Assembly (NCBI GenBank): GCA_015039365.1
Contig: WION01000061.1
Span: forward strand, 62,001 to 126,000
Length of the DNA stretch: 64,000 bases
Source: Amanita rubescens
Taxonomy: Eukaryota > Basidiomycota > Agaricomycetes > Agaricales > Amanitaceae
Direction of reading: 5' to 3'
Position numbers and translations under genes: made by a program
Part shown: positions 1 to 64,000 of the stretch, piece by piece
Numbering within the stretch: position 1 is the stretch's first letter
Layout: each line of letters begins with the position of its first letter
The notes under the pieces: generated by a model
Database searches by the model: none
Told to the model about the DNA's origin: nothing
Seen by the model: only the letters and a program-made list of their open reading frames with translations

Positions 1-347
1 CGAGGGAGAGACTTGCATGATAAGACTCTCAGTCGGGACCGGTCCTGACCGGTCTCGGCCAGTCCTGACCGGTCTCGGCCAGTCCTGACCGGTCTCGGCC
101 AGTCCTGACCGGTCTCGGCCAGTCCTGACCGGTCTCGGCCAGTCCTGACCGGTCTCGGCCAGTCCTGACCGGTCTCGGCCAGTCCTGACCGGTCTCGGCC
201 AGTCCTCAGGATCTTGAGAAAGTGAAAGACCAGGACCGGGACTGAGACAGGACCGAAAAAGACTGAGCTGCGGTCCAGTCTTTTATCAGTCCTACTCCGG
301 TCTTTAACCAGTCCCGGACCGGTCCTGGACCGGACTCTGCAGCACTA
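1..347. mobile_element. hAT-like non-autonomous element, right end (left end outside window)
   Basis: The segment is almost entirely made of GGACCGGT/ACCGGTCC-type motifs and ends at 343-347 with CACTA. The complete element at 51151-52248 has the same internal motif, runs from TAGTG to CACTA and has an 8-bp target duplication, so this is read as the right end of a relative. Dense short subterminal repeats are typical of hAT transposase binding regions (family knowledge). The left end and target duplication are not visible, so the boundary rests on similarity to the second copy. No coding capacity is seen. Confidence 0.5.
44..206. repeat. 20-bp tandem repeat, about 8 copies
   Basis: A perfect or near-perfect 20-bp unit (CCTGACCGGTCTCGGCCAGT) is repeated about eight times. 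It sits inside the GGACCGGT-rich element and looks like a local expansion of its subterminal motif. Confidence 0.9.
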
Positions 348-441
348 CTAACGCAGATTTATATAGGCACTGTAACGATACCGACTATTTCTCCTTCCTC
401 CTGCTTCACTCGCCCGTTCTACCAGAATCGATCAGATTAGA

Positions 442-591
442 ATGCCGAAAGAGCTTACAGCCTCAGAGCAGGCTATGGTCGCCAAAGCATCCCAAGATCT
501 CCATCGGTACCAAAAGATCTGCATAGAACACTCAGCCGTGTTTCGCGTGACGAAGAAGACAGGTCTACGCGAGAGCGTGTCCACAGCATGA
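442..591 (+). CDS. Small hypothetical ORF (49 aa)
   Basis: An ATG at 442 opens a 49-codon frame ending in TGA at 589-591. A TATA-like TTTATATAGG lies about 80 bp upstream (358-367). The predicted peptide is charged and has no recognisable domain. It could be the 5' exon of a gene cut by the neighbouring element. From 592 to 1274 I see no convincing gene, only AT-rich sequence with short palindromes. Confidence 0.25.
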   Translation: MPKELTASEQAMVAKASQDLHRYQKICIEHSAVFRVTKKTGLRESVSTA

Positions 592-827
592 GCAGGTGCA
601 ATAGCTTACCTATTGCGATATGATCTTAGCACTACCCTTCGGCGTAGTAGTGATAGTAAGAGGAAGAGAATGGATTGTCCTATTCTACGATACAGGACAG
701 GTTTATATACTAAGAAAGAACAAATATGTGTCTACATATGTGTAAGCGTATAGTATAGATGAGAAGATATGGCGTGCTAAGCACACCATAAGATGTGATC
801 ATGAGTTTATCATGATGTCACCATGAT

Positions 828-849
828 ATCATAATGAAGTCATTATGAT
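828..849. repeat. Perfect 10-bp-arm palindrome in a TGATG-rich tract
   Basis: ATCATAATGA and its exact complement TCATTATGAT are separated by AG. The surrounding 795-865 is a run of related ATCATGATG and TCATGATGTCA motifs. It could form a hairpin or be a relic of a small inverted-repeat element. Function unknown. Confidence 0.55.
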
Positions 850-1274
850 GTCATCTCTATGTCATACATAAAGGATGACGCGAGCGATATGAGTAACATT
901 GATTGTAGTCAATCAGTAGTTAATCATTCTATAAATATAATTCTATATTTAACATCGCGAAGATTTAGAAGCATTTACTAAATATCAAGAATACGTGGCA
1001 CACCCAGCGGCCTTCGCGCCACACCTCTGCGAACCCGACCGTTCCATTGAAGATGCGGAGAATATGCTCAAGAAGGACTGCAAAACTGTACTCCAGTATG
1101 CTGCATAAAGTTCGATGGAGTGACAGCGCCGCTAATCTACTGTTTTCTGTAGTCACTTTCAAGTGGTAGAAGCCAGACTTTTTCTCTCCTGGCTCTTGAT
1201 GACAAAGGTGGTCGAACACGGAAAACACGTATATTTGGAATGCATTCATCGCAAAGTGGAACTCGAGTACGTGC

Positions 1275-1700
1275 TTGTGTTCTGGTCTAGCAGGCATGCC
1301 TATTAACAGCTTTTCAAGCAAACAGGATCCTTGTGTTACTATCCCCTCCCGATTCCCGGCTTCTATTGATGGTGAACCTGCACCACTGTTCGATTATCCC
1401 AACACCATCCCTGCTCGTACATTCAAGTCGGAAGAGGTCATGAACCTACCTTGTGTTCCGATCCAGGAGGTGGAGCTTATGCAATATCAACGACGTCCAG
1501 AACTGCTTCAGAAGGAGACCTTTGTGTCCTACAATGAACATGATGAAGAGTATGAAGTCTTTCGTATTCCGGCGTTTGTTACCATAGATCAAGAAAGAAT
1601 TTTTTACATGGTGTATGCTGATTTGCCTGAAGCGTTTGCTATTACCAGTACCCATTTGTTTGAGGACCTTCATACATCAGAGCGGGTTCTTAGTAACTAA
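1275..1700 (+). CDS. Hypothetical protein (up to 141 aa)
   Basis: An open frame with no internal stop ends at TAA 1698-1700. The C-terminal half is acidic and hydrophobic in a globular-looking pattern (NEHDEEYEVF, IPAFVTIDQERIFYMVYADL). I do not recognise a family. The first ATG at 1275 is arbitrary; the region just upstream is noncoding in this frame, and the true protein may begin at an internal Met or have another exon. It lies 460 bp upstream of the NLR gene on the same strand and may be a degraded gene. The stretch 1701-2160 holds no other feature I can support. Confidence 0.35.
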   Translation: MCSGLAGMPINSFSSKQDPCVTIPSRFPASIDGEPAPLFDYPNTIPARTFKSEEVMNLPCVPIQEVELMQYQRRPELLQKETFVSYNEHDEEYEVFRIPAFVTIDQERIFYMVYADLPEAFAITSTHLFEDLHTSERVLSN

Positions 1701-3085
1701 AATGTAAATGAAGGCTCGTCTATCCCAATTCATTGATTTCCTATTGGTTCAGTTTAGCTATTCAATTCAGTGGCTTGTATGCGGAGAAATTGAGGTGCGT
1801 TTGGTACTGTAGTTGTGATGTCACTTGTCAAGCAGAATTACGAGAGCGAGGAAGTGTCTGTGTGCCCGGCAGTGTGCCCCATGGTGGACAAGAGGCAACG
1901 GGGCTAAGGGCCAATGACGAAGTGAACTTTGCGTTAATTCAGGTGCGGACTGAAGTGCTCACTGTAGCCACTGGCAGGACTCAGGAGTAGGCGACGACCA
2001 TCATGACACGGTGGTGCCTAGGCAACTACAGCATCGCTGTGATTTCTGTACCCATTCGAGGAAACGGCGATCCTCTTATAGAAGGTAACGAGGTGTGACA
2101 AGTTACAACGTTACGACACGTCCTTGATTCCATACCATCACGCTGTCGGACTCCAGCACTATGACCACTACAAGTGGAGCATTCTTCCCTGGTGTGACTG
2201 AGCTTTCCATCACGGGAGGAAATTTTTATGACATTGCAGGAAATTTGGTATATTGGCTATTCTCACTTACAATGAATACATATAAATTATTAACCTCAAA
2301 TTTGTCATCAGATAGTGAACTACCTATCTTCTGGTAGTTCTTCAGACCAGATTCAATCCCTGCTTCCTGCTTTGAGGTTACCTAGTTCTATGTTCACTGG
2401 CAGGATTGCCTACTTGCAAAAACTCAAGGAAATCTTCTGCAACATTAATAAAGAGAAAAAAATACTTCTTTTGTTTGGCATGGGTGGTGTTGGCAAAACT
2501 CAAATTTGCCTGCAATTCATAAAACAGAACAAAACCTGGTATATCTGATCTTTATGCCTTGTGACACATTTGACATGCAACCTCAGGTTTTCTAACATAT
2601 TCTGGATTGATGCTTCTTCAGAAGCCAGTATTGACCTCAATCTTAGACAAATTGCAAAAGCAAACAACATTTTTACTGAATCTGTTTTGGATTGGATTTC
2701 TGCTAGAGAGAACTGGCTCATGGTATTTGACAATGCAGATGGAGGATATGAGATAATTGAAAAATTCCTGCCTTCAGGAAGTAATGGGAATATCCTGATT
2801 ACAAGTAGGAATGAAGAATTGATGAGGATCACTCTGGAAGGATACATACTTGAAGTTCATGGAATGGACAAGGAAGAGGCCATTTCTTTGCTCCTGAAAT
2901 CTGCTGGAATCAGGGACAAGTCTATAAAAATCATGGAATCAGCTAGCAGAATTGTCCTAGAGCTGGGATTCATTCCACTTGCTATTGATCAAGCAGGGGC
3001 ATACATGCAAGGCAGTCATTGTGATTTAGATGTCTATCTAGATTTGTATCATAAGCAATGCAGAGAATTGATGTTGAACTCATTA

Positions 3086-3613
3086 TGTTACAAACACGGT
3101 ATGGACTCCTACATTATGATTACATGACACGTCGGACATGCTTACTTTTTCGTATATGCCTACCCCTCGCTCAATCCCCATTATGTTCACCACATACGGA
3201 CTACCTCGTTTCCTTATCGATCCCCATTCCGTTTACCCTATGCCCAATCCCTTGTTCATATGTGTACCATCCCCTGTGCCCCCTGTTTTACCTATACTTG
3301 CTATCGCCCTTGTTCTACTTACGATACGGCTGTGTTTCTGTACATGTATATAAACCGATGTACTGTAACGTCGAACCTTAAGTTCGACTTATTCGTTCAA
3401 TTCATTTCTTGTCAATATCATCTCATCTCACCTCGAAAGAACGTCGTTTCTACTCCGTTCATTATCGCTCTCAAGGATAAGACTTCTTCTAGTCGTCTTA
3501 TCACTTAGCTTATTCGTTCACCTATTGTTTGACTTGTCCGTTGGACTTAGTCTACTTTGTCGAGCGCTCATAGCGTGGATACATTGTAGGTGGAGATTGA
3601 CGTGATCATAACA
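3086..3613 (+). repeat. 5' LTR of chromovirus element 1
   Basis: It matches 11214-11741 over its full 528 bp with few substitutions (for example GGTATGG against GGTACGG near the start, and ATAACA against ATAGCA at the end). It starts TGTTACAAACACGG and ends CA. Confidence 0.95.
3347..3354 (+). promoter_or_regulatory. LTR TATA box
   Basis: TATATAAA lies 32 bp upstream of the TAAGTTCGACTTA segment (3379-3391). A TATA box normally sets initiation about 30 bp downstream, so transcription is predicted to begin at or just before that segment. Element 2 has TATAAGTA with 33-bp spacing to the same segment. Confidence 0.7.
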
Positions 3614-3615
3614 AT

Positions 3616-3628
3616 TAAGTCGAACTTA
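3616..3628 (+). other. Self-priming primer-binding site, Tf1-like
   Basis: TAAGTCGAACTTA begins two bases after the 5' LTR. It is the exact reverse complement of 3379-3391 (TAAGTTCGACTTA), the predicted 5' end of the element RNA. No tRNA 3' end match is apparent. In fission yeast Tf1 and related elements the RNA 5' end folds back onto such a site to prime minus-strand DNA (established). The same arrangement is in element 2, which supports the reading. Confidence 0.75.
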
Positions 3629-3728
3629 TCAAAACGATACCCGAGTATTACCTCGTTGGTGAAACACAAGATAACTATCGAACTTCCGGAGAACCGGCCC
3701 GTAGGTTACCGGTCAGCTTGCAACAATT

Positions 3729-5444
3729 TTGGATCAACAGAAGACACCGCCTAATCGTGCTACAAGAGGAACAAGAGGACACTATTATCTAGATCACATC
3801 GCTATCTACAACGACCCTAAGGACCATCTTTGGAAATACTCGAAAGACCACAGTCTCGTACCAACATCAGAGTTTTGGATACCACAGAGAGCCAACAGAC
3901 CACCCAACAACGCATTCTATCATCGATTCAATGACAAATACTATCTCCTAGGATTTGAAGTCGAATTCGACAAAAATACCAAACGTTGGGGAGGATATAA
4001 CCCAGGCCCTGAATCAGAACTTACATACGAATTTGTACCAGACGATTTCTTCAAAGGACCCAAGTGGATAGAAGGAAACCCAGATAATTTACCCGAAAAC
4101 CTACAGCACAGAAGCGCAGTCTCTACACCGAAAGCAGCAGTCAAAACTACACCGAAAGGTAAAACTTTTGGAGTAAAAGAAGAAAGCGAATCAGGAACCA
4201 AATCAAGTGACGAAAACCCCGATCAGCAATTCAAAAGTTCCAGTGACCTTTCCGAGTCGGAAGACAAAACTGTTCCAGATTTACTTAGCCCAATCGATTT
4301 CAACCCGTTTGAAACAGAACAGGAGAAACCGAATTCCCCAGGACTTCAGTACATAGAAGTCGATCCTAAACCCAATCTTAGTCCAGGACCACCAGTACCA
4401 CCACAGAAACCGCCTACGCCACCTCCAGAACCACCAACAGTCACAATGACGATGCCAGCAATCCAACCGATCCCTAGTCTCTTAGGAGAAGTCCCTACCT
4501 TTACAGGAAAACGATCTCAAGCACAGGATTTCATAGATCGAATGGAGCTATTCCTAGATCTTAATCCAGGTTGCATCAACACAGATAGACTTAAAATCGG
4601 ACTGACATTATCTATGATAACCGACAAAGCTGAAAACTGGAGACGCAATCGAACTGACGATCTTAATGACGAAGCAAAGACGGAAATAACATGGAATGAC
4701 TGGACAGGATTCAAAACCAGATTCCTCAACAATTGGCAAGAAATAGATTCACCAGGAAACACGTACACAGAATTAGTACAGCTGCAAAAGCGCAAAGACA
4801 AGAAAGGAAAACGAATCTCAATCCCAAAATACGTTGGTTTATTCAAAGAACTCATAAAGAAAGCTGGAATTACAGGCAGTGCCGCTACCCACATGTTCGG
4901 ACAAGGACTCGACGCCAACACATACAGAGCAGTTGTAATGAGAGACCCTAAAACCTTGGACGAATGGTACGAAGGAGCACTCAGAGCATACAACGCCGAA
5001 ACACACATTGGCATTCTAGCAACCAACAGAGGAGGGACATCTTCACATAAACCCCCTCGAAATGAATGGGATATGGATCTCGATGCAATAATTCTTGGCG
5101 CGTTATCAAAGGATGAACGAACCCGACATATCCGCGATGGACTTTGTTTCATATGTCATAAACCAGACCACATGTCAGGACAATGCCCCATGAGGAAGGA
5201 TAAAGGATCTTACAAAGGAAAGAAGAAGTTTAATGGAAAGAAAGGAAAGAAATTCGCACACGGTCGTCATATTCGAGCAACTGAAAGGGATGACGATGGC
5301 AGTAACTATGAAGACGTCAAAGAGTCTAGCCAGCAAGAAGAAGAAGAAGACACTAGCGACAGAACGATACGCGCTATGTTAAAGAAACTCTCTCCAGATC
5401 AACGTATCAACCTCCTTATCAACGCGGATAAACCAGATTTTTGA
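3729..5444 (+). CDS. Gag of chromovirus element 1
   Basis: This 571-codon frame encodes the capsid-nucleocapsid polyprotein. An N-terminal region (PPNRAT, EFWIP) precedes a proline-rich linker and a retrotransposon gag domain (FTGKRSQAQDFIDRME through about residue 450). A single CCHC zinc knuckle (CFICHKPDHMSGQC, about residue 472) and a basic tail follow. The frame opens with TTG GAT at 3729. There is no AUG near this point, and element 2 has ACG GAT at the equivalent position, so a near-cognate start or an upstream spliced leader is likely. The frame ends in GAT TTT TGA, overlapping the pol frame by a few bases. Confidence 0.9.
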   Translation: MDQQKTPPNRATRGTRGHYYLDHIAIYNDPKDHLWKYSKDHSLVPTSEFWIPQRANRPPNNAFYHRFNDKYYLLGFEVEFDKNTKRWGGYNPGPESELTYEFVPDDFFKGPKWIEGNPDNLPENLQHRSAVSTPKAAVKTTPKGKTFGVKEESESGTKSSDENPDQQFKSSSDLSESEDKTVPDLLSPIDFNPFETEQEKPNSPGLQYIEVDPKPNLSPGPPVPPQKPPTPPPEPPTVTMTMPAIQPIPSLLGEVPTFTGKRSQAQDFIDRMELFLDLNPGCINTDRLKIGLTLSMITDKAENWRRNRTDDLNDEAKTEITWNDWTGFKTRFLNNWQEIDSPGNTYTELVQLQKRKDKKGKRISIPKYVGLFKELIKKAGITGSAATHMFGQGLDANTYRAVVMRDPKTLDEWYEGALRAYNAETHIGILATNRGGTSSHKPPRNEWDMDLDAIILGALSKDERTRHIRDGLCFICHKPDHMSGQCPMRKDKGSYKGKKKFNGKKGKKFAHGRHIRATERDDDGSNYEDVKESSQQEEEEDTSDRTIRAMLKKLSPDQRINLLINADKPDF

Positions 5445-8400
5445 CAGTGGGACACATGTCAGTGGATGCTTGTCCCATAACTTCGGATTCAACTCCAAAG
5501 GACGATCTTTCGATATCACCTGTAATAGTACGTTCTATTTCAAGCAATCGATTATCTATTCCCCTCGAAGTTGAAACCGAAGACAACACTGAATCAATGA
5601 CTGCACTGGTCGACAGCGGTGCAGAAGGTTTATTTATCAACTCATCAATCGCGCATAAATGGAGAAAGAAGAAACTCGCAAGACCAATCCGAGTCAAGAA
5701 CGTTGACGGTGTAACGTGTCGATTCCGGCTATGCTGGAACCGACACTGAAACCCTCCGAAACCCTCACCGCACCTTCGGCTCAAACCCTTGACCTCGGAG
5801 CCACATTCCGAAGCTCCGAGACTCGGTATCGGATACGTTTCGGACCGTATTACGCACGTAGCACACGAGGCATGTAGTTTATATACCCCGTCGTAGTTAG
5901 TTTTATACAGTTTTACTTTCCCCTCACTTAGCATCTAAGTTCCTGAGCCCCGAGAGTGCGACCAAAGTTGGGCGAGCACCTTTCGGTGCTGCCGAACTCG
6001 CTCGGCAAACACCGAGCCTCGGAGGTTGCACCCAACGCAACCTCCGTTTCGTTGTTTCAACGGCACATATAATACGAATGGAGAAATTTCTGACAAGTGT
6101 TTGATCACCATTGATATCAATGGAAAGAAGATGACCGAATGGTTCTTGGTCACTTCGCTTGGCGATCAAAACTTGATACTGGGGCTTCCGTGGCTCGAGA
6201 AGCATGACCCAATCATAAGCTGGAGGAATAGAACTCTGGAGTTTTGTAACTCGAAAGAAGACAAATGGAAGGCATCAATACGGAGCATCTTGCATCGTCT
6301 CGATGAAGAAGCAATGCCTAAATGGGAAGAAGACGTCGTAATTCGGTATTTGTTGTCACACAAAGGACCAGAAGAAAAGAGTCTACGTTGGAAACCACCA
6401 TTTGAAAACATAGGAAGATGGACTGAAGAAGATTATGATGAGATCACGATTAATCGCTACTCACCAGCTCAACAAATGGAACACAAGTACAACACCGATC
6501 AGAAGGAAATCACGCTACCTCCTGAGTATCTCGAATGGAAAGAGATATTTGAAAAACAAGCGTCAGAACGATTCCCAGACCGCAGATCATGGGATCACGC
6601 AATTGAACTTCGCGAGGATTTTATACCAAAGAAAGGGAAGATCTACCCAATATCACCATTACAACAAAATACGCTTGACGAATGGATCAAAGAACAACTA
6701 GCCAAAGGATATATACGACCATCCAAATCTCCGCAGGCAGCGCCATTCTTTTATGTCGAAAAGAAGGATAGCAAAACACTCAGACCCTGCCAAGACTACC
6801 GATACTTGAACGAACACACGAAACCCAACTCGTACCCCTTACCACTCATATCTGATTTGATGCTACAACTTAAAGGATCGCAATACTTTACGAAACTAGA
6901 CATCAGATGGGGATACAACAATGTTCGTATCAAAGAAGGAGACGAATGGAAAGCCGCATTTATCATGAATAAAGGACTATTCGAACCAACGGTTATGTTC
7001 TTTGGATTACGCAATTCACCTGCAACATTTCAAGCAATGATGGACGATTATTTTAGGGACTTCATGAATGAAGGATGGATCGCCATTTACATGGATGACA
7101 TCTTGATACACGCGCGCAACAAACAAGAACTTGAGAAAAGAACAAAGCTAGTACTCGCAAAATTAAAAGAACACGATCTTTACCTGAAACTTGAAAAATG
7201 CAAATTTGCCGCCGAAGAAGTGGACTTCTTAGGCATGATAATCACAAAAGACACGATAAAAATGGATCCAATAAAACTCGCTGGAATCAGAGACTGGCCC
7301 CCTCCGACAACAGTTAAACAAGTATGCTCGTTTCTTGGATTTGGAAATTACTACAGACATTTCATATCTGGATTCGCGCACCTCGCACGACCCCTTCACA
7401 ACTTAACGAAGAAGAACAAAATATGGGAATGGACACTAGAATGTAGAGTCGCCTTCGACTCATTAAAGGAAAGTTTCGTAACAGCACCAGTACTAAAGAT
7501 GCCAGATGTCAATCAACCCTTCATACTCGAAACGGATGCATCTAAATGGGCTGTTGGAGCCGCCTTAATGCAGAAAGACGAAAACGGAGACTTACACCCT
7601 TGTGGATATCTCTCACACGCACTTACGCCTACTGAACGAAATTGGCAAATCTACGACCGAGAGCTCTTTGCCATAATTTACGCCCTTGACGAATGGAAAT
7701 ACCTACTGCTTGGAGCAGAACACACACTCACTATATACTGCGATCACAAAAACTTAACCTACTACCGTGCACCACAACGTCTTACAGCGAGACAAGCAAG
7801 ATGGTGGAATAATCTTTCAAGATATAATTACCAACTAATTCATGTACCCGGAGCAAAATTAACTCAAGCGGACGCTTTATCCCGCCGACCTGATCATACC
7901 AATGAAGAAGAAGATGACGAAACAGTCACGATGCTCCCTGACTCACTATTCATTCAAGTCATCGCCGAAGATCTCCGAGATCAAGTAAAGAACGCAACTC
8001 AAACCGATGAGTTCGCCAAAACTATTAGAAGATGCTTAAAGGAGAAAGGAACAGCGCCCCTCCACACAGCAATCACCAATTGGACCGAAAACGACGGAAT
8101 TATTCTATTCAAGAACAAAGCATATGTCCCAATGGACTCCGATCTCCGCCGATCTATAATTAAAGAATACCACGAAGCACCGAGTGCAGGACACCCTGGA
8201 TTCTTCAAAACACTTAGCCTATTAAGGGAACATTACTGGTGGCCTAGAATGACAACACTCGTCAAAAGTTTTATCGACGGATGTCTCACCTGTCAACAGA
8301 TGAAACCTAATACACACCCCACCGCCGCACCCCTTATGCCGATTAAATCCCATGCACACCGACCATTTCAACAGATTACTATGGATTTCATCACCGACCT

Positions 8401-9412
8401 ACCGCCTAGTGACGGTTTTGATTCTATCTTTGTCGTGGTCGACCAAGGACTTTCAAAGGGAGTAATTCTATGTCCCTGTAATAAAACTATTACATCAGCT
8501 GAAACCGCCGACCTCTACATCAAAGAAGTCTTCAAGAACTTCGGATTACCAGACATTATGATATCTGACAGAGGACCGCAATTCGCAGCAAAAGTCTTCA
8601 AAGGGATAACCAGCGCACTTCAGATCAAACATAAGATGAGCACAGCATTTCATCCTCAAACAGATGGACAAACAGAATGCTATAACGCCGTACTTGAAGT
8701 ATACCTCCGCATATTCTGCGCTTACGAACCAGACAAATGGAACAAGATACTTCCTATCGCACAATTCACTCATAATTCTAGAACGCATGAAGAACTGAAA
8801 CAATCACCGTTTTATCTCATGTATGGATCAAACCCTGTGGCATTACCCCAGGTTACAGAACAATCAGCTACCCCTGTAGCAGATGAACGCATCAGACTCC
8901 TGATCAAAGCAAGAGAAGAAGCTTTGGCAGCACACGACCTCGCACGTCTCAAAATGGCACAAAGAACGATGAAACACTCTAAACCATTCAAAGAAGGAGA
9001 AAAGGTTTGGCTAGATTCAAAGAACCTACGCATTCCTTATCAATCACGTAAACTCGCACCTAAACAAGAAGGACCCTTCAAGATAAAGAAAGTCTTAGGA
9101 CCTGTCACCTATCAATTAGACTTACCGAAACAATGGAAGATACACAGTGTTTTCCACGCATGTCTACTATCACCATTCAAAGAAACAGAATTCCATGGAC
9201 CCAATGACACACGTCCACCACCCGATCTAATAGAAGGATCAGAAGAATACGAAGTAGAAGCTATTCTCGCACACCGAAAGATCGGACGCCAAACACAGTT
9301 TCTCGTCAAATGGAAAGGCTACGATACAAGCAAAAACACTTGGGAACCCCAAAGGAACTTGTCAAACGCCGAGGATATTCTTGATGAATATAAGAAACGT
9401 AGGAGACTCTGA
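5441..9412 (+). pseudogene. Pol of element 1, interrupted by a solo LTR
   Basis: The frame starts at TTG ACA overlapping the gag stop. An aspartic protease motif (DSGAEG) is seen before the 350-bp insertion at 5710-6059. After it (6060-9412) come reverse transcriptase with YMDD (about 7090), RNase H (TDASKWAVGAAL), an integrase HHCC zinc domain (GHPGFF through CLTCQQ), the DDE core (MDFITDLP, SDRGPQ) and a C-terminal chromodomain (FLVKWKGYD, NTWEP). The chromodomain defines a chromovirus. Apart from the insertion the frame is open, so inactivation is recent. Confidence 0.92.
5710..6059 (+). mobile_element. Probable solo LTR nested in element 1 pol
   Basis: A 350-bp insertion starts TG and ends CA, with a 4-bp direct repeat ACGG on both sides (5706-5709 and 6060-6063). 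Comparison with element 2 shows uninterrupted coding across this point, which defines the insertion. It contains a TATA-like TTTATATACC (about 5878) and a strong hairpin GGAGGTTGC/GCAACCTCC (6021-6045). No ORF of note is present. The short target duplication is less usual than 5 bp, so the family is uncertain. Confidence 0.7.
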
Positions 9413-9451
9413 ACGAGCAAAGATCACACCTACAACATCCAGAAACTACCT

Positions 9452-11164
9452 ATGAATCATGGAATCAACGAGAACCTCGCCGACGATCTCGCCCACAACG
9501 ACGAGAGCACCATCACCGGAACCGCCGATATACTCAGTCTTTACCCAGACGACGACAACACCACCACCACCATTGAATCCCCCGATACACCCAATAATCA
9601 GAATGCTAACAGAAGGACAACGATCACCGAACCTAATAGGCCACGCCTTGTTCCTTATCACAGCGCTTCAGACTCTGACAAGGAGAATCGATCTGATGAT
9701 TCACCCAGAACAAGCCGAACTACGAGTATTCACGGTACCACAGAAGATCAAAATAACAGAGGACGTGATGAAGATACAAGGAGAACTAGGAAAATACTTG
9801 ATAACATGCGAAAAGTATTTCATAACCCCAACTCCCTTGCCGATTTCAACGAAGAACCAACTAGCAATCTTCGCAACAGAGGCGATGATAACAATCAAAT
9901 TAGCCCTAGCAGTCGCCAAATCATGGCAGACATCACTCCCTCTGAACCTCAGACAATCTTTACGACATTCGCAGACTATAACAGCTCAGCTCTCATGCGA
10001 AAGACTATTGATGATGTTAAACGACTTTCCAGCCTGCCGATCAATTCTCAGGAATTGGAACGACTTACCAGACTCTGGCGCATTCTTTCAGACGCAAGAC
10101 TCGCCAAGGCAATCATCGTCAACGCTTGAGAACGATACAACTACCATTGCGCAGATCTTATAGAAATCTGGACCAACCTAGACAGAATGGAATGGTATAC
10201 CAAACTCTCTCATGGATGCACTATCCACCAATTCGGAATCGACCTCTTACACCGAATCCTCGCCGCTGACGTAGAACGCTTCTACGAACAAGCCATCTTA
10301 GACGTCAGGAATGAAATACACCCTCCATTCATCCTTAATGACGACCCCAACGATCTTGTTGCCATCCACCATAACTTTGACCCTCATAGGATCGCACCAG
10401 ACACACAGCATATCTTGGAGCTTACGAACCGAACTGAGATTGGAGCAATCGCCTTAACTGATCTAGCAGATCGAATCAAGGAGATTGCCGAATCTTCTAG
10501 ACGAACCACCGCATGGACAGAAGATCTGTTTACCAAAGGAGCTAAACCGCAGCAACTCTCTCACAATGCCTATGAAGAAGTTGCCCACGTCATGATGGAA
10601 TTAGATCTCCATCAGAATCTTATACCTTCCACGCCCGTCACTCAGACCGCTGAAAGATTTAAGAACCTCGGACGCTCACTCATTCCCCAACACAACCTCT
10701 ATCGATTATGGAAGGGAACGCAGAACAGACCCAACAGATCCCCACCATCTCCAACACCACATCGTCCTCCACCCCCACCGCCTTTAGCATCGGCGCCTTC
10801 GACGGTCGAGAACGCCTCGCCTGCATTCACCAGGAAATCTCGGATTTCCTCCACTACCAGTCCCACGTCCGGCTTTTTGCCGCTACATCCCTACCGTCGA
10901 CAGTCCCTCGCCCCGACGATGAATCCAAGGAGCGCATCATCAAGCTCCTCAAAGAAGAGAACCGACGCCTCAAGGTTCTCCATAAACTCCTCAACTCGCT
11001 CGAGGCCAACAACGAAGAACTCGTCCAAACGTACACGGACACACCCACCGACTGGAACGCAGGAGGATGGAACCAAGACGAATGACTTCGCCGTCTTCGT
11101 CGACAACTCAGCTGGCTATCATCCTTACAACGATGAAGACGCCCGCCACAACCTCGACACCTAG
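9452..11164 (+). pseudogene. Third ORF of element 1 (post-integrase), one premature stop
   Basis: Downstream of pol, a frame aligns with the 585-aa ORF3 of element 2. Shared segments include the YNYHCADLIE motif, a long helical middle region, a proline-rich linker and the last residues (an H-N-x-x-T end). In element 1 the frame is cut by TGA at 10127-10129 where element 2 has an Arg codon CGA, the kind of C-to-T change expected from deamination. The N-terminal third is polar and probably disordered. The position is that of env in some gypsy elements, but I see no signal peptide or membrane segment, so I do not call it env. Function unknown. Confidence 0.7.
9459..10163 (+). CDS. Overlapping +1-frame ORF of element 1 (234 aa)
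   Basis: It starts 7 nt after the ORF3 ATG in the +1 frame. After a proline/threonine-rich start it encodes a hydrophobic, helix-like protein (motifs FLITALQTL, MITIKLALAVAKSW). Element 2 has an ORF in the same relative frame (59803-60345) beginning similarly (MES versus MET) with a matching hydrophobic pattern, while the ORF3 frame in the same stretch is low-complexity and polar. That contrast suggests the +1 frame is the constrained one. No known family recognised. Confidence 0.55.
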   Translation: MESTRTSPTISPTTTRAPSPEPPIYSVFTQTTTTPPPPLNPPIHPIIRMLTEGQRSPNLIGHALFLITALQTLTRRIDLMIHPEQAELRVFTVPQKIKITEDVMKIQGELGKYLITCEKYFITPTPLPISTKNQLAIFATEAMITIKLALAVAKSWQTSLPLNLRQSLRHSQTITAQLSCERLLMMLNDFPACRSILRNWNDLPDSGAFFQTQDSPRQSSSTLENDTTTIAQIL

Positions 11165-11180
11165 AGGATACCCGCATATT

Positions 11181-11213
11181 GTTGTTGCGGTCAACAACGT
11201 AGAGGAGAGCTAG
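11181..11213 (+). other. Hairpin plus polypurine tract before the 3' LTR
   Basis: GTTGTTG-CGGT-CAACAAC (11181-11198) forms a stem-loop directly followed by AGAGGAGAGC (11201-11210) and the 3' LTR. The purine run is the expected plus-strand primer. Element 2 keeps the hairpin, spacing and purine run almost unchanged although its coding regions have diverged widely. Confidence 0.7.
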
Positions 11214-11741
11214 TGTTACAAACACGGTACGGACTCCTACATTATGATTACATGACACGTCGGACATGCTTACTTTTTCGTATATGCCTACCCCTCGCTC
11301 AATCCCCATTATGTTCACCACATACGGACTACCTCATTTCCTTATCGATCCCCATTCCGTTTACCCTATGCCCAATCCCTTGCTCATACGTGTACCATCC
11401 CCTGTGCCCCCTGTTTTACCTATACTTGCTATCGCCCTTGTTCTACTTACGATACGGCTGTGTTTCTGTACATGTATATAAACCGATGTACTGTAACGTC
11501 GAACCTTAAGTTTGACTTATTCGTTCAATTCATTTCTTGTCAATATCATCTCATCTCACCTCGAAAGAACGTCGTTTCTACTCCGTTCATTATCGCTCTC
11601 AAGGATAAGACTTCTTCTAGTCGTCTTATCACTTAGCTTATTCGTTCACCTATTGTTTGACTTGTCCGTTGGACTTAGTCTACTTTGTCGAGCGCTCATA
11701 GCGTGGATACATTGTAGGTGGAGATTGACGTGATCATAGCA
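11214..11741 (+). repeat. 3' LTR of chromovirus element 1
   Basis: 528 bp, matching the 5' LTR, followed by the target duplication CATTA at 11742-11746 and then in-frame NLR coding sequence. Confidence 0.95.
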
Positions 11742-12365
11742 CATTATTCAAGGGGGCATCAAACTATGGGAAATCTACATATGGAACATGGGAGATTTCA
11801 ATGAAGGAACTTGAATCTAGGGCTACCAGAGGATCAGGACAAGAAAGACTCATAGCTCAAAGTGCAATTATTCTTTTCAAATGCTTTGCATTTTTACATC
11901 ATGACAACATATCAGAGGACATATTCAGGACTGCTGCTGAGAACTACTACAAAAGGGATATTAAGCAGGAAAAGAGCTTGGGATTGCCACTATTGGTAGA
12001 CTTATTAGATTCTAAAACACTGTTCCTTAATGAAGCAGGTCAATGGGATAGCCTGACATTCCATGACAGTATCCGACTCTTGCTCTCATTCTCAATTATT
12101 AAAGGCAGCAATAAAATATATTCCATTCACCCATTGATACATACCTGGAGCAGAGACAGGATAAACAGGGCTGATGTGTCTGGAATTTATTATATGGCAA
12201 TTGCCCTGCTATCAAGTTCAATACATGCAAATATATGTGATGATGACTATCTTTTTTGCATGGAAATTGTTCCACATATCAGAGCAAGTCAAAAATATGC
12301 ATCTGATCTGAAGCTTGAGGTAATAAACTTTGATGATGAATGTCAAAATTTTGGATCTGCATTTC

Positions 12366-14420
12366 ACAGAACAGGAAATTTGACTGAGGCCCAGCAGTGG
12401 TACCAATATAGCATGGAAGTAAGGACTACAAAGCTAGGAGCACAACATCCAGAAACTTTTTCCAGTTTGCTGTATTTGGCAGAAGTTTACAGGAGACAAG
12501 AGTCATTGGAAAAGGCAGAGAAGCTGCAGTTGCAAGCATTGGATGGATGGATGTCCAGCTTTGGATCTGGGGATATAAAGGCCTTTGATATAATGCATGG
12601 TTTGGCATTAGTATATTGGAAGCAAGGTAGACTGGAAGAGGCAGAGAACCTGGAATTGCAAGTTTTGGATAAAACACAAGAGCTACTTGGAGCAAGTAAT
12701 CCAAATACCTGTCGTATCATCCATGGATTAGCACTAGTATATCATGACCAAGGCAGGTTGATAGAGGCAGAGAAATTGCACTTGCAAGCACTAGAAGGAA
12801 TGAAGGCAGGGCTGGGGGTGAATCATCCACATACCCTTGCCATTATGAATGATTTAGCAGTGGCTTATACAGCCCAAGGCAGGTTGAAAGAGGCAGAGCA
12901 AATGCAATTCCAGATCTTGGAAGGAAGGAAGGCAAGGCTTGGAGTTGACCATCCAAGTACTCTTGATGTCATACATCACTTGGCATTGACATACCAGAAG
13001 CAAGGTAGACTGGAAGAGGCAGAGAAACTGGAATTGCAAGTTTTGGATAAAAGGAAAGAACAACTAGGGCCAGGTAATCCAAATACCTGTCGTATCATGC
13101 AGGGTTTAGCAGTCATTTATCAGGATCAAGGCAGGTCAATAGAGGCAGAGAAATTGTACTTGCAAGCACTAGAAGGAATGAGGGCTGGGCTGGGAGCAAA
13201 TCATCCAGATACCCTTGCCATTATGAATGATTTAGCAGTGGCTTATAGGGCCCAAGGCAGGTTGAAAGAAGCTGAGAAGATGCAATTTCAGATCTTGGAA
13301 GGAAGGAAGGCAAAGCTTGGAGTTGACCATCCACAAACTCTTGAAACCATGCATCACCTGGCATTGACATTCTGGAAGCAAGGCAGACTGGAAGAGGCAG
13401 AGAAACTGGAATTGCAAGTTTTGGATAGAAAGAAAGAACAGCTTGGAGCATGTAATCCATACCTGTTGTATCATACATGGCTTAGCTGTCATATATCAGG
13501 ATCAAGGCAGGTTGGTAGAGGCAGAGAAATTGTACTTGCAAGCACTGGAAGGAATGAAGGCAGGGCTGGGAGCAAATCATCCAGATACTCTTGCCATTAT
13601 GAATGATTTAGCACTGGCTTATAGTACCCAAGGCAGATTGAAAGAGGCAGAGCAGATGCAATTCCAGGCCTTGGAAGGAAAGAAGGCAAGACTTGGACTT
13701 GACCATCCACATACTCTTGATATCATGCATCATTTGGCATTGACATACTGGAAGCAAGGTAGACTGGAAGAGGCAGAGAAACTAGAATTGCAAGTATTGG
13801 AAAAAAAGAAAGAACAACTTGGAGCAAGTAATCCAGATACCTGTCATATCATGCATGGTTTAGCACTAGTATATCAGGATCAAGGCAGGTTGATAGAGGC
13901 AGAGAAATTGTACCTGCAAGCACTAGAAGGAATAAAGGCAGGGCTGGGAATGAATCATCCAGATACACTTGCCATTATGAATGATTTAGCAATGGCTTAT
14001 ACAGCCCAAGGCTGTTTGAAAGCAGCAGAACAGATACAATTGCAGATCTTGGAAGGAAGGAAGGCAAGGCTTGGAGAAATTGACCACCAACAAACTCTTG
14101 ATACAATGCATCACTTGGCATTGATATACTGGAAGCAAGGTAGACTGGAAGAGGCAGAGAAACTGGAATTACAAGTTTTGGATAAAAGGAAAGAACTTGA
14201 ACTTGGAGCAGATAATCCAGATACCTATCATATCATGCATGGTTTAGCAGCAATATATTATAGTCAAGGCAGACTGACAAAGTCAGAGGAATTATACTTG
14301 CAAGTATTAGAAGGAATGAAAGCAAAGCAGGGAGCAAATCATCCAGATACTCTTGTCATTATGAATGATTTAGCAGTGATTTATGGTAGCCAAGGCAAGT
14401 TGAAGGAGGCAGAGCAACTA
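12366..14420 (+). repeat. TPR-coding repeat array with a three-unit higher-order period
   Basis: The C-terminal part of the NLR gene consists of 126-bp units, each coding one kinesin-light-chain-like TPR (motifs QGRLEEAEKL, HPDTLAIM). Units recur in a fixed order of three types (WKQGRLEEAEKLELQVLD, then DQGRLIEAEKLYLQALEG, then AQGRLKEAEQMQFQILEG), a higher-order period of about 378 bp. High similarity between distant units points to recent unequal exchange or conversion, as known for fungal NLR repeat domains. Confidence 0.85.
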
Positions 14421-14671
14421 TGAGCATTGGTGGGAAGAACAACAAGGCTTGGAGTTGGCCATTAAAGAATCTGATTTGACTTGGATGAAACCCGAGAGAC
14501 AAAGCAGAAATATGATGAGATTTGTGATAGTCAAATTGTATGCCCAGTATCCAGAGTACATGCGTCTCATTGCATTTATAAGTAGTGAGAAATAGTTGAT
14601 TTTATCATCAGTGATCAAAGAGAAGACATGAACAGTGTGATCATGAGCTGCACATGTTATTCGACTCAGTG

Positions 14672-14866
14672 GGAGATCTTGGTCAGCTTCCAAATGCGGG
14701 CCCTGTCTCAGATGTAATGCAGGTGGTCCTAAAACTCTGCCCAAGCCTTGGCCTGTGCACTCAAATCTTGACCTTGGCAAAGTGTCTGTTACCCCTCACC
14801 CTCAAGCCTTCTTGTACCCAATGCACCCTTCTTGCCTCGGCAGCCTCCCTCAGATTTATACCATTC
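14672..14866. repeat. SINE-like fragments, rearranged
   Basis: 14672-14735 resembles the minus-strand sequence at 44485-44545 (shared GCTTCCAA, GTCTCAGATG, GCAGGTGGTCC), and 14738-14866 resembles the plus strand at 44336-44470 (GCCCAAGCCTTGGCC through GGCAGCCTCC). The two halves are in opposite orientation compared with the copy at 44 kb, so this is a rearranged or two-piece relic. The rest of 14424-15561 holds no gene I can support. Confidence 0.45.
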
Positions 14867-15561
14867 ACTATCAATACATCTGCTTCCCCTATTGTTTCTG
14901 TGTACTCCTATCCTGCTGTTATATGGATTGGAAAATATGGCAGAGACTACTGATGCACAAGGACCAAGTAAGTCACAATGGATGTCTGACTGTCCACCAC
15001 AATTGATTATGCTACAGAGATCAAAGAACAATATTGATGCCCTCATTTTTGGATCCTGATCATACAAAGGACAAATGCAGCTTATGTAGGTAGTAAGACA
15101 AGTGTTTACAATATTCTTGGAATTTTGGGAAAGTCTGTAGTGTAAGGCAAGGAACAAAATCCATTGATCATCATTTACAACCAGAGTGGTAAGCCAGGTC
15201 AAAGCCTCTTTTGTAAGTATTCAGTGGCTTTAGGTGAAGATGGTACTTTAAGTGAGTTAAATGGTGAATTTCAAATATAAATGTCTCCATTCAATGCAGT
15301 GAATCCTCAGAGAGGTATTCATACAATATCATGACCAGATGTACCTTTGTCTTCCATGACTCTCAAGGTTTTGTCCAAAATGAACTTCACACATTTTTTT
15401 AAATTTTATATTATCCTCAAGACCTTGGGCAAGATCAGCACAAGAACTATGTATGAAGTTTGGACTTGGTACTGTAACTTTGTTTTATTGAAGTGTGTAT
15501 GCATTATACATACCCCTGCTATTTCACATGTAGTATTTCCAAATATGTACTCTGTCTCATC

Positions 15562-15765
15562 TCATCTTGATGCTAAATTTGTCATACTGGTAAGATTGTC
15601 TGGGTGGTCTGTTGTTTTTGTTGCATTTGTTACATCAAGCTTCTGTGCCTCATCCCACCTTCCCTGACTCGGATTCCTGTATGTTGATGCCAAATTGGCC
15701 ATGCTTGTGAAAGTGTCTGGGTGGTCTGATTCAAGCTTCCCTTTTCTTCCATTCACCACATCCAT
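15562..15765 (-). pseudogene. TPR-repeat fragment
   Basis: About one and a half TPR units of the kinesin-light-chain type (HPDTFTSMANLASTY, QGRWDEAQKL, HPDNLTSMTNLAS) lie on the minus strand just downstream of the GTPase gene. There is no start, no upstream partner domain and no room for a full array, so it is a relic of another NLR-type gene. The motif variant differs from the array at 12-14 kb, so it is not a piece of that gene. Confidence 0.7.
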
Positions 15766-15962
15766 TGAAGCTTCCTGTCACACTTTGACTTAGGTAGCCC
15801 ATGTGATAATGATAGCCTGCTAGAATTTACAAAATTTATTTGCTTTGTTTCATGCCCTTCAACCTGTCCCTGCATGTATTGCCAACAACATACACATACT
15901 GTGTGTCCACATTAGAAAGAAAATTTGAGTGAATAACCAAAGGAAGGCATATGAGAAGTGAT

Positions 15963-18900
15963 CTATGTATAAATAAATCTGAGCTCAATGCAAAGGCTAT
16001 ACAGCCAATAGATCACCTGAATATCATGCTGGGTGTTTCAGATAAGTGATTCACAAGTAGTCCATGACTAGACAAAGTACCTACCATCAATGTGAGTCAC
16101 CTGCCAGTAGAGTAATGTGATCAAATCTTGATGATCAGAGTGCATAAAGTCAGGAGTAACATCAGTCTTCAGCTTCTGAACATAGCCTTTTTGCTTGAAT
16201 TGATCAAAGGCTTCTGTGACTGATTGCAAAAATGGTTTATTGATCCAAAAGGATAGCCTCTTGGCAATGATAATAATTGCTTGAAACTTTAAGCAAACAT
16301 ACAGTAAATGAAAAGGAACAGTTTACCAGCTAAGGCCTGACAATCACTTGGCTTATTGTAACACCATCAGTTGTGTACTACCCAAAGGAAAGAACAAAAT
16401 ACCTTGACATGAAAGTTGCTTTGGATGTCTCCAAACATGGAGAAAAGTTCATACTGGTTTATGAGATAGAGTAAAACAACATATCATCAGACCTACACAC
16501 TATCATGCAAACTGATATGAACATCAATGCCTCATGAACAAGCATCACTCACCTGGAAATTGAGGAAAGTGATATAAGTGAAAGAAGTGATCACATGAGG
16601 TGGGACTGGGTCAGCTGAAATGAAATCTTACAATCTATGATAATGGTGTATAAGGAAGATATGGAAAAGATATGGCAACATGCTTACTTTCTGGTATACA
16701 TAAGACAATCATGAATTGAAGTATACTGAGAGTGCAGGTCAGACAATTTGCGATGTCACTCACTTGCTGTTGGTGAAAGGAAAAAGATGTAATGAGATTG
16801 CTTTTCACAAAATGTGCAATGTCACCCACTCGCTTTTGATGATGTAATGAGACTGACTTTCACAAAATGTGCAATGTCACTCACATTCTGTTAGTGATAG
16901 GAAAATACTATGTGAGACTGGGGCTTTCACAAAATGTGCAATGTTGCTCACAATCTGTTGGTGATAGGGATGTGATGAGACTGCCTTTGAAAAATGTGAA
17001 TTGTCACTCACAAGCTGTTGGCCATAGGAAAAGATGTGATGAGACTGCCATTCACAAAATGTTCAATGTCACTCACTGGCTGTTGGTCATAGAAAAAGAT
17101 GTGATGAGACTACAGTTCACAAAATGTGCAACTTGAATGTCACTCACCAGCTGTTGGTAACAGGAAAAGAGGTGATGAACTGCCATTGACAAAATGTGGA
17201 ATGACACTCACTCACTGTTGGTGATAGGAAAAGATGTGATGAGACTGCTTTTCACAAAATGTGCATCACTTACTTGCTGTTGGTGATGGGAAAAGATGTG
17301 ATGAGACTGCCTTTCATGGAATGTGGAATGTCACTTACTCGCTGTTGGTAATAGGAAAAGATGTGATGAAACCAGTGCCTTTGACAAAATGTTCAATGTC
17401 ACTCACTTGCTGTTGGTCATAGAAAGGATGTGATGAGACTGCCTTTCACAAAATATGTAATGTTGCACACTTCCTGTTGGCCATAGGGAAAGATGTGATG
17501 AGATTGCCTTTCATGGGTGTGCAATGTCACTCACAAACTGTTGGTAATGGGAAAAGATGTGACAAGACTGCCTTTCACAAAATGTGGATTGTCACTTACA
17601 ACCTGTTGGTCATAGGAAGAGAAGTGATGAGACTGTCTTTCACAAAATGTGCAATGTCACTCACTTTCTGTTGATCATAAGAAAGTTGTGATGAGACAGC
17701 CTTTCACAAAATGTGTAATGTCACTCACATCCTGATAATGATAAGAAAAGATGTGATGAGACTGCCTTTGCAAAATGTGGATTATCACTCACTTTCTGTT
17801 TGTGACAGGAAAAGATGTGATGAGACTGCCTTTGACAAAATGTGCAATGTCACTCACTCGCTGTTGGAAATAGGAAAAGATGTGATGATACTGCATTTCA
17901 CAAAGTGTCCAATGTCACTCACTTCCTGTTGGTAACAGGGAAAGATGTGACAAGACTGCATTTCACAAAATGTGCAATGTCACTCACATACTGTTGGTGA
18001 TAGGAAAAGATGTGATGAGATTGTGGTTCACAAAATGTACAATGTCACTGACAAACTGTTGGTCATAGGAAGAGATATGATAAGACTGCCTGTCACAAAA
18101 TGTGTAATGCCACCTACATCCTGTTGGTAACAGCAAAAGATGTGATGAGACTGCCTTCCACAAAAATCTTCAAGCTCACATCCTGTTAGTGATAAGGGAA
18201 ATACATAGAACAGTTGCTCAGAAATATTTGCAATGTTACTCACATACTGTTGGCCATAGGCAAAATTTTGACAGGGTCATCTTCTTAATCATTAAACTAG
18301 CATGACATGCTGCCAACCTGCTATATTATAGGAAAACGTGAGATTTACACTGCTTTTCACAATACTTGCAACACCACTCACAATCTGTAGAACAACAAAT
18401 GTGTACAACTTGTCCTGTAGCAGAGTGGCTAGCATCACTCACTTCCTTTGGAAAGGAATTAGCATCATGAGTTGGGACAAAGAAAACAATGTGACTGACT
18501 CTCTTTTGCCATAGTATTTCATATGATGATGAATCATATCTCACAAAAGGATCACATACATCCTGTTTGTTTTGCCATAGTTTGTGACTTTGTCAAGACT
18601 CAGCTTTGGAAAGAAGAAATATTTACTGTCTGTTGTTTTGAGACAAGATGTAATGATTATAAGCAGACAGAAAGGAAAAGTCACTTACTTCCTGTTATTA
18701 ATGCAAAGAACTTTGTTGAGACTGTCTTTCAGATAATAGTATGTCACCAACTTTCTGTTGTTCATTGAGTTATGTTTGATAAGCTGCACAAACATCAATG
18801 TTGCTTACTTTCTTTAAGCAGGTCAAGTGTGGTGTGAAGCAGTGTTATATTACTCACTCCCTCAGCTGTCCATGAGAAGCTGGATTGACAAGTTTGCTTG

Positions 18901-20853
18901 CAATGATAGATTAACTCACTTGCTATTGGTCATATGATGCACAATGAGATCATTTACAAAAAATCAAAATTGAGTCATGTCACTCACTTCCTGTAGATTA
19001 TGGGACAAGTAGGGACAAGATTCCTGATCACAAAAGGAAGCATTTCTCACAAACTGTTGTCATGAAACGACATGTGGGATCTATGCTAGTTCAATGTCAC
19101 TTACCCACTGATATTAATGTCTTCCAAGTCAGATTCTGCCAGCAAGAAGGTGACAACTCACCTGTGTTTCACTCAGTTGTTCATTGGCCATCTGAAACAT
19201 GATTAACCTTGTTCTCATGTGAGGGCATTTGAGTGTTACTTACCTTGATGATCTGTTACAAGTATTTACATATCATTCCATATAAGGCCACCTACCTCCC
19301 TGTCCACCTATTCCCATTTAACCTTTCCAATGCTAATGTGCAGTTTGAAGAAAATGCATACCCAGAGATGTGGAAATTTTGAAAAAACTATGAGAATGAC
19401 ATCATCCCATGTCCAATGTTTATGTTTCAGAACATGTCTAAACAATGTTGATGTTAGTAAGTGACATGTTGAATGTGACCCTCACTGAAGTGCAGATTTA
19501 ACACAAAGGTCAAGATTATTCATCTGTGTTGAAACAAACAGCTGATGTATGCTGCCATCATCTATTGCATCAGCAGTTTGCTGACTTAATTCAGCACAAT
19601 TCTTCTCTGGTAAATCCATGTCTAGGAACAAGTTAACAACATTACACCAATTTTTCATGAAGAAATAAACCCTCATCACTCTCACCTTCCAATCGCACAT
19701 ATGCCTTGGGAGGATATTTGGTATCCAAAACTTTAGGAAGATAAACTTTCTGAAAAGTGATTTCAGCAATTTCACTGGCTCTCTCCCACTTATCTTCATC
19801 CTTTGCATCAGGCAAGTTGACAAATTCAGTGGCTATTTGACCATCAAATTTAGTGAATATAACCACCAAAGCAACTGTAAAGGAAATATTTACTAGTCAG
19901 TACAAGTAGATTTTGTGGCAAGTTGGCCAATGGAAAGGAGGTAACAGTAGTTAAGGGTAAACAATCTCTCCAAAACCAACAGGTTACAAGATGAGATATG
20001 AATTCATTAGGACTCACCTCTGCCTGTCCCTTTATTGAAGAATTCAAGTTCTGCAGGTAGAATGGGACGAGGGCTGTCCATGGGTATACAGTACCTACAG
20101 GATGCCAGGTCAGACAGTACTGTAAAGAGATAAAGCAAGATACCAAATTGCATGCAACTGATTCTTCAGCTCAGTTTCTGCAGACTTCTTTTCAATGAAC
20201 TTCCAGGCAATCTCCAATTCCTCAGTTGAGCCAGATTCAAAACCCTGTGAGTCATGGAAGACAAAGTTACTTCCAGGGTATGTAATTTGATGCCAAATAT
20301 CATGCAGGCCTCTCTGTTATCATTGCATCTGAATGGGTACATCCCTGCACCATTATCTGACTCACCCCAAGTAATGGCATCAAATGAATCACAGACTGTT
20401 CAAGCTGATTCCCTGCAAGAAACTCACAGTCAAAGGAAGCACAAAACTCAGAGTGATTTACCATCTTTATCATATATAATAGGCTTTGTCCCCTTTGCTA
20501 TGCCACAAACCTTCTCAAGGATGGTTGTCTTGCCTGCATTAGCCCTCCCAATGACAAGGATGCGAAAGTGTGGGCATAGATAGTGTTCCCTGAGGATTTG
20601 AACATGTGTCTCATCAGGATCTGATAAGTGTCAGTTAAGGATTAGCAATCCTGAAACACATACTCAAAGAAGGTGCAGCAGTTGTAGCTGCCATGACTGA
20701 TGTTGTGCTAGGAGCATGAGTTTGTGTGTGAGCTGCCTTACTTGCCAAATCCTGCTTAAATTTCTGGGCTAACTTTCCCAGCATTGAGAATTTGAGCCAA
20801 TAACATTTTTTTTCCCAGACATTTTTGGGACCAGCTATACAATGAGGTTGCAA
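15963..20853 (-). CDS. G-domain GTPase-like protein with a long single-codon exon array
   Basis: Proposed exons, minus strand: 20853-20664, 20620-20462 (P-loop GRANAGKTT), 20412-20366, 20313-20144 (FHDSQGFESG, the G3 region), 20094-20018, 19874-19686 (FTKFDGQI, the G4 TKxD motif), 19621-19486 (LFVSTQMNN), 19437-19362, then 19307-19296 (12 nt), 19252-19244 (9 nt), 19191-19162 (30 nt), 39 exons of 3 nt (19107 to 16688), 16614-16553, 16453-16403, 16286-16101, and 16016-15963 ending in TAG. The N-terminal half matches basidiomycete P-loop GTPases of unknown role, likely cytoplasmic signalling proteins. From 19362 onward nearly every junction falls in phase 0. Two points are unresolved: one microexon (17212-17214) reads TGA, and the 62-nt exon at 16614 needs one extra upstream base to stay in frame. 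Either a unit is skipped or spliced differently, or this copy is damaged. Confidence 0.75.
16688..19107 (-). other. Array of 39 three-nucleotide exons in the GTPase gene
   Basis: On the minus strand every 49-76 bp shows AG, three bases, then GTGAGT/GTAAGT. The core unit is about 65 bp (62-nt intron, ending TATCACCAACAG or similar, branch-like CTCAT). Codons by lowest coordinate, in gene order: TGG 19105; TTT 19051; GAA 18988; CAA 18920; GGA 18858; AAA 18809; AAA 18752; GAA 18689; ACA 18627; GAT 18560; AGA 18500; GAA 18443; ATT 18382; CAG 18318; TAT 18244; GAT 18180; GAT 18118; TTT 18053; TAT 17988; GAA 17923; CGA 17858; AAA 17793; GAT 17729; AAA 17665; GTT 17600; TTT 17535; GAA 17471; CAA 17407; CGA 17339; CAA 17274; TGA 17212; CTG 17148; CCA 17077; CTT 17012; ATT 16952; AAT 16885; CGA 16830; CAA 16764; AAA 16688. 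Introns in the core are similar but not identical; those near 18.3-19.1 kb are much more diverged. Confidence 0.82.
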
Positions 20854-21314
20854 GCTCCCCCATCAAGATGAGATTGTTTGATAGGGTGGTGGTGAAAAGG
20901 AAATGCACACCAGAGATAATGATGTTGGCTGGGTGTGACTCGTGAGAATCAAGAAGTGTATGGACTTGGACCGTGACAGAGGTAATGGATGATGTTTCTG
21001 GTGTTTGGATTCCGATTATGACTCCATGAGATCGGAGGGAATAGTGAATTAGATGGTGGATACCTACTCGTAGTACGCGAGTAGTAGCCTAGTAGGGCTC
21101 AGCTCGAGGCGCTCGTGCCTCAGATAATCGTGGGAAAGGCTTCAGTTAGAAACGATAGGCTTGAGCTGGACGCTCAGAGCGATGCGAGTGTACCGGGTGG
21201 AATCGAATGGTGCGTCTGGTCAAAGGGTTGAGAGTGCGCAGGACTGAAAGTTCAGGCAGCACTGACCGGGGACCCTGGGTTGCTCTCAGGCCCAGTGGTA
21301 CATATTTGAATAAC
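20854..21314. other. Intergenic, no gene seen
   Basis: This holds the upstream region of the GTPase gene and the left flank of the Plavaka element. No ORF or RNA gene is supported. Confidence 0.6.
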
Positions 21315-21475
21315 ATCATCAGGAAAACCACCCCCTGTGGAATAAAGGAAATTCCGTGTAAATAGTCTTAATTATGGGTAAATTACAGTCAATTAACACA
21401 CTCGGTTATTTGTTGGACGACATCGGATGTAGTTTCACTCAAATTAAGGTAAATAAGACAAGCCCTAAGTAATGG
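21315..21475 (+). repeat. Left terminal inverted repeat
   Basis: About 80% match to the reverse complement of 27980-28140, including the terminal ATCATCAGGAAAA and internal ACACTCGGTTATTTGTTG. Confidence 0.85.
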
Positions 21476-21886
21476 GTATCCATAAGATTAGAATGATCAA
21501 TACGACATTATAGAGAACTTTGAAATAGTAAATATGTGCGGTAATCTGTGAATGGGTTTACAAGAAATGTATTGCACTCTTCTAAAACGGTGTGACTATT
21601 CCATTCCCGAGGCATGGATCTTCCCGGGAGTGGCGAGAGATGGATACTTTGGGAGATATCGGTCACAGGAACAATGCTCGCAACACGAGCATTCTGCTGA
21701 AATGAGCGCGACACTTTGTAAAGCCCAGTCTTCGGTTCGGGAGTCCTTTGGAACGGAGTGAACCACTCTACATAAGCGAGGTGGTGAGGCGGATGGTTGC
21801 TATCACCAAATAAGAGCTTGCAAGCTCTGGGTGTGATACTGAATATAACGCGGATCTGAGCAACACGGTATGCTAGTATGAGTACC

Positions 21887-24782
21887 TCAGTGGTATGCCA
21901 GTGACGAAGATGATGATTGAAGTGGCATACCATGGATTCCAACACGACCTTCTTCTTTGGTATGAACAAGGCCAGTATCAAACCGGCCATCGATTGTCCG
22001 CCCTTTGTTGTCATCCTTGTGCGGCCGTATACGAATCGAGTCCACCGTGGATCCAGACCCATCATCGTCTTGGTACCGAATAGAGTAATAGACTGAGACA
22101 CTCGTAAATGGTAGATGAACATCTAAGATGTCCTGTTCGAGGCGAGCGCGCGTGACTTGGGGATTCCGCTGGAGGACGACAAACCTTGCGACGGCAGCTT
22201 GAAAGAACTCTGCGCCGTATTTGGTTTGAAGATCGTCAATAGATACTGATTTGACGCTTGGATAGCGAGTCATCTTGATGTAACGAGATGATGGTAGTGA
22301 AAGGAGCGGTAAAGAAGGTGTCAACTGAACATCATAGTGTTGATGCCGCCATGCCATGTATGCAGCAAATTGATAAACCTGCTCTCGCCGTTCTAGCCAA
22401 GTGGTCATTTGGGGTAATTCGTCCCTTGAGTTTGTAGCGCGATAGGCCATTTTTGTGAAATCGATATGTAGTCGCTCAGTGTGTTGTGTGTCGTAATTAT
22501 CAGTGGACCCGAATAGCATTATGGAATGTGCATAGTGAAAGCACGCATGTAGTTTAGGGATATTGAAATTTTCACGAATCCCGAGGTCGACGAATATATT
22601 CTTGTTCTGATGAAACACGTCAAGGGCTGTGTTCAGCATTGCGAGATGCTGTGCTGAGATTACTGGAAGCTGCGCAAGGTACATAAAGTCTAGGAGCGCA
22701 CGAACAGCACGTATGAGGCGTGATGTGTCGAGCCCGCTCGGGAGACCCATATCGGCGATGACGCCAAGAACAATACGGCTAATCATGCTGTGTTCTTTCC
22801 CAGTGACTCGGGAAAGCCCGGAAATCCCTCCTGAAAAGACTCGGACATGGTGGCTAGGTATTAGCCGCTGGCAACGCGCGTCGATTTCGGTGCTACCAAA
22901 TGCTTGCACCAACCAAGAGACAAGATGTTTAAATACTCCTTGATGGAGCTGGTGTAAGATATCCGGCGTGATAGCTTGAAAGACGTTGAGGAACGGTAAC
23001 TGACCCCAGAATGGTTGGGCAACGGGCTTGATACGGGCCTGTTTACATGCCTCTTTGAAGTTTCGATAGTCACCATTCACCGTAGCCAATGCGTCATAGA
23101 CAACTTGTATATCGCGGAGTTCCGAAGCTTCTGTTTCGTCTAACTTATCTCGGGCAACATCACATTTTGGGCATTCGCCTGACTTGATATTGGCTACCAA
23201 TACCTGCTCAGGATAGTCGCCGACATAAACAGCAAGCAGGGGATGGACACGGCGGACAACTCCCATACCGTCGGCCATGTTAATTCCATTTAATCCGACT
23301 TCAATGAGCGGCTCCATTAGATGGTGTAAGCAGGAGTGAAAAAGATTGGATATCATGCGTCGTCGAGCTGCTTGGTTGGTAATAAGTTTGAGTTTGGTAG
23401 TTGGCAGATAGGCGACTAAGATTTGGCCGTGTCGCGATGGTTTGCGTCTTATATCTTTAGGCAGGTTCCCGATTGTAAGATAGACAGGATAAGCAGTCTT
23501 GTTGCCGAATAATGTGATTTGTGTCCGATCTGATGAAAAGATGAGTGGTATGATGGATGCGCCGGGTTTACGAGCTTCAAGGACTGTCTGACAATGGGGA
23601 ATTGGTACAACTTGAAAGGCTGCGACAAAAGGTTCAACAAGTACCTGCATTTCCCACCACCATGCACCTGTGTGCATATCATGATAGACGCGCGTGCGTT
23701 CATCACCGAATCGACGGTAATGGCGCTCAGGCTTGTGTATTAAGTGGGCTGCAAACTCTGGATTTCCGTACAACGTTTTAATGCACTGCATGATGTCGCG
23801 CGAGTACATGACTACTGTCTCGTTGCCAATCTGGATGTCATGGCGTCGAAATCGTGGGCGGCTGGGAAGTTCTTGATCAACTATTTTGTTTAACTCGCGA
23901 GCATTCTTGTATGACAGGCCCAGTTTCTCTACGACCTTCGAAACAGTTAGTGATTCAGTCAATTTTGTCCGAATGACTAGACTACCTACCCCTGATATCT
24001 GAAATAGCTCAGATACGGCCGTCATTGAAATTTTTTGAAGTTTCGCCCAGCGCGCAATTTCCCAGTCAACTTTGGATGCAAATGGGGCATAAGAGCTGCT
24101 GCTGCTGAGCCGGCTTTGGTACGCTGTGAAGCCTGACTGGCCCATAGCGGATTGACCGATAGGCATGCCGGCTGTGTTCCCAGGAAAATGTTTAATTTCG
24201 AATTTCTCCGTAATGGGTGTTGGTGGTGTGGACACCGCCAAACGTGACACTCTCTTGGCATTTGGATTTGGTGCCTGTGAACAGTTGGGAACATCGTCCA
24301 TATGATCCTGTTTGCCAATATGGTCTTGCTCATCCTTGCTGGCCCATTCATCTTCACTCTTCTGCTCATCTGCGATGTCCCAATCGTCCAAACCAGTGTC
24401 CCCTCCGTCCGCGTCATCCCATTCACTGGCACTATCCCTTTCATTCATGTCGCCCTGTTCGTCCAGGCTACCCCGTTCGTTGGTGATGTTCCATTCTTCC
24501 CCCTCTCCGATTCCTACTAGAATTAAGGCTGAATCAATGGTGCAACTTAGAGGACAAAAAAAACCTACAGGCTGACTCTTCGAAGAAATTGTCGTCATCT
24601 GAGTCTTGAAAAGGACCAATGCCGTCCAACTCCTGGCTGCTGTTGTCTTCAGAGTCTTTGCCTTCCAGATCCTCGATTGCCTGGAAATAGCTGGTACGAC
24701 AAGCTATGTTTGATGTAAGGGTAACATGTGATGCATAACCAGAAACAGTGAATTCTCGGTTACACCCAGCACAGAGGACCAT
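21887..24782 (-). CDS. Plavaka transposase
   Basis: Two exons are proposed, 24782-24569 and 24528-21887. Exon 1 has a short zinc-binding start (LCAGCNREF, then a His and a further Cys), as in Plavaka proteins. An acidic low-complexity region follows (DEQGDMNERD and similar). Exon 2 carries the large transposase core: PEQVLVANIKSGECPKCD, then the characteristic DILHQLHQGVFKHLVSWL, and a helical C-terminal region with TEHTERLHIDF-like residues (QHTERLHIDFTK). The total of about 950 aa is usual for the family. The 40-nt intron has GTAGGT and ATTCAG ends. The frame is open throughout, so the protein may be functional. It would bind the terminal repeats and catalyse excision and insertion in the nucleus (family knowledge). 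Confidence 0.85.
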
Positions 24783-25415
24783 TGAAATAACACAAGATGT
24801 GAGGATGGGTCCCTTGGGCCCCGTTCGGCACTGGTAACAACACAAGACACCATGACGGATCCTTTGGGCGCTGTTCGGGAACTTTTTTCCGGGTGCTAGT
24901 CTTTAGACGCTAACTGAAACAGGGGGAGATAGCTGGTCTTGGCGGTCGATTTTAGGCTGTTTGGCTGCATTCTAGGAACAACAAGTTCTAAAATAAATAA
25001 AAAACTGTAAAATCGATTAAATTAGTCCTGTTAACCGTTGTTTAGATGATGATTACCATGCCGTATGCCCAGAGATCCACCTCTCGTCATGAATTCAAAA
25101 CCTTGTTGATGGCCCACCACTTCCCTGTTGACAATGCACCACTTGCCGTTGCCGATAATTTAAATGGAATAGCCTGAGCGCGCATTGGGCGGTGAGGCAT
25201 ATAAAAAAAAGGGTCAGTAGTAAATCGCCGTCGCCTAGGGCCAAAATAGGATAAGCCAGATCGGTGAAGAGGGAGCAATGCGTACCATGGACGGTACAGA
25301 GCCCGGTGTGTAGGTAAAACAGAAACAAACCCAACTGGGTATATAAGAACTTGACAATGATAGTCAGCCTAGTTCTTCCCACTTCAGTAAATCATACTAC
25401 CTCTCCGTCTTATCC
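24783..25415. promoter_or_regulatory. Shared upstream region of the two Plavaka genes
   Basis: The 630 bp between two divergent start codons contain no convincing ORF. A TATA-like GTATATAAGAAC occurs around 25340 for the plus-strand gene, and ATATAAAAAAAAGGG around 25200. It is inferred to be a bidirectional promoter. Confidence 0.45.
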
Positions 25416-27806
25416 ATGGCAAATCGCAAGGGAAACGCTAAATCGACGACAGCTACAGCTCAAGTCGACAAGCCGGAGGCCACGCAGAGCGCTCGCAAGA
25501 AAATGCGCAATGCGCCGTCTGAACAACAAGAGAATGAAGCGCCATCTGGTAAGCATGCGATAGGAATGTTCAACACACTGTCTGACTATTGCGACAGGGC
25601 CTCGAGCAGCTAAGGTGACCGCCTTGAAGAATGCTGGTAAGTATTCTATAATAAATATCTGAATTTGAATACTTACCTCGGGTAGTCTGGAAGCAGGGTG
25701 CACCCACTGGCGCATGCAAGAGGGCAGCGAGCCCATCATCAATGCCTGTAAGCAAGAGTAAGAAACATAAGTCTGGTGAGCACGTGTCCTTGTTGATGCT
25801 GACATTTGACATTGGACTCACACGCACGGTCCAGCTAAACAAGTTGAAGTTCAACAAGGTAGTACGTTTTCATCACCTGTGAAATCACGCCCACTCACCA
25901 GCATCCAGGCTTCCCTCAACCGCCTCACTCAACTGCCTCCGTAACCCACTGTGAAGATGAGTCCGTGACTGAGGAAGACTCGGGTGCAGTATCTATCCCT
26001 CTGCGAGTCCCTGCTGCCCCCAAAAAGCCTAGTAAAAAGCGTTCAGCAGCAACCAGTCAAAGTCGTCCAAAAGGTTGGTCTTGTTCTCTGGCTGGCTAGT
26101 ATAGTTATAACTTACCTTTTATCACTCTTAGTCACCAAGGACGTCTTCGCCTCTGACGCAGAGGAATCAGATGATGAGCAGTATTCATCAGTGACGGAGA
26201 CGGACTCGCCGTTTATGACTGAACCTGAAGATTTGGTGCAAAGTGATGACGACGGATCTGAAGACGGGAATAATGTGGCAGGCAAGCTAACTGCTGCGAA
26301 GAAGCGATTTCTTGAAGAGGTTACTATGCCAGCCCGTTTATTTTCAACGTACCTTGGTACTAACCCCTTCTCTGATATAGCAACCTTCTTGGTCAGGTGA
26401 CGAGAATAAAGAGCCTAGTGCTGCATCGCCTGGCAAGTTTGTGATCCGCGGGAGCCCTATCGTCATATCTTCCGATGACGGTGATGCCGTCGCATCACCT
26501 GTATCACAATTGTTTCCCACCGAGCTACTTGAAGTCAAGGAAGGTGAGATAGCTTTGTCTATCCTGTGTAACAGTTACTGAAATGTGCAAAGAACCCCTC
26601 CAACCATCGGGTGTCTTGAACGCAAGCCATACGGCAGCCCGGGCCAATAAAAAGAAGGTACGAAACTAATTCTGATGATACAACCAAGTTGGTAACAGAG
26701 CATTTCAGCAACGTCTGTTGGCAGACTCAATCTGGCCTGAATATACTCATGTAATGAGATCGCGACATGACAATTCCCTTGCTCTTAGGTACCAAGGAAT
26801 TGAGCTGAAACTTGTTTTACAAAAGGCAATGGATTCAATTGAAGGCCGCACCCGCTTCAGAGATGCATTCCCCACGCTACCCATACGCATGAGGTGGAGC
26901 CGTGATTGCCTCGAGAAAGCATGTGACGGATTTATAGCTTCCTCGCCCGCTGGTGCAAAAGATAAATATGTAATGATTCGAAAGCGCTTAGATATCGACC
27001 TTCAATTCTTCAAGGAGCTTTCGACGCTGGTATGTATCATTTAATTCATCCTATGCTGTAGCTAATATAAATTGTCCTGGAGCTGTCTCCCCGTATTAGC
27101 TCGCTACGTGGCGTGACCAAGACACATGCGGTCAACAGTGCATTGTACACATACAATCTCCATCCCGGGTGTTCGGAAACTGTACGAGAGCTGTTAAAGA
27201 AAAAAAACTACATCTATCCAGCAGCACCAAATGTATGGACATCTTTTCTCTTGTCTGATACACGTACTTATGACAAAAAAGGGCCAGGATTATCTACGCG
27301 AGAAGCCGTTTGAGCACAAGGCGATTATCCGAACACTCCGTGAGACTCTCTTCAGGAATAGAACAATTACCCAGCAGTTTCCAGGCCGCTTCAAGCCAGG
27401 TGAAGAACGGACTTACGCACTGTCGCCAGCCATGGTCGCGCTCGCGGCTACTGCTGTGAGTATCACTAAAGTCTGGGTGACAATACTAATATTAAATTTG
27501 CCAGGTTTTCGCAGCGCTAAAGGAATGGGAATCGGGGTTTCGCACTGGCATACAATTTATGGCCAACTTATATCATGGCGTGTACCTTGATCACATCAAG
27601 GGCCTGAATGATATCAAGGCACAAAAGCCACTCGCGTACACTTCCCTATTGCGGCGTCTGTTCCGCATGGCTTCGTACGTATATTCTGACCTGTCAGCAG
27701 TGCCTCAACTAACTTTAACGACAGGATTATAGAAGGTGATGCCGGAGTTGGTGACACTATCGGAGATATCGACAACATGGCTATAGACGAAGATCTCCTT
27801 GAATGA
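25416..27806 (+). CDS. Plavaka companion gene, DUF6532-like, multi-exon
   Basis: The gene starts at ATG 25416 (MANRKGNAK, a basic nuclear-type N-terminus) and ends at TGA 27804-27806. Coding blocks alternate with introns of about 50-70 nt: a charged N-terminal region (25416-26400), then a domain resembling DUF6532 (about 26700-27700) with IWPEYTHVMRSR, FKPGEERTYALSPAMVALAAT and FMANLYHGVYLDHI. I place exon limits only approximately. DUF6532 genes often lie next to Plavaka transposases in Agaricomycetes (known association, function unknown). Its enclosure within the inverted repeats shows it moves with the element. Confidence 0.7.
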
Positions 27807-27979
27807 TTGAACGCAATCAACGCTGCTTGCTACTCTCCGTTCCCATGTTCTAACTGCAAAAAAAAGTTAAAAAAAAGTTAAAAACAGAAAACCCCATTGA
27901 ATATGATACCCTGTACCGTAAACTTACTTTAATGACAAGCAATATAGTTCAATTTCGCCATGTAAATCCTCGGTGGGAC

Positions 27980-28140
27980 ATCACAAGCTAAGATTGTCTT
28001 GTTTAACTTAATTTAAGTGAAATTGTGTCTAATGTCCTTCAACAAATAACCGAGTGTGTAAATTTACCGTGATTTAACCATAATTAAGAGTATTTACATG
28101 TAATTTCCTTTATTCTATGGGGGGGGATTTTCCTGATGAT
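27980..28140 (-). repeat. Right terminal inverted repeat
   Basis: Reverse-complement partner of the left end. It carries a run of eight G (C on the other strand) where the left end has five C, consistent with slippage. Confidence 0.85.
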
Positions 28141-29116
28141 CTCTATTCGGCACTGACGTACCCCGGACTCTCAGGTCAACGTTCAACGTTCAACGGTGAC
28201 TGAATGATATAGACGGACGCTACGCTTGCGAAGGTGCGCCCACAAATCCTTACTACACCTTCTCGCTCAACCTAATGATCTCCGACAGTTCGATGGCGCG
28301 GTGAGATTTGGACGTACAACCATGGCGCGACGCGAAGGGTAAGGTTAAACGAGGATCGGTTTCACTTGAACGCTCCCTTCGCTATGCTTGGTGAATGTGT
28401 TGACAAGAAAGACATGTTCTTTTCTCGTTGACATTGCCCCTCCACAGAATAACGATAGGTATGCCAGCCGTGCACAGCGCAAGAGTGGATTGGATTGCAA
28501 AACGAGGGATACAGATTAATAACAAGGGTGAAGGTGTGGTCGTCTATTCCTATATATGCACGGATTGACCCCCTTCCGTAGGCCTCACACCCTTCGTGTA
28601 TGCTTCCAAAATGCTTTATCCACCATGCATCCAACCATCACCCAAACCGTGACTTCGGCCCTCTTGTCCTCAAGACTTAGGCCAATTTTCGCCCGTTTAC
28701 CTCTTCCAGAATCTGGCTCGTTCGTCTCCAGCACTCCAACTCCGGTTATCAAGGCAAATGTTGCAGAGTTTATGGCGCGAAAGAGAGATATGGCCATTTT
28801 GGCGGGTGCTACACTCATGAAGGTGCTGCCATTTTTCCCGTATACGCAGCGGACTGACCCTCTTTTACAGGCCACAAACCATCGATCCACGCTGCGTATT
28901 GATGCTGCTCATCCATTCGAACCCTCACCGACGAACTCTGTGAATGTAAAATATTACCTTAACCTAACGGAGCACAAAACGCAGCGGTATCGCCCGTCTT
29001 CCTCCAATCCTAGTAACAATCATAACCCTTCTTTCTATTTCGGATTTGTCATTATCCGCTGCCATTCCTTAATTCTGTTATAAGCTCCACCTGAACCACG
29101 GCCTGGCGATTTGCAG
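28141..29116. other. Intergenic, only weak ORFs
   Basis: A plus-strand frame (28556-29083) and its antisense partner (28585-28890) overlap one another; neither has recognisable features. CAACGTTCAACGTTCAACGG near 28177 is a short triplicated motif. I support no gene here. Confidence 0.5.
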
Positions 29117-29530
29117 AGGATCTACTGAAGGTCGACTGTATTCAACAGGAAAACAGCAAAGGTCGAAGATTAAAGACTTTGTAAGTCTCAATAACGAGTC
29201 ACCGTCGATTCGCTGGAGTTAACATGGACACAGATATTTCTTCCCCGGTTTTCCACCCATGACGGTCAAGCGTGAGGTCGCTTGATAAATGTCAGTTCCG
29301 TTCTTCGTCAGTCGTCGACTCATACAGCGACTCATATGAGAGCATAAAAAAGTAAAAATAAAATTCGTGTCTAGTTTTAAAAGGCACATTATAACGATGA
29401 GGGGGACGCGCTGCTAATGCTTGGATCAACATATTTGAGATCTAGGTAATGCGCCAGGATTCTGCGTACACGACGCTGTCAGGCCTCAGGTTGAAACGCG
29501 AGAGATGCAATAATAGATCGTAGTCATACT
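29117..29530 (+). repeat. Duplicated segment A1, upstream of the TBC copy
   Basis: It matches the reverse complement of about 52944-53290 (shared ACTGAAGGTCGACTG, AAGGTCGAAGATTAAAGAC, ATGCTTGGATCAACATAT). It encodes the last 30 or so residues of the ORF at 53193-53456 up to the same stop. It is one part of the inverted duplication described below. Confidence 0.85.
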
Positions 29531-29557
29531 CCCGCGCCCATTCCAAAAAAGGCAACA

Positions 29558-32500
29558 GTGCATCACGCGCCGCAAGAGCATCCAACCGCAAGCGACACGC
29601 ATGAGATCGCGATGATCTCAACCGCTCTCCGCAACTTTAAAGAGCCCACAAAGGATGAACTTACCCACATTTACTTCTCTATACCTCCATCAACAATCGC
29701 GGATTCTACTTCCAATGATATCGACAAGATGGACATCAACGCGGTCTTGACGCTGGGAGACGCAGAGGAAGAATCATACGTGAGTTATCCCCTCGATAAC
29801 GACTTTTGCTCACCGTACGATTCGAATAGGCGGGGAAACTTTACCTCATGCCGCCCTACCTCTCGTTTGCATCGTTGGATCGCAAATCCGTTCGGTTCAC
29901 AATACCCCTGGCAACCGTTCGTCGCGTTGAACGATTGAACGCCAGAGCAGGAATATATGCGCTCAGCGTATCAACATGGCACGGTCCACGACTCGTACGT
30001 AGCCCATCCATCACGGAACTAAATTATAACTTGAACCAAACTTTCAAGGTCGTTCAACTGACGTCTTTACGCCCAACCGCGGACGCGTTTTGCACCATAC
30101 TTCGGGATGCACTGAAAATCGAGCTGCAAAAGGGTCAGATGAAGGCCGTCAAGACGTTTGTCAAGACATGTTATTCGGAGGCTCTTATATCCACCTCGTC
30201 CAACGTTGCTGATAATGAACGAGAAGATGGTAGTCTAATCAGCGAAGAGACAGATGGTGCGCCTGCTAGAGAGCATCTATACCACGGCGGACTGGGTCTT
30301 CGCTTCAAGTTTCCTGGTGATCCTAAAAAGTCTGTAGACTATCTCAACAGGAGATGTTTTTTCACTAACCTCGAATTAGACTGAGGGAGGCATCAAAGAT
30401 CAAGCTATGGACTACATACTTGAAAAGTACAGTCTCGTTTATCGTTAAATTCTGCTATTTCACGAGTTTTTTAGCTCACGGCCGGAACCTGGCTTTATTG
30501 CGTTATCCTCAATGTACAAGGCTAGTTCAAGTCGGACTTCCAAACAGACTACGTGGAGAAATATGGGAAACGCTTTCTGGATCCATTTTCCTCCGTTTCA
30601 CGAATCCTGGCTACTACGAACGGCTACTAGAGGAACACAAGGGCAAAACTAGTACAAGCACAGAAGATATCGAGAAGGATTTACACAGAAGTCTACCCGA
30701 ATATGCCGGCTACCAGTCTGAGGAAGGCATAGGCGCACTCCGCCGAGTGCTGCAAGCGTATTCGTTCAAAAACCCGGAACTTGGGTACTGCCAGGTCGGT
30801 TCCTCCCCTTTTTGCGAAACCATGAACTAACTTGATATATAGGCGATGAACATACTTGCAGCGGCGATTCTAATGTAGGGTCTTCCCCTTTTGTCCCATT
30901 TGATTTCGTTTATCAAACGCGATTGGCAGTTATATGTCGGAAGAGCAGGCATTTTGGCTTCTGGAAGTGCTATGCGATAGATTACTACCAGGATACTACT
31001 CGTACGTCGCCTTCTCTCCGTTTTCTTCATTACTAATGATATATGCTCTACAGGCCATCGATGCATGGGACGCTCCTCGATCAACGCGTCTTCGAAGCTC
31101 TGGTAGCCAGATGTCTTCCTATGATCCACACTCATTTCGAAACGGTTGACGTACAACTATCGGTCGCATCGCTTCCCTGGTTCCTCAGTTTGTACGTGAA
31201 ATTTCACTCATTTCGCGATCAGGAGCTGACAGAGGTCTCAGATATATCAACAGTATGCCTATGGTCTTCGCGTTCCGGATAGTGGACTGCTTCTTCTGCA
31301 TGGGGCCCAAGGTTTTGTTCCAAGTAGGGTATGTAAACCTTTTTTATGTTGAATTCTTCGTATTAATGATTTTTTGATAGATTAGGTCTGACTTCCAGCC
31401 TCGATGATGATATCGTGACTTACGATGGAACATATTATAGCTATTCTCAAGATCAATGGGGAGAAGCTACTACAAGTTCAGGATGACGGCGGTTTCCTCA
31501 AGTACGTACTGGAATCCTTTCGATGATCATACCACTCATGTTGCCGTCCAGTGTGATGAGGGAATACTTCGCCTCCCTTGACCAATCAGCCCATCCAAGC
31601 TCAAGTGACCCCCGTTCGCGTGCCATCACGCGCTTCCAAGAACTCCTTCTCATATCCTTTCGAGAGTTTTCCGTCATTACAGAGGAAATGATCCTCTCGG
31701 AACGGAAACGTTTCCGAAACGAGATCATCCACAATATCGAAGCCTTCTCTAAGCGTGCTGCGGTTCGGAACCTCAAGACTCTCGGTAGATTCAGCAAGGA
31801 ACAAGCGGGGCTTATTTACGATGCCTTGTATAAGGCGATGTGTATTGAGCCGGTGCCACCTGCGACTGCGCCACCGCCGTCGTTGTTCACGACCAACGAT
31901 GGTCATGAGGAGAAGCCTGAGACGAGGATCGGATTGCGGACGTTCCGCCACTTTTTGAGTGAGATTGCGACGTGGGCTCGAGATGAGAAGATCGTTATGA
32001 ATGGTTTGACGGTGAGTTCCCGTTTTGTCACGAAAAATCTTTTCTGATTTTGTTCGTTCGATAGCGGCGTGTGGATCGTGAGGTCGCTGAACATGAGTTT
32101 ATCGACCGGTTGTTCTACTTCTGGGATACGTCGTGTCGGGGTGCGTTGTCGTTCCAGGTAGGCGGAAGTTTTACTCGTTGCGACCCTCCTTTCTGATTTG
32201 TGCCTGATGATTGCAGGATCTTGTATCGGGCTTGGATGGTGTCATGTTCAATGACTTGATGGAGAACATTGAATGGTTCCTCAACCTCCATGACAAGAAC
32301 AAGGACGGGTATCTTACCAAAGATGAAGTGCTGACATTGTCCGAGTCGCTGCTGGTGCGTGGACGTTTTTCGTTTCCTGCTAATTCATTTATAAACAAGT
32401 TTTTTTTAGTTCATTTTCCGATTCGAAGTTGGCGATGCTTACTTGGGCGCCGTTAGCAGATTCATGAGCAACGCATTTGAATATGGTGACACACTTCTTC

Positions 32501-33442
32501 CGCAAAATGAGGGCAGGTCGGGCGAGGAAACGTCCGTTGAGACAAATCAACCTTACATCAATCTTGCAACGTACGCCGATTATTAATAGTCTCGCTAGAG
32601 CTTACGAACGCTGACTTTGTCCAATACAGGTTCCGCATGGTCGTTCTTGCTGATGAAATCCTTGAATCATTCTTCGAAACAGACCTCCCCGCCTCTTTTA
32701 GGTTGCAACCGCTTCCTGAGCTTGAACTCCCCGTGGCTAGTGCAGGCATCCTTGGCGACATTTGGTCAAGCATCGCAACTGATAGCAACAAGAAGATATT
32801 TAACATGTTCACTGACGAGATCGGCAAGACAATCGGGAAACACCACGTAAGTCCTGCTTTTCACGTCTACAACAGACGACCATAAGACTAATTACCTTTC
32901 TTAGGTCATTCACCGTCCGTCTATTGGTCGGATTACCACGCTCCAAGAACCCAAAGCGCGGGAATCGCTTCTTACACCTTCCATGCGTTCCTCCGCGTCC
33001 AAATCAAGCCTCAGTACCGAATCGACAACCAAGACAGACTCAAGCTCATCAGTTGCAACACCTTCAACATCAATGACAGGGCTTACCATCGACGTGGTAG
33101 CTGCTTCGTCAAAGAACCTCCCTCCTGTTCTTGAGACTGGCGGTCTTTCCGCTATGCCGATGGCGAAAGCCGTCAATGCTGTCAATGCGGCTTTGATGGA
33201 GCGGACGCCGTTTGCGATTGATGATGCTATAGAGGATGATGAGGACTCTGACGATGATCCGTTTGAAGAAGATAACGATCAAGTGATGGATGAAGTTGAT
33301 GCTTTCCTCGAAGCGCATGATTCGGGGTTAACTGAGGAAGATAAGCGGGTTGCGAGTGGTACGTTATTTTGATTGTCTCGTTTGTTAACGTTGACTGATA
33401 AGATTTGTAACAGATCTTTTGAATGCGAAGCCTGTTAAGTAA
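29558..33442 (+). CDS. TBC-domain Rab GAP, Mdr1/Gyp2 (TBC1D9) type, copy A, N-terminus missing
   Basis: A multi-exon gene. Exons placed with confidence: about 29558-29779, 29830-29994 (second half of a GRAM domain, FASLDRKSVRFTIPL), 30049-30329, 30380-30426, 30475-30794 and 30843-30873. Further exons run to TAA 33440-33442. The TBC domain shows the arginine finger in GLPNRLRGEIWE and the glutamine finger in ELGYCQ, so the catalytic residues are present. An EF-hand follows near 32281 (DKNKDGYLTKDE), then an acidic C-terminus (DDEDSDDDPFEEDND). The family stimulates GTP hydrolysis by Rab GTPases in membrane traffic. The protein begins part-way into the GRAM region with no Met exon in view; the missing start is shared with copy B, so it was lost before the duplication. 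Expression as a complete protein is doubtful. Confidence 0.75.
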
Positions 33443-33548
33443 TTGCGGGGATAGGATAAGGACATGTTGGATTTCTCTCCTTATAACAACGTCATATAGT
33501 GTTCTGAACCCGTCTTAGTTATTCTCATATTTCGGAAATTGTACCCAT

Positions 33549-34615
<1,067 letters not shown>

Positions 34616-37600
34616 GCGGCACGCCTGACCCTAGTAGTAGCTACTTGATGTGCTACAGTACTTCCACGTCCAGAGTTTTCTGCCTCCCACCAGGAGTGCA
34701 GACTCCGGCAACTCGCCACCACCTCAGCTTCGTAAGTTCTTCTCTGTCGTTTTCTCATACTTCAAGTTACCCGTTTGCTCATTCACGGTTTTTATCTAGT
34801 CGGCTCAGGCCGTTCAACAACTTTCTGGCGGCTGGCCCTAAGCCCAACGCTCGGAAGTGACGGGCAATTCATACCCCCCATTTTATCACGTCATCCGCCG
34901 CTTTACTACTGCAGGACTCTCGCCTTTGACTCGCCTGCTCACGACCTCAGCGCTTTTAGAGAATTGAGTGGGATTTCATGATCCCACCAGATAATACCCT
35001 TCAATAGACAAGAAGTGGCACCACCACTCTTCGCGCTCGTTAACTTCTGGCAACGAATAGCACTACCGACCATGCCCAACCATACCCATATCTATACCAA
35101 CTTCCGAATTCATAGCAATCTATCATCAAACGACATTTGAAACTTTAGAGGATTGCAAAACTGTCATCTCATCCTTCGACACGTCGCCGTGATAGACAAC
35201 ATCAATACTTCGCCCGCGGTCAAGCTATACCAACATGAACGTTATATGCGGGAACCTCGCCAATTGGGCGAAAAGGTTGAGCCAGTCTGCTTTCGACGAC
35301 GTCGACGTTCGACTGCTGGTGACCGCGGACAACTTCACCAGTCTTATTGTCTCCGGTTTCCGCCGTTTCTATGACAACATCCAGCTCCCTTCTTGATTCT
35401 CACTCTAGCGCGATCTCCCTTCGTCACCTCGGATACATCCACCTCGCCAATCTCGTCAGCTTCCCCGTCATCTTCAACGTCGTTTCCATCTCCCGCCTCT
35501 ACGGCTGCGTCCCAAATCTCGCTTTTCAGAACTCCCGAGGTCTTATCTCCAATCCTCGTAGCTTCTGTCCCAGGCGCCGCCGCCTTACCTGTCATCCATT
35601 GGTTCATATGCGAGCGGTGTCGCTGCCTCCACAAGGATGATATGCACGTTCGATTGGAGAAGAGATCGCGGTGGGGAAGACTATTCGCTCACGGTGCCCG
35701 GCCCAGTTAAAGACCTGGACATGGTAGAAGCAGAGAAGGACGAGTTGAACCTCCGGGACTCGGTTCGGATGAAGAATGGGATATTCCCTCAGGAATCGAG
35801 CAACACATCGATCAGGACCCATTCATTCCCTATCTAGCCCGATAAAAACGATGTCAGGCCTGAATCTGTCCGAAACTCGGGTAGAATATCCTCCCCACCA
35901 TTATCATCGCCGGCATGTCTTCCTCCGGATTCATCTCAATTTGGGAGACGATGATGACGGTAGCGACTACTATTCCGACGGGGAATCTGGCTAGAGTCGA
36001 TTACAGGTTCCTTGGAAAAAGTTGCAGCACACGAGCGTTATTCTCGCAAGAGTGGGCGAGGAGAGGAAGTGGATGGCAGATTCGATGGAGGTCTTCGTCC
36101 CAGGGCCAACGTTGTCATCGACTGCCAGATCCGGAGGGACGAGCGTGGACAAGCGGGGGGTGTGTATCATAGGGGCTACTGCGGCTCAGAAGGATGGATC
36201 GTAGTCAACGCCAACGACAGGAAGAGGAGGTAGAAGTAGGAGCTCAGAAAGATGGATCGTCAACGCCAACGACAGGAAGAGGAGGTAGAAGTAGGAAGAG
36301 GGGTTAAGATCGTCGAGCCTTTTCCGCCGCAAATTTTGACGCCTGGAAATGCCAGTTGCGGGGCTCCCTTGGTTTTTGGCCTCCTCTCGAGCAGTACTTA
36401 GCAAGAAGAGGACAACACAATTCAGGGAGAGGACCCGTATACACGTGTATTGAGGCGGATGAGGAGAGGAGCTGGGGTTTGTCTCGCGCTGACTCGATTC
36501 CTACCGCTAGCCCCAAGAAGATGACTCGACGCGGTCACCGATGTACACTTCTTTGTCGCCATCTGTGTTGAGGATACGAAGCCCGCTGATCTGTGATGAC
36601 GCCGCAGATTGGTCGAGGCGTTGCCTCTGGAGTCCAAGCTTGGTACGATCTATACCAAGTACCGTGGCATGTAAGACGGATCGTATCATGAGATGGGTCC
36701 GGGGATTGTTGAAATTGGGTGGAGTTCTTCCCCTCTTCCGCGTCCACTCTACAAGACGAACGCAATTTACGATAGTATCTATTATTCTATTATCTACAAT
36801 ACAGGGGTGTGTATTCATCCCTAAATTGTCATCCTCGCAAGTGCATCATTCATTCTTTGGAGCCTGGTGTTGACATCCCCTACATACATAAATCTGTCCG
36901 CTTATGTTAGCTTCTCTTCTTTAGAATCCACATCTACGCGCATGTACTTACATCGTTTATCGGTACCATCGTCGATCCAAACATACACCATCCTTTATCA
37001 TGGAGGCGATGACCGGCCTTCTCGCTCGAGCGTCGAGCCTATCATTTAACATAGGTATACGTGCATGAAGTAGCACGAGAGATAGGATGAGTATAATGAG
37101 TTTTTTGTGTCGGAGATATTGGATCTGCGTCAAGGGCAAGTTTTCCCCCGGTTTGACTGATAATGATAGACAGTGATAGAGGAACAGAGCGTGTATCAGG
37201 TGATGAGCCCAGATAGTTGCGTTCGGGATACGAGGAGATAGTTCCTCTAGTGCATTAGTATGAGCGACCGATTGCATAACGAAATTACGAAGGTCCTGGT
37301 CTTCAGCTTCTCCATCCCGCCATATTAATCATCGGTGCAAACAGGCTGACCCTGAGCGCGTCTCGCTCGCTGATGCCTAATTGTGTTCGTTCTGGTAGCG
37401 TCGATGCTGAGCACAGTACCAGTTGGTCCATGTCATCCTTTTAGACAATCGTCGACACCTCCAGCGCCTCCATTGAGAACCATTGCCCCCCAAAACGTCA
37501 ATTTCTCAACCAGGTGCAACAGCCAGTCCAGCGCTCTACTTATGTGTCCAAGAAGGAAATGGCTGACCGGCCGTGCGGTTGAAATTGAAACGCCTATATA

Positions 37601-38638
37601 AACCAGTCTGCATACGTCAGCTCCTCTTCCTTAGAACCCGCATTTACACACATTTACCATGCTCGCCATCACATCCTTCATCTCTGCCATGGGCGTTGGT
37701 CGTATCCAAACACAGTTCATCGTTCAAAATCGATGCCACCGACTCGGACGCGATTGCCGGTGTTCTTCACGTCCAAGTTGCCAAGGACGTACCGGTCGCC
37801 CAGTCGCCAGTGCTCGAGGAAAAAACCTGTCATCATCCTTTGACATTCAAGGATGGCTGGCTTGCCACTGCCGCCGTGTTCAAAAAGTGGAAAACGCAAA
37901 TTGCCAGGAAAATCACAAAAGATAAGCGCTCCTTCTTCCTAATGCTGACGCAGAGGATTTTGCATCATGCGGCTTTCCTCGTCGCTATCAAGGCGGGTCA
38001 GAAGTTGAAAACGTCGACGACGGTTTTCTGCACCTCTGAGTAATTTGACGCGATGTTTCCTCCACATCTTCACTATATCAGCAAGGCTTGGGAAGACGAA
38101 ATCTCGGGGAAAATCCGGGAGGAGCTGCGGAAGTAACCCAGCCCTGTAAAGGGAGGTAGGAGGCGCGAATTTCGTTTGATTTTTTTCTATTCCTTTATCC
38201 ACGGTATGGGCGTACATGTTGTGTTTTTTTAGGTCCAGATCCCCGCCCACGATGTTTGTCGCCCGCCCCGTTCGCCCATCGCGTCAGGACCGCCCCAATC
38301 CTTGGAACGACTCCGGATGATGAGGAGGAGGAGGAATGGGAAATAATGTGCGTTTGCCAAGAGGGTGAAGAGGTTAAGTGGGGCAGGAAGAGTCTGAGAG
38401 CGCATGTTAGTGTCTTCTGTGCACGGAAGATCTTACGACTCACGGCATTGAGATTAGGCTTGGAAAACAAGGCATCGCGTAGCCGGAAAAACCATGAGTT
38501 ACTCAAAGATGTGGGTGCTGCCCGCTGCGGTCACTGCGGCACGCGATGTTTGTGTTTGGCTGAATCATGCGAATCTAATCGATAAGACTTGCCTTAAACC
38601 TCCACCACGCTTGAAACAACCATACTCTTTCGTCTAGA
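34616..38638. other. 4-kb region without a confident gene
   Basis: Several overlapping ORFs on both strands (for example 35393-35710 and 36304-36818) have no recognisable motifs. The best candidate is 37573-38043 plus (basic, unknown), which has TATATAAACC at 37593 and an in-frame tail KTQIARKITKDKR. The segments 36885-37010 and 37595-37720 are diverged direct repeats (shared CTTTAGAA, ATCCAAACA), hinting at a duplicated promoter and 5' exon. A further ORF lies at 38256-38585. None is supported as a real gene. Confidence 0.5.
36183..36295 (+). repeat. Two-copy tandem repeat, about 56 bp
   Basis: GGCTCAGAAGGATGGATCG...GTAGAAGTAGG (36183-36240) is followed by a second copy (36241-36295) with a 3-bp deletion. 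Confidence 0.85.
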
Positions 38639-41600
38639 ATGTCTAGCGCCGGAAACATCAATATCTCCGGCAGCCAGTTCACCGACATTGGGGGTGATCA
38701 GATCAATAATTATGACCAGAGCCAGTTCAACTTGAATCAAATTAACATGCCAGTGCATTATGGGAGCACTCGTGCGCTGTTTGCTTCCTACTCGTAGCTA
38801 CCGGGTCGTGACCACATAGATACAGGGACTGTCTTTGATATCTTGAAGGACTCGAATCAAATTGCTATTCACGCCGCCTATAATTCTGCAGAACGCGAGT
38901 CAGAACATGCATCAACCTGTCAAGAGGGTACTCGCGAAAGGGTTTTGTCGAAGCTCATGCGGTGGTCCAAAGCTAGTGATGGATACCCAGTGTGTTGGCT
39001 CGAGGGACCTGCCGGCTCAGGGAAGTCGACAATCTTGCATACCATCGCGAAGCAATGTGACGATGAGGGGCGGCTCGCATTCAGCTTTTTCTTTTCAAGA
39101 GGCAAAGCCGATCGCAGCGATACGGTTAAAGTCATCCCCACATTTGCGTATCAGCTTGCTCGATCCCTTCCCGCAATTCAATCACCTTTGCTGCATGTGC
39201 TCACAAAGAGTAATCCATTCGCTCCTTTTCTCCGCTTGCACGATCAGCTCGAAAATCTCATCATTGATCCCACTCTTAGCATTCAGCAGACCACCCTGCC
39301 CATGGTTGTCATTATTGATGGCCTTGATGAATGTAGTGACGAGAATCTCCTACCGCAGCTCATTCATGCACTTGTCGATGTGACCTATTACCTTCCATTC
39401 CGATTTCTCTTTGCAAGTCGGCCTGAATCTCATATCCGACAAACATTTCAATCCTCTTTGATCAAACCAAAGACATATGTCCTCTCACTCCGAGACTTTC
39501 AGGCTCATCATGATGTTGGCAACTACTTGAAACAGCATCTTACAGAAATACACAGGCAAAATTACAACATCATGCAAAAAGTACCACATCCTTGGCCATC
39601 AGCAGAACAGCTTGTTGCTCTTGTCCAGAAATCAGAGGGTTTATTCATCTATGTGTCAACCCTGGTCAAATTTGTGGGTGATAGGCAAGGGCTTCCCCAG
39701 GAGAAGCTTGAGTTAGCTATAACAGCACATCATGGTGTTGATCCTCTATATGAGCAGGTTTTATCAAAAGCTCAAGCTGAGTCTGCTCACTTTTCCAGTG
39801 TAGTGGGTACCATCATATATCTCCACCACCCTCTTGCCATACATGATCTGGAGCAACTTCTACAGCTATCATCTGACCATATTCGACAAGCATTACAGGG
39901 TTGCCAATCTATTTTTGTCCTTCCCAACAGTGAAGAGGAATCAGTTCACCCATATCATGCATCATTGAAAGATTTTCTTAGTGATATGAACAGAGCAAAG
40001 GTTCATTTTTTTGACCCCAAGATGTACCATGTTACCATTCTGGTCAACTGCTTGCAGTTGATTGGGCAGGTGCATGACTCAAACAATGGTGTTCAGCCTC
40101 TGAAATATGCATGTCAACAATGGTATTATCACTTCTCTTCAGCACTTTCATATCAGGCAACAATTGATTTGATGAAGAACTGTGGAAACATAGAGGTATT
40201 GATGGTGAAGTTGAGCAGAGAGTGGTTAAAAACTTGGATGTATGGGCTGGAAGATGGATTAAAGACTTTTTGTCAAGGTTGTGATTCTGTTCTTAAACAA
40301 TTACAGGCAAGTTGTATTTAAACCACTATTGGAATATGTGCTCAAGCTTGTCAATCAAGCCACTGCAAAGAGAGTGGAAAGTTGTTACAGAGAGTATGAA
40401 TCAAATATTGGAGATTTCTAAGGTGAATAATCCCTTATGAAACATAATAGAAGGAAAATAACTTTGTTACTCTGCTTAGAATGTATGTAGCTTGATATAA
40501 CATTGTGGCTCAAGTTGACTATCTTGTGCCTGAATAAATATCAGCTGGTGTGTATTTTGTCAATTTTTCTATAGCAAAGCAGCATTTCTCAAGCAATTAT
40601 CTCTAGAATGTAAGCAAGTTGAATTTGTTCATATAATTGTCAAAATCTATTAATAATTGCTGTTCTAGAATGTAATATTTGTGCAAAATCAAAAACCAAA
40701 TATATTGCTAACTGATATTTTGTATCTCATTACTGTATCATTAGAAAGTAAGTTGCTTTGTTTTACATGTTTGATAACTAGTAGATGGTGGTATTGATCA
40801 CAAAATGTCTTAGTTTGTAAGTGGTACTTTCAAACATGAACATAATATTCTGATTATCACTTTGTGGCAACAATCTGTGTACAGCAACTTGTAAGTGATT
40901 CAGGTTGACATGTGCAGAACCTCTTGGTGATGATTTTGTGGCATCTGGCTGTGTTCAGTATGTAAGTGATTCAGGTTGACATGTGCAGAACCTCTTGGTG
41001 ATGATTTTGTGGCATCTGGCTGTGTTCAGTTTGTAAGTGATTCAGGTTGACATGTGCAGAACCTCTTGGTGATGATTTTGTGGCATCTGGCTGTGTTCAG
41101 AGAGTAAGTGATTCAGGTTGACATGTGCAGAACCTCTTGGTGATGATTTTGTGGCATCTGGCTGTGTTCAGACAGTAAGTGATTCAGGTTGACATGTGCA
41201 GAACCTCTTGGTGATGATTTTGTGGCATCTGGCTGTGTTCAGGGTGTAAGTGATTCAGGTTGACATGTGCGGAACCTCTTGGTGATGATTTTGTGGCATC
41301 TGGCTGTGTTCAGTTTGTAAGTGATTCAGGTTGACATGTGCAGAACCTCTTGGTGATGATTTTGTGGCATCTGGCTGTGTTCAGACAGTAAGTGATTCAG
41401 GTTGACATGTGCAGAACCTCTTGGTGATGATTTTGTGGCATCTGGCTGTGTTCAGTATGTAAGTGATTCAGGTTGACATGTGCAGAACCTCTTGGTGATG
41501 ATTTTGTGGCATCTGGCTGTGTTCAGGCTGTAAGTGATTCAGGTTGACATGTGCAGAACCTCTTGGTGATGAATTTGTGGCATCTGGCTGTGTTCAGGGT

Positions 41601-43188
41601 GTAAGTGATTCAGGTTGACATGTGCAGAACCTCTTGGTGATGAATTTGTGGCATCTGGCTGTGTTCAGTATGTAAGTGATTCAGGTTGACATGTGCAGAA
41701 CCTCTTGGTGATGAATTTGTGGCATCTGGCTGTGTTCAGTATGTAAGTGATTCAGGTTGACATGTGCAGAACCTCTTGGTGATGATTTTGTGGCATCTGG
41801 CTGTGTTCAGTATGTAAGTGATTCAGGTTGACATGCACAGAACCTCTTGGTGATGATTTTGTGGCATCTGGCTGTGTTCAGAGAGTAAGTGATTCAGGTT
41901 GACATGTGCAGAACCTCTTGGTGATGAATTTGTGGCATCTGGCTGTGTTCAGGATGTAAGTGATTCAGGTTGACATGTGCAGAACCTCTTGGTGATGATT
42001 TTGTGGCATCTGGCTGTGTTCAGTATGTAAGTGATTCAGGTTGACATGTGCAGAACCTCTTGGTGATGATTTTGTGGCATCTGGCTGTGTTCAGAGAGTA
42101 AGTGATTCAGGTTGACATGTGCAGAACCTCTTGGTGATGATTTTGTGGCATCTGGCTGTGTTCAGACAGTAAGTGATTCAGGTTGACATGTGCAGAACCT
42201 CTTGGTGATGATTTTGTGGCATCTGGCTGTGTTCAGACAGTAAGTCAATTAGCTTGACATTGTGCAGAACCTCTTGGTGATGATTTTGTGGCATCTGGCT
42301 GTGTTCAGACAGTAAGTCAATTAGCTTGACATTGTGCAGAACCTCTTGGTGATGATTTTGTGGCTGTGTTCAGTTTGTAAGTCATTCAGCTTGATATGTG
42401 CAGAATCTCTTCAAAAGTGATAATTTTGTGACCCTTTGCTGGTACTTAGTTTGTAAGTTGTTTTCTTAGACTCAAAAAAAAACATTTTAATCATACATAT
42501 TTGTATATAGAATGTATGTCACTTTTTATTTGTTGGGACATTTGCTAATGTCCCTCTTCTCATAAATCAGAATGTATGTACTTTTGTTCATTCCTTTACA
42601 CCTGTGCTTCAGCACTCAAAATTTGTAGTGGGCATGTTACTTTTTTACATTTACATTCAAATTATGCTAACATTGTTTATTAATGTTATCAGAAGGTTAG
42701 TGGATTTTTTAACTAATTTAAATTCAAATCTTTACTCTTTCTCTTGTCAGGAGGTATATGTAATACATCTTTTCTATCTCTGATTTGTATGCTAACTCTA
42801 CTATTGTCTACTAAACTTAGTTGGTATGTTTCTTTACTGTTTTATGCTTAATAACTGAATTAATGTTATTTTTTGACTTCATTTTCAGATTGTATGGTTC
42901 TTCATCTGCAGTGCAGTGCAGAACTTTCTCATCTTTTTTCCTTTAGGATGTCAGTTTGTTACTCCTCATTTCAATTTTTATTGATGCAAAATTCAAATTG
43001 GGAATTTGCTAGCATGTATGTATCCTCTTTGTTCTATACATAGCATACTAACATTTATCAATTACTTGTCTTTGAAGTACTTTGGTGCTGTTTTTAATTC
43101 TTCTATCTGTTTCCTGTTGTCATTAAAATATTCTACAGACAATTTTGTGCAACATTCCAAGTTGGATTGCACTCCCCCTCTCACCTAA
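38639..43188 (+). CDS. NACHT NTPase (NLR-type) with a C-terminal single-codon exon array
   Basis: Exon 1 (38639-38771) encodes the fungal STAND N-terminal motif ISGSQFTDIGGDQINNY. Intron 38772-38819. Exon 2 (38820-40306) holds the NACHT domain: Walker A GPAGSGKST, Walker B VVIIDGLDEC, a sensor-like FLFASRPESHI, then a helical region to LKQLQ. Exon 2 ends CAG followed by GCAAGT, a GC-type donor, exactly at a codon boundary. About 40 exons of 3 nt (one of 6 nt) follow between 40391 and 43015, then a last exon from 43078 (YFGAVF...) to TAA 43186-43188, open in the same phase. The expected product is about 615 aa, roughly 40 residues of which come from single-codon exons. NACHT proteins are nucleotide-switched receptors for heterokaryon or non-self recognition (family knowledge); usually the C-terminus carries repeats, a place taken here by the array. 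Confidence 0.82.
40391..43077 (+). other. Array of about 40 three-nucleotide exons in the NACHT gene
   Basis: Each exon lies between AG and GTAAGT/GTATGT. Codons by first base: AGA 40391; AAT 40480; CTG 40545; AAT 40617; AAT 40679; AAA 40745; TTT 40814; CAA+CTT 40885; TAT 40959; TTT 41030; AGA 41101; ACA 41172; GGT 41243; TTT 41314; ACA 41385; TAT 41456; GCT 41527; GGT 41598; TAT 41669; TAT 41740; TAT 41811; AGA 41882; GAT 41953; TAT 42024; AGA 42095; ACA 42166; ACA 42237; ACA 42309; TTT 42374; TTT 42450; AAT 42511; AAT 42571; TGG 42629 (then a GC donor, less sure); AAG 42693; GAG 42751; TTG 42821; ATT 42889; GAT 42947; CAT 43013. No stop occurs in the phase set by the NACHT exon. Introns outside the satellite are unrelated in sequence yet keep 55-86 nt length and often a clear branch site (GCTAAC about 42665 and 42791, ACTAAC about 43048). 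Confidence 0.85.
40891..42239 (+). repeat. 71-bp satellite: 68-nt intron plus one variable codon, 19 units
   Basis: Nineteen perfectly phased 71-bp units start GTAAGTGATTCAGG and end GCTGTGTTCAG plus three bases. Only a few bases vary in the 68-nt part (GATTTTG/GAATTTG, one GCGGAACC, one GCACAG), while the last three bases take seven forms (TAT, TTT, AGA, ACA, GGT, GCT, GAT). Two or three diverged units (introns of 69, 62 and 73 nt) continue to 42449. Confidence 0.95.
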
Positions 43189-44335
43189 AAGACTGCATGT
43201 GTCAATTCAGCAGATATAGTATGCACATTTCCTTGATTTTTGGTCCATTCTGACATTCCCCACAACTCCTAGCATGCCTTTTCTTTCATTCCATTTATTT
43301 TTGTAATTTACTTCTACTGTATGATTAGAGACTGAGTTTTTCATTTGTATTTGAAAGTTTGACAATATGAGTAAAACCCTTGACTTCCATGTAGAGACTT
43401 GTGGCTAAACCTTTTGTGATAAAACAATCACAAAATATGCCACTGACCATAACAGGCTGCCAGAAGTTCATGAGAAGCCAATTTCATGTGCTTTGCCTTG
43501 CCAATTTCACAGACAATTTCAATACTTTGCCTATACAATCACCCCTAATTTGTTCATCAACATCAATCTTTATAATGTGCTCTGCTTAGTGCTTAACACA
43601 ATATGTTTACTACTAGTAAGCATCAGAAACCTCATGAGTCATACATGTCAACACTCAGGCCAATTCTGTCATTATCATCACCCTCAGTCCCTCACCATCC
43701 CAATTTTGTTCACCTGTCAATTCACTTACCTCAGCTTCTTTAACTGGCATGGTTGATTTGTACTGCATGCTCCATTCTGGACTTGGCCAATATGAGCTGC
43801 CACTTCATGTGGCAGGTCCAAGGCCTTTTTTTTTGATCTTACCCAAGGTATCAACATGCTGCACCCCTGCAAAAGTAATCTGTGTTGCATCCAGAAATTC
43901 TTCAACTGATTCTGCCAACTGATTATGAATATCTACTGGCAGTGAGAGCTTGGCACTTGATAAGGTTGTATACTCAGCACATACATTTTCCCTTGTTATT
44001 TTGATGAGTTGTAGCAAGGTTTCAGGCTGAAAAAGTTCTGCATGGAGAAGTGAGTAAATACTAAGCAACTGAAGAAAAATGCATTTGAAACAATATTGTA
44101 TGGTACCCAACCCTTGATGTTCTTCATATGTAGATTTTGCAAACAACTATAGAAATATTCCCTTTGCCCCTGCACTGGTTGGTCACCATGAAAAGGTCAA
44201 ACTCTGTATCAACTTTAGGGAACAAGAGGGGTTGGGCAAACTCCAGGGTTTTTATGGGGAGTTTTGGAGGGGCAGGGGTGGGGGTTGGAGATGCCCAACC
44301 CCTCTTGACCCTCCACTGTATATCACATAGTAAAC
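43189..44335. other. Intergenic, no confident gene
   Basis: AT-rich. A minus-strand frame (43805-44146) looks somewhat protein-like (PETLLQLIKITREN) but has no known domain. Near 43783-43826 the minus strand reads GGCCTTGGACCTGCCAC with a short hairpin, resembling a sequence at about 53520-53560 downstream of the Helitron gene; a shared repeat end is possible. Confidence 0.45.
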
Positions 44336-44564
44336 CCTGGAGCCCAAGCCTTGGCCCACACACTCAACTCTTGAGCTTGGCAAAGTGCCTGTTACCCCCT
44401 TGCCCTCAATCTTGTACCCAATGCACTGCAGTGTTCTTGCCTTGGCAGCCTCCATCAGATTTCATCTCTTGAGTCTGATGCATGACCCGGGGACCACCTG
44501 CGTTGCATCTGAGACACCCACGGTTGGAAGCTCAGGATCTCATGCTTAGGCCACTGTTGAGCCA
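44336..44564 (-). repeat. SINE-like repeat, tRNA-related head
   Basis: Read on the minus strand it begins GGCTCAACAGTGGCC, close to a pol III A box, then GAGCTTCCAACCGTGGG and GTCTCAGATGC in tRNA-like spacing, followed by a body shared with 14738-14866. No poly-A tail or target duplication was identified, so the SINE call is tentative. Confidence 0.45.
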
Positions 44565-44658
44565 TGAACGTTCATAGCTCTACTGCTGCCAGCCTGAGAG
44601 ACGTGATGATTACGTGAAACAAAATGGTTATACACTAGCAATACAATGTCAACATACG

Positions 44659-46112
<1,454 letters not shown>

Positions 46113-46223
46113 GGGTTAAAGATGACAAGCACGTCAAAGTTGGGAAACATAATATTGATTACGGTATCCAAATCCATTATCTTATCAACGAAATAAATGT
46201 ATGTAGTAGATGATAATCCGAGA

Positions 46224-47219
46224 TCACTCCTCTAGATGAATCCGAACATGTTGTCCTAAATTATCCCTTCTGCTGAACGACTTTCCGCAGCCTTTGTGCG
46301 GGCAAACATGTGCTACGCGAGAGATAAGACAGCAACCAGGAAAGAGACCGCATTTACGACTTACGCTTGTCGTCGGTATGAATACTCCTAACGTGCCTCT
46401 TCAAGTGCTCGCCACGCACAAAGCATTTCCCACATCCGGGAACCATACAGATGAACGTTCGCTCTTCAACAGCAGGCGCGTCATCGTCCAAATCACTTGC
46501 TGCCGTCCTTCTTCTGCCCCTGCGACCGCTAGGGGTCAAAGACACAATGTCAGTGACAGGAACGCCTTCTCCGATTCCTTCTCCCCCGCGTAGCACTGGA
46601 ACATATGGTACCTTTCTTCCGCGACTCTTCTTAATCAAATTCGGTACAGGAACAGGTAGCGGGGCCCGCCTTGTTCTACTGGCACCTTCGGTAGATGCGC
46701 CCCCTATCGAAAGACCATCCCCGTCAGATAGACCAGGATACCTGAGTTCCAAAGAGTGTTGCTCTTCTCTTGCTTTAGTTACCATAGCCAATGCACGGGC
46801 TGCGCTGCCCTTCGCCTTTCCTTTACCTCTCGCCCGTCCCCTTTTGCTTTTGACAACGGCTCATCGGCTATTGATGGAGACGCAGATGGACTTGGAGACG
46901 TGACCACAAGGGATGGAAGAACAGGTGAAGACGATCGAGATGGGATATATGCGTCGGAATCATCGTTCCCAGAATCATTCTCGCCCTCATCGTCGCTTCC
47001 CAAAACCAAGTCAAAATCGAAAGAAGCATTTTGCATCTTTTTTCGAGTACTTCTATGGACATAATTATCCTCGGACCGGTTCACGCGCTGGCGCTTGACA
47101 GGGACGGCCGTGGACGGCTCTATTTGATCCCTTCCTCGTTTCTGGCTTGACTTGCTCAAATCGCTAGTGCTTAAGATACCCGCCCTTGTTCTTGTCGTGG
47201 AGGTTGAGGAACCATTCAA
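46224..47219 (-). pseudogene. C2H2 zinc-finger transcription factor, 5'-truncated and fused to duplicated DNA
   Basis: The C-terminus has two adjacent C2H2 fingers split by an intron (46313-46364): FICMVPGCGKCF...HLKRHVRSIH and VCPHKGCGKSF...NLGQHVRIH, ending in TGA 46226-46224. The fingers and the basic, low-complexity upstream part (KRGRDQIEPS, GSDDEGENDSGND) suit a nuclear DNA-binding regulator. The first codons (about 47219-47177) are not native: they come from the EF-hand region of TBC copy B read in another frame, so the true N-terminus was lost at the breakpoint. A frame change near 46800-46860 (frame 1 to RGRARGKGKAKG) is unexplained and may be an indel or an unseen intron. Confidence 0.65.
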
Positions 47220-49973
47220 TGTTCTCCATCAAGTCATTGAACATGACACCATCCAAGCCCGATACAAGATCCTGCAGTCATCAGGCAACAAATCAGAAAG
47301 AAGAACCACAACGAGTAAAACTTCCGCCTACCTGGAACGACAACGCACCCCGACATGACGTATCCCAAAAGTAGAACAACCGGTCGATAAACTCATGTTC
47401 AGCGACCTCACGATCCACGCGCCGCTATCGAACGAGCAAAACGTCAGAAAAGATTCTTCATGACAAAACGGGAACTCACCGTCAAACCATTCATAACGAT
47501 CTTCTCATCTCGAGCCCACGTCGCAATCTCACTCAAAAAGTGACGGAACGTCCGCAATCCGATCCTCGTCTCAGGCTTCTCCTCATGACCATCATTGGTC
47601 ATGAACAACGACGGTGGTGGCGCAGTCGCAGGTGGCGCCGGCTCAATACACATCGCCTTATACAAGGCATCGTAAATGAGTCCCGCTTGTTCCTTGCTGA
47701 ATCTACCGAGAGTCTTGAGGTTCCGAACCGCAGCACGCTTAGAGAAGGCTTCGATATTGTGGATTATCTCGTTTCGGAAACGTTTCCGTTCCGAGAGGAT
47801 CATTTCCTCTGTAATAACGGAAAACTCTCGGAAGGATATGAGAAGGAGTTCTTGGAAGCGCGTGATGGCACGCGAACGGGGGTCACTTGAGCTTGGATGG
47901 GCTGATTGGTCAAGGGAGGCAAAGTATTCCCTCATCACACTGAACGGCAACGTGAGTGGTATGATCATCAAAAGGGTTTTAGTACGCACTTGAGGAAACC
48001 GCCGTCATCCTGAACTTGTAGTAGCTTCTCCCCATTGATCTTGAGAATAGCTATAATATGTTCCATCGTAAGTCACGATATCATCATCGAGGCTGGAAGT
48101 CAGACCTAATCTATCAAAAAGTCATTAATACGAAGAATTCAACATAAAAAAGGTTTACATACCCTACTTGGAATAAAACCTTTGGCCCCATACAGAAGAA
48201 ACAGTCCACTATCCGGAACGCGAAGACCATAGGCATACTGTTGATATATCTGAGACCTCTGTCAGCTCCCGATCGCGAAACGAGTGAAATTTCACGTACA
48301 AACTGAGGAACCAGGGAAGCGATGCGACCGATAGTTGCACGTCAACCGTTTCGAAATGAGTGTGGATCATAGGAAGACATCTGGCTACCAGAGCTTCGAA
48401 GACGCGTTGATCGAGGAGCGTCCCGTGCATCGATGGCCTGTAGAGCATATATATATCATTAGTAATGAAGAAAATGGAGAGATGGCAACGTACGAGTAGT
48501 ATCCTGGTAGTAATCTATCGCATAGCACTTCCAGAAGCCAAAATGCCTGCTCTTCCGACATATAACTGCCAATCGCGTTTGATAAACGACTCAAGGGGGA
48601 CAAAAAAGGGGAAGACCCTACATTAGGATCGCCGCTGCAAGTATGTTCATCGCCTATATATCAAGTTAGCACATGGTTTCGCGAAAAGGGGAGAAACCAA
48701 CCTGGCAGTACCCAAGTTCCGGGTTCTTGAACGAATACGCTTGTAGCACTCGGTGGAGCGCGCCTATGCCTTCCTCAGACTGGTAACCGGCATATTCGGG
48801 TAGACTTCTGTGTAAATCCTTCTCGATATCTTCTGTGCTTGTACTAGTTTTACCCTTGTGTTCTTCTAGTAGCCGTTCGTAATAGCCAGGGTTCGTGAAA
48901 CGAAGGAAAATGGATCCAGAAAGCGTTTCCCATATTTCTCCACGTAGTCTGTTTGGAAGCCCGACTTGAACTAGCCTTGTACATTGAGGATAACGCAACA
49001 AAGCCAAGTTCCGGCCGTGAGCTAAAAAACTCGTGAAATAGCAGAATTTAATGATAAATGAGACTGTACTTTTCAAATATGTAGTCCATAGCTTGATCTT
49101 TGATGCTTCCCTCAGCCTAGTTCGAGGTTAGTGAAAAAAACATCTCCTGTTGAGATAGTCTACAGACTTTTTAGGATCACCAGGAAACTTGAAGCGAAGA
49201 CCCAGTCCGCCGTGGTATAGATGCTCTCTAGCAGGTGCACCATCCGTCTCTTCGCTAATTAGACTACCATCTTCTCGTTCATTATCTGCAACGTTGGACG
49301 AGGTGGATATAAGAGCCTCTGAATAACACGTCTTGACAAACGTCTTGACGGCCTTCATCTGACCCTTTTGTAGCTCGATTTTCAGCGCATCCCGAAATAT
49401 GGTGCAAAACGCGTCCGCGGTTGGGCGTAAAGACGTCAGTTGAACGACCTTGAAAGTTCGGTTCAAGTTATAATGTAGTTCCGTGATGGATGGGCTACGT
49501 ACGAGTCGTGGACCGTGCCAGGTTGATACGCTGAGCGCATATATGCCCGCTCTGGCGTTCAACCGTTCAACGCGACGAACGGTTGCGAGGGGTATTGTGA
49601 ACCGGACGGATTTGCGATCCAACGATGCAAACGAGAGGTAGGGCGGCATGAGGTAAAGCTTCCCCGCCTATTCGAATCGTACGGTGAGCAAAAGCCGTTA
49701 TCGAAGCGCTGATAACTCACGTATGATTCTTCCTCTGCGTCTCCCAACGTCAAGACCGCGTTGATGTCCATCTTGTCGATATCATTGGAAGTAGAATCCG
49801 CGATTGTTGATGGAGGTAAATGTGGGTAAGTTCATCCTTTGTGGGCTCTTTAAAGTTGCGGAGAGCGGTTGAGATCATCGCGATCTCATGCGTGTCGCTT
49901 GCGGTTGGATGCTCTTGCGGCGCGTGATGAACTGTTGCCTTTTTTGGAATGGGCGCGTCTCTCACTTTCTGTC
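47177..49973 (-). pseudogene. TBC-domain gene, copy B, 3'-truncated
   Basis: It is an inverted duplicate of 29540-32310 with very high identity, including introns. GRAM remnant, arginine finger (GLPNRLRGEIWE) and glutamine finger (ELGYCQ) are kept. It breaks off inside the EF-hand, where copy A continues DGYLTKDE and copy B reads into the zinc-finger gene at about 47177. It lacks the EF-hand end and acidic tail. The 5' side is separated from its flank by the LINE at 49974-52930. Confidence 0.88.
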
Positions 49974-50193
49974 TTTTTTTTTTTTTTTTCGAATAGAAGG
50001 AGTGTATTGCCACATACGCTACCGAGGTACACTGGGAAAAAAGCCAACACTACTAGAGCGAGGAAAAAGAACCCGTAAGACATACTTATACTAATCACGT
50101 CGTCGGCGTAGGGCCGCATATAGTGTTTAACTAGTCCATCCCCAAACGCGACATAGTAGGGGAGGGAACGTTGAGCCTTGGAAGGAAGGGGGC

Positions 50194-52884
50194 CTATCGG
50201 TAGGAGTCAAGGCCTCCGTAGCGAGCCTCAAAGCGGGCGGCGTGTTTTGTTTGGTGACGTTGATCGCGCGTCTGGCGGACTTGCTTCAACCGTTTGGCTT
50301 GCAGGATGGCAAGCGCTTTGTCATCGAACCTGGCGATGAAGAAGGGGCAGTCCCGAGAGATGGCGGGATGATGCCCACGGCAGTTGATACACTTGATGTC
50401 TTGCATGGAGGTGTCCTTTAGGACCGCTTGCTCGTGTACGGCGGAACTGTGACAGTTTGCGCATAGGGCACACCAAGGAAGGCGTGACGAACAGACGTGT
50501 GAAGTGTGGCCCCACCGAAGGCAGATGCCACACTGACGAGAGGCCTTGCGCAAGACCCAAGGGCAGGCACGACAGGGGATGCCATCGAAGTGGACATCGG
50601 TCTGGACGAGGCGACGTGCAACAGAGGAAGCACGGTCGTCGGCGACTTTGACCACCACAGTGGCGGTATAGCCAATCGTCTTGCCCGAGGGTATGATGAA
50701 GTGGGCCTGTTGTACAAAATGTACTCCCTTCCAACGGGGATGGGATGAAACCGTGGCGTGAAGCCAGTCGGACGTGGACGCGCCCCCGTCCAGGCGGTGC
50801 GTCGGGACATGCATGAACTTGATAAGGGACGTAGTGTCCCGGCTGAGGAGCTGAACGCCTCCTTCGTGCAAAGTGGACAGGAGGGATATGACCTCCTTCT
50901 TGAGTTCGGGGCCGATGGCCTGGGAGTAACGCACCAGGAGATCGCCACGTAGGGTAAAGCCTACATGAGCAGGCGGGGGAGAGGAGCCAGCAAGGGCTTT
51001 CTGAACGTCCAAAAGGAGAGGGATCACAGCGCCGGTAGGGCTGGGACGGAAACGGAGAACCAAAGCCGAAGCCTTGGTCCCCTGACGAGTGCAGGACTTG
51101 ATGGTAGCCGTTTGCTTTGATGGTCCAAGAGGAGGGGGCGACGGCAGGGCTAGTGTTTCTATTTCCAGTCTCTCAGGACCGAAAAAGACCGGAACCGGAC
51201 CGGACCAGGACCGATTTGGACCGGACTGCAGTCTCAGGTCTTAGGAGGTCCAAGGGCAGTCCAGTTCCGGTCTTTTTAAATTTTTAAAATCAAAAAAACC
51301 GCAAAAGACCGGTCTAGACCGGTCCTAGACCGCTAATTGTCACATGTGACCAACACAGTCATGTTCTCCTATATTTTAGCTTTTTTTTGAGTATTGAAAC
51401 ATAAAAAACGGTTGAGATTTGAGTTCACAGTAGTAAAGTTTGTCTAAAGTTATATATAACATGTGAATTTTGAGAACATCTGTTGTTGCAACACTCCAGG
51501 TAAGGTATTCTGAAATTAACTAATCTAGGTATGCTCTATTACATCTAATGGAACATAGTTGAACAGTGGGAGGGTGAGGGTCAGCAACACTGGGCTTCAT
51601 TCTCTCTTTGGTGATCTCTTTGGCAATCTCTTTGGCAATGTTTGGCAGTCTCCTGGCATCATTAAAAATGGTTTAATGTGGCTTATCTGGAGTGCAACTG
51701 GGTGTGAGATGATGTGAGGGGGTGGAGTGGGGTCTAATGGGACAAGCTGAGCAGTGGGAGGGTGAGGGTCAGCAACACTGGGCTTCATTCTCTCTTTGGT
51801 GATCTCTTTGGCAATCTCTTTGGCAATGTTTGGCAGTCTCCTGGTATCATCAAAAATGGTTTTATGTGTCTCATCTGAGTGCAGCTGGGTGTGAGAGGGT
51901 GTGAGAGGGTGTGAGAGGGTGAGGGTTAGGAACATATTGATATTTATGAAGTTTTGTAGTTTTAAATTGTTGTATGGGAGACATAGGGACATAGAAACTA
52001 ATGTAAGGATTAGTCTAGACCAGTCCAAGACCAGTCAAGACCAGTCCAGACCAGTCCAAGACCGGTCCAGACCAGGACCAGTCCAGGACCGGTCTTAACC
52101 GGTCTTTTTTTTAAATTAAGACCGGTCTTGCGGTCTTAAGCGGTCCGGTTCCGGTCTTTTCGATATCAGGGACACCGTGAGACCGGTCCGGTTTCGGTCT
52201 TTCCAAAAAAGGAAAAAAAACCGGACCGGACCGGACCTTGAATCACTAGGCAGGGCAGAGGGAGGGCCTTTGCCTGCAACACTGGCATACGAACGCCTGA
52301 CAGGAGGCGGGGGGGGAGGGCGGCCGAGAAGCCGCTTCTTGTTAATGCGTATGGTGGTAGGACCCCCGGCACCAGGAGGCACAGGGGTCTCCATCCTCGT
52401 GGGTGGAGGCGGTTCCAACGGAGCAGGCGTTGGGATAGGGGCAGGCGCCGGGGGCCTCGCGACCCGACCGGAGTCCATAACCCCAAAAGGGCCGACTATG
52501 TAATCCTTACCCCCTTTAAGCACAAAGGCTTCCAGACCAAAGGCTAGGGCAAAGGGTTCCATAACAAGTGAGAGCGCTTGAATAACGTCTTGGGGGAGAA
52601 GGCCAGCGCGGACGCCGTCTATTGCAGTGCGAAAGTCAGCACAAGCCTCAATGAGGTGGATGTACTGGTCGGGGGCATCAGGGAAGTCACCAGAGCGGGC
52701 GGAGCCCGCTCTGGACGAATGCTGTGTCGGGGGGGGGGTCATCCCCCCTTGTGTCCATAGCGAGGTGGGCATCTAGGGAATCGGACTGAGACGAAGTTCG
52801 AGAACCACGTCCAGACCAGGAAATGGGAGGAGGGAGAGACCGACCACGGCTGCCGCGAAATTGTCCTGGGGGACGACGGGCCAT
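50194..52884 (-). pseudogene. LINE ORF1 (Gag-like) protein, split and frameshifted
   Basis: The start at 52884 (MARRPPGQ) leads into a basic, then proline-rich region and the YASVAGKGPP motif typical of ORF1 proteins. After the hAT-like insertion the frame resumes at about 51150 (LPSPPPLGPSKQ) and ends with three zinc-knuckle-like clusters (CGICLRWGHTSHVC; CALCANC; CINCRGHHPAISRDC). Two lesions are seen: a frame change in a run of ten G at 52729-52738, best explained by slippage, and the 1.1-kb insertion. ORF1 proteins bind element RNA (family knowledge). Confidence 0.75.
51151..52248. mobile_element. hAT-like non-autonomous element, 1098 bp, 8-bp target duplication
   Basis: It is flanked by GGCAGGGC (51143-51150 and 52249-52256) and has ends TAGTGTTTC and GAATCACTA (TAGTGATTC on the other strand). 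Both subterminal regions are packed with GGACCGGTC-type motifs. The middle (51340-52000) is AT-rich and contains a 105-bp block repeated with a 180-bp period (51566-51670 and 51746-51850). No ORF codes for a transposase. Eight-bp duplications are a hAT hallmark (established). Confidence 0.85.
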
Positions 52885-52943
52885 GTTCCAAAAGAAGAAG
52901 GTGGTGGTATCAGATCAAGATGCGATGGTGCTCACTTTCTGTC

Positions 52944-53456
52944 AGTCGAGCGTCGAAGCACTCTTTCCTAGTATGACTACAATCTATTATTGGCCAGTGT
53001 AAGTAGTCCAAACTGCATCCATCGCGTATATGTTGATCCAAGCATTGGCAGCGCGTTCCCCTCAATGTTGCCTTTTAAAACTAAAGACGAATTTTGTTTT
53101 TACTTTTTTATGCTCTCATATGAGTCCCTGTACACACGAAATTGAGTCAACCGTCATTGGTGGAAAACGGGGAAGAAATATCTGTGTCCATGTTAACTCC
53201 AGCGAATTGATGGTGACTCGTTATTGAGACTTACAAAGTCTTTAATCTTCGACCTTTGCTGTTTTCCTGTTGAATGCAGTCGACCTTCAGTAGCTTCCTC
53301 CACATGCATCAAATAGTCCACATCTTCAAGTTCCCCGGCCCTTTCAAGACGGACTGATGAGACTAAGACTTGCCCGACAAAATCACCATACGAACGGCGC
53401 GTGACAGTGACATCCAAACCGCCATCTGCCGAACTATGCCGAGAGCTCTTTTCCAT
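52944..53456 (-). pseudogene. Duplicated segment A2 with a 3' gene fragment
   Basis: It is an inverted match to 29117-29530 over its left part. The minus-strand frame 53456-53193 (87 aa, ending SIRWS) covers more of the fragment than the A1 copy does. It has no known domain and seems to be the terminal exon of a gene whose body is not in the window. Confidence 0.55.
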
Positions 53457-53875
53457 TTTCCATACGAAGTCCCGCGTGACACATTACATCACTTCCTTTC
53501 TTCTGACCACCACTTGTAGATGTGGGCCACCAAGTGGCAGATCCGAGGCCCAGTTTTTTCTCATCAGTTATTAGATATGATTTGCAGCATGTACTAGTAT
53601 GTATGTATTATGAGGTATCAAGAATAGACAAAAACTTTATATGTTTAGAAGTATAGCAAAATTTTACATTACTAGTAACTAGTACTATTACAATTAACAC
53701 ATGATATAAATGGCTGCAATAGCATTTTTTCCACTGCATTGATTTAATGATAGATTGTTGTTTAACATACCTTCGTATATTAGATTATGACCAGTTGTAA
53801 GGCCATCATGGAACCATACCATATCATTATTAGATATGACACGTGCAACAAAATGAGAATCTCCAAAGTATATAA

Positions 53876-54328
53876 TGTTACAACACGGTACGGACTCCCG
53901 CATTATGCTTACATGATACGTCGGACATGTTTATTTTCTTTATGCATACCTTATCCATCTTACCCTTTATGCTCGATTCGTACGGACAAGCTCGTTTACT
54001 TACTTATACCATTCCTTATTCCACATATGACGCCGTCCTTATACCTACATTCGTACTTACCTTTATTCATTAATTAGTACGTCTCTTTGTACTTGCCAGT
54101 ATAAGTACCTCATGTATTCTAGAGTCGAACCCTAAGTTCGACTTAGCTGTTTATTGTCGTCTGGCAATATAACCTTACTCTTAAACTCATCTACCACAAT
54201 CGTCCTCAGATCCTAAGTCAACGCCTTGACTTAGTATTGAACTTATAATCTTAACGTTTGACTTAAGACTTGTAATCGTGACTAGAGTTGCCGTTGCAAC
54301 TTAGGTTGAGATTAACGAGTTCGTAACA
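53876..54328 (+). repeat. 5' LTR of element 2
   Basis: 453 bp, TGTTAC...AACA, with TATAAGTA at 54100 and the self-priming segment TAAGTTCGACTTA at 54133-54145, 33 bp downstream. Confidence 0.96.
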
Positions 54329-54330
54329 AT

Positions 54331-54343
54331 TAAGTCGAACTTA
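54331..54343 (+). other. Self-priming primer-binding site of element 2
   Basis: TAAGTCGAACTTA begins two bases after the LTR and is the exact complement of 54133-54145. Same sequence and geometry as element 1. Confidence 0.75.
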
Positions 54344-54440
54344 TCAATAAGCCTGAACATCGATTCATTGGCATTTGATAACACACACTTCGACGAACTT
54401 CCGGAAAGCCAGCCCGTAGGTTACTGGCCACGTTGTCAAA

Positions 54441-56162
54441 ACGGATTGGAGAGCTCCACCAAATAGAGCTACACGAGATCGTAAAGGGAACTACGTTCTT
54501 GACGGATACTACGTCAGACTAAACGGTGCAAAACGAATCTGGGAAGATACAGGAGGGAATCCAGTAAAAGAACAAGAATTCTGGATACCACAAAAAGAAA
54601 CTAGACCTCCGAACGAATCATACTATTACTTCGCAGATCTATATCTTCAGGAACAACACATCAGATTCGATCACCTCACAGAACGTTGGATAGCATCCGA
54701 GACACAAGACTTTGTCCCTAACGAATACTTCAACACCCCTAATTGGATAAAAGGGACTGTTGATGCTCTACCAGAAAACTTAAGACCGAAAACTCTCCTT
54801 TCCATACAGACAACTACAAAAGGCAAAAAGAAAGCAAATTTTGGCCTAAACAATAGTGAATCCGAGAAAGAAGAAGAAACAGATCAAAAACCCGATCTAT
54901 CTCTTGATTTTCTCAGTGACCTTTCAGTTGGAACGACACCAACACCTGCCCAACAACCGACCAATCCCGAACCAGGTCCTTCGAACCCTAAAGAAGAAAA
55001 GGACGAAGAAGACCCATTTGACTCTGACAGAATCGAAGTAGACGAACTTAAACCCGATCCAACTCCACCACGCAGAGATCCATCACCCCCACCATCACCA
55101 AGAATGTCTGGAGGAAGTACAGACCCTATACCCAACCCACGAACCCCTAGTCTCATCGGAGATCTCCCTGAATTTAAAGGGAAGCGAAAGGATGCCAATA
55201 CGTTCATAGAAGATATCGAAATCTTCTTTGACATGAATCCTGAACGGATGAATACAGACCGTTTAAAGATCCTTGCTGCCCTGAACAAGATCTCAGATGG
55301 AGCTAGACAGTGGAAAAAGAATAAATTAGCGGAATTACGAAAATCACGCGCTACCGTTGAAGGAGGCGTCACAAGACCCGCTTTATTCGATGACTGGGAA
55401 GCATTTAAACTGTCATTCTTGACAGATTGGGGAGAAGTTGATCCAAGTGGAAATGCATACACGAAAATTCTCAATCTACAAAACAGATCGTCCATGAAAG
55501 GAAAGAAACAGATGACCTTGCCTAATTACGTCAATCAGTTCAAGGAACAAATCACGAAAGCAGGAATCGAAGGAGAAGCAGCATTCCATATGTTCGGAAA
55601 AGGACTTACAGCACCCGAGTTCGAAAAAGCAATGCTCATGAACCCAAAAACACTACAAGATTGGTACGACATTGCTATCAAACTCGACAATATCCGAACC
55701 CGTTCATACGCTTATTCCCCTCGATCTGGAAATGGTCATTCATCATCCTCTCATAACGACGAATCATGGGCTATGCAGATCGATCATAAATTTCTAGAAC
55801 AAGAAGAAGACCCAGAACTAGAACTTATGATCAGATCTATGTCCAAAGAAGAAAGAGAACGCTACATCAAAGACGGTTTATGTTTTATCTGCGGAATCAA
55901 AGGACACATGTCAGGGCAATGCCCGAAAAAGAAAAGAAACAAAGGGAAAGGCCGATTTAAAGGAGGGAGGAAAAGAGGATTCACGCCCAAACGTCACATT
56001 CGAGCCACATCAAATGATGGTGACGGAAATTGGGAAGAAGAAGAAGTCCGAGAGTCTAAACCAAATTACACCAAGAACATCCGAGCGCTGATGAAAGGGA
56101 TGTCAACCGACGAAAAGAATGATCTATTACTATCTCTTGCCGATGATAACGAGGATTTTTGA
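54441..56162 (+). CDS. Gag of chromovirus element 2
   Basis: The frame is open from at least 54441 (ACG GAT TGG) to TGA 56160-56162. Residues PPNRAT and EFWIP align with the element 1 N-terminus, well before the first AUG at 55104, so translation must begin upstream of that AUG at a near-cognate codon or after splicing. A gag capsid-like region (FKGKRKDANTFIEDIEIFF) is followed by one CCHC knuckle (CFICGIKGHMSGQC) and a basic stretch. The end GAT TTT TGA overlaps the pol frame exactly as in element 1. Confidence 0.88.
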   Translation, partial: TDWRAPPNRATRDRKGNYVLDGYYVRLNGAKRIWEDTGGNPVKEQEFWIPQKETRPPNESYYYFADLYLQEQHIRFDHLTERWIASETQDFVPNEYFNTPNWIKGTVDALPENLRPKTLLSIQTTTKGKKKANFGLNNSESEKEEETDQKPDLSLDFLSDLSVGTTPTPAQQPTNPEPGPSNPKEEKDEEDPFDSDRIEVDELKPDPTPPRRDPSPPPSPRMSGGSTDPIPNPRTPSLIGDLPEFKGKRKDANTFIEDIEIFFDMNPERMNTDRLKILAALNKISDGARQWKKNKLAELRKSRATVEGGVTRPALFDDWEAFKLSFLTDWGEVDPSGNAYTKILNLQNRSSMKGKKQMTLPNYVNQFKEQITKAGIEGEAAFHMFGKGLTAPEFEKAMLMNPKTLQDWYDIAIKLDNIRTRSYAYSPRSGNGHSSSSHNDESWAMQIDHKFLEQEEDPELELMIRSMSKEERERYIKDGLCFICGIKGHMSGQCPKKKRNKGKGRFKGGRKRGFTPKRHIRATSNDGDGNWEEEEVRESKPNYTKNIRALMKGMSTDEKNDLLLSLADDNEDF

Positions 56163-59100
56163 CAGTGGGACTCATGACAGTGGATGAAGTCTCAGACACA
56201 CCAGATTCAACTCTCGATATATCTCATGTAACAGTACAATCTATTTCGAAACGAAGATTATCTGTCCCTATCAAAGTTGAAACTGAAAACAACACTGAAA
56301 ACCTCGTTGCCCTCGTCGACTGCGGAGCCGAAGGGGTATTTATCGACAAAAGGATAGCACACAAATGGAGAAAACGAAAAACTCCACGACCAATTAGAGT
56401 TTATAACGTCGATGGCACCATAAACAAAGAAGGAGAAATTGATGAACAATGTCTAATCACCTTCGAAATGAACGGAAAACGCATGACTGAATGGTTTTAC
56501 GTATCAGCAATAGGAAAACAAACGGTTATACTGGGGCTTCCTTGGTTAGAGAAGCATAACCCTGACGTAAATTGGAGAGAAAAGACTCTAGAGTTCCGAG
56601 ACTCTGAACAGGACAAAATCAAGGCATCACTTCGGAGTATCTGTCAACAGATTGACAGAATAGCTATGCCTGAATGGGAAGAAGATCTCGTCATCGGATA
56701 TTTGATGTCACACAAAGGATCACAGACGACAGATCACGGATGGAACACGCATACATTTGAGGATATAGGAAGCTGGTCAGAAGACGAATACGACCAAGTA
56801 ACTATTGCACGATATACACCAGCTCAACAAATGGAACACAAATACCATCAAACAGAGGAGGTTTACACGCTCCCTCCTGAATACTCGGCATGGAAAGATG
56901 TATTCGAGAAAAAAGCAAGTGAACGATTCCCAGAAAGCCGATCTTGGGATCACCAGATAGAACTTCGCGATGATTTCATACCAAAAAGAGGAAAAATCTA
57001 TCCCTTATCTCCGAAACAGCAGAATACACTGGATGAATGGATTAAAGAACACGTCGAAAAAGGCTACATCAGACCGTCGAAATCACCGCAGGCATCACCT
57101 TTCTTCTTTGTAGAAAAGAAAGAAGCACAAAAATTACGACCCTGCCAAGATTATCGATATTTGAACGAATATACTAAACCAAACGCATATCCACTACCTC
57201 TTATCTCCGATCTTATGATCAAACTCAAAGATTCGGAATACTTTACAAAATTGGATATCCGATGGGGATATAATAACGTTCAAATCAAGGAATCTGACAG
57301 ATGGAAAGCCGCCTTTATCACCAATCGAGGTTTATTTGAACCTAACGTCATGTTCTTTGGATTACGAAATTCACCAGCAACGTTTCAAGCTATGATGGAC
57401 GATTATTTCAGGGATTTTACAGAAAAAGGATGGCTTGTCATCTACATGGATGACATGCTAATACACGCGCGCACTAAAGAAGAACTCGAGATTCGAACAA
57501 AACAAGTACTTGAACGATTACAGAAACACGATCTTTACCTCAAGCTTGAAAAGTGTAAATTCGCTGCCAAAGAAGTTGATTTTCTAGGCACCGTCATATC
57601 CAAAAATACAATAAAAATGGACCCGATCAAACTTGCCGGAATCAGGGACTGGCCAACCCCTTCTACCGTTAAACAAGTTAGATCCTTTTTAGGATTCGGA
57701 AATTACTATCGAAGGTTTATTTTCGGATTCGCCCACCTTGCACGACCCCTGCACGACTTAACAAAGAAAAACAAATTATGGACATGGACCGCAGAATGCC
57801 AAGTCGCATTTGATCTATTAAAAGAACGCTTCACATCCGCACCCGTCTTAATGATGCCCGATGTTAACAAACCTTTCATTCTACAAACGGACGCATCAGA
57901 CCGCGCTATCGGAGCAGTTCTTATGCAGAAAGATGACAATGGCGACTTACACCCATGCGGATACCTATCCCACGCTTTAACACCGACTGAAACACGATGG
58001 CAAATCTACGACCGAGAGTTATTCGCCATTTACTACGCTCTTTACAACGAATGGAGATACCTGCTTGAAGGAGCAGAACACCCTGTCATTATTCATTGCG
58101 ACCACAAGAACCTACTCTACTATCGAGAACCACAACGTCTTACGAACCGCCAAGCACGATGGTGGAACGACTTGTCTCGATTTAATATTAAACTAACCCA
58201 CGTTCCCGGAGCAAAACTAATAATAGCGGATGCACTATCCCGCCGACCCGATCATATGACAAAAGACGAACCAGAAGAGTTAATAACGATGCTCCCAAAA
58301 GAACTCTTTGTTCGCACGATCGCCGAAGACCTCCGTGACAGAGCAATAGAAATAACTGTCAAAGATGAATTCGCTCAATCAATCAAGAAATGCCTAAAAG
58401 AAAAAGGAACACCGCCTTTACGAACAGCCCTTTCTGATTGGACCCTCGACAACGAATTAATCCTATACAAAGGGAAATCTTTTATCCCTCCTGACACCGA
58501 TCTTCGCCGAGATATTATTAGAGATTTTCATGAATCACCAACAAGCGGACACCCCGGTTTCTTCAAAACACTAGCCTTATTAAAGGAATATTACTGGTGG
58601 CCATTAATGTCCAAAATGGTTAAACAGTTTATTGACGGATGCACGGCATGTCAACAAATGAAATCAAATACTCACCCTACCGCCGCACCCCTGATGCCAA
58701 TCAAGTCTCACGCACACCGACCCTTCCAACAAATAACCATGGATTTCATAACCGACTTACCCATAAGTGACGGTTTTGATTCTATCTTTATCGTGGTCGA
58801 TCAAGGACTTACAAAGGGAGTAATTCTCATGCCTTGTAACAAAACTATCACCGCCGACGAAACCGCCGACCTCTACATTCGGAATGTATTCAAAAACTTC
58901 GGTTTACCCGACGTCATGATCTCCGATCGAGGACCACAGTTCGCATCACATGTCTTTAACGGCATAATGGACTCATTAAAGATCAAACACAAAATGAGTA
59001 CCGCCTTCCATCCACAGACTGATGGACAAACGGAGCGATATAACGCCGAATTAGAAGCTTATCTCCGAATATTCTGTGCCTATGAACCAGATACTTGGAA

Positions 59101-59770
59101 CAAGATGATACCAATAGCACAATTCGCGCATAATTCACGCACTCATGAAGCGTTGAAACAATCACCCTTTCAATTGATGTATGGAACATCCCCGGTTGCA
59201 CTTCCCCTTGTCTCAAATAAGACAAATACACCAACCGCCGATAACCGCATCAACTCTCTGTTCCGCGCACGAGAAGAAGCACTCGCCGCACATGATCTAG
59301 CACGAGCTAAGATGATGGAAAGAACAACGAGAAAGACTAAACCGTTCAAAGTCAATGACAAAGTATGGTTAGAGTCCAGGAACCTGAAGATTCCTTATCA
59401 GAGCAGAAAGCTCGCACCTAAACGAGAAGGTCCCTTTTCCATCAAAGAAGTCTTAGGACCAGTGACATATCGTCTCACGCTACCAAGACAATGGAAAATT
59501 CATAACGTATTCCACGCCGCCTTACTAACGCCGTTCAAAGAAACTTCCTTTCACGGAATAACAGAAACAAGGCCCCCTCCCGATCTGATCGAAGGAGAAA
59601 AAGAATACGAAGTAGAAGCACTGCTTGCACATCGCAAGTTCAGAGGAAAATTACAATTCCTAGTAAAGTGGAAAGGCTATGACACCAGCGAAAACACATG
59701 GGAACCAGAAAATAACTTGACGCATATGGAAGACCTCCTTCTAGAATATAAAAGACGAAGGAAACTCTGA
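56159..59770 (+). CDS. Pol of chromovirus element 2
   Basis: A 1203-codon polyprotein frame with no interruption. Protease DCGAEG lies near residue 54, reverse transcriptase YMDD near 427, RNase H QTDASDRAIGAVL near 576, an integrase HHCC zinc domain at 790-833 (GHPGFF, CTACQQ), the DDE core with MDFITDLP (about 860) and SDRGPQ (about 921), and a chromodomain at about 1150-1187 (FLVKWKGYD, NTWEPE). The first codon is TTG overlapping the gag stop (minus-one frame relative to gag), so expression probably uses frameshifting or reinitiation. The enzymes copy the RNA and insert the cDNA; the chromodomain directs insertion to marked chromatin (family knowledge). Confidence 0.95.
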   Translation: MTVGLMTVDEVSDTPDSTLDISHVTVQSISKRRLSVPIKVETENNTENLVALVDCGAEGVFIDKRIAHKWRKRKTPRPIRVYNVDGTINKEGEIDEQCLITFEMNGKRMTEWFYVSAIGKQTVILGLPWLEKHNPDVNWREKTLEFRDSEQDKIKASLRSICQQIDRIAMPEWEEDLVIGYLMSHKGSQTTDHGWNTHTFEDIGSWSEDEYDQVTIARYTPAQQMEHKYHQTEEVYTLPPEYSAWKDVFEKKASERFPESRSWDHQIELRDDFIPKRGKIYPLSPKQQNTLDEWIKEHVEKGYIRPSKSPQASPFFFVEKKEAQKLRPCQDYRYLNEYTKPNAYPLPLISDLMIKLKDSEYFTKLDIRWGYNNVQIKESDRWKAAFITNRGLFEPNVMFFGLRNSPATFQAMMDDYFRDFTEKGWLVIYMDDMLIHARTKEELEIRTKQVLERLQKHDLYLKLEKCKFAAKEVDFLGTVISKNTIKMDPIKLAGIRDWPTPSTVKQVRSFLGFGNYYRRFIFGFAHLARPLHDLTKKNKLWTWTAECQVAFDLLKERFTSAPVLMMPDVNKPFILQTDASDRAIGAVLMQKDDNGDLHPCGYLSHALTPTETRWQIYDRELFAIYYALYNEWRYLLEGAEHPVIIHCDHKNLLYYREPQRLTNRQARWWNDLSRFNIKLTHVPGAKLIIADALSRRPDHMTKDEPEELITMLPKELFVRTIAEDLRDRAIEITVKDEFAQSIKKCLKEKGTPPLRTALSDWTLDNELILYKGKSFIPPDTDLRRDIIRDFHESPTSGHPGFFKTLALLKEYYWWPLMSKMVKQFIDGCTACQQMKSNTHPTAAPLMPIKSHAHRPFQQITMDFITDLPISDGFDSIFIVVDQGLTKGVILMPCNKTITADETADLYIRNVFKNFGLPDVMISDRGPQFASHVFNGIMDSLKIKHKMSTAFHPQTDGQTERYNAELEAYLRIFCAYEPDTWNKMIPIAQFAHNSRTHEALKQSPFQLMYGTSPVALPLVSNKTNTPTADNRINSLFRAREEALAAHDLARAKMMERTTRKTKPFKVNDKVWLESRNLKIPYQSRKLAPKREGPFSIKEVLGPVTYRLTLPRQWKIHNVFHAALLTPFKETSFHGITETRPPPDLIEGEKEYEVEALLAHRKFRGKLQFLVKWKGYDTSENTWEPENNLTHMEDLLLEYKRRRKL

Positions 59771-59771
59771 A

Positions 59772-61529
59772 ATGTCACTCACACACCAAGTTACTATGCA
59801 GAATGGAAACGACACCACCGACGTCGTTCAGCACTTCCCCTGGTCTGAATTCTATGCCGGAGACACCACCGACACCCGATTCACCACTTCCACTGAACCC
59901 CACCGACCTCGACTCGTTCTTCATACCACCGACACCGACGAAGAAGACACTGACCCGAACGACTTCGTTGATGTTCCCTACAGATCTTCCGATCAGACCT
60001 CGTCTCAAACGATCCCGGTCACTCCCACCGAAACCCAGGAAACCCATCACGGAACATCAGAAACTCTGGCTGTACCTGGACGAATTACGGAAGATCGCAA
60101 TAGCCGACCGATCCCACCTAGAAACGCTGAAGACATTAGCGTTACCTTACATAGAGAGACGGTATCTGCCGGTCACGCTTCGACTCAACCTCATAACGAA
60201 TCTATTCGAGGCAACGACCAGAGTCACGGTACAGATGGGACTAACCGCGATATGGCTGGCTCCATCATACGAACCACCCCCGATCTCTATCTCAGTTATC
60301 ACGGAATTACTACTTACACCAAGGTTAGAGACCGCGTCACTCTAATCTGTAACACCGCTAGATTACAGGTCGACGTCTTTGACCAAGAAAGGATAGCTCG
60401 AGTCTGGCGACTTCTCATGGATTTCCGAACCGCCACTACCCTTGCCGGTCAAGCCCGAGATCAATACAACTATCACTGTGCCGATTTAATCGAAACGTTT
60501 GTAAACGTTACGTCACTATACTGGGAAGACGTTCATCCGAAAGGAGGAAATCTGGATCAATTGGCGATAGATCTATTACGACGACTTCTCACAGCTGACA
60601 TCGAGCGCTATATCATCCTTGCTATAGAAAGCATTGACGATCAAAGGTTTGGACTAAAAATACAGCCTCACGATCAGAATAACCGCATCGCTGTCAACCA
60701 TTGGTTTCGCGCTACCGAAGCTACACCCGACCGACACCGAGCAACTAGATGCATTATGGAGACAGATCGTAAATCGAGAGAAATCTGGTGCCTCACCGGA
60801 AAGATCCGAGACCTCTTGTCTAGTATCCAAGGAGACACGGAATGGACTACAGCCGAATTCGCAGACGGAGTTCCCCTGCATCAACTCACTAGCGACCACA
60901 TTGCGCAGATCAATAATGCGATCAGCGATCTCGATCTTCATCGCCGAATCCGTACAACAGGCGATCTCATTGAGGAAGAACCGAAACGAGATAAGAAGGC
61001 TCCTCCTCCTCCTCGATCCGCATCACCCCCAACCACCACCGTTATTCGCCACGGAGTCTGGAATATTCCTGTCCCCACTTCTCGACGAAACGACACTCCG
61101 CCTTCTCGACGACCTACGACCCGCAGTATGACCAATGCCGCCAACCAACGCCCCCACCGCTACAACCGCTGCATTCACTGCCGAGGTAAACATGCCTCTG
61201 AGGATCATCATCTTGCTGTTGCAATTCCTCCTATGTCTACTCTACCTCCACGCGCTCCCACGCGCCGACGCGATCCGACGCCCGGTCCTTCCACTAAGAA
61301 GAAAGGACGTTCTCGAATTACCACTGATGCCGCCGATACCCCCGCTTCCACTAGCCGCCGCCCTCATCAGCCGAAGAAGAAGGGAAAAAAGAAGGCACAC
61401 CACGCGTCACAGTGTCAGGCATGCGTCAACGGACGACAGTGCGACGGAGCCGACGACGACGCCTGCGATCTTTACGGCGACTACGGCTATCAGCACGACG
61501 ACGACGCCATGCACAACATGAACACCTGA
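59772..61529 (+). CDS. Third ORF of element 2 (585 aa), unknown function
   Basis: ATG at 59772 comes two bases after the pol stop. The N-terminal 180 residues are polar and Thr/Asp-rich. The middle (about 190-400) is helical with YNYHCADLIE, LLRRLLTADIERY and DLDLHRRI. A proline-rich linker follows, then a possible zinc motif CIHCRGKH with two later His, a very basic stretch (KKKGKKKAHH) and CQACVNGRQC near the end. Element 1 has the homologue, so the ORF predates their split. Basic tail and Cys clusters suggest nucleic-acid binding (inference). No signal peptide or membrane helix is seen, so an env role is unlikely. Confidence 0.75.
   Translation: MSLTHQVTMQNGNDTTDVVQHFPWSEFYAGDTTDTRFTTSTEPHRPRLVLHTTDTDEEDTDPNDFVDVPYRSSDQTSSQTIPVTPTETQETHHGTSETLAVPGRITEDRNSRPIPPRNAEDISVTLHRETVSAGHASTQPHNESIRGNDQSHGTDGTNRDMAGSIIRTTPDLYLSYHGITTYTKVRDRVTLICNTARLQVDVFDQERIARVWRLLMDFRTATTLAGQARDQYNYHCADLIETFVNVTSLYWEDVHPKGGNLDQLAIDLLRRLLTADIERYIILAIESIDDQRFGLKIQPHDQNNRIAVNHWFRATEATPDRHRATRCIMETDRKSREIWCLTGKIRDLLSSIQGDTEWTTAEFADGVPLHQLTSDHIAQINNAISDLDLHRRIRTTGDLIEEEPKRDKKAPPPPRSASPPTTTVIRHGVWNIPVPTSRRNDTPPSRRPTTRSMTNAANQRPHRYNRCIHCRGKHASEDHHLAVAIPPMSTLPPRAPTRRRDPTPGPSTKKKGRSRITTDAADTPASTSRRPHQPKKKGKKKAHHASQCQACVNGRQCDGADDDACDLYGDYGYQHDDDAMHNMNT
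59803..60345 (+). CDS. Overlapping +1-frame ORF of element 2 (180 aa)
   Basis: Lies fully inside ORF3 in the +1 frame. A Pro/Thr-rich start (METTPPTSF) is followed by a hydrophobic helical part (KLWLYLDELRKIAI, LNLITNLFEATTRVTVQMGL). Its pattern aligns with the element 1 ORF at 9459-10163. Both sit at the same place and frame offset, supporting a true dual-coding region. Confidence 0.55.
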   Translation: METTPPTSFSTSPGLNSMPETPPTPDSPLPLNPTDLDSFFIPPTPTKKTLTRTTSLMFPTDLPIRPRLKRSRSLPPKPRKPITEHQKLWLYLDELRKIAIADRSHLETLKTLALPYIERRYLPVTLRLNLITNLFEATTRVTVQMGLTAIWLAPSYEPPPISISVITELLLTPRLETASL

Positions 61530-61536
61530 ACGTTTT

Positions 61537-61569
61537 GTTGTTGCGGTCAACAACGTAGGGGAGAGCTAG
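61537..61569 (+). other. Hairpin plus polypurine tract before the 3' LTR of element 2
   Basis: GTTGTTG-CGGT-CAACAAC followed by GTAGGGGAGAGC and the LTR, nearly identical to 11181-11213 in element 1. Confidence 0.7.
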
Positions 61570-62022
61570 TGTTACAACACGGTACGGACTCCCGCATTAT
61601 GCTTACATGATACGTCGGACATGTTTATTTTCTTTATGCATACCTTATCCATCTTACCCTTTATGCTCGATTCGTACGGACAAGCTCGTTTACTTACTTA
61701 TACCATTCCTTATTCCACATATGACGCCGTCCTTATACCTACATTCGTACTTACCTTTATTCATTAATTAGTACGTCTCTTTGTACTTGCCAGTATAAGT
61801 ACCTCATGTATTCTAGAGTCGAACCCTAAGTTCGACTTAGCTGTTTATTGTCGTCTGGCAATATAACCTTACTCTTAAACTCATCTACCACAATCGTCCT
61901 CAGATCCTAAGTCAACGCCTTGACTTAGTATTGAACTTATAATCTTAACGTTTGACTTAAGACTTGTAATCGTGACTAGAGTTGCCGTTGCAACTTAGGT
62001 TGAGATTAACGAGTTCGTAACA
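61570..62022 (+). repeat. 3' LTR of element 2
   Basis: 453 bp, no difference from the 5' LTR found by eye, followed by TATAA (62023-62027) and the interrupted helicase/protease gene. Confidence 0.96.
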
Positions 62023-64000
62023 TATAATGCCTCTTAATTTATAAGAAGTTTCTGCATTTTCAATGGATATAGTAAAAGTTGTAACTAGTTGTAACATTTG
62101 ATGTGAGAAATCAATAGCTATGAATGGCAGAGGAAATGCAAATTCTTGTATAAGTGTAAGTTTTTCATTACATATTATACAACTTTTATTTGTTTCTTCT
62201 GTCATAGTAGTCATCCATTCAGATATTGAAGGATACATTGTTTGCCCTGCTGAGAAAAGACAAGTGTTGTCAGGTATCCTTGCATTTGAAAAGTGATTGT
62301 TCATACACTTGTATTTATAATTCATTGTAATTGTTGGAAGAGTAAACATATATTTAATAACATGACAAACAGAAGTAAATTGCCCCCAACCAAAGTTTTG
62401 AACAGATAGATGATGTAAATATCGTCTCATATCATCTCTTGTAGAATCAAGTGTTTTTTGTCCTGATGCATGTTTCCAGAAATTTGATGCAAGATTGCTC
62501 ATTATTTCATTATTCATGTGGTTGAATATTTCAGTATATTTAGCTTTATTACTTGTCCATATTGAATGCATAATACAAAGTATGGCATCATATGCACAGC
62601 TGTTTTGGTGCCATACAGTTCCAGAGGGAGTGAGTGATTGTATATCAATGTCAATTTCTTCTGTATTGTTTGCAGAAAATGAATGCGTTTTTCTGATTTT
62701 TTTTGTCTTGTGTTCTTTAAGTTGTGGCATGGTTTCTTTTTTTTTCATGTATTCATGACAGTTACACTTATTAACCTTATCATCCAAATTGCCTATTTCT
62801 TCATTTTGTTCAGTGACTATTGTTGTAGGTTTTGGAGATAGTATAGTCCATGGTAAATTATCTGCTATTGGATCTAGCATGGGATCCTTATTGTTCCATC
62901 TGATAGAAGGATGAACTGAGCCAGGTACGTAGTTTAATCCTTTATGTTGCCTGAAGGCATGTATTAAGGTATTCCGTCTGTCACCTTGTACTGATTCATT
63001 TAGTTCACCTAAATAGTGCAATTTAGTAATTTCATCTAACAGTTCTAAGTCACGGAATTCTTGTCGTAAAGCTCCTGATGCTTTTCCTGTAATTTTTTTG
63101 GTATCAAAGCCTTGTAGAATGATTGTTCCTTCTGCTGTTGAACTGCGTGAAAGAGCTGTATAATAAGCCTGATGTGATCTGCAGTTGTTTAAATCAACTG
63201 GATTATATGGTCTGGTTTTACCTTGAGAGGCAAAGTCAGTCATAGCAAAGTTTGGAAGCACTTCAACTTGTGATCTTGAGATGGATACTTTATTGCCATC
63301 TGGTAAGAGACAAGTCATGGCAATATTAGAACGCGTAAGTGGTACAACATTTACAGGTAATCCATTTATTTGAACATTTCTTGGTGGAGATTTTAGTTTT
63401 ACAAACAATACATCTAATATGTTTTGATTCTGATTACCTGTTGTTGCTTGCCACCCAACCACTGTGCCTTCTTGACCATTTGTTATACATAACTCAGTAG
63501 CAATGTTACATTTAATCATTACTGGAAGATCTATACACAAAGTAAGTTTGCCTGGTACAGGTCTATCAGCTGCTGAATGTGGTAATTCCCATAGCAGTTT
63601 TTGCAATTTTTCTGTTAATTTAGTTACTTTCCTCTTTTTTTTGTGTGTGTTAGGATTATTTATATTTTCTGCTGATCTTAATACATCATCTGAAAAAAAT
63701 TCAATTAGATCTTGTTTAGTTTCCTGTGCAAACTTTTGGCAACTTAAGTAGTTTATTTCATCCTTTTGTGAGTTCTTGGCTGTTATAATTGATATGAATT
63801 TAAAGTTTGGATCAGTAATAGAAGGCTTATCAGGTTGTTGTGATGTGATGAGAGATCTTAGAAATTGGATATCTTCAAGAGTGCAATCTTTATATCTCAT
63901 ATTTATCAGTGCCTTTCGAAGTTTATCATCATTTTTTGATTGTTGTCTCTGTCTCATGTTTTGCCTTAATATAACAACTGTGGTAACTTGATGCCATAAT

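Follow-up and report, generated by a model that had tools for sequence, protein, structure and literature searches.

We uncovered in the mushroom Amanita rubescens a NACHT gene whose C-terminal tail is, in all likelihood, spliced from 39 single-codon exons (one of them double), together with paralogous tails in the same genome in which near-identical array introns separate differing codons. The gene lies on the plus strand at about 38.8–43.2 kb of the window, i.e., the whole 64,000-nt stretch that was analysed, and the small exons as read from the sequence span 40391–43015 and contribute 40 codons: 38 of the 39 measure exactly 3 nt, the remaining one (CAACTT at 40885) is 6 nt long, and the tail introns are 55–86 nt.

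The NACHT exon (NPHP3_N/NACHT; 38798–40306) is an open frame with Pfam matches to PF24883 (E = 7.4e-26) and PF05729 (E = 1.2e-12), both above the cut-off, and it codes for a NACHT NTPase domain with a P-loop, as in the fungal NLRs (NACHT STAND receptors). Of 8 loci, 7 have its 503 codons intact. Upstream of it the gene seems to consist of no more than one short exon, and the N-terminus of the related protein P0001 is also short. The NACHT exon ends at a codon boundary, and the proteins of relatives align with it through ..WMYGLEDGL..QLQ. It is followed by a GC-AG intron of 84 nt (40307–40390) with the donor CAG/GCAAGT; in the relative P0002 the protein has V (GTN) where the Amanita gene has A (GCA), pointing to a probable GT donor in the first intron of that relative. 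An alternative model, with an intron at 40240–40306 and then a frame at 40307–40429 that seems open by eye, was rejected because the relatives align straight through 40240–40306 and the frame in the paralogue L010 has a stop. Pfam found no family match to C-terminal WD, ANK or TPR repeats in the NACHT exon, and none of these repeats is apparent by eye in the 40-codon tail and the 36-codon last exon.

The tail opens with the head exons AGA AAT CTG AAT AAT AAA TTT CAACTT (RNLNNKFQL; 40391–40890), all single codons except the last. It continues as a 71-bp tandem array of 21.5 copies (40890–42411), in which each unit comprises a 68-nt intron and one hypervariable codon, and closes with the tail exons TTT AAT AAT TGG AAG GAG TTG ATT GAT CAT (FNNWKELIDH; 42450–43015), which are separated by unrelated introns. 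The TGG exon at 42629 has a GC donor, overlooked by a GT-only reading; the paralogue L010 has GT here. The last exon (YFGAVFNSSICFLLSLKYSTDNFVQHSKLDCTPPLT; 43078–43188) follows an AAG acceptor, is open for 36 codons in the phase of the NACHT exon and ends in TAA. These results bear out an earlier note on this DNA, which had described a chain of AG-NNN-GT units with 3-nt exons (one of 6 nt) spaced by 55–86 nt, a NACHT exon ending at a codon boundary (CAG, then GCAAGT), a last exon that from 43078 stays open in this phase and the absence of in-phase stops among the tail codons of the locus: the coordinates and counts of the chain, the GC donor with its 84-nt intron, the terminal TAA at 43188 and the lack of stops were all recovered.

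The recurrence of the small-exon motif exceeds chance. In the 1248 nt of the non-repeat flanks, YAG-NNN-GTDNG in its strict form is present 13 times, whereas 2000 dinucleotide shuffles gave 0.26 on average and never more than 4. When exon sizes of 0–12 nt were tried in these flanks, 3 nt gave the 13 matches, 7 nt gave one and all others none. Elsewhere in the genome there are six intact paralogues of the NACHT tail and one decayed copy. Across the seven intact loci, including that of the window, the 340 codons read in phase 0 are free of stops (leaving out three 4-nt units of the locus L014), whereas the two remaining phases contain 14 and 87. All seven conserve the first codons (RNLNNK) and the last codons (FNNWKELIDH), and the centre of the array is hypervariable both in codons and in copy number. 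The stops by phase, the conserved first and last codons and a protein match in a second, GTPase family (41 of 49 residues) thus support the earlier proposal of a tail made of single-codon exons.

The differences among the intact paralogues in the head codons are TTT/TTG, CAA/CAT and CAACTT/CAA, the last being an in-frame 3-nt indel, and none of the 30 columns of the tail exons varies among the seven loci. In the last exon, several differences between paralogues are silent at the third base (counted by eye), and L011, which has two stops, absent units and a broken NACHT frame, carries an in-frame 3-nt indel. The 4-nt units of L014 (TAAT, AGAT and ATAT), which the search pattern skipped, preserve the frame when joined, but then read TAA and TAG. 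Head and tail exons taken together are as conserved as their introns (5/57 against 107/1075 variable columns; p = 1), and this comparison was therefore excluded from the evidence. A kinship of the tail with C-termini of Tricholoma matsutake (WKELI vs WRDVI) was dropped as not rising above shuffles: with the 5 proteins tested, 184 to 1445 of 2000 shuffles were equally good.

The match in the GTPase family concerns the genomic locus L026, whose exons spell, in order, 41 of 49 residues of a relative's protein, P0175 (shuffled-order control: mean 4.5, maximum 16 in 100000). Exactly 3 nt make up 48 of the 49 exons of this array, its introns are 50–68 nt long, and CAG or TAG serves as the acceptor in all 49; one exon is of 4 nt, and by eye the exon beyond the array seems to be one base out of phase. 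P0175 (478 aa) is encoded on a contig of 1486 nt, and its genomic counterpart spans >4.6 kb; the contig is likely a cDNA. Because the residues that genomic L026 spells one codon per exon are those of a protein on a likely cDNA contig, and given the phase and paralogue pattern, we hold it very probable that the single-codon exons exist and are spliced. Those annotated GTPase proteins of A. rubescens that we examined end at or near a comparable place, and the codon-exon peptide is absent from every annotated A. rubescens or A. brunnescens protein examined.

These observations bear on the very improbable case of a non-coding tail, in which the NACHT protein would stop after ..LQASCI and the array would be a minisatellite in a long 3′ intron or untranslated region. 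The annotated relative P0001 has exactly this end, and in a database search no transcript or protein carried the NACHT tail, the only match being P0001, which covers 24% of the region, upstream of the tail. However, such a tail is at odds with the phase and stop pattern across seven loci, with the restriction of the variation to codons, with the match of the same layout in the GTPase genes to a contiguous protein, and with the break-off of the examined annotated A. rubescens GTPase proteins at or near a similar place. A 27-mer of the spliced tail has 0 matches in the genome at up to 3 mismatches; with no processed copy, the retrocopy test gives no information on splicing.

The 71-bp array is a single tandem repeat, but in its units the exon triplet is the sole hypervariable part. 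Over 165 array units the diversity of the three exon bases is 0.68/0.58/0.38 as against an intron mean of 0.014, obtained with a pattern that fixes 15 of the 68 intron positions, at its two ends; a looser pattern (178 units) leaves the result unchanged, with 0.67/0.59/0.37 against 0.021 (maximum 0.12) at the free intron positions. Letter-identical introns number 117–118 and carry 11 different codons, and minor alleles never exceed 8 of 159 in the intron, as compared with 52 at a codon base. Stops are absent from these units where 15.4 in 159 would be expected (16.1 in 174 with the loose pattern), assuming independent variation of the three codon bases. In principle, the codon might be a mutational hot spot hit by a mutagen targeted to splice junctions, with selection playing a minor part, as three hypervariable bases directly adjoin nearly invariant ones and 117 of 165 introns are identical. 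We consider this unlikely: the missing stops could arise from the most frequent codons by a single base change, the head and tail exons, which are laid out alike, show little variation (5 of 57 columns), the third codon base is the least variable, and intron mutations do occur, with their variants remaining rare.

The GTPase arrays present a comparable picture, in that 96 identical introns carry 15 codons. With a loose pattern, hits offset by 4 nt were included as well (13 TGA; intron diversity 0.14); requiring C or T before the AG yielded 120 units with exon diversities of 0.59/0.67/0.44 against 0.04 in the intron, with three shifted matches left. In the recent GTPase arrays the stops number 0 in phase 0 and 0 to 3 elsewhere, which is not discriminating. 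The sister arrays L030 and L031 differ at 9 of 108 exon bases and 2 of 1984 intron bases, and also by whole units. Copies of a mobile intron inserted between pre-existing codons, i.e., old codons and new introns, would account for identical introns between differing codons. Such an origin is the least probable of those considered here, as it leaves unexplained why insertion took place at every codon boundary and almost never within a codon, and as paralogues vary in copy number and sister arrays are set apart by entire units.

Returning to codon exons that are spliced and kept variable by selection, we propose that the tail introns might be removed successively, because two spliceosomes are unlikely to fit on a 3-nt exon, and that the product would be a hypervariable loop flanked by two conserved segments. 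The near-identical introns could act as recombination spacers, so that unequal exchange would add, drop and shuffle single codons; selection for new recognition specificities would then retain codon variants, and intron variants would stay rare. On balance, we lean towards a genome-wide germline diversification device in Amanita with one codon as its unit, in which identical intron spacers would let single amino acids be gained, lost, exchanged and reordered like beads. It would be attached to two unrelated families, the NACHT receptor and an IRG/dynamin-like GTPase, and give rise to hypervariable loops like those of antibodies (in the receptor with abundant Tyr, Gly, Asp and Arg), convergently with a truffle system of another phylum. 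Tentatively, the main role of the codon exons may lie in combinatorial alternative splicing, with a different codon subset in each mRNA and many tails per gene, which would be compatible with the proposed splicing of the tail. As nearly all exons are phase-0 multiples of three, most skips keep the frame; weak units (4-nt exons, a TGA, a GAG acceptor) would be tolerable if skipped; and, by analogy with the truffle precedent as cited, exon skipping could yield many isoforms per gene. Against this, all 49 codons of the L026-type array have their residue in P0175, with none skipped.

The earlier note's impression that such a receptor tail has no precedent does not stand, as codon-exon genes are as a kind already known: for the nank (NACHT-ANK) genes of the truffle Tuber melanosporum, mini-exons of 3 bp, present by the dozen and subject to alternative splicing, have been reported (Iotti et al. 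2012, as cited in PMC4986451, PMC9815663, PMC10197012 and PMC3689799). Going by these citing papers, both are NACHT receptor genes with dozens of codon-sized exons C-terminally, for which diversification of recognition was proposed; at the sequence level the Amanita gene has dozens of 3-bp exons in its C-terminal part, as in the truffle type. However, the truffle genes are from an ascomycete, with ankyrin repeats and reported alternative splicing, whereas Amanita is a basidiomycete, and Pfam gave no ankyrin match in its NACHT exon. To judge from the same descriptions, the array flanked by conserved head and tail codons, the near-identical introns with hypervariable codons and the second, GTPase family are on the Amanita side; in a limited literature search we found no report of a basidiomycete case, of the GTPase family or of the identical-intron/hypervariable-codon pattern. 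The Podospora hnwd NLRs, in the account of PMC4986451, likewise have homogenised, shuffled internal repeats with diversification limited to a few codons, but there the variable codons lie within a coded repeat scaffold, whereas in Amanita the repeat is the intron and the variable codon alone is coded. Recursive splicing with zero-length exons, as outlined in PMC6224609, also removes adjoining introns stepwise, but in Amanita every step leaves a codon. Trichoderma Xlr2, as presented in PMC11121469, offers a functional fungal microexon, but a single one rather than an array.

If the above proposals are true, a mushroom could exchange the residues of a recognition surface one at a time, bead by bead, and dozens of consecutive one-codon exons would be a workable way of writing protein in a mushroom, also outside NLRs. 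They would open to testing the handling of 3-nt exons by the spliceosome, the diversification of fungal receptors through codon shuffling or splicing, and the number of receptor tails absent from annotations. Identical introns between hypervariable codons invert the usual expectation and provide a simple signature for genome-wide searches.

The window itself contains a second codon-exon array, unrelated to that of the NACHT gene, in a minus-strand GTPase gene belonging to a large family. Its GTPase domain exons (19380–20620, approximate outer bounds by eye) code for a G domain with the P-loop GRANAGKTT, which is nearly invariant in 30 relatives; the score against Pfam MMR_HSR1 is just under the cut-off. 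The family has 33 PDB fold matches at E <= 0.001 (best 2.4e-5), with IRG/dynamin-like GTPases (Irga6, IRGB10) on top, and the structure model (pLDDT 75) gives TM-scores of only 0.28–0.41 to IRG chains at 9–14% identity, so that we regard the kinship as a modelling-based lead rather than membership. The single-codon exons (16632–19107) comprise a head (W F E Q G K K E T D R E I) that matches P0122 (..NEQLSETKWFEKGKKESDREIEYD), a variable centre with a 65-bp array and an end (L I N R Q K I). A TGA triplet within the array (17212–17214) would be an in-phase stop if its exon were included, and the GGA exon at 18860 has a GAG acceptor. After the array there follow, by eye and in phase 0, the conserved exons YELFSMFGDIQSNFHVK (16403–16453), resembling PELFSVFGE of P0166, and FQAIIIIAKRLSFWINKPFLQSVTEAFDQF.. 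(16101–16286), resembling the C-termini of P0166 and P0175. By eye, an AG/GT site without an exon is seen near 16555 in this gene and also in L026.

The C-terminus of the NACHT gene is predicted to be assembled from a long run of minute exons. As the earlier note had proposed, AG-NNN-GT recurs about 40 times after the NACHT exon: a scripted listing and a full exon model of the window resolve this run into 39 small exons between 40391 and 43015 on the plus strand, 38 of 3 nt and a single one of 6 nt (CAACTT at 40885), which together supply 40 codons and are separated by introns of 55-86 nt. The last exon (43078-43188) does continue in the same phase to a stop, TAA. The NACHT exon closes with a GC donor (CAG/GCAAGT), the acceptors of the small exons are CAG or TAG in 39/39 cases, and that of the last exon is AAG. 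The flanking 1248 nt, which lie outside the tandem repeat, contain 13 copies of the strict motif YAG-NNN-GTDNG, where 2000 dinucleotide shuffles give a mean of 0.26 and a maximum of 4; among exon sizes of 0-12 nt, only 3 nt recurs there.

The best protein relative, P0001, is annotated as Amanita rubescens. A search of the genome (75.7 Mb, 786 contigs) with the intron of the 71-bp unit gave 234 matches and 8 candidate loci, all of which were scored, and we compared the window locus with seven fetched loci. Of the 8 loci, 7 keep an intact NACHT exon of 503 codons, namely the window and six copies that are 91-97% identical; in L011 this exon is broken. All seven intact loci share the tail start AGA AAT CTG AAT AAT AAA TTK and the tail end TTT AAT AAT TGG AAG GAG TTG ATT GAT CAT, and between these the centre varies in length and content: the tail spells YFRTGFTYAGYYYRDYRTTTF in the window, YYHGHYYRYYYSDEFRYHGHDDDFSYDDFYTTF in L012 and RDYYYETRYETRYEEYYYEELYYRRYRYGYDRRTTF in L015. 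Phase 0 is free of stops over the 340 codons counted in the intact loci, versus 14 and 87 in the other phases; the broken L011 has 2 in phase 0. L010 and L012 carry CAA in place of the CAACTT exon of the window, a difference that keeps the frame, and the donor of the TGG exon is GC in 6/7 intact loci and GT in L010. Counting against coding are three consecutive 4-nt units in L014, between 6801 and 7088 (TAAT AGAT ATAT, total 12 nt, the rest being 3-nt), which were missed by the pattern and lie outside the 340 codons: joining them preserves the frame but yields TAA TAG.

The codons vary against a background of nearly invariant introns. The 8 loci contribute 165 units whose introns are 68 nt long; in these the three exon bases have diversities of 0.68, 0.58 and 0.38 versus an intron mean of 0.014 (maximum 0.12), with 15 of the 68 positions in the intron set by the search pattern; 117 letter-identical introns adjoin 11 different codons. 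A looser pattern (178 units) yields 0.67/0.59/0.37 versus 0.021 at the free intron positions, with 118 identical introns and 11 codons. Such variability could stem from a mutational hot spot at the codon. However, with the three bases taken as independent, 15.4 stops are expected in 159 codons (16.1 in 174 with the loose pattern) and none is observed. Moreover, the introns are not immune to mutation (28 of their 68 sites vary), yet their commonest variant is found in at most 8 of 159 units, while codon-base variants reach 52 (strict pattern). The absent stops, and the rarity of intron variants beside common codon variants, thus point to selection retaining codon variants, alongside homogenising exchange in the background, rather than to a hot spot.

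A second array, unrelated to that of the NACHT gene, belongs to a minus-strand GTPase gene of the window with the P-loop GRANAGKTT and a Pfam MMR_HSR1 match just below the cut-off. Its single-codon exons extend over 19107-16632 (-) and include a 65-bp repeat unlike the 71-bp NACHT repeat in sequence, as well as a lone TGA triplet at 17214 (-); by eye, the exons downstream are open in the same phase. Searching the genome with an intron of this type gave at least 409 matches (40 of 233 candidates scored), and on all eight contigs with several matches among those listed (C769, C604, C599, C254, C239, C228, C124 and C13) there is a GTPase match on the same strand, 1.2-2.6 kb upstream. The five loci fetched contain 96 identical introns, which adjoin 15 codons. 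Under the strict pattern (111 units), diversity is 0.59/0.68/0.43 in exons versus 0.005 in introns; under the loose one (120 units, three of them still matches shifted by 4 nt) it is 0.59/0.67/0.44 versus 0.04. The sister pair L030/L031 is separated by 9 of 108 exon bases, 2 of 1984 intron bases and two whole units. Unlike the Tyr-rich NACHT arrays, those of L027 (C599) and L032 (C13) use other alphabets, the former ending F L L Q V V V V and the latter being mainly Q and L. After the last Ile codon, at 16555 (-) in the window and at about 4700 in L026, we saw by eye AG/GT with no intervening exon, a candidate zero-length (recursive) splice site.

Evidence for splicing comes from protein relatives of this GTPase. 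Some are encoded on JGI contigs that are about 1.5 kb long and nearly filled by the reading frame, which we infer to be cDNA because they are without introns; these proteins extend farther than the annotated A. rubescens and A. brunnescens proteins that we read, which break off sooner. P0122 reads ..NEQLSETKWFEKGKKESDREIEYD; in the window gene, by eye, MANEQLSETQ lies in a single exon and is followed, one codon per exon, by W F E Q G K K E T D R E I Q Y D. P0175 (478 aa on 1486 nt) has its nearest locus in the genome at L026, whose motif list, made without P0175, gives W F E S A D N A and then, with gaps, Y Y, D G V H and G Y G Y Y G G E K I S E K E R D K R K D F V E R E I. Once the gaps are completed, by choosing sites according to the expected residue as the initial list did not, 41/49 residues agree in order with P0175, versus a maximum of 16 in 100000 shuffles of codon order; 48 of these 49 exons are exactly 3 nt and one is 4 nt, with introns of 50-68 nt. 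P0166 and P0173 are nearly identical along most of their length; their differences lie mainly in and near the codon-exon stretch, within which they are strongly unlike in length and content. They are likely two transcripts, whether of paralogues, alleles or isoforms.

A structure model of P0175 was built from 30 sequences and has a mean pLDDT of 75. In it, residues 327-375, the stretch written in codon exons, are drawn as two helices (326-343 and 361-382) joined by the loop 344-360 (DGIHSGGYGYYGGKKIS); only the second helix is confident, since pLDDT is under 50 at 316-358. By this model, the hypervariable part would be a flexible loop. The order conserved-variable-conserved is common to this stretch and the NACHT tail. 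Foldseek places IRG and dynamin-like GTPases on top (IRG chains at TM 0.28-0.41), no more than a lead to possible kinship. The NACHT loops are dominated by Tyr, Arg, Asp and Gly, a composition that would liken them to antibody loops, where the same residues dominate; in the recent GTPase arrays the residues are mostly Arg, Leu, Gly and Gln.

We conclude that the predicted single-codon exons are real, and very probably coding and spliced. The earlier note's impression that they lack precedent does not hold: in the passages of PMC4986451, PMC10197012, PMC3689799 and PMC9815663 that cite Iotti et al. 2012, the NACHT-ANK genes of Tuber melanosporum are described as having tens or dozens of codon-sized, alternatively spliced mini-exons, so this kind of exon was already known. 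Our literature searches found no report for Amanita, any basidiomycete or a GTPase family; the Amanita arrays are a new form of a gene architecture that is known but little studied.

The window also holds a TPR gene (11729-14423) with highly similar 378-bp internal repeats, a candidate for another hypervariable-repeat gene, and an inverted duplication with near-same reading frames at 29830-32047 (+) and 47444-49667 (-), for example 29830-30384 (+) versus 49128-49667 (-). Two long retroelements with gag-/pol-like frames, Ty3-type by eye, lie on either side of the region (3705-11164 and 54420-61529).
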